A stretch of DNA of 21,901 nucleotides from Nitrospirota bacterium (GTDB taxonomy: Bacteria > JACPQY01): positions 1 to 21,901 of the forward strand of contig JACPAV010000052.1 in the NCBI GenBank assembly GCA_016180645.1, given 5' to 3'. Position 1 is the first letter of the stretch, and every line of letters begins with the position of its first letter. The notes under the pieces were generated by a model that was given only the letters and a program-made list of their open reading frames with translations, was not told where the DNA came from and did no database searches. The position numbers were made by a program, and so were the translations under genes. Positions 1 to 21,901 of the stretch are shown piece after piece.

Positions 1-56
1 GTAGCGCCCGATTTTACATCGGGCGAGAGGTCGTCCGGTATGAAACCGGACGCTAC
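1..56. repeat. Two-hairpin palindromic element at the left edge
   Basis: The outer arms GTAGCG (1-6) and CGCTAC (51-56) are inverted repeats. Inside are two further hairpins: GCCCG (6-10) with CGGGC (20-24), and GTCCGGT (33-39) with ACCGGAC (45-51). The fold is a three-way junction, the same layout as the elements near 8.1, 10.5 and 18.4 kb. It lies downstream of the leftmost minus-strand gene and may act as a terminator or be a non-autonomous mobile repeat. The left border could extend beyond the window. Confidence 0.7.
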
Positions 57-134
57 GAAGAAAAGGATCCGGCCCGCGGCAGATGTAACCCTAATGATTG
101 AACAACCCCCAACCCGATCTGAACCCGAATCCCC

Positions 135-1655
135 TCACCCCCTCCATCTGAAATACCGCTCCAGCCATCGGCGCAACGAGGGGGTCAGCCGGGCCCGATT
201 GTAGGCGTCTCCCAACCGCTTGATCGCCTCCGATTGAGTTGGATAGGGGTGGATCGTTGCCGCGATCTTGGCGAGTCCCACGCCGGCCGTCATCGCCAGC
301 GAGAATTCTGAAATCATTTCTCCCGCGTGGGCGGCAACCACCGTGGCTCCGAGGATCCGGTCCGTTCCCGCTCGCAGATGGACCCGCGAAAAGCCTTCGG
401 TTTCGCCATCCAGCACCGCCCTGTCAATCTCGCGCAATTCGACGGTAAGAGTCTGAACCGGGATTCCGCGCTCTTTCGCCTCCCGTTCGTACAGACCCAC
501 GTGGGCGATTTCCGGATCGGTGTAGGTACACCATGGGATCGTCAACGCACTCGCCTTCTTTCGTCCGAAAAACAGGGCGTTCTGGACAACGATCCGCGCC
601 ATCGCGTCCGCCGCGTGAGTGAATTTGTACATTGAACAGATGTCCCCCGCCGCGTAGATGCGCGGATTGCTCGTCTGGAGCCTGTTCGACACCTTTACGC
701 CCGCCCTCGAATCGTATTCGACTCCGGCGGCCTCGAGGTTCAATCCCTCGACATTCGGCGCCCGGCCGACACCGACGAGAATCTCATCCACCTCGATGTG
801 CCCCGATTGCCCGGCGCATTCCAGCCGGATCTTCCTCGAATCGCCCTGCCTCTCCACGCTCAGGATCTTGCAGCCCAGAACCAGATTCACGGCATCCTTC
901 GCCAGTGCCGACTGCACTCGTTCCGCCGCGTCGCCGTCCTCCCGCATGAGAATGTGCGGCGCCGCCTCAAGCAGGTGTACTTTCGACCCGAACCGGGCGA
1001 ACGCCTGGGCCATCTCGCAGCCGATGGGCCCGCCCCCGATGACCGCCAGCCGCGGGGGGAGCCTCGTGAGTGAAAAGACCGACTCATTCGTGAGTGAACC
1101 GGCTTCGGCAAGACCAGGGATCGGCGGCACCGCCGCCCGCGCCCCGGTCGCAAGGACGGCCTTCTTGAAATGAAGTCGTCGTCCGTCGGCGCTGATGGTG
1201 GAAGGACCCTCGAACCGGGCGTCGGCGAGAAAGACATCCACGCCGAGCTTTCGGAATCGATCCACGGAATCGTTGGGACTGATCTGCGCCCGCAGGCGTC
1301 GCATTCTTTCCATGACCCTCGGAAAATCAACCCGGCCGCCGGCAGGGATGGTCGTGCCGAATTCGTCCGCGCGCCGCACTTCGGCCGCCGATCGGGACGC
1401 GCGTATCAGCGCCTTCGAGGGCACGCATCCCACGTTCAAGCAATCACCGCCCATCAGGTGCCGCTCCACAAGCGCAACCTTGGCCCCCAGCGAGGCGGCG
1501 GCGGAAGCCGTCACGAGTCCGGCGGTCCCCGCCCCGATCACCACGAGGTTGTACCGCGATGCCGGTTCAGGATTGATCCAGTCCGGTGGATGGGCATTGG
1601 CGAGCAGGGCTCGGTTGTACTCGTCGTCGGGTTTGAGGGACGGCGACGCTTTCAC
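135..1655 (-). CDS. FAD-dependent pyridine nucleotide-disulfide oxidoreductase (dihydrolipoamide dehydrogenase/MerA-like)
   Basis: A 506-residue class I flavoprotein disulfide reductase. The FAD-binding GAGTAG lies at residues 41-46. The redox-active pair is in GGDCLNVGCVPS (C72, C77). A second Rossmann motif, GGGPIGCE, marks the NAD(P)H domain, and the dimerisation domain ends with the HPYPTQSE catalytic His-Glu region. It lacks both the N-terminal HMA metal domain and the C-terminal vicinal Cys pair of true mercuric reductase, since it ends in RYFRWRG. Hg(II) reduction is therefore unlikely and the physiological disulfide substrate is unknown. The start codon overlaps the stop of the TVP38 gene (ATGA), so the two are probably translationally coupled. 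This pairing of TVP38-family and MerA-like genes is common in bacteria. It is the last gene of the PiT/rSAM-ArsM string. Confidence 0.9.
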   Translation of the reverse strand: MKASPSLKPDDEYNRALLANAHPPDWINPEPASRYNLVVIGAGTAGLVTASAAASLGAKVALVERHLMGGDCLNVGCVPSKALIRASRSAAEVRRADEFGTTIPAGGRVDFPRVMERMRRLRAQISPNDSVDRFRKLGVDVFLADARFEGPSTISADGRRLHFKKAVLATGARAAVPPIPGLAEAGSLTNESVFSLTRLPPRLAVIGGGPIGCEMAQAFARFGSKVHLLEAAPHILMREDGDAAERVQSALAKDAVNLVLGCKILSVERQGDSRKIRLECAGQSGHIEVDEILVGVGRAPNVEGLNLEAAGVEYDSRAGVKVSNRLQTSNPRIYAAGDICSMYKFTHAADAMARIVVQNALFFGRKKASALTIPWCTYTDPEIAHVGLYEREAKERGIPVQTLTVELREIDRAVLDGETEGFSRVHLRAGTDRILGATVVAAHAGEMISEFSLAMTAGVGLAKIAATIHPYPTQSEAIKRLGDAYNRARLTPSLRRWLERYFRWRG

Positions 1656-2290
1656 GGGGTGGGCAAACTTTCACGCAGGCTGCGCCGCGCAAGGCGGGTG
1701 ACAAAGAGCGTGACTCCGATCGTGGCCAGCAATCCCGCCCAATAGAACGCCTTTCCCGCGGTGCCTGCCTCCGGCGCCCTCCCCCCGATCAATTGCGTCG
1801 CTTCCGTGACCAACGATCCCAGGTATACATAAAGAAAAGTTCCAGGCAACATCCCGATGAAAGAGCCCAGGACGTACTTGGGGAGACTGATCCGCGTCAG
1901 ACCGAAGGCGTAGTTGACCAGCGTGAAGGGAAATATCGGGCTGAGTCGGATGAGCACGAGGATCTTAAGCGCCTCCCGGCCGATCGCTTGATCCAGCCCT
2001 TTGAATTTCGGACTACCCGCCATGCGCCGGCTGATCCAATCGCGGGCGAGGGTTCGCCCGAGAAGGAAGGCGCCCGTGGCGCCGAGCACACTGGCCGGTG
2101 AAACGATGGCGGTCCCGACCAGCGGTCCGTACACAAAACCCGCCGCCAGCGTGAGGATCGAGCCGGGCAGAAACGCGACGGTCGCTGCCGCATAGATCAC
2201 TACAAACGCCGTCGCCCCGATCGCGCCGGCGCCGCGGATCCAGTCAATGCCGGAGAGGGCCCAGTCGCTCAGCAGCACCCCGGCCCGCAC
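1652..2290 (-). CDS. TVP38/TMEM64 (DedA superfamily) inner-membrane protein
   Basis: A 212-residue multi-pass membrane protein. It shows the TVP38/TMEM64 (SNARE-associated/VTT domain) hallmarks: the FVYGPLVGTAIVSPASVLGA stretch, then a second re-entrant-type segment with LIRLSPIFPFTLVNYAFGLT and the following GMLPGTFLYVYLGS. A C-terminal helix is followed by a basic tail. The family is linked to lipid scrambling or membrane homeostasis, and the transported substrate here is unknown. Its 5' end overlaps the last 22 bases of the radical SAM-ArsM gene and its 3' end overlaps the oxidoreductase start by 4 bases, so it sits in the middle of an operon. Confidence 0.9.
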   Translation of the reverse strand: MRAGVLLSDWALSGIDWIRGAGAIGATAFVVIYAAATVAFLPGSILTLAAGFVYGPLVGTAIVSPASVLGATGAFLLGRTLARDWISRRMAGSPKFKGLDQAIGREALKILVLIRLSPIFPFTLVNYAFGLTRISLPKYVLGSFIGMLPGTFLYVYLGSLVTEATQLIGGRAPEAGTAGKAFYWAGLLATIGVTLFVTRLARRSLRESLPTP

Positions 2291-4827
2291 CTTTCCGACT
2301 CGGCTGCCGCCGTCTCCGCAATCTCAAACGCCAAGGTCTTCGCGTTTTCCTCCGCCTCCAGCACAACGAACGAACCCGCATACGGCGCATGCCTCAATTT
2401 CGCCGCCGTATCCGTGCAAACCTCCACCGGTTCGTTTCGCGGAAACAGGTGCCCCTCCTCGTCAATCGCCGCCTTGAACGGTCCCGCATAAATAGCCCGC
2501 TGGCCGATGTACCGGCAACCGTCCTTCTTCTCGAATTTGAATCCCTCGACCGTGATGGAAGAAAAATGAAGTCCCTCCACTTCCCTCCATGGTTTCTTGT
2601 CGATCAGGCGCAGGCCGTAGAAGCCGGACTTCTCCAAACCCGCGAGAAACTCCTCCTCGGTCAGCGCCCCGGTGATGCAGGCGCCGCGGAGCTGGATGTC
2701 CCTCTGAAGTTCCATCGAGACTGTGCGATCGGACACAATATCCGAGATGACCGCCCGACCGTGGTCCCTGAGCACTCTCCACATCTCGGCGAAGACCGCT
2801 TTCTTGTCCGGCGAAAGATTGATCACGCAATTGGACATGACCAGATCCGCAGTCCGGTCTTCCACCGGCACGTGCTCCAAGTATCCCTTCCGGAACTCCA
2901 CCGCGTTGTAGCCCAGGCGGTCGGCCACCTCGGTCCCACATCGGCGGGCCACGTCCAGCATTTCGTCCGTCATGTCGACCCCGATGGCGCGGCCGTTCGG
3001 TCCGACTTTCTTTGCCGCGATGAAGCAGTCGATCCCCGCGCCCGAGCCGAAGTCCACGACCACTTCGCCTTCCCGAATCCGGGCCGCGGCCACCGGCCCG
3101 CCGCAGCCGTAGAATCGGTCGATCACATCCTGGGGGATATGGCCCAAGTCCTCCGAGTCATATTTCACGGGGCAACAGAGCGCCTCCTGTGGTTCTTTCG
3201 CCGCGGCAGCGTAGAACGAACGAACGTCCTCCCGCATATGCGCGATGTCGGACGCGAGGTGGCACGACGAATGGCCCAGGGCCACGCCGTTCCGACCCCG
3301 CGTGAGCGCCGATTCCTGTCCGCAAAGGATCGCGTCGCCCATGGACCGCAAAACGACCGGGGCGTTGAAGCCCGATCGGGGATTCGGGGCACCCCCATCC
3401 CCCGCAAGATGCGCCGCCGAACTCGCCTCGCTGAGCAGGATGTCCTCCAGCGCGGTCTTATACAGATCGCAAAAGGGATCGTGGGCGTGGAAACCGTCGC
3501 CCGCGCGCCGCGACCGGCCGTTCTGGGAGTAGAAATAGCCGTGTTCAATCTCCCCCCCCCCGCAGATGAACCGCCACGTGCACGATCGGCACATCTCCTT
3601 ATTGATGACCGATACTTTGCGGGTTTCGGCCAGCACTTCAGAGCTCCTCCAGATCGACTCCAAGGGCGATTCCAAAACATTCCCGCAAGACAGCGCGGGA
3701 TAGCCGGCAGTCGAGGCCGACGGGAACACGCGCCCGTCGGCATAGACGCACAGGCTCTCAAAACCGGCGCTGGAGTGGTCCATCTTCACCCCGCGACGCC
3801 CGTGAATGCGGGCGCGGAAAGACTCGAAGTTGTCGACCGTCACGCCAACCTCCGCGCCCGCCTCTTTCGCTTCCCGGAGAACTTCAAGACATTCGAGCGC
3901 CGACAAGCTGAATTGACCGTTCATGGCCGCCGACCTTCCGCGGTGATGCGGCCAAATCAGGTGGTGGCTTTTCACGCCCAGGGTCGCGAGCAGACGCGTG
4001 ACCTCCGCAACCTTGTGCCGGTTGGCGGCATTCACAACCGTTGTGACAATCGGTGCAAAGCCAGCCGCCTGCGCCGATCGGATTCCGCGAAGGATGGGAT
4101 CGAAGCTGCCCTTCCCTCGGATCGGGTCGTTTGTTTCCGCATCCGGCCCGTCCAGGCTGATTTGGAGGACCAACGGGCGCCCGGAGTAATCCCGTAATCG
4201 ATCCAGCGTCGGCCCTTTGAAAAGCATCCCATTGGTCAGGATGACCAGTTTCCGGTCGGGACGGCTCAGGACGAAATCCATCAGCTCGAAAATATCTTTG
4301 CGCAGGAACGGCTCGCCTCCCGTGAAGTAGACCTGGCCGGTTCCCAGATCGAACGACTGCCGTAGGATGGCTTTCCACTGATCCGTGGAGAGTCCCTGAT
4401 CCTCCTTCGGACCGGAAGAAACGAGGCAGTGGGAACACGAAAGATTGCAGGAATTGTTGAGATGGAGCCAGATCTCGCGGAGACCCGTGAGTTGGAGAAT
4501 CTCGCTTCGCCCTAGATAGCCCGGCCGCGCCGCAAACGGCTCGTCGCTCACGAAGCCCGCGCGGGCGGCATCCTTGATGAACGTTGCGCAATGGACCCAA
4601 GCGGCGGCCGTGGGTGTTCCCGTCTCAGCGGAGTACCTTCGGACAACGGCGTCGAATGACGTTGTTCCATCCAGCCCTTCGAGAATCTTCGCTCCTCGCG
4701 AATCCGTGCTGATCCAGTTCGGCCCCTCGGGATCCAGGAAGACGACCATTCCATCCCGCTCCTTCCGAACGAAATCCGGCACGTGCCAAACCGTTTGATC
4801 GGTGAACAGCATTTGCGAACGATCCAT
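2269..4827 (-). CDS. PqqD-like/radical SAM/SPASM - ArsM-type methyltransferase fusion protein
   Basis: About 852 residues with at least three modules. Residues 10-100 resemble a PqqD/RRE-like domain. A radical SAM domain follows, with CNLSCSHC (C127, C131, C134) and FTGGEP at 168-173. Next is a SPASM-like Cys set (C360, C381, C413, C416, C422, C453) for auxiliary Fe-S clusters. After a linker the C-terminal third (about 545-852) is an ArsM-like SAM methyltransferase: CCPVKYD (C551/C552), SAM loop [10 protein letters not shown] (591-600), SNCVINL (C667), GACITGAL (C717) and a terminal CGPGCC. The three ArsM As(III)-binding cysteine positions appear conserved. The start at 4827 was chosen because GGAGG lies about 7 bases upstream and just follows the Pit stop; a longer frame reaches 4944 but would overlap Pit. 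The likely role is arsenic methylation plus a radical modification. The radical SAM substrate is unknown. Confidence 0.88.
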
Positions 4828-4841
4828 ATCTCTGCCTCCCA

Positions 4842-5966
4842 TCATAAATATTCGACGCCCAGCCAGTATGCCCCCGCCGAAAAGGCCGCGGAAAGCGGCA
4901 GCGTGATGACCCATGCAAGCACGATTTTCCGCACCACGCCCCACCGCGCCCCGCCTCCGACCGCGCCGATGCCCAGGAGCGACCCCACGGACACGTGCGT
5001 CGTGGAAACCGGCAACCCGAAGAGGGAGGCCGAGACGACAAGAGCGGCGGTGACCAGGTTTCCCGAGAGAGCCTGACCGTGATTCATCTCCGTGATCCGC
5101 CGGCTCATGGTATCCGCCACGCGTTTCGCGGCGAGCAGGCCGCCCGCCGCAATGGCCATCGCCACGAACAGATTCGATCCCGGCGAGGCAACGGCACCCG
5201 TCGCAAGCAGCAAGGCCACCATCTTCGGAGTATCGTTCAACCCTCGCGCAAAGCTCACGACGCCCGCGGATGCAAAGTGCGCGCCGCCGAGTACAGCCTG
5301 AATCGACACCCCCAGCATTCGCCCCCGGTAGCGTTCGGCGCAGGCGCCGACTGAATCGGATCGTACGGTAATCATCCTTCGCGCGATCGCCGCCCCCTCA
5401 CCCGCCGGACTCAGGCCGACGGCCACCACCTGCTCTTCCTCCCCTACGCAAATGCAAAACTCCTTTTCAATCCCCAGCCGTTTTCGAGCGGAGGTCGCCA
5501 CACCATAGGTCAGCACGGTCAGCACCCCGGCAATCAGCGGGGACACGAGCAGCGGCACGAAAAAGTCGAATCCGAGCGCGGACCAATGAAGGCCCGAACC
5601 CGCGGCTGCGAGACCGGCGCCCGCGAGGGCGCCCACCAAGGCGTGCGTGGTTGAAATCGGGAACCCCCTCCACGTGGCGAGCAGGACCGTCAGCGCAGCG
5701 CCGAGAGCCACGGCCAAGACAAACGAAGGTTCACCCGCGATCGCATCGGGCACAAGCCCCTTGCCGCTGAATCTCCTACCCAACTCGCCCGCCAGGAAAA
5801 TCGCCCCGAGCGATCCCGCCAGCGTGGCCGCCGTCGCCCACGTCAACGCGCGCCGGTAATTCGCCGTCCCGCTCCCGACCAGCGTGGCCACGCCCTTGAA
5901 GTTGTCATTCGCTCCATTCGCGAACGCAACCAACATCGCCACGACGATCAGTCCAATCTCCAACAT
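4842..5966 (-). CDS. PiT-family inorganic phosphate transporter
   Basis: About 374 residues with roughly ten hydrophobic segments in two homologous halves. The N-terminal half carries the PiT signature around FANGANDN and ISTTHALVGALAGAG. The C-terminal half carries LNDTPKMVALLLATG and VSTTHVSVGSLLGIGA. It is expected to import phosphate, probably as a metal-phosphate complex with cation coupling. Pit-type carriers also admit arsenate, which suits the ArsM-like gene directly downstream (overlap or no gap). I chose the ATG at 5966 because the hydrophobic first helix begins there (MLEIGLIVVAML). An in-frame ATG at 5996 would add ten residues. The 126 bases upstream separate it from the heme barrel gene and show no obvious terminator. 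Confidence 0.9.
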   Translation of the reverse strand: MLEIGLIVVAMLVAFANGANDNFKGVATLVGSGTANYRRALTWATAATLAGSLGAIFLAGELGRRFSGKGLVPDAIAGEPSFVLAVALGAALTVLLATWRGFPISTTHALVGALAGAGLAAAGSGLHWSALGFDFFVPLLVSPLIAGVLTVLTYGVATSARKRLGIEKEFCICVGEEEQVVAVGLSPAGEGAAIARRMITVRSDSVGACAERYRGRMLGVSIQAVLGGAHFASAGVVSFARGLNDTPKMVALLLATGAVASPGSNLFVAMAIAAGGLLAAKRVADTMSRRITEMNHGQALSGNLVTAALVVSASLFGLPVSTTHVSVGSLLGIGAVGGGARWGVVRKIVLAWVITLPLSAAFSAGAYWLGVEYL

Positions 5967-6122
5967 GATATCCGTCCGTGGTCCCGCCACCCCCATTCGT
6001 TACGCCCATGGACGGGCCGCACCCGAAGCTGCTCAGAGGCGCCCGGAAGGCATCTCAATGCTCTGCGCGGGGTGCGCCGTGGTCCTCCTGTCAATCAGAG
6101 ACCGCAGAACCTCCGTCGATCC

Positions 6123-7565
6123 TCAAAAAGCAAATTCCCAGCCGATCCTGGCGGCATGCGCCTCCACCGCATCAGATCCCGACGACCTCATGTAGTGATA
6201 TTCGGCAACCCATCGCTGAAACTCCCACGGCGAGGCAAACCCCACGGTCACGGCGCGCGTCCCGCCCCCTCGGGCGTCCGAAGGATCGAAGAAGTCATAG
6301 CGAACCAAGGGCGTGAAATTGTCCCACAGGGCGATATCGACTTCACCGAAGAATCCCTTGCTGTTGATCGGTACCCTTTCGCCACCCGATTCGACCATGT
6401 CCCGCCCCCCCCCTATTCCGGCGAGCAGATGCAGTGCGTCGATGGGAGGATAGTTCGCAACGATGGCGCCGCGCCAGAAACCGTTTCGAAAGGTTTCGGA
6501 GTCTGGGTCAGATGCGTCCTTGGGTTCGTCCACGCTCCCCAAGTATCCAACGATTTCCACGGCCCCGCCGGTGTCTCCGACAAACTGAACGAGGTTGAAC
6601 GCCGCGTCCACGCGGTTGTTATCTCTGGAGAAACCTGCCGTTCCGCTCCCATCTGAGGCAAGCCCGTTGAAGACCGTGATGGAGGCCAAGGTATCCTCAC
6701 GGCCGCCGCCGAGCATCACCCCGATCTGGCTCGGATACGCGAAGGAAAAAGTCTTTCCCGCGGCGGGTGTGGCGGTTACAAGGGGTTCCGTAAAAGTGAC
6801 GGAGTTGTCCAGGCCCGCCCATCCCTCCACGGGATGCATGATCCCGGCTTTGACCTGGAAGAACCGATCTTCCTGCCCGAACGTGGCGCGCACATTGCCC
6901 ATGTGGACGTCCGCCTTTCCGCTGTCCGCGGCGAGCCGCACGTCGAAAAAGGTTGAGTAGTACCGCCCGAACGGCGCGCTGGAGAAAATGTCGACTTCAG
7001 GCGCGGAAAAACCGATCCTGGTCTTGGAAGAGTCCGTTCCCAACACCCCGGCCGTTTCCGCATCTCGTCTGGGAGACTTCTCTCGGCGGATTGGAGCGAC
7101 CCCGAGCGGGATGGAGCCGATGTTGACCTCCGCCGCGGGGACGGCGTCTTCTTTGTTGCAGAAGATCGTGATCCCCGTGCTCCCTCCGTGGGTGTGACCG
7201 GGGACATCCACACTCTCCACGAACACCTCCTTGTCCACGCACCGGGAGGAGCGAGTCACATTGAATGACAGGCCGCCCTTCATGGCGAAAGCATCGAGGA
7301 GCCGTTTGAGACCGGGGCCTTCTTCGCCGTTGATTTCTTGAGGAGTGCGATAGCCCATCGCGCGGAACATGAACCCGAATTTGTTCAGCCGGGGCCAGGA
7401 ATCGTGGCAACGATGACACGGCATCTTTTCGCGGCGGGCGAAAGCGGGGATGGCATGGGCCTCCCGCGGGACGGCGTGCCAGGCGGTCATCGCCAACGCC
7501 AGGCCCGCCATGATCCGGGCGGTGCAGCTACCCAGCCTCAGTCGTAAGGGGTGGGCGCCAGTCAT
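6123..7565 (-). CDS. Outer-membrane beta-barrel protein with one N-terminal c-type heme site
   Basis: About 480 residues from the ATG at 7565. A signal peptide (hydrophobic IMAGLALAMTAWHAV, cleavage after AHA) is followed by IPAFARREKMPCHRCH, with one CxxCH heme site at about C50-H54. The remainder has alternating hydrophobic/polar strands and Gly/Asp-rich turns typical of an outer-membrane barrel and ends in WEFAF, a terminal Phe as expected for Bam recognition. The N-terminal motif PxFAxREKMxCxxCH is very close to that of the barrel protein at 8147-9262, so the two share a heme-plug design. Longer (7616) and shorter (7511) starts are possible. The chosen one gives a normal signal peptide and overlaps the preceding gene by 38 bases. 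It may be an electron or solute conduit across the outer membrane; substrate unknown. Confidence 0.75.
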   Translation of the reverse strand: MTGAHPLRLRLGSCTARIMAGLALAMTAWHAVPREAHAIPAFARREKMPCHRCHDSWPRLNKFGFMFRAMGYRTPQEINGEEGPGLKRLLDAFAMKGGLSFNVTRSSRCVDKEVFVESVDVPGHTHGGSTGITIFCNKEDAVPAAEVNIGSIPLGVAPIRREKSPRRDAETAGVLGTDSSKTRIGFSAPEVDIFSSAPFGRYYSTFFDVRLAADSGKADVHMGNVRATFGQEDRFFQVKAGIMHPVEGWAGLDNSVTFTEPLVTATPAAGKTFSFAYPSQIGVMLGGGREDTLASITVFNGLASDGSGTAGFSRDNNRVDAAFNLVQFVGDTGGAVEIVGYLGSVDEPKDASDPDSETFRNGFWRGAIVANYPPIDALHLLAGIGGGRDMVESGGERVPINSKGFFGEVDIALWDNFTPLVRYDFFDPSDARGGGTRAVTVGFASPWEFQRWVAEYHYMRSSGSDAVEAHAARIGWEFAF

Positions 7566-7959
7566 CTTGCAGCGCAGCCGCTTTCCGAATCCAACGCCGG
7601 AATTCCGGATACGCATCCAGTATGAGTTTCCAACCCGCTCGACTGATAAAGGTGACCCCCACCTTGCCTGCCGCCTGCGTGGAAACGGTGAGTTCGCTGT
7701 TGCTCATCAGCGCGTGAACTCCCAGGAGGCACGGCTCGCTGCAATCTCCTACCCCGGCGCCTCCTCTGAGGAACGAAAGATGTCCGGTTTCGTGCAGGTA
7801 GACTCCGAGTGGCCGATGACCTTCATAGGCGATCACCTGACCCGACCGGAAACATTGTCCGGTACCTCGGCCTTTGATTACGAAGGCAAGGGCGGGACTC
7901 GGAAGGCGGCTAATGGGGATGGTGGGCGCCGGGATCGAAAGGCCCGATGGCCCTCGAAT
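7528..7959 (-). CDS. Small cyclic-nucleotide-binding-like (Crp/Fnr sensor domain) protein, start unclear
   Basis: The C-terminal about 105 residues of this frame look like a Crp-type beta-roll: FRSGQVIAYEGHRPLGVYL, then HLSFLRGG, a short loop region and SNSELTVSTQA, ending in helix-like DAYPEFRRWIRKAA. No helix-turn-helix follows, so it is a stand-alone sensor domain rather than a transcription factor. The usual phosphate-binding GE...R cassette is not evident, so cNMP binding is doubtful. The open frame has no ATG, and no GTG or TTG, before the domain. An ATT at 7959 with a purine-rich AAGGCGCCGGAG just upstream is the best guess. The frame stays open through the palindromic element at 8021-8146 into the antisense-frame shadow of the next gene, so the true 5' end may have been lost. 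Confidence 0.55.
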   Translation of the reverse strand: MRGPSGLSIPAPTIPISRLPSPALAFVIKGRGTGQCFRSGQVIAYEGHRPLGVYLHETGHLSFLRGGAGVGDCSEPCLLGVHALMSNSELTVSTQAAGKVGVTFISRAGWKLILDAYPEFRRWIRKAAALQDDWRPPLTTEAG

Positions 7960-8020
7960 CTCCGGCGCCTTACCACAGTCCCCTGCCCTATGAGATGCGG
8001 CCGCATGCCCGGCCGGATTA

Positions 8021-8146
8021 GAGCCTATCCCAAAACCTGACGAGGGAGAGGCGGGTTCCGCGGAGCCTGAAGGCTCCGCTACAGGTGAAACACAGCTTCT
8101 CCGTAGCGGGCCCTTTAGGGTCCGCGATACGTTTTGGGACAGGCTC
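8021..8146. repeat. 126-bp MITE-like element with 16-bp terminal inverted repeats
   Basis: GAGCCTATCCCAAAAC (8021-8036) and GTTTTGGGACAGGCTC (8131-8146) are inverted repeats with one mismatch. Inside are two strong hairpins: GCGGAGCCT/AGGCTCCGC (8060-8068 with 8071-8079, loop GA) and GCGGGCCCT/AGGGTCCGC (8106-8114 with 8117-8125, one G-T pair). It contains no ORF. It lies exactly between the stop of the 8147-9262 gene and the start region of the cyclic-nucleotide-like gene. A clear target duplication was not found. Confidence 0.85.
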
Positions 8147-9262
8147 TCAGAAGAACACATGGACCATGCCGATGACCTCGCTGATGCCGCCAATCGGATT
8201 GTCGGATCGGGCCACGGAACGGCGGTACAGCATTTTGAACTCGAGATACGGAATCGGGAACATTTCGAATCCGCCGCCGACGCGGTGAACGAGATCGCCC
8301 TCCAGGTCGAAATCCGGGTTGGTGTATTCATAGAGTCCTTGGATTTCAAGACCCCGCCTGACGATGACGTTGGCCTCCTCATAGAGGACCCATCCCCGAA
8401 CGGTTTTCTTCGCGCCCAGATCGCGGTTCGAGAACCAGTCGGCCTCACCGAGGTACCCCAAGCGCCCGTAGGACGCGCCCCAGATGACGCCGTCCCGCAC
8501 GGCGATTCTGCGGGGCGACTCTTCGGCCGTTTCACGGCTGCCGGTGAGATTGTACAGACTGGACAGGCCGAGCATGATCGGGACTTGGCCGAGACGTGAG
8601 CCATATTCGACGCGGGCGGTTGCGGCCTTTTCGGTATTGTTGTCTTGGTTGACTTTGCCTCCCACGCCGTTGAACACGTCCAACTGGACGAGGAACGGGC
8701 CGGGCCGGATTCCGAATTCAATGCCCGTCTCTTTCTCGCGCGGCGCGAAGCCGATGTCCTCCCGCACGAACGTGCGGTGGTTGTCGAGCCGCCAACCGTA
8801 GGTGGGAATGAACCGGCCCACTTTGACGAAGCTCCCGGCCCAGGGGAGGGAGATGATTCCCATGGCCTCATAGGTTCCGTTAAGACCTTGGTCGTAGTAG
8901 AGGTTCAGCCGCTCGTGCAGTTTCGCCGAGGCGTATAAATCCGCCTGCATCTGGAAGAAGGAGCTCGTGCTGGTGACGCCCTCTTCCTGGGATGGGATGT
9001 AGATGTATGCCGAGCGAGAGTCGGCTCCAAGGCGAAGCGGGCCGACCTCCGGCGGGGCCCAGACTTTTCCGATCCGAGTCAAGGGCAGGTCGAGCCGTTC
9101 GTACACCTGGCTTCCGTACGCGTTCCGCATCCCACCGCCCGAGGGATTGACGTGGCAGGCGCCACACGTCATGCCCTCCCGTACGGCAAACCGCGGCAGA
9201 GCCGACGCCGACGCGGAGCCCAGCAGCCACAGGCTCAGGATGAGCGAAATCCGTCGAATCAT
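8147..9262 (-). CDS. Outer-membrane beta-barrel protein with one N-terminal c-type heme site
   Basis: 371 residues. Signal peptide MIRRISLILSLWLLGSASASA is followed by LPRFAVREGMTCGACH, with the heme-binding C33/C36/H37, then NPSGGGMRNAYGSQVYERLD. This motif set recurs in barrel proteins of many Gram-negative anaerobes. The rest has amphipathic strands and Tyr/Trp-rich turns and ends in MVHVFF with a terminal Phe, as expected for an outer-membrane barrel of about 330 residues. Its start codon overlaps the upstream lipoprotein stop (ATGA), so it is co-translated with it. The stop codon sits at the outer edge of the palindromic element. With the upstream diheme cytochrome it could carry electrons to or from the cell surface. 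That role is inferred; no barrel substrate can be read from the sequence. Confidence 0.85.
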   Translation of the reverse strand: MIRRISLILSLWLLGSASASALPRFAVREGMTCGACHVNPSGGGMRNAYGSQVYERLDLPLTRIGKVWAPPEVGPLRLGADSRSAYIYIPSQEEGVTSTSSFFQMQADLYASAKLHERLNLYYDQGLNGTYEAMGIISLPWAGSFVKVGRFIPTYGWRLDNHRTFVREDIGFAPREKETGIEFGIRPGPFLVQLDVFNGVGGKVNQDNNTEKAATARVEYGSRLGQVPIMLGLSSLYNLTGSRETAEESPRRIAVRDGVIWGASYGRLGYLGEADWFSNRDLGAKKTVRGWVLYEEANVIVRRGLEIQGLYEYTNPDFDLEGDLVHRVGGGFEMFPIPYLEFKMLYRRSVARSDNPIGGISEVIGMVHVFF

Positions 9263-9684
9263 CTGGGTCGTTCCAGACGGATTTCGGCGCGCGGCGCCGC
9301 GGAGAGCGGGCGGATTCGGATCCTATCCGCCGCGCCGGCATATCCAAACGGATCGACTCCCGCTTTCAGCATCCCGGCGTACGGCGTGTCCGAAGGGTCC
9401 AGATCGACCGATGCGCCGACCACGTAGTCCCCCGGCGGCAGGCCTTCAAACCGGACCGTGGTTGGGAACGAGTAATCTTCGATGAGCTTGTATGCGAGCG
9501 GGGCACCTGTTGGAGGGTGAGACTCGTAGACGGCTACGGCCAGGGGCTGCCCCGCCCGCGCAGTTTTTCCGTGGTAGTCGATGATGACGTCGAGGGAGCC
9601 TTCCCCGCCCCCCACCTGCCCGCCGCAACTTTCGAGCAGGCAGACAAGCGCCATCCCTATTCCAAGCCGAAGAATCTTTCCCAA
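9259..9684 (-). CDS. Small lipoprotein with a beta-sandwich (DUF2141/prealbumin-like) domain
   Basis: About 141 residues if translation begins at the TTG at 9684. The reason for that start is a strong GGAG 8 bases upstream and a proper lipoprotein signal, GKILRLGIGMALVCLLESC (lipobox LLESC, acylated Cys20). The longer ATG-started frame runs antisense-free through the cytochrome gene and is not credible. The mature part (GSLDVIIDYHGK...VRFEGLPPGDYVVGASVDLD) has the FEGLPPGxYxV pattern of carboxypeptidase-regulatory/DUF2141-type beta-sandwiches. Function unknown. It overlaps the 3' end of the diheme cytochrome gene by 28 bases and the start of the barrel gene by 4 bases, so it belongs to the same transcript. 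Confidence 0.75.
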   Translation of the reverse strand: MGKILRLGIGMALVCLLESCGGQVGGGEGSLDVIIDYHGKTARAGQPLAVAVYESHPPTGAPLAYKLIEDYSFPTTVRFEGLPPGDYVVGASVDLDPSDTPYAGMLKAGVDPFGYAGAADRIRIRPLSAAPRAEIRLERPR

Positions 9685-10427
9685 AGTCCTTTCTCCTTTC
9701 CAAGCGAGCGAACGTAATGAACGACGTCCCATAGTTCCTCCGGACTGACCAAATCCTGGTGGGAGGGCATGGGAGTGCCGCAGATGCCTTGGACGATCAC
9801 GCGGTAGAGATCCGTGTTCGTCCCGCCGCTCTTGAAAAGCGCCTTTGTAAAGTCTCGCGGGCGGACGGATCCACCCCAATCATCTTTCAGAGTACCGGCC
9901 GAGGGGCCGTCCCCGCGCCCCGAGGGGCCGTGACATTTTGCGCACTCCAGGTCTTCGAAGACTTTTCGGCCTCGTTCGATCCCCGGGGCGTCCACCGCCG
10001 TTTCGGGCGGGACGCCGGAGGCCCCGGCGGGCCTGGGGGATGACGTAATGAGTTGCAGGACGAAAGCCGCCACGGAGGAAATCTCTTCATCGCTCAGCAT
10101 GCCCGCCCATCCGGGCATTTTCGTGCCGGGGAGGCCATCCCTGACGATGCGCTCGATGTCCTCCCGCTGCGGAAGCGAGCCGCACGGCGTGGTCTGGAAT
10201 TTGAGAACCCCTTTCCGGAAGTCGCGCGGGCGCGGATTCATGTACGAAGAAACATCGCCCTGTCCGTCCCCTTCGGCGCCGTGGCAGGCGGCGCAGGCAT
10301 TGCGGTAGGCATCCCGGCCTTGGATCAGGCGCAGAACCGCGTTGTCCGCTCCGGCTTCACCCCACGCGGGGCCGCCCAGGCAACAGATCCCCGTCAAAAG
10401 TACCACGGCTGCGTAAAACGCTTTCAT
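9657..10427 (-). CDS. Periplasmic diheme cytochrome c
   Basis: 256 residues with signal peptide MKAFYAAVVLLTGICCLGG...AWG. Two class I cytochrome domains are visible. The first has CAACH (C45, C48, H49) and a likely axial Met in GTKMPGW (M104). The second has CAKCH (C162, C165, H166) and GTPMPSH (M220). Both halves contain PRDFxK after the heme site, so the protein is an internal duplication. GAGGCGAGG just before the ATG is a good ribosome site. This two-domain type often serves as electron donor to periplasmic reductases or dehydrogenases. Here it lies downstream of the propeller and cupredoxin genes, but a 150-bp palindromic repeat separates them. Confidence 0.9.
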   Translation of the reverse strand: MKAFYAAVVLLTGICCLGGPAWGEAGADNAVLRLIQGRDAYRNACAACHGAEGDGQGDVSSYMNPRPRDFRKGVLKFQTTPCGSLPQREDIERIVRDGLPGTKMPGWAGMLSDEEISSVAAFVLQLITSSPRPAGASGVPPETAVDAPGIERGRKVFEDLECAKCHGPSGRGDGPSAGTLKDDWGGSVRPRDFTKALFKSGGTNTDLYRVIVQGICGTPMPSHQDLVSPEELWDVVHYVRSLGKEKGLWERFFGLE

Positions 10428-10454
10428 CCTCGCCTCTATTTGGAGGGGTTCTTC

Positions 10455-10604
10455 GAGCCTCTAACAGAATGCCGATTCGTAGGGGAGCATTTTCAGATGC
10501 TCCCTCTTGTCGGGAGGGTCTGAAGACCCTCCCCTACGCATTCTGTTGCTCCTTCTTGTCGGGAGGGTCTGAAGACCCTCCCCTACGCATTCTGTTAGAC
10601 GCAC
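10455..10604 (-). repeat. Palindromic element, expanded copy with internal duplication
   Basis: Read on the minus strand it begins GTGCGTCTAACAGAATGCG directly after the cupredoxin TAA stop and ends near CATTCTGTTAGAGGCTC. It holds the hairpin GGGAGGGTCT-TC-AGACCCTCCC twice and a GGGAGCATCTGAAAATGCTCCC hairpin once. The unit AACAGAATGCGTAGGGGAG is duplicated. The element matches the one at 18354-18454 in opposite orientation. It could terminate or attenuate transcription between the cupredoxin and cytochrome genes. Confidence 0.9.
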
Positions 10605-11174
10605 TTATTCCTCTACGATGAGGGTTCCCTTGAGCTTTGGGTGGATCGTGCACCACTGGTTCTGGCAGGAGAACCCGTAGCGCCCCGGGGTGTCGGCGCT
10701 GAATTCCACGGTTCCGGACGGCTTTGCGGCCGACAGCTCCGTCTCGGGCAGACTCAGCCCTGAGAACGCGATGATATGCACGTTGTCTCCTGTCGTATCG
10801 CTATTGACGAACTTGATACGCACGCGCGAGCCTCTTTTCACGGTCAAGGTGAAGCCTTTGGGCACGCCGCCAAAACCGTTTGACGTGATCTCTACCGTGA
10901 TATCCGAAGAGGTCGGGCCCGCCGCGGCGGCGGACGGCGCCGGTTGACCCGCGGCAGGTTGTTCGCCTGTCGGGGCGGTGGGAGCGCTGGGCTGGGCCGC
11001 CTGAACGTCCGGCCCGCTTCCGGCGATTTGATGGCCTTCGTGTTCGCTCGAATCCACGGCTTGGAAGTCGGCCACGTCGATGCGGGCCAGCGGGGCATCC
11101 TCCAATCCGCACGCCGGGGCCGCGGTAAGAGCCGCGACCGCCAAGGCATACCCGTATCGGCAAGGTGTACACAT
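10605..11174 (-). CDS. Cupredoxin-domain lipoprotein with unusual Cys/His copper site
   Basis: 189 residues from the ATG at 11174, preceded by GGGGAGGAG. The lipoprotein signal ends in LTAAPAC (Cys22). A long Ala/Pro/Gly-rich linker (about 60-90) tethers the C-terminal cupredoxin fold. Putative copper ligands are H133 (NVHII) and, in the last loop, C170-x4-C175-x2-H178-x2-L181 (CQNQWCTIHPKL). The surrounding GTVEFSADTPGRYGFSC and KGTLIVEE strongly resemble the CuA domain of nitrous oxide reductase. The first Cys-to-His distance (8) equals that of CuA, but the second Cys is one position late and Leu replaces the Met. It could be a type 1 site (C175-x2-H178) or a modified CuA. The gene starts 17 bases after the propeller stop, so the two proteins probably work together. 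Confidence 0.85.
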   Translation of the reverse strand: MCTPCRYGYALAVAALTAAPACGLEDAPLARIDVADFQAVDSSEHEGHQIAGSGPDVQAAQPSAPTAPTGEQPAAGQPAPSAAAAGPTSSDITVEITSNGFGGVPKGFTLTVKRGSRVRIKFVNSDTTGDNVHIIAFSGLSLPETELSAAKPSGTVEFSADTPGRYGFSCQNQWCTIHPKLKGTLIVEE

Positions 11175-11191
11175 CACGGCGCTCCTCCCCG

Positions 11192-12703
11192 CTACTTCGA
11201 CCGGAAGACGTTGACGCTGACTTTGTCCGTCTTCCACACGATCTCTTTGACACCGAGCAGGTCTTCCTTGGCCGTCCTCGCGCTGCCGTGGAGGCCGGAC
11301 TGATCGGAGAGAACCTCGCCGGCCAACGAGCCGTCGGAGTTGACGGCGTATTTCACAAAAGAGCCGTTGTGGGAGCTACCCGTGTGGTTGATGGTCTTTT
11401 TGATCTCGTTTTTCGTCAGGTCGAAGACCACATCGCGGAAGTTGGAGTTGTAGCTGATCCAGAGTTCATTCCTGTCGGGATTCGGATGGAGGATTCCATG
11501 GTCGCCCCGCAGGCAGTGCGTCTCGAAGGTGTCCGACGGCGCCATGGCCACCGGATCGACGAGGCCCAGGGCTTTCCCGCGATTGTGCGACGCCTCGCCC
11601 TTCTCCACCACATAGAGTTGGGTGTCGTCCCAGTTGAGATGGATGCCGTACCCGCCGTGGACCGCGGAACGCGAGGTGCCGATCATCTTCATCGTGACGT
11701 TGTCGATCTTGAAGATCTCGTCGCTCCCGCCGTCACCGACGTAGGCGTACTTCCCGTCCGCGGTGAAGGCCGTCCAGATCGGATCAAAACCGACGGTGAA
11801 ATACTTCACGGGCTTCCAGGTTTTCATATCCACGATCGCGACGCTGCCTTCCAGCTTGTGCCGGATGTCCGGATCCGATATGGGGCCGGGAGGGAGGCCG
11901 ACGTAGAGGTGACGACCGTCCGGATGGGGGAAAGCCAGGTAGGGATTGCCTTGAACATCCTCGCTCCTGAAGCCGCCGACCACGCGATTATTGTCGTTCG
12001 GATCGAGAACGTAGATGCCGGAACCCGGCTGGATGCTGCCGGGCACCTGCCAGTTGAAGTTTTCAACAAGCACGAGATCCTTGCGCGTCTCCCCGTCATA
12101 GTAGTTCACGGTTCTGACGTGATGGGGATAGCTGCTGGTTTGAAGAATCTGATGCATTTTGAGCGTTTGCGCATTGACGATGAGAAGTCGCCCCGCCTCC
12201 TTGATGGGTTTCGCCATGTCGCCCGTCGGAATGTAGAAGAATTTTCCGTCGGGCGAAGCGGCTGAACCGTGATCCTCCCACAACTTCTTCGGATCGACTC
12301 CATCGAGTTGGAACTGTTTTTCCACGATAACCTCATAGGTGTCTGCATCGACTACGACGAGTCCCGGAGTTTGCGTGGGCGAGGGGAACCCGCCATAGCC
12401 GGCCCCGTTCGTGGTCATGTATATGAGAGGGTGCTTCGCCGCATCCCACGCCGCATCCCCGCTGGAGTCGTATTGCGCCATCAGCTTGATCTCCAGTTTC
12501 TGGGAGAACGTGGTGTCCCAGCCGGTCGGTGATGTGGCCGGCGTGGACGTTCCGCCGGGAACGACCACGGTGTCCGTGGACGTGGGGACCGGAGTTCCTT
12601 TCTGGTCCGCGCTGCCGGAAGCGGTTTTGTCCTCCGTGCCGCAGGCGAAAGTGACGGCCATGCTGACGACAAGCAGGGCAAACAGGCGCGATAATTTGTT
12701 CAT
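11192..12703 (-). CDS. Periplasmic histidine-rich beta-propeller lipoprotein (candidate copper oxidoreductase)
   Basis: 503 residues. Lipoprotein signal ends VTFAC (Cys21), followed by a Thr/Pro/Ser linker to about residue 62 and then a YVTN/lactonase-like propeller with repeats such as GLVVVDADTYEV, GRLLIVNAQTLK, GSVAIVDMKTWKPV and GKYAYVGDGG. Histidines recur just before blade strands: H145 (DHGSAASPDG), H194-H195 (YPHHVRT), H260 (FPHPDGRH), H349/H355 (VHGGYGIHLN), H402/H406 (DHGILHPNPD) and H445 (SSHNGSF). A His-His pair plus one His per blade is the arrangement of the CuZ cluster of nitrous oxide reductase and resembles the tri-copper thiocyanate dehydrogenase propeller. The cupredoxin gene follows immediately. 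A sigma-54 promoter precedes it. The exact reaction cannot be read from sequence; a non-metal YVTN propeller is the alternative. Confidence 0.8.
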   Translation of the reverse strand: MNKLSRLFALLVVSMAVTFACGTEDKTASGSADQKGTPVPTSTDTVVVPGGTSTPATSPTGWDTTFSQKLEIKLMAQYDSSGDAAWDAAKHPLIYMTTNGAGYGGFPSPTQTPGLVVVDADTYEVIVEKQFQLDGVDPKKLWEDHGSAASPDGKFFYIPTGDMAKPIKEAGRLLIVNAQTLKMHQILQTSSYPHHVRTVNYYDGETRKDLVLVENFNWQVPGSIQPGSGIYVLDPNDNNRVVGGFRSEDVQGNPYLAFPHPDGRHLYVGLPPGPISDPDIRHKLEGSVAIVDMKTWKPVKYFTVGFDPIWTAFTADGKYAYVGDGGSDEIFKIDNVTMKMIGTSRSAVHGGYGIHLNWDDTQLYVVEKGEASHNRGKALGLVDPVAMAPSDTFETHCLRGDHGILHPNPDRNELWISYNSNFRDVVFDLTKNEIKKTINHTGSSHNGSFVKYAVNSDGSLAGEVLSDQSGLHGSARTAKEDLLGVKEIVWKTDKVSVNVFRSK

Positions 12704-12762
12704 GGGTTTCCTCCTTCGAGGGTAGGGAATACAGAGTTACGATTTTTCATCCTCAGGCGTAA

Positions 12763-12780
12763 GCGCAACCGCCGTACCAA
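12763..12780 (-). promoter_or_regulatory. Sigma-54 (-24/-12) promoter of the propeller gene
   Basis: On the minus strand the sequence reads TTGGTACGGCGGTTGCGC. GG (12778-12777) and GC (12766-12765) are separated by exactly 10 bases, and TGGtACG-N4-TTGCg matches the TGGCACG-N4-TTGCW consensus closely. A start of transcription near 12753 would give a leader of about 50 bases before the ATG at 12703. A sigma-54 activator is encoded 1.8 kb upstream. Confidence 0.8.
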
Positions 12781-12854
12781 GACCGGTGGAATGGGAAATT
12801 CGAGCTATCTTGAGGAGTTGAATTGTCGAGCGGGGCGCTCGACATGAAAGAACC

Positions 12855-12903
12855 GTTACGAGTTCGTAACGTGTTTCAGGGGGCGAGGTTACGACTTCGT
12901 AAC
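12855..12903. promoter_or_regulatory. Tandem palindromic activator-binding sites
   Basis: Two perfect palindromes of the form GTTACGA-NN-TCGTAAC lie at 12855-12870 and 12888-12903, with centres 33 bp apart (about three helical turns) and 85-120 bp upstream of the -24 element. A half site GTTACGA is at 12736-12742. Position and symmetry fit an enhancer for the neighbouring NtrC-type regulator. The second site encodes the last residues and stop codon of the histidine kinase. Confidence 0.8.
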
Positions 12904-14547
12904 GTCGCCGGCGGGATCAGGCTTGCCGGTGGGGAGCCACAGCGTGATGCTCGCGCCCCCGCCGAGTCGATCCCCGATTTCGATGTAACCTCCGTGGGCC
13001 TTGACGATCCCAAGCGTGACGGACAGTCCAAGTCCGGTCCCTTCACCCTCCGGCTTCGTCGTGAAAAACGGCTCGAAGACTCTCTCGCGAATCTCTTTCG
13101 GAACGCCCGGACCGTTGTCCGCTATCTGAATGCCGATCCTGTTCTCCTGATGCGCAAAGTTGACTTCGACCATGCCTCCGCTCGGAACCGCGTGAATGGC
13201 ATTGAGGAGAACGTTCATGCAGGCCTGGCGAAGCTGTCCGCGGTCCGCCAATACAAGAAATCCATCCGGCCCGCCCGGGGTGGGAGCCCACAGTTTGCGC
13301 GACCGGATGGCCTTCGCTTTCATGGTCGGCGAAAGCAGGTCGAGGCAGTCGTCAACCAAGGCCGGAAGACCTACCTCGGTCGGATGAAGATTGTCCGGGC
13401 GGCTGAATCGAAGGAGTCCTCTTACCGTGTCGGCCATCCTTTCCAGGCACTCGCGCATGATTCTCATGTACCGCTCGCGCCGCTCCGGCTTGAGATCATC
13501 CTGCTCCAGTGCCTTCAGGGCATTCATCAAGCCGGAGAGGGGATTGTTGATTTCGTGGGCGACGCCCGAGGCCAGCAGACCGACGGCGGAGAGTCGTTCC
13601 GTCATGGCCATTCCCCGCTGTTCGGCGTCTTTTCTCGCGCTGATGTCGCGGCAAAGCGCCAAGGTGCTGAGGAACTTCCCATGCGGGTCGCGGATGGCGA
13701 TGGCGCTGACCTCCATCGGAATCCGTCGGCCGTCTTTCGTGATCACGGCCGTTTCATGCGAAGAGAAACCTTTCTCGCGAACCCGGGTGTGCGCTTCCAC
13801 GTTCGACTTCATGGCGTCGGGCGCCACGATATCCGCCATACTCATCCCGAGAATTTCCTCCTTGGTGTACCCGGTGAGGTCAAGCATTTTCTGGTTGACC
13901 CGCGTGGGGCGCCGTTCGGCGTCGGTGCACCCCACGGCGTCGGGAAGCAACTCGATCAGTTGATCGATCATCCCTTCCGACGTGTACCATCGCTTGGCGG
14001 TCTCGGTGTGTTGCTGTTCAACTTCCCGGAGGAGAGCTCGGTCGTGGTCCGAGAGGTTGCCCATGAGGAAGCTGAGCGTGCCGATGATGCCGACCGGAAG
14101 AATGGCGTCGAACCAAGTGGGGCCGGCGCCGACCCGTGAGGCCTCCAGCAGAAAGAAGATCAAGGCGGCCGCCGCGCCGAGGGCGAACACACTGCCCTCC
14201 CGTCTTCCAAAGTAGTAGCTGTGGAAAGCGCAAAAGAGGTAGAGCGCCGGCACGAAATCGCTGCGGAATCCGTCGGTCAGATGGATCAGGACGGCGAGGA
14301 ACGCCAGATCGATCCATCCGGCGACGAAGTAGAAGTGTCTCTTTTCCCCGAGGAGGGGCCAGGCCAGGAGGTAAAGCGCCACGCTGGCGGCGGCGAAAAG
14401 GCCGAAGAGGAACCCGATGATCCGGATCGCCTGAAAATGTTCGCGGGCGGACAGGACGAACACCAATCCCCCGCCGAAAGCCAGAATGCGGAGGACGAGA
14501 AAAGCTGCGTCCTGGCGGTCGCTATCCGTCCTGCCGGGGAGCTTCAT
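12889..14547 (-). CDS. Membrane PAS-domain sensor histidine kinase
   Basis: 552 residues. About six hydrophobic segments occupy residues 12-165. A short coiled linker leads to a PAS domain (about 192-305; PDAVGCTDAERRP, TGYTKEEILG) with a PAC-like end. The HisKA domain has GVAHEINNPLSG with phospho-acceptor H331. The ATPase domain shows the N box (NVLLNAIHA), G1 (DNGPGVP), F (FEPFFTTK) and G2 (GTGLGLSV). This NtrB/ZraS-like type normally pairs with sigma-54 activators. Its ATG lies inside the 3' end of the regulator gene (26-base overlap), so both are one operon, regulator first. No periplasmic sensor domain is seen; the input is likely the membrane region or the PAS pocket. Confidence 0.93.
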   Translation of the reverse strand: MKLPGRTDSDRQDAAFLVLRILAFGGGLVFVLSAREHFQAIRIIGFLFGLFAAASVALYLLAWPLLGEKRHFYFVAGWIDLAFLAVLIHLTDGFRSDFVPALYLFCAFHSYYFGRREGSVFALGAAAALIFFLLEASRVGAGPTWFDAILPVGIIGTLSFLMGNLSDHDRALLREVEQQHTETAKRWYTSEGMIDQLIELLPDAVGCTDAERRPTRVNQKMLDLTGYTKEEILGMSMADIVAPDAMKSNVEAHTRVREKGFSSHETAVITKDGRRIPMEVSAIAIRDPHGKFLSTLALCRDISARKDAEQRGMAMTERLSAVGLLASGVAHEINNPLSGLMNALKALEQDDLKPERRERYMRIMRECLERMADTVRGLLRFSRPDNLHPTEVGLPALVDDCLDLLSPTMKAKAIRSRKLWAPTPGGPDGFLVLADRGQLRQACMNVLLNAIHAVPSGGMVEVNFAHQENRIGIQIADNGPGVPKEIRERVFEPFFTTKPEGEGTGLGLSVTLGIVKAHGGYIEIGDRLGGGASITLWLPTGKPDPAGDVTKS

Positions 14548-16030
14548 CCTCTTCCTCTTTTTCGGCGGGTGGATTCAGCCCGTGTTCGCGCAATTTCTCC
14601 CAGAGCGTCTTGCGCGAGATGCCCAGCAGGTCGGCGGTCTCCTGCCTACGCCATCCGGTGGATTGCAGAGCTTTGGAAAGGTACTCGCGCTCGAACGATT
14701 TCAAGACCTCCTCCAAACCGCGCGATCCCGGCGCCATGTGATCCGGGAGCAAGGCGTTCGAGCTGGTGCCGCGAACCGCTTCGGGAAGGTGCGCGGCGTC
14801 GATCTCACCGCCACGGGCCAGGATGGAGGCGTGTTCGATGGCGTGTTCCAGTTCTCTGACATTGCCGGGCCAGGCGTATGCGGTGAGGGCCGCCCAGGCC
14901 GTGGGCGAAATGTCCTGCCGGGATGAACCCTGTTTGGAGGCCAGCCGCCCGAGGAAGGCGGCGACGAGAATCGGGATGTCGTCCTTCCGATCCCGAAGAG
15001 GAGGCACCTCCAGGCAGACGACATTGAGCCGGAAATAGAGATCCTCCCGGAAGCGGCCCTCCTTGCTTCGCCGGCGAAGATCGACATTGGTTGTGGAAAT
15101 GATCCGGACATTCACCTGAACGCTTGCATTGGTCCCGAGAGGCTCGAAGGTCCCCTCTTGGATCACGCGGAGGAGCTTGGCTTGCGCCGGAAGAGGAATC
15201 TCCGACACGTCATCCAGGAGCAGGGTGCCTCCGTCCGCGGCCTTGAACCTCCCGTCGCGTCTCTTCACGGCGCCGGTGAAGGCCCCCCGTTCGTATCCAA
15301 AGAGTTCCGCCTCGAGGAGGGTTTCCGGAAAAGCAGCGCAGTTCACGGCCACGAAGGGTTTGGCCTCACGCGAGCTGAGCCGGTGAACTTCCCTCGCCAG
15401 CAACTCCTTTCCCGTCCCGGTTTCGCCATTGATCAGGACGTTGGATTCGGAGGCCGCCACCACACCGACTTGGTCCAGGAGAAAACGCATCCGGGGCGAG
15501 CCGCCCAGGATTGTCCGCGAAGCGTCCAGTTCGCTCAGACGCCGCCGGGCCTCCTCGAGTTCGGAGCGCAGCCGGCTCTCCTCCTGGATTCGGCGGACTC
15601 GGATGAGCAGCTCATCGCGGTCGAAGGGCTTGGTGAGGTAATCGTAGGCGCCCTGCTTGACGGCCTTCACGGCATCGGTCACCGACGCGAAAGCCGTCAT
15701 AAGAATCACCCGCGTTTCCTCACGGCTTTGCCTGATCAGGTGGAAGAGGCTCAAGCCGTCTACCTTGGGCAGACGAATATCCAGAATCACGAGATTGTAG
15801 GAGCGGGCTCTCATTTTTCGCTGGGCTTCGGCGCCGTCCGCCGCCGTGTCCACCTCGAACCCTGAATCGTGGAGGAAATCCGAAAGCGTCAGGCGAAGGG
15901 AGGCTTCATCCTCGGCAATCAAGATGGTGAAACCGGCTGAATTCGCCAAGGCCGGTTTCCGAGCCCCACCGTCTTTTTCCTTGCCTACCATGTCGCTGGA
16001 AGAATCATCCCGCAATTTCCATTCCAGCAT
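14522..16030 (-). CDS. NtrC-family sigma-54-dependent response regulator
   Basis: About 502 residues from the ATG at 16030; 15991 is an alternative start and neither has a strong ribosome site. The receiver domain has the acidic pair in IAEDE and phospho-acceptor about D84 (VILDIRLPK), then K in YLTKPFD. The AAA+ domain shows GETGTGKE (Walker A), the sigma-54-contacting loop GAFTGA, and GTLLLDDVSEI (Walker B). The C-terminal Fis-type helix-turn-helix is ETADLLGISRKTLWEKL. The overlapping kinase gene is its partner. Likely targets are the GTTACGA palindromes 1.6 kb downstream, ahead of the propeller gene. It is divergent from the ECF sigma gene. Confidence 0.94.
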   Translation of the reverse strand: MLEWKLRDDSSSDMVGKEKDGGARKPALANSAGFTILIAEDEASLRLTLSDFLHDSGFEVDTAADGAEAQRKMRARSYNLVILDIRLPKVDGLSLFHLIRQSREETRVILMTAFASVTDAVKAVKQGAYDYLTKPFDRDELLIRVRRIQEESRLRSELEEARRRLSELDASRTILGGSPRMRFLLDQVGVVAASESNVLINGETGTGKELLAREVHRLSSREAKPFVAVNCAAFPETLLEAELFGYERGAFTGAVKRRDGRFKAADGGTLLLDDVSEIPLPAQAKLLRVIQEGTFEPLGTNASVQVNVRIISTTNVDLRRRSKEGRFREDLYFRLNVVCLEVPPLRDRKDDIPILVAAFLGRLASKQGSSRQDISPTAWAALTAYAWPGNVRELEHAIEHASILARGGEIDAAHLPEAVRGTSSNALLPDHMAPGSRGLEEVLKSFEREYLSKALQSTGWRRQETADLLGISRKTLWEKLREHGLNPPAEKEEEDEAPRQDG

Positions 16031-16144
16031 GGTGCTCACGTTGATGACAGGTTCGCTCCAAAAGCGAATCCTTGACATGACGCAGATCAATGAACCTGAG
16101 TGAGTTTGAATGGACGGGCCTGCCGTGATAGGGGTCAGCAGCAG

Positions 16145-16699
16145 ATGGATCGGAAACAAACGGGCGAAGCCTTCCTGAAAGACATGCCGGCGCTCTACCG
16201 TTTCGCCCTGCGGCTCACGCGTTCGCCCCAAGACGCGGACGAAGCCGTCTCACGAACCGCCCTGCGCTCCCTGGAAAAGGCCGAGGCGTTCAGAGGCGAA
16301 TCCTCCATTCGCACATGGATTTTCGGGATCCTGATCAACGTCGTGCGCGAGATGCGGAAGGAAGGGTGGCGGGAGGAGTCGCTGGACGAAGGTCCCTACC
16401 CTCCCAACTCCGAATTCGACGACGGTGGGCGGAGGCTCCAGCCGGCAACCGAACAAGGCGACGATCCGGAGCACGTCCTTCTGCGAACCGAAGGCGTCGA
16501 ACGCATCCGCAACGAACTGGACACTCTACCCCCCCTCCAACGGAGCGCCTTCCACCTCCGATTCATTGAGGGATGGGAAATGGAGGAGATCTGTAACGCC
16601 CTCCAGATCAAGGCCACGCATTTGAGGGTCCTGCTCCACCGGGCACGACTGCGACTGAGAGAACGCATGATTGATTACGTCAAAGGAGAATCCAAGTGA
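16145..16699 (+). CDS. ECF-type RNA polymerase sigma factor
   Basis: 184 residues from the ATG at 16145; a GTG at 16100 would add 15. The sigma-70 region 2 core is LYRFALRLTRSPQDADEAVS with SIRTWIFGILINVVRE (region 2.3-2.4). A linker rich in Glu/Asp/Pro precedes region 4 (LPPLQRSAFHLRFIEGWEMEEI...KATHLRVLLHRARLRLRE). The stop codon overlaps the start of the zinc-finger gene that follows, the usual sigma/anti-sigma arrangement. Region 4 lacks any C-terminal extension. It probably controls this plus-strand operon, including the selenoprotein gene. Confidence 0.93.
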   Translation: MDRKQTGEAFLKDMPALYRFALRLTRSPQDADEAVSRTALRSLEKAEAFRGESSIRTWIFGILINVVREMRKEGWREESLDEGPYPPNSEFDDGGRRLQPATEQGDDPEHVLLRTEGVERIRNELDTLPPLQRSAFHLRFIEGWEMEEICNALQIKATHLRVLLHRARLRLRERMIDYVKGESK

Positions 16700-16950
16700 T
16701 GATGCCCACGATGCTCATGGGTACTTGCCGGGAGACGTCCCAGAACATCGGCGACTATCTCGACCGCGCGATGCCGCTCGCCCGGAGGCTCAGGATTCGA
16801 TTCCATCTCTCCCTCTGCCCGGACTGCCGCAAATGGATGGCCGGCCTCAAGGCGACGATGGCCGGAATCGGCCTGGCGCGGGCGTTGGAACTCTCCGCGC
16901 AGCCGCCGGCCGAACTCCGCGCGAAAATCGAACGCATTTTCACGGCGTAA
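16699..16950 (+). CDS. Small zinc-finger anti-sigma factor
   Basis: About 83 residues, with a putative zinc site FHLSLCPDC (His-x3-Cys-x2-Cys) typical of zf-HC2 anti-sigma domains. There is no transmembrane helix, so it would be a soluble, perhaps redox-responsive, ZAS-type anti-sigma. AAAGGAG lies inside the sigma gene 10 bases ahead. ATG 16699 overlaps the sigma TGA, and a GTG at 16696 and ATG at 16702 are equally in frame. The overlap implies stoichiometric co-translation with the ECF sigma factor. Confidence 0.85.
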   Translation: MMPTMLMGTCRETSQNIGDYLDRAMPLARRLRIRFHLSLCPDCRKWMAGLKATMAGIGLARALELSAQPPAELRAKIERIFTA

Positions 16951-16984
16951 CGCCCGCCCTCCTTCTGCCACCCACCCTTCGATC

Positions 16985-17752
16985 ATGGGTGATTGGAGCG
17001 AGTTTCCGGCAACGCTGAGAGTGCAGCTCAAACTCTATCCCTATCGGTCAGTCAAGGATGCCCCTTGGTCACCCCTCCGCAAGCCCCTTCGCGAATGCAC
17101 CGTGGCCCTCATTTCGTCGGCGGGCTTCGTTCGTCCCGATCAAACCCCGTTCGACAAATCCGCCCTCGGCGGCGACTCGTCGTTTCGAGAATTGCCTGCC
17201 GATACGGATTTGGCCGGCTTGAAGGACACCCACCGCAGCAAGAGCTTCGATCACTCTGGGTATCGCCGGGATCCGAATCTCGCCTTCCCCCTGGACCGGC
17301 TCAAGGAACTGGTCGCTGAGGGGTTTATCGGCGGCATCGTGGATACGCATTACAGTTTCATGGGATCTCTCACAGCGGTCGGGAAGTTCGTGAAGGCAAC
17401 GGCGCCGGAAATCGCCCGTCGCCTCGTTGCGCAGCATGCCGATGCAGCTTTGCTTGTACCGGTGTGACCGCTTTGCAATCAGGCCGTGGGCCTGATGCAG
17501 GGGGAAATCGAGCGGGCGGGCATCCCCACCGTTTCCATCAGTCTCCTCAAGGACATCACGCTCAAGGTGAAGCCACCCCGCGCCCTTTGGGTGCCCTTCA
17601 ATCACGGCTACCCGCTGGGTGAACCGGACAACCCCGCGATCCAGAAGGAGGTGCTCCAGGCGGCTCTTTCCCTCCTGACGGAGGCACAAACCGCTCCCGT
17701 GATTCTCCGTGATTTCGTATCCCAACCAGGGGCCCAACCCACCCAGAGGTAA
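16985..17752 (+). CDS. GrdB-related selenoprotein (glycine/sarcosine/betaine reductase selenoprotein B family), UGA = Sec161
   Basis: Read through the in-frame TGA at 17465-17467, the frame gives 255 residues colinear with the short GrdB-like family. The N-terminal half has VALISSAGFV, FRELPADTD, HRSKSFDH, RDPNLAFPLDRLKELVAEG and HYSFMGS. Then DAALLVPV-U-PLCNQAVGLMQ (Sec161, Cys164) leads into AGIPTVSISLL, PPRALWVPF and GYPLGEPDNPAIQ. Conserved family residues lie on both sides of the TGA in one frame, so this is recoding and not a nonsense mutation. Many homologs have Cys or Sec here in a [CU]PxC redox motif. A perfect hairpin follows the UGA. True GrdB is about 430 residues; this shorter type's reaction is unknown. 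No strong ribosome site precedes ATG 16985; coupling to the anti-sigma gene 35 bases upstream is possible. Confidence 0.92.
17474..17499 (+). promoter_or_regulatory. Bacterial SECIS-like hairpin of the GrdB-related gene
   Basis: ATCAGGCC (17478-17485) and GGCCTGAT (17489-17496) form a perfect 8-bp stem with loop GTG. Three more pairs (TGC/GCA) extend it past one bulged A. The loop begins 18 bases after the UGA and starts with G, which fits the bacterial SECIS rules (16-37 bases, G in the first loop positions). Confidence 0.85.
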
Positions 17753-17825
17753 ACCTCATGTCCCGCAACCCGGCTCCTCGCGATGCCCCACGCAGGGCCC
17801 TGCCACGGATGGGTCGCGTAGGTCC

Positions 17826-18353
17826 TTGACGCTCCCGAGCCACGTTTTCTGGACGTGCTTTCTTTTCCGCGGAAGGAAAGAGAAGTGGTGGGCCATGGCG
17901 GGATCGATCCTTCCTGATGCCCCTTACGTCATCCCCCTGCTGGCGGGCGGCGTCACCGGCGCGTTGGATGTCTGGGCGCACTGGTGGAACCATCCCGTCA
18001 CGAGAATCCTCCACTCCTATCCCATCGTGGGCGCGACCTTGATCCTCTCCCTCCTGCTGAAGCGTCGTCGAACGGCATTTCTTCTCGGAGGAATCCTCCT
18101 TCACGCCTTCTTCGACATGTGGACCCATGTGAGCGACGCGTATCCCGTGTTTTATCCGTTCAGCGAATTTAGGTTCCCGACCCCGTTCTCATATTGGGAA
18201 AAGGCGCACCACGCGCCCGCGCTGAGGATCGTCAATGGCCTGCTGGTGGCCGCCGCGGCGCTTTACTTGTGGAGGGAGAGGCGATCGCGCCGCGCTGAGT
18301 CCGGGCCTGCCTGTCAGTCACCGAGCCAGTCTTCTGGTAACGGCGTCTCTTAA
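17826..18353 (+). CDS. YdjM-like membrane protein (putative metal-dependent hydrolase family)
   Basis: About 175 residues from a TTG at 17826; an ATG at 17895 is possible but would remove LPSHVFWTCF and the WWAMAGSILPDAPY motif that start this family. Several hydrophobic helices are seen. Potential metal ligands are H6, D31, H93/D97/H101 (HAFFDMWTH) and H128/H129 in PFSYWEKAHH. The pattern HxxxDxxTH...SYWxxxHH matches the inner-membrane LexA-regulated YdjM-type hydrolase family (PF04307-like). Function uncertain. The stop TAA is immediately followed by GTGCGTC, the edge of the palindromic element, so the last residues may have been altered by its insertion. Confidence 0.75.
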   Translation: MTLPSHVFWTCFLFRGRKEKWWAMAGSILPDAPYVIPLLAGGVTGALDVWAHWWNHPVTRILHSYPIVGATLILSLLLKRRRTAFLLGGILLHAFFDMWTHVSDAYPVFYPFSEFRFPTPFSYWEKAHHAPALRIVNGLLVAAAALYLWRERRSRRAESGPACQSPSQSSGNGVS

Positions 18354-18454
18354 GTGCGTCCAACAGAATGTGTAGGGGAGGGTCTTCAGACCCTCCCGAC
18401 AAGAGGGAGCATCTGAAGATGCTCCCCTACGAATCGGCATCCTGTTCGAGGCTC
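18354..18454 (+). repeat. Palindromic element, basic copy
   Basis: Same element as at 10455-10604 but on the other strand and without the internal duplication. It starts GTGCGTCCAACAGAATG. It has hairpins GGGAGGGTCT/AGACCCTCCC and GGGAGCATCT/AGATGCTCCC within an outer GTAGGG...CCCTAC pair, and ends CCTGTTCGAGGCTC. The outer CAACAGAATG/CATCCTGTT arms are degenerate inverted repeats. It probably terminates the ECF/selenoprotein transcript. Confidence 0.9.
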
Positions 18455-18675
18455 TAAGTTTCGGATCGCGCCGAGCTGAAACGTGGTCACCTCTCAGTGA
18501 CTCGAATCTGACGGATCGTTACATCCACGGCGAAGATTCGCGCCGAGTAACGGTTTGTCGCCGCGCGCCACGAACGAACGAAGCCATGAAAACACATATC
18601 GCGGCTGTTGGCGCCCAGGGCCGTTCGTATCATTGTGAAAAGGAAGCCGCCCATCTCAGGAATTAGGAGGTATTT
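18455..18675 (+). other. Intergenic region upstream of the interrupted cytochrome
   Basis: No convincing gene is seen. A small inverted repeat GTCAC-CTCTCA-GTGAC lies near 18486-18501. AGGAGG at 18665-18670 is the ribosome site of the cytochrome. A 26-codon ORF (18586-18666) ends exactly at that site, but it has no ribosome site of its own. The cytochrome promoter should be here, but no clear -35/-10 or -24/-12 pair was recognised. Confidence 0.5.
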
Positions 18676-18778
18676 ATGAAACGCTCTTTACGCAATCGAG
18701 TGTCTTTGCTCTTCGCGGGAGCATTCTTCCTCTGGGCGGCGCAAGCCGGCGCGGCCCGGGCCGGCGACGTCCGATCAT
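18676..18778 (+). pseudogene. 5' part of a monoheme cytochrome c gene, cut by the IS element
   Basis: AGGAGG 5 bases before the ATG starts a normal secretory signal peptide (MKRSLRNRVSLLFAGAFFLW...AAQAGAARAG). The frame then runs 49 codons in all into the insertion sequence and stops at 18823-18825. Joining base 18778 to base 20311 restores a single frame (…DVRS-CNPCAGKK…), so this is the amino end of the cytochrome whose rest is at 20311-20714. The signal peptide alone has no function. Confidence 0.88.
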
Positions 18779-18885
18779 CCTGTAGAACTTTTGGCACGAT
18801 TGGAGAGGTGGGCCTGAAAATGTAGTCACGGATTTCCTGGGCTGGGTCGTTGGATTTCGGATACTCTTCCGGAAGGAGGAAGACG

Positions 18886-19275
18886 ATGGACGACGCAGCG
18901 CAGACGGTGAAAGGGAACGGGGAATCGGCTCACGGGCTGATCCAGAAGGTCAAGAGGGCGACGCGGAGGCGGTTTGGGGCGGAGGAGAAGATTCGGATTC
19001 TCCTGGAGGGGATGAAGCGGGAGGTTTCGACCTCGGAACTTTGCCGGAAGGAGGGGATTCATCCGCACGCCTATTATTCGTGGCTGAAGGACTTCATGGA
19101 GGCTGGGAAGTCGAGGCTGAGGGGGGATTTGAAGCGGAGCGCGACCGAGGGGGAGGTGGAGAGCCTGCGGCGGGAGAACGAGAGGCTGAAGGTGATTTTG
19201 GCGGACCCGGTTCTGGAGAACACCCTTTTGAAAAAAAGTCTGATCGGGTCGGAGATCGATGGACTTACGCGATGA
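18886..19275 (+). CDS. IS3-family transposase OrfA
   Basis: 129 residues from ATG 18886, preceded by AAGGAGGAAG; an upstream TTG at 18850 is less likely. The N-terminal helix-turn-helix (FGAEEKIRILLEGM...STSELCRKEGIHPHAYYSWL) is the HTH_8/transposase-8 DNA-binding type. A leucine-zipper-like coiled coil (EVESLRRENERLKVILADPVL) follows. The TGA overlaps the ATG of OrfB (ATGA), so OrfB appears to be made by coupled reinitiation. Confidence 0.93.
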   Translation: MDDAAQTVKGNGESAHGLIQKVKRATRRRFGAEEKIRILLEGMKREVSTSELCRKEGIHPHAYYSWLKDFMEAGKSRLRGDLKRSATEGEVESLRRENERLKVILADPVLENTLLKKSLIGSEIDGLTR

Positions 19276-20267
19276 CGGCTGCCGAGAAGGCGAGCCTGAT
19301 CGACCGGGTCGAGGGGAGCCGGTGCAAGAGGCGGCTTCTCCGGGCGCTCGGGATACCCGACTCGACGTACTACCACTGGGTGCGGCTTTACCGGGAAGGG
19401 GGACCGAACGCATTGGATAAGCTTTTGCCCGTGGCCCGGACGATCTGGAACCGGATCACGCCGAAGGAGGAGCTGAGAGTCCTGGAGATCGCGCGGGACC
19501 TCCCGGAGCTCTCTCCCCGGCTTCTGTCCGTAAAGATCACGGATGAAGAGGAGTTCGCCATCTCGGAGTCGAAGGTCTACGAGATCCTGAAGAAGAACGA
19601 TCTCATTCGGCCCCGGCCCTTGCCGGAGCTTCCGGCGAGGTCGGAGTGGCCCCACAAGACGAGGAGGCCCAACGAGATCTGGCAGATCGACGCGACGACG
19701 TTCTTCGTGGCGGGATGGGGGTACTACAAGCTCATCCCCGTTCTTGACGACTACTCCCGGAAGATCCTGGCGTGGGACCTCCTGCCGGACGAATCGGCCG
19801 GTTCGATCTCGAACGCGGTGGAGCAGGCGGTGGAGGCGACGGGAATACCGGAGCGGCCGGAGCACGAGAAGCCGACGCTTCTGTCCGACAACGGATCGGG
19901 CTTCATCTCGTGGCTCCTGGCGGACTACCTCAAGGCCCACGGCATCCGGCACATCTTCGGCAAGCCCTATCATCCGCAGACGCAGGGAAAAATCGAGCGG
20001 TTCAATCGGCGGATCAAGGAGGGCGAGTGTCTGATCGTGTATCTCAGCCCCGGAGACCTCAAGGAGGCCCTCAAGCTGGCCATCGTGCGCTACAATGCCA
20101 CACCGCACGAGGCGCTGAAAAACGTGGCGCCGAACGACCTGTACGCCGGCCGCCAGGAGGAGATCCTCAGGCGCCGGGAGGAGAAAAAGAAAGCGACCTA
20201 CGCCCGTCGCAAGGAGTATAATCGGGGCGTGAACAACGGTCCGGCTCAGCCCGGAAAGTGTGACTAA
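19272..20267 (+). CDS. IS3-family transposase OrfB (DDE integrase core)
   Basis: 331 residues from ATG 19272. An N-terminal HTH_21-like region (STYYHWVRLYREGG, SESKVYEILKKNDLIRP) precedes the rve integrase core. Catalytic residues are D140 (WQIDATTFF), D206 (LLSDNGSGF) and E242 (GKIERFNRRIKE), giving DD-35-E spacing. The QTQGKIERFN motif is typical of the family. The frame is intact and no key residue is missing, so the element may be active. The stop codon lies within the right inverted repeat. Confidence 0.95.
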   Translation: MTAAEKASLIDRVEGSRCKRRLLRALGIPDSTYYHWVRLYREGGPNALDKLLPVARTIWNRITPKEELRVLEIARDLPELSPRLLSVKITDEEEFAISESKVYEILKKNDLIRPRPLPELPARSEWPHKTRRPNEIWQIDATTFFVAGWGYYKLIPVLDDYSRKILAWDLLPDESAGSISNAVEQAVEATGIPERPEHEKPTLLSDNGSGFISWLLADYLKAHGIRHIFGKPYHPQTQGKIERFNRRIKEGECLIVYLSPGDLKEALKLAIVRYNATPHEALKNVAPNDLYAGRQEEILRRREEKKKATYARRKEYNRGVNNGPAQPGKCD

Positions 20268-20310
20268 GAAAAATGGTCACTTCTCCAAAAAGGTCAAAAG
20301 ACGTACCCAT

Positions 20311-20714
20311 GCAACCCATGCGCCGGGAAAAAGATCAAGTACATGAGGGACAAGTCGGCCCGTCAAAAGGACCCGAAGAAGCTGATCGACATCGGGGCAA
20401 GGCTCTGGACCGATCGCAACCTCGGAAAGACCGGCGTTTCGTGCGATACCTGTCACGCGAACTACAAGACTTTCAAGAGCACGGTGACGCAATCCTTCTC
20501 CCATTTCGTGGAAATGGCGGACGACATCGTCACGCTCGATCAGATGATCAACGTGTGCATGGAGAATCCGATGGGCACGGAACCGCTCGCGTGGAATTCG
20601 ACGGAACTGAGCGCGCTCAACGCCTACTACACCGAATGGATCAAGGGCTACAAGGCGCCCGCCAACCCGTGCGGCATGAAGAATCCGTGCAACCCCTGCG
20701 GGAAGCGAAAGTAG
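20311..20714 (+). pseudogene. 3' part of the interrupted monoheme cytochrome c gene
   Basis: Together with 18676-18778 it would encode a 168-residue secreted protein. After the signal peptide comes CNPCAGKK, then a class I-like cytochrome region with GVSCDTCHANYKTF (heme C79, C82, H83), FSHFVEMADDIVTLDQM, INVCMENPM and LNAYYTEWIKGY, and a Cys-rich tail NPCGMKNPCNPCGKRK. The NPC repeats at both ends recall a family of small c-type cytochromes with NPCNPC tracts. An internal ATG at 20343 gives a 123-residue frame but without a signal peptide, so heme attachment is not expected. Reading frame and residues look undamaged, so the insertion is recent or the assembly mixes strains. Confidence 0.87.
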
Positions 20715-20729
20715 AACACAAGAGAGTCA

Positions 20730-20743
20730 TTACCCTCGGGTAA
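20730..20743. promoter_or_regulatory. Short palindrome before the DsbA-like selenoprotein gene
   Basis: TTACCC-TC-GGGTAA is a perfect palindrome ending 4 bases before ATG 20748. It may be an operator or a weak hairpin. There is no purine-rich ribosome site other than GGGTAA itself, so the palindrome could affect translation starts. Confidence 0.4.
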
Positions 20744-20747
20744 CGCC

Positions 20748-21365
20748 ATGAGCGTCACGGTACGGCTCTATTCTGATTTCGTCTGACCCTTCTGCTTCAT
20801 TGCGGAGCAAAGCAGCCTGGTCAGGCTGCAACGGGAATTTGAAATCGAAGTGGACTGGAGGGGCTTTGAGCTTCATCCGGAGATTCCGCTCGGCGGCATG
20901 CCCATCGAGCGCTATTTCCCCGGCCACAAGTTGGAAGGGGTGCGAAAATACCTTCATGACTTTGCGCGAAGTTTCGGTGTTGAAGACATGAAGGCCCCGG
21001 GACATCTCCCGAATACGAGGCGCATCCTGGCCGTTTCCGAGATGGCGCGGGATCTCGGCAAGCTGGAGCCCTTCCGGGAACGGGCGATGAACGCCTACTG
21101 GCGTGAGGGGAGGAACGTGGAGGATATGGAGGTGATACGCATAGTGGCGGCTGATTCCGGGCTGGACGCCGAGGCCGCGGCCCAGGCCGCTTCCGATCCT
21201 TCCTACCTTGCGCGGGTGGAGGCGATGCGTGGAGAAGCGAGCGAGGCGGGAGTCACCGGCATCCCCACCTTCTTTTTTGACGACCGGATGGTCGTCGGCT
21301 GTCAGCCCTATGACGTGCTGACCAAGGTGGCTGTACACTCGGGCGCCAAGCGGCGTACGCTATGA
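20748..21365 (+). CDS. DsbA/FrnE-family thiol oxidoreductase selenoprotein, UGA = Sec13
   Basis: Reading through TGA at 20784-20786 gives 205 residues. The start is MSVTVRLYSDFV-U-PFCFIAEQ. Relatives of the DsbA/FrnE (2-hydroxychromene isomerase-like) thioredoxin-fold family have CPFC or CPWC exactly here, so UGA stands for the first active-site Cys. The rest is colinear with the family: an alpha-helical insert (GHLPNTRRILAVSEMARDLGK, RAMNAYWREGRNVED) and the cis-Pro loop GVTGIPTFFF near the end. No signal peptide is seen, so it would be cytoplasmic. A start after the TGA would remove the first beta strand and active site. It lies 33 bases after the cytochrome. Confidence 0.92.
20812..20829 (+). 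promoter_or_regulatory. Bacterial SECIS-like hairpin of the DsbA-like gene
   Basis: GCAGCCT (20812-20818) and AGGCTGC (20823-20829) form a perfect 7-bp stem with loop GGTC. The loop begins 32 bases after the UGA and starts with GG, within the accepted bacterial SECIS window. The hairpin lies entirely in the coding sequence. Confidence 0.75.
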
Positions 21366-21414
21366 CCTCTCGAGTACGGGCTGGGAAGCCGCCCGCCCGC
21401 CGAGAGGATTTCTC

Positions 21415-21795
21415 ATCATCCTTCAGGCCGGAAAAGAATCGCATGAGGGTTTGGCCCGGGCGGTACACGCCCTTCTCTATGCCAAGGAACTCAAGCTAAA
21501 AGGCCACGAGGTTGTATTGGTTTTTGACGGCGCCGGAACGGAATGGGCGGAGGCGTGGAAGCAACCGGACCATAAGCTACATGCGAAGTATGAGGAGTTG
21601 CGGCAGATGGGCATCGTGGAGGAACTTTGCGATTTCTGCTCGGGGGCATTCAAGGTGAAAGACGGCCTCAAACAGATGTCGGTTGACACACTCGTTTCTG
21701 AATTCGAAGGTCATCCAAGCCTCGCCAAGTGGATCAGCCGGGGGTATGAGGTGTTGATTCTCCAGATAACCTGCTTGTGGATCAATGGACCGTAA
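21415..21795 (+). CDS. DsrE-like family protein, non-canonical or lost start
   Basis: The protein reads ...FLIILQAGKESHEGLARAVHALLYAKEL, GHEVVLVFDGAGTEWAEAW, CDFCSGAF, EGHPSLAKWISRGYEVLIL, a typical small DsrE/DsrF-fold protein with a CDFC pair. Such proteins handle protein-bound sulfur or are general redox proteins. Homology begins at 21409, yet the open frame (from 21322) has no ATG, GTG or TTG before 21451, which is well inside the domain. AGAGGA at 21403-21408 is correctly spaced for an ATC at 21415. A frame error or a rare start would explain this. An ATG at 21362 is out of frame. The last ten residues (QITCLWINGP) are unlike the family, which usually stops near GYEVLIL. Confidence 0.7.
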   Translation: MILQAGKESHEGLARAVHALLYAKELKLKGHEVVLVFDGAGTEWAEAWKQPDHKLHAKYEELRQMGIVEELCDFCSGAFKVKDGLKQMSVDTLVSEFEGHPSLAKWISRGYEVLILQITCLWINGP

Positions 21796-21901
21796 GATAC
21801 TGAGCTCGACTTTTGCCATTTTTCCATGCTGTGTGAACATCACTTCACGAGGGAAGGCCATTTCCACGCCGTGAATGTTGAGACAGGAGCCGTTTTCCGG
21901 T

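Follow-up and report, generated by a model that had tools for sequence, protein, structure and literature searches.

A candidate copper β-propeller oxidoreductase with a separately encoded electron partner in a Nitrospirota bacterium

A seven-bladed propeller encoded in a 21,901-nucleotide stretch of Nitrospirota DNA (hereafter, the window) carries seven histidines that are invariant in all four proteins of its family, and the evidence tips modestly towards a new family of copper β-propeller oxidoreductases whose electron partner is encoded separately. To our knowledge, the copper-cluster β-propeller enzymes with solved structures are of only two kinds, nitrous oxide reductase (NosZ) and thiocyanate dehydrogenase (TcDH). 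Our reading draws on the retention of the seven histidines at approximately 40% sequence identity, four of them in the copper-ligand slots of NosZ and TcDH; on a structural match to both enzymes from the N to the C terminus; on cytochromes and a copper carrier, or the remnant of one, at all four loci; and on a cytochrome, a lipoprotein and a haem-porin that the window has in common with locus L035 at 35–42% identity.

Seven invariant histidines

The propeller gene lies on the minus strand, at the coordinates already given in the preliminary description, and encodes a product of 503 amino acids.

11192..12703, minus strand: seven-bladed YVTN-like β-propeller, probable lipoprotein (Cys21), assigned from sequence, alignment, AF2 model and structural match

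Comparison with Pfam gave nothing above threshold, and NCBIfam gave weak, repeat-level matches only, among them PQQ_ABC_repeats (30 bits) and hydrazine synthase beta (21.6 bits). In a profile comparison with the PDB, the solved folds closest by sequence are YVTN proteins.

The window genome comprises 4.7 Mb and is 97% complete. A profile search of a 195-genome phylum returned two further relatives (G490 and G399), and a single relative was found among 290 diverse genomes, at a Candidatus Tectomicrobia locus (L005); a scan of genome contigs recovered that same contig as the sole relative. Propeller relatives were not found in profile searches of several small phyla, in viral contigs, in plasmids or in a second species of the phylum of the window genome (84% complete). 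The alignment set thus consists of four proteins, from the window, Candidatus Tectomicrobia (one) and the 195-genome phylum (two), all of which align over their full length, with the relatives 38–40% identical to the window propeller. Exactly seven of the 17 histidines in the window protein are invariant in all four:

12269..12271, minus strand: H145, slot histidine of blade II (slots are defined below)
12119..12124, minus strand: H194-H195, His–His pair of blade III, paired by hhalign with the His–His of lactonase-type NosZ (L-NosZ)
11498..11500, minus strand: H402, slot histidine of blade VII
11486..11488, minus strand: H406, on the same inner strand, four residues past H402
11369..11371, minus strand: H445, ahead of the C-terminal strand that closes blade I
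11288..11290, minus strand: H472, in a C-terminal hairpin that is itself kept in all four homologs

Histidine is enriched among the invariant columns, with a Fisher P value of 0.015 for the window protein and of 3e-5 to 8e-4 for the relatives, and H91 is kept in three of the four. All of the histidines singled out in the preliminary description are present in the sequence; conservation bears out H145, H194, H195, H402, H406 and H445, but H260 and H355 occur in the window protein only, and H472 had been missed.

Blade register

We defined a pre-strand slot as the position seven residues before the aspartate of the A/B turn, and located the slots by visual inspection of the repeats. From blade I to blade VII, the slot residues are H445, H145, H194 (followed by H195), Y255, I309, Y352 and H402 (with H406 in the same strand); the lead-in of blade I is longer than in the other blades of the window propeller. 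The slot tyrosines, Y255 and Y352, are likewise invariant in all four proteins. Four histidines in seven slots have a hypergeometric chance of approximately 5e-5 (17 histidines in 448 residues), a figure that applies to slots read by eye. The earlier expectation of one histidine per blade at equivalent pre-strand positions does not hold: H145, H194, H402 and H445 occupy slots, in blades II, III, VII and I, but these are only four of the seven blades, the slots of blades V and VI have none, and H260 and H355 fall off the slot.

The same register places in the slot the TcDH histidines of ‘PAHQAGFSPDG’ and ‘DMHTLAITYDG’ and the L-NosZ histidine of ‘NPHGTD’. In NosZ, every blade but IV contributes one histidine, and blade II contributes two (PMC11573801); the TcDH active site comprises histidines 135, 136, 206, 381, 437, 482 and 528, together with Glu288, Asp314 and Lys103 (PMC6504805). 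The window family has the slot histidines of blades I, II, III and VII in common with both enzymes. It has none in blades V and VI, and its H195, H406 and H472 are additional. The CuZ pattern of seven histidines from blades I, II, III, V, VI and VII is thus interrupted at the histidine-free slots of blades V and VI, and, by register, the equivalents of TcDH His381 and His437 are I309 and Y352.

Predicted structure

A first AF2 model (pTM 0.64) was too poor for telling folds apart; a trimmed model reached a pTM of 0.75 with a mean pLDDT of 68. The trimmed model aligns from N to C terminus with NosZ (Z 27.6, 310–314 residues, r.m.s.d. 3.1–3.2 Å) and with TcDH (Z 27.1, 325 residues, r.m.s.d. 3.0 Å). 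In the alignment with SdNosZ at Z 27.6, model residues 1..375 correspond to 63..497 with the same strand order, in a fold that is common to many families. The YVTN protein 1l0q (Z 28.6) and lactonases (Z 27–28) score nearly the same, so the fold cannot separate copper from metal-free propellers, and BtuG lipoproteins follow at Z of approximately 25.8. The haem d1 propellers NirF, NirN and cd1 also rank high in Foldseek, but we rejected this family, as the window propeller has no match to PF02239, a model with one repeat-level match elsewhere in the window genome.

Relation to known propellers

YVTN surface-layer proteins, YncE and 6-phosphogluconolactonase-like propellers have the fold and the repeat sequence of the window family. 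We know of no seven-histidine constellation or copper-protein operon among them.

TcDH resembles the window family in being a seven-bladed propeller whose seven active-site histidines include a His–His pair, and we liken the two further in the copper of the hub and in a cytochrome c partner, copper in the window family being predicted only. Sigma-54 regulators have also been reported for TcDH operons (PMC6504805). The two differ in the place of the pair, which by our own blade mapping lies in blade III of the window propeller and in blade II of TcDH, and in export, which is by the Tat route for TcDH and probably by the Sec/lipoprotein route for the window propeller. For a distant kinship to TcDH, raised in the preliminary description, the sequence gave no clear backing: PDB profile comparison gave no significant match (E 0.016–0.5), and hhalign with a TcDH-like protein aligned about one blade. 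Separately, a plasmid of Methylocella tundrae (L030, 2699-7427) encodes a TcDH-like protein with a His–His pair, annotated as hypothetical, beside an ABC permease and ATPase.

Clades I and II of NosZ are likewise seven-bladed propellers with seven histidines and a cupredoxin/CuA partner, and in them too a C-terminal strand bearing a histidine closes blade I (PMC11573801); however, CuA is fused in NosZ and is not fused in the window family. Our search for maturation genes was for NosD alone (TIGR04247) and gave no match at E ≤ 1e-5 in the 97% complete window genome, which counts against a NosZ-type cluster.

L-NosZ (clade III, NF052460), like the window family, has a YVTN/lactonase-like propeller with its His–His pair in blade III. 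The pairs are aligned by hhalign (Prob 93–97, partial match), but the alignment shifts by one blade further on, and we therefore do not take it to prove kinship. Membership in L-NosZ itself, a family also named in the preliminary description, we reject: the NCBIfam model scores 25.8 bits over approximately 110 residues, against a cut-off of 700 bits, and this short match does not fall on the same blade in every member. The window family has no counterpart of L-NosZ H222 or H265, and the L-NosZ chain includes its own CuA (C-x3-C-x3-H-x2-M), whereas the window chain ends after the blades and the cupredoxin is separate. For a NosZ-like lactonase, a gene cluster that includes nosDFLYX has been reported (PMC11033732).

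Copper proteins and cytochromes at the propeller loci

On the minus strand of the window, the gene order is response regulator, kinase, propeller, cupredoxin, diheme cytochrome c, lipoprotein, haem-porin and second haem-porin. The genes that follow the propeller are:

10605..11174, minus strand: cupredoxin lipoprotein, with a likely start ATG at 11174 in an ORF that opens at 11237 (PF13473, E 4.5e-9)
9657..10427, minus strand: diheme c-type cytochrome (PF13442 and PF00034), 35% identical to the L035 diheme cytochrome
9259..9732, minus strand: small lipoprotein of no known family, likely start 9732, 42% identical to its L035 equivalent
8147..9262, minus strand: porin-like protein with an N-terminal CxxCH haem motif, 41% identical to its L035 equivalent over the full length
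6123..7616, minus strand: second haem-porin with a Cyc2-like N terminus (AIPAFARREKMPCHRCHDSWPRL), from comparison with the Cyc2 motif (PMC8406198)

Aligned with the copper proteins of the relatives, the ligand loop of the window cupredoxin, C-x4-C-x2-H-x2-L, is unlike the CuA loop (C-x3-C-x3-H-x2-M) and is missing the axial methionine of a normal type 1 copper site. The best PDB matches of this cupredoxin, to CuA domains and nitrosocyanin, are weak throughout. Whether the second haem-porin is part of the propeller module is uncertain. Its AXPXFAR motif and CXXCH...PXL spacing fit the Cyc2 signature, but it has RE in place of [QK][TY].

Each relative is similarly placed. The L005 locus encodes a kinase, two response regulators, the propeller, a monoheme cytochrome c and a cupredoxin, followed on the opposite strand by a sulfur transporter; the loop of this cupredoxin, C-x2-H-x2-M, has a spacing that we take to be amicyanin-like. 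On the minus strand of L035 are a CuA-haem protein (loop C-x3-C-x3-H-x2-M), SCO1/SenC, a lipoprotein, a haem-porin, a diheme cytochrome c, a monoheme cytochrome c and the propeller. At L034, the contig edge cuts into an L035-type CuA-haem protein, leaving its haem end, after which come a monoheme cytochrome c and the propeller. The monoheme cytochromes of L005, L034 and L035 align with each other. c-type cytochromes thus occur at all four loci, as does a copper carrier or its remnant: the cupredoxin in the window and L005, the CuA-haem protein and SCO1/SenC in L035 and the haem end in L034.

Several other genes were seen along the way. Directly downstream of the propeller, L034 (2959-3630) and L035 (2473-3033) encode a protein with 44% mutual identity, and none adjoins the window propeller. 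In the window, 2269-4944 (minus strand) encodes an 891-amino acid fusion of a PqqD-like region, a radical SAM/SPASM region and an ArsM-type arsenite methyltransferase domain, adjoined by a PHO4/Pit transporter (4842-5996); L034 echoes this arrangement at 11626-13718 with ArsM-like and ArsS-like genes and then a Pit-like ORF, as judged from translations. We note this arsenic link in passing, as the L034 genes lie 9–11 kb from the propeller (G490) with a transposase-like ORF between. An IS-type integrase/transposase-like ORF, its translation judged by eye, is found at 19041-20267 on the plus strand of the window, and defence families gave no matches.

Regulation

Two regulatory genes and three sequence elements precede the propeller. 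The promoter and palindrome patterns were composed after viewing the sequence, so the chance figures given with them are optimistic:

14522..16231, minus strand: NtrC-type sigma-54-activating response regulator, given by its ORF limits, the true start being probably further in
12889..14547, minus strand: PAS sensor histidine kinase, from family search
12888..12903, no strand assigned: second perfect palindrome, 33 bp from the first
12855..12870, no strand assigned: perfect palindrome GTTACGA-nn-TCGTAAC, putative enhancer site, 0 expected by chance
12765..12780, minus strand: sigma-54-like -24/-12 promoter TTGGTACGGCGGTTGC, approximately 60 bp upstream of the propeller start codon, the single match in the window with 0 expected in shuffles

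The two palindromes (GTTACGAnnTCGTAAC) lie between the kinase and the propeller. Together with the sigma-54-like promoter, they fit the adjoining NtrC-type regulator, which may bind them.

Discussion

The analysis establishes the fold class, the seven invariant histidines with their blade register, the partner genes and the promoter-like sites; copper binding, convergence of the histidines, electron flow and regulation we infer. An exported, mostly lipid-anchored seven-bladed propeller would hold a multinuclear copper site in its hub, with the seven histidines, supplied by blades VII, I, II and III and by the C-terminal hairpin, as the ligands. As a copper oxidoreductase acting on a small molecule, the propeller would exchange electrons with separately encoded partners, namely a small copper protein (either cupredoxin or CuA) and the neighbouring c-type cytochromes, and the operon's own two-component system would switch the operon on through the sigma-54 promoter. 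More tentatively, and with the odds in our view somewhat against it, the copper centre of the family may belong to a class of its own: a multinuclear site whose seven histidine ligands come from an unbroken series of blades (VII, I, II and III) and from the C-terminal hairpin. The propeller would then be served in trans by an electron-transfer copper protein and act as a respiratory small-molecule enzyme in at least three phylum-level lineages.

Several observations weigh against a copper oxidoreductase. Metal-free YVTN and lactonase folds match the model equally well, blades V and VI are without histidine, a canonical CuA loop and an axial methionine are both missing from the window cupredoxin, only four homologs are known and the model has a mean pLDDT of 68. 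The propeller might instead bind metal without catalysis, acting in the periplasm as a chaperone for copper or zinc, or as a store of either, that feeds the cupredoxin or CuA protein; AztD (6n01), a zinc chaperone, is among the Foldseek matches of the model, and SCO and a copper protein adjoin the propeller in L035. We consider this unlikely, since the seven histidines sit at inner-strand positions as in the catalytic NosZ and TcDH, the several cytochromes and the two-component, sigma-54-type control suit a respiratory enzyme better, and the SCO of L035 already has a chaperone role. Unlikely, too, is a binding lipoprotein of the YVTN or BtuG kind that contains no metal, acts together with the haem-porin and keeps its histidines for ligand binding or folding. 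YVTN proteins as the closest solved folds by sequence, the BtuG match and the presence of a haem-porin in the module would suit such a protein, but seven invariant histidines including a His–His pair would be unexpected in it, and the copper-protein, cytochrome and SCO neighbours would be left unexplained.

Were the family genuine N2O reductases, they would form a fourth, split type, with a CuZ-like cluster in the propeller and CuA in a separate protein. This reading would account for the seven histidines, the pair aligned with that of L-NosZ, the structural match to NosZ and the CuA protein in the L035 gene run. It is nonetheless distinctly improbable, given that the window genome yielded no NosD match, that blades V and VI offer no histidine, that the L-NosZ score is 25.8 bits against the cut-off of 700, with a match that shifts blades between members, and that the partner cupredoxin of the window does not have a CuA loop. 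Most likely, the window family works like NosZ and TcDH yet is a member of neither, because the L-NosZ score, the fused CuA, NosD and the histidines of blades V and VI all fail to place it there. The initial proposal of a NosZ- or TcDH-like copper enzyme accordingly keeps its core, in the seven invariant histidines, four of them in ligand slots, the structural match and the copper and cytochrome neighbours; membership in L-NosZ is not supported.

For a copper oxidoreductase of this kind, we lean slightly towards substrate oxidation as the direction, since the search of the window genome for NosD came up empty, and the sulfur transporter beside L005 gives a weak hint of the substrate. NosZ and TcDH matter for the chemistry of a greenhouse gas and of a pollutant. 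If a third kind exists, with another set of ligands, it would reveal how an ordinary YVTN propeller can be turned into a copper enzyme and would bring a further respiratory reaction to little-known lineages.
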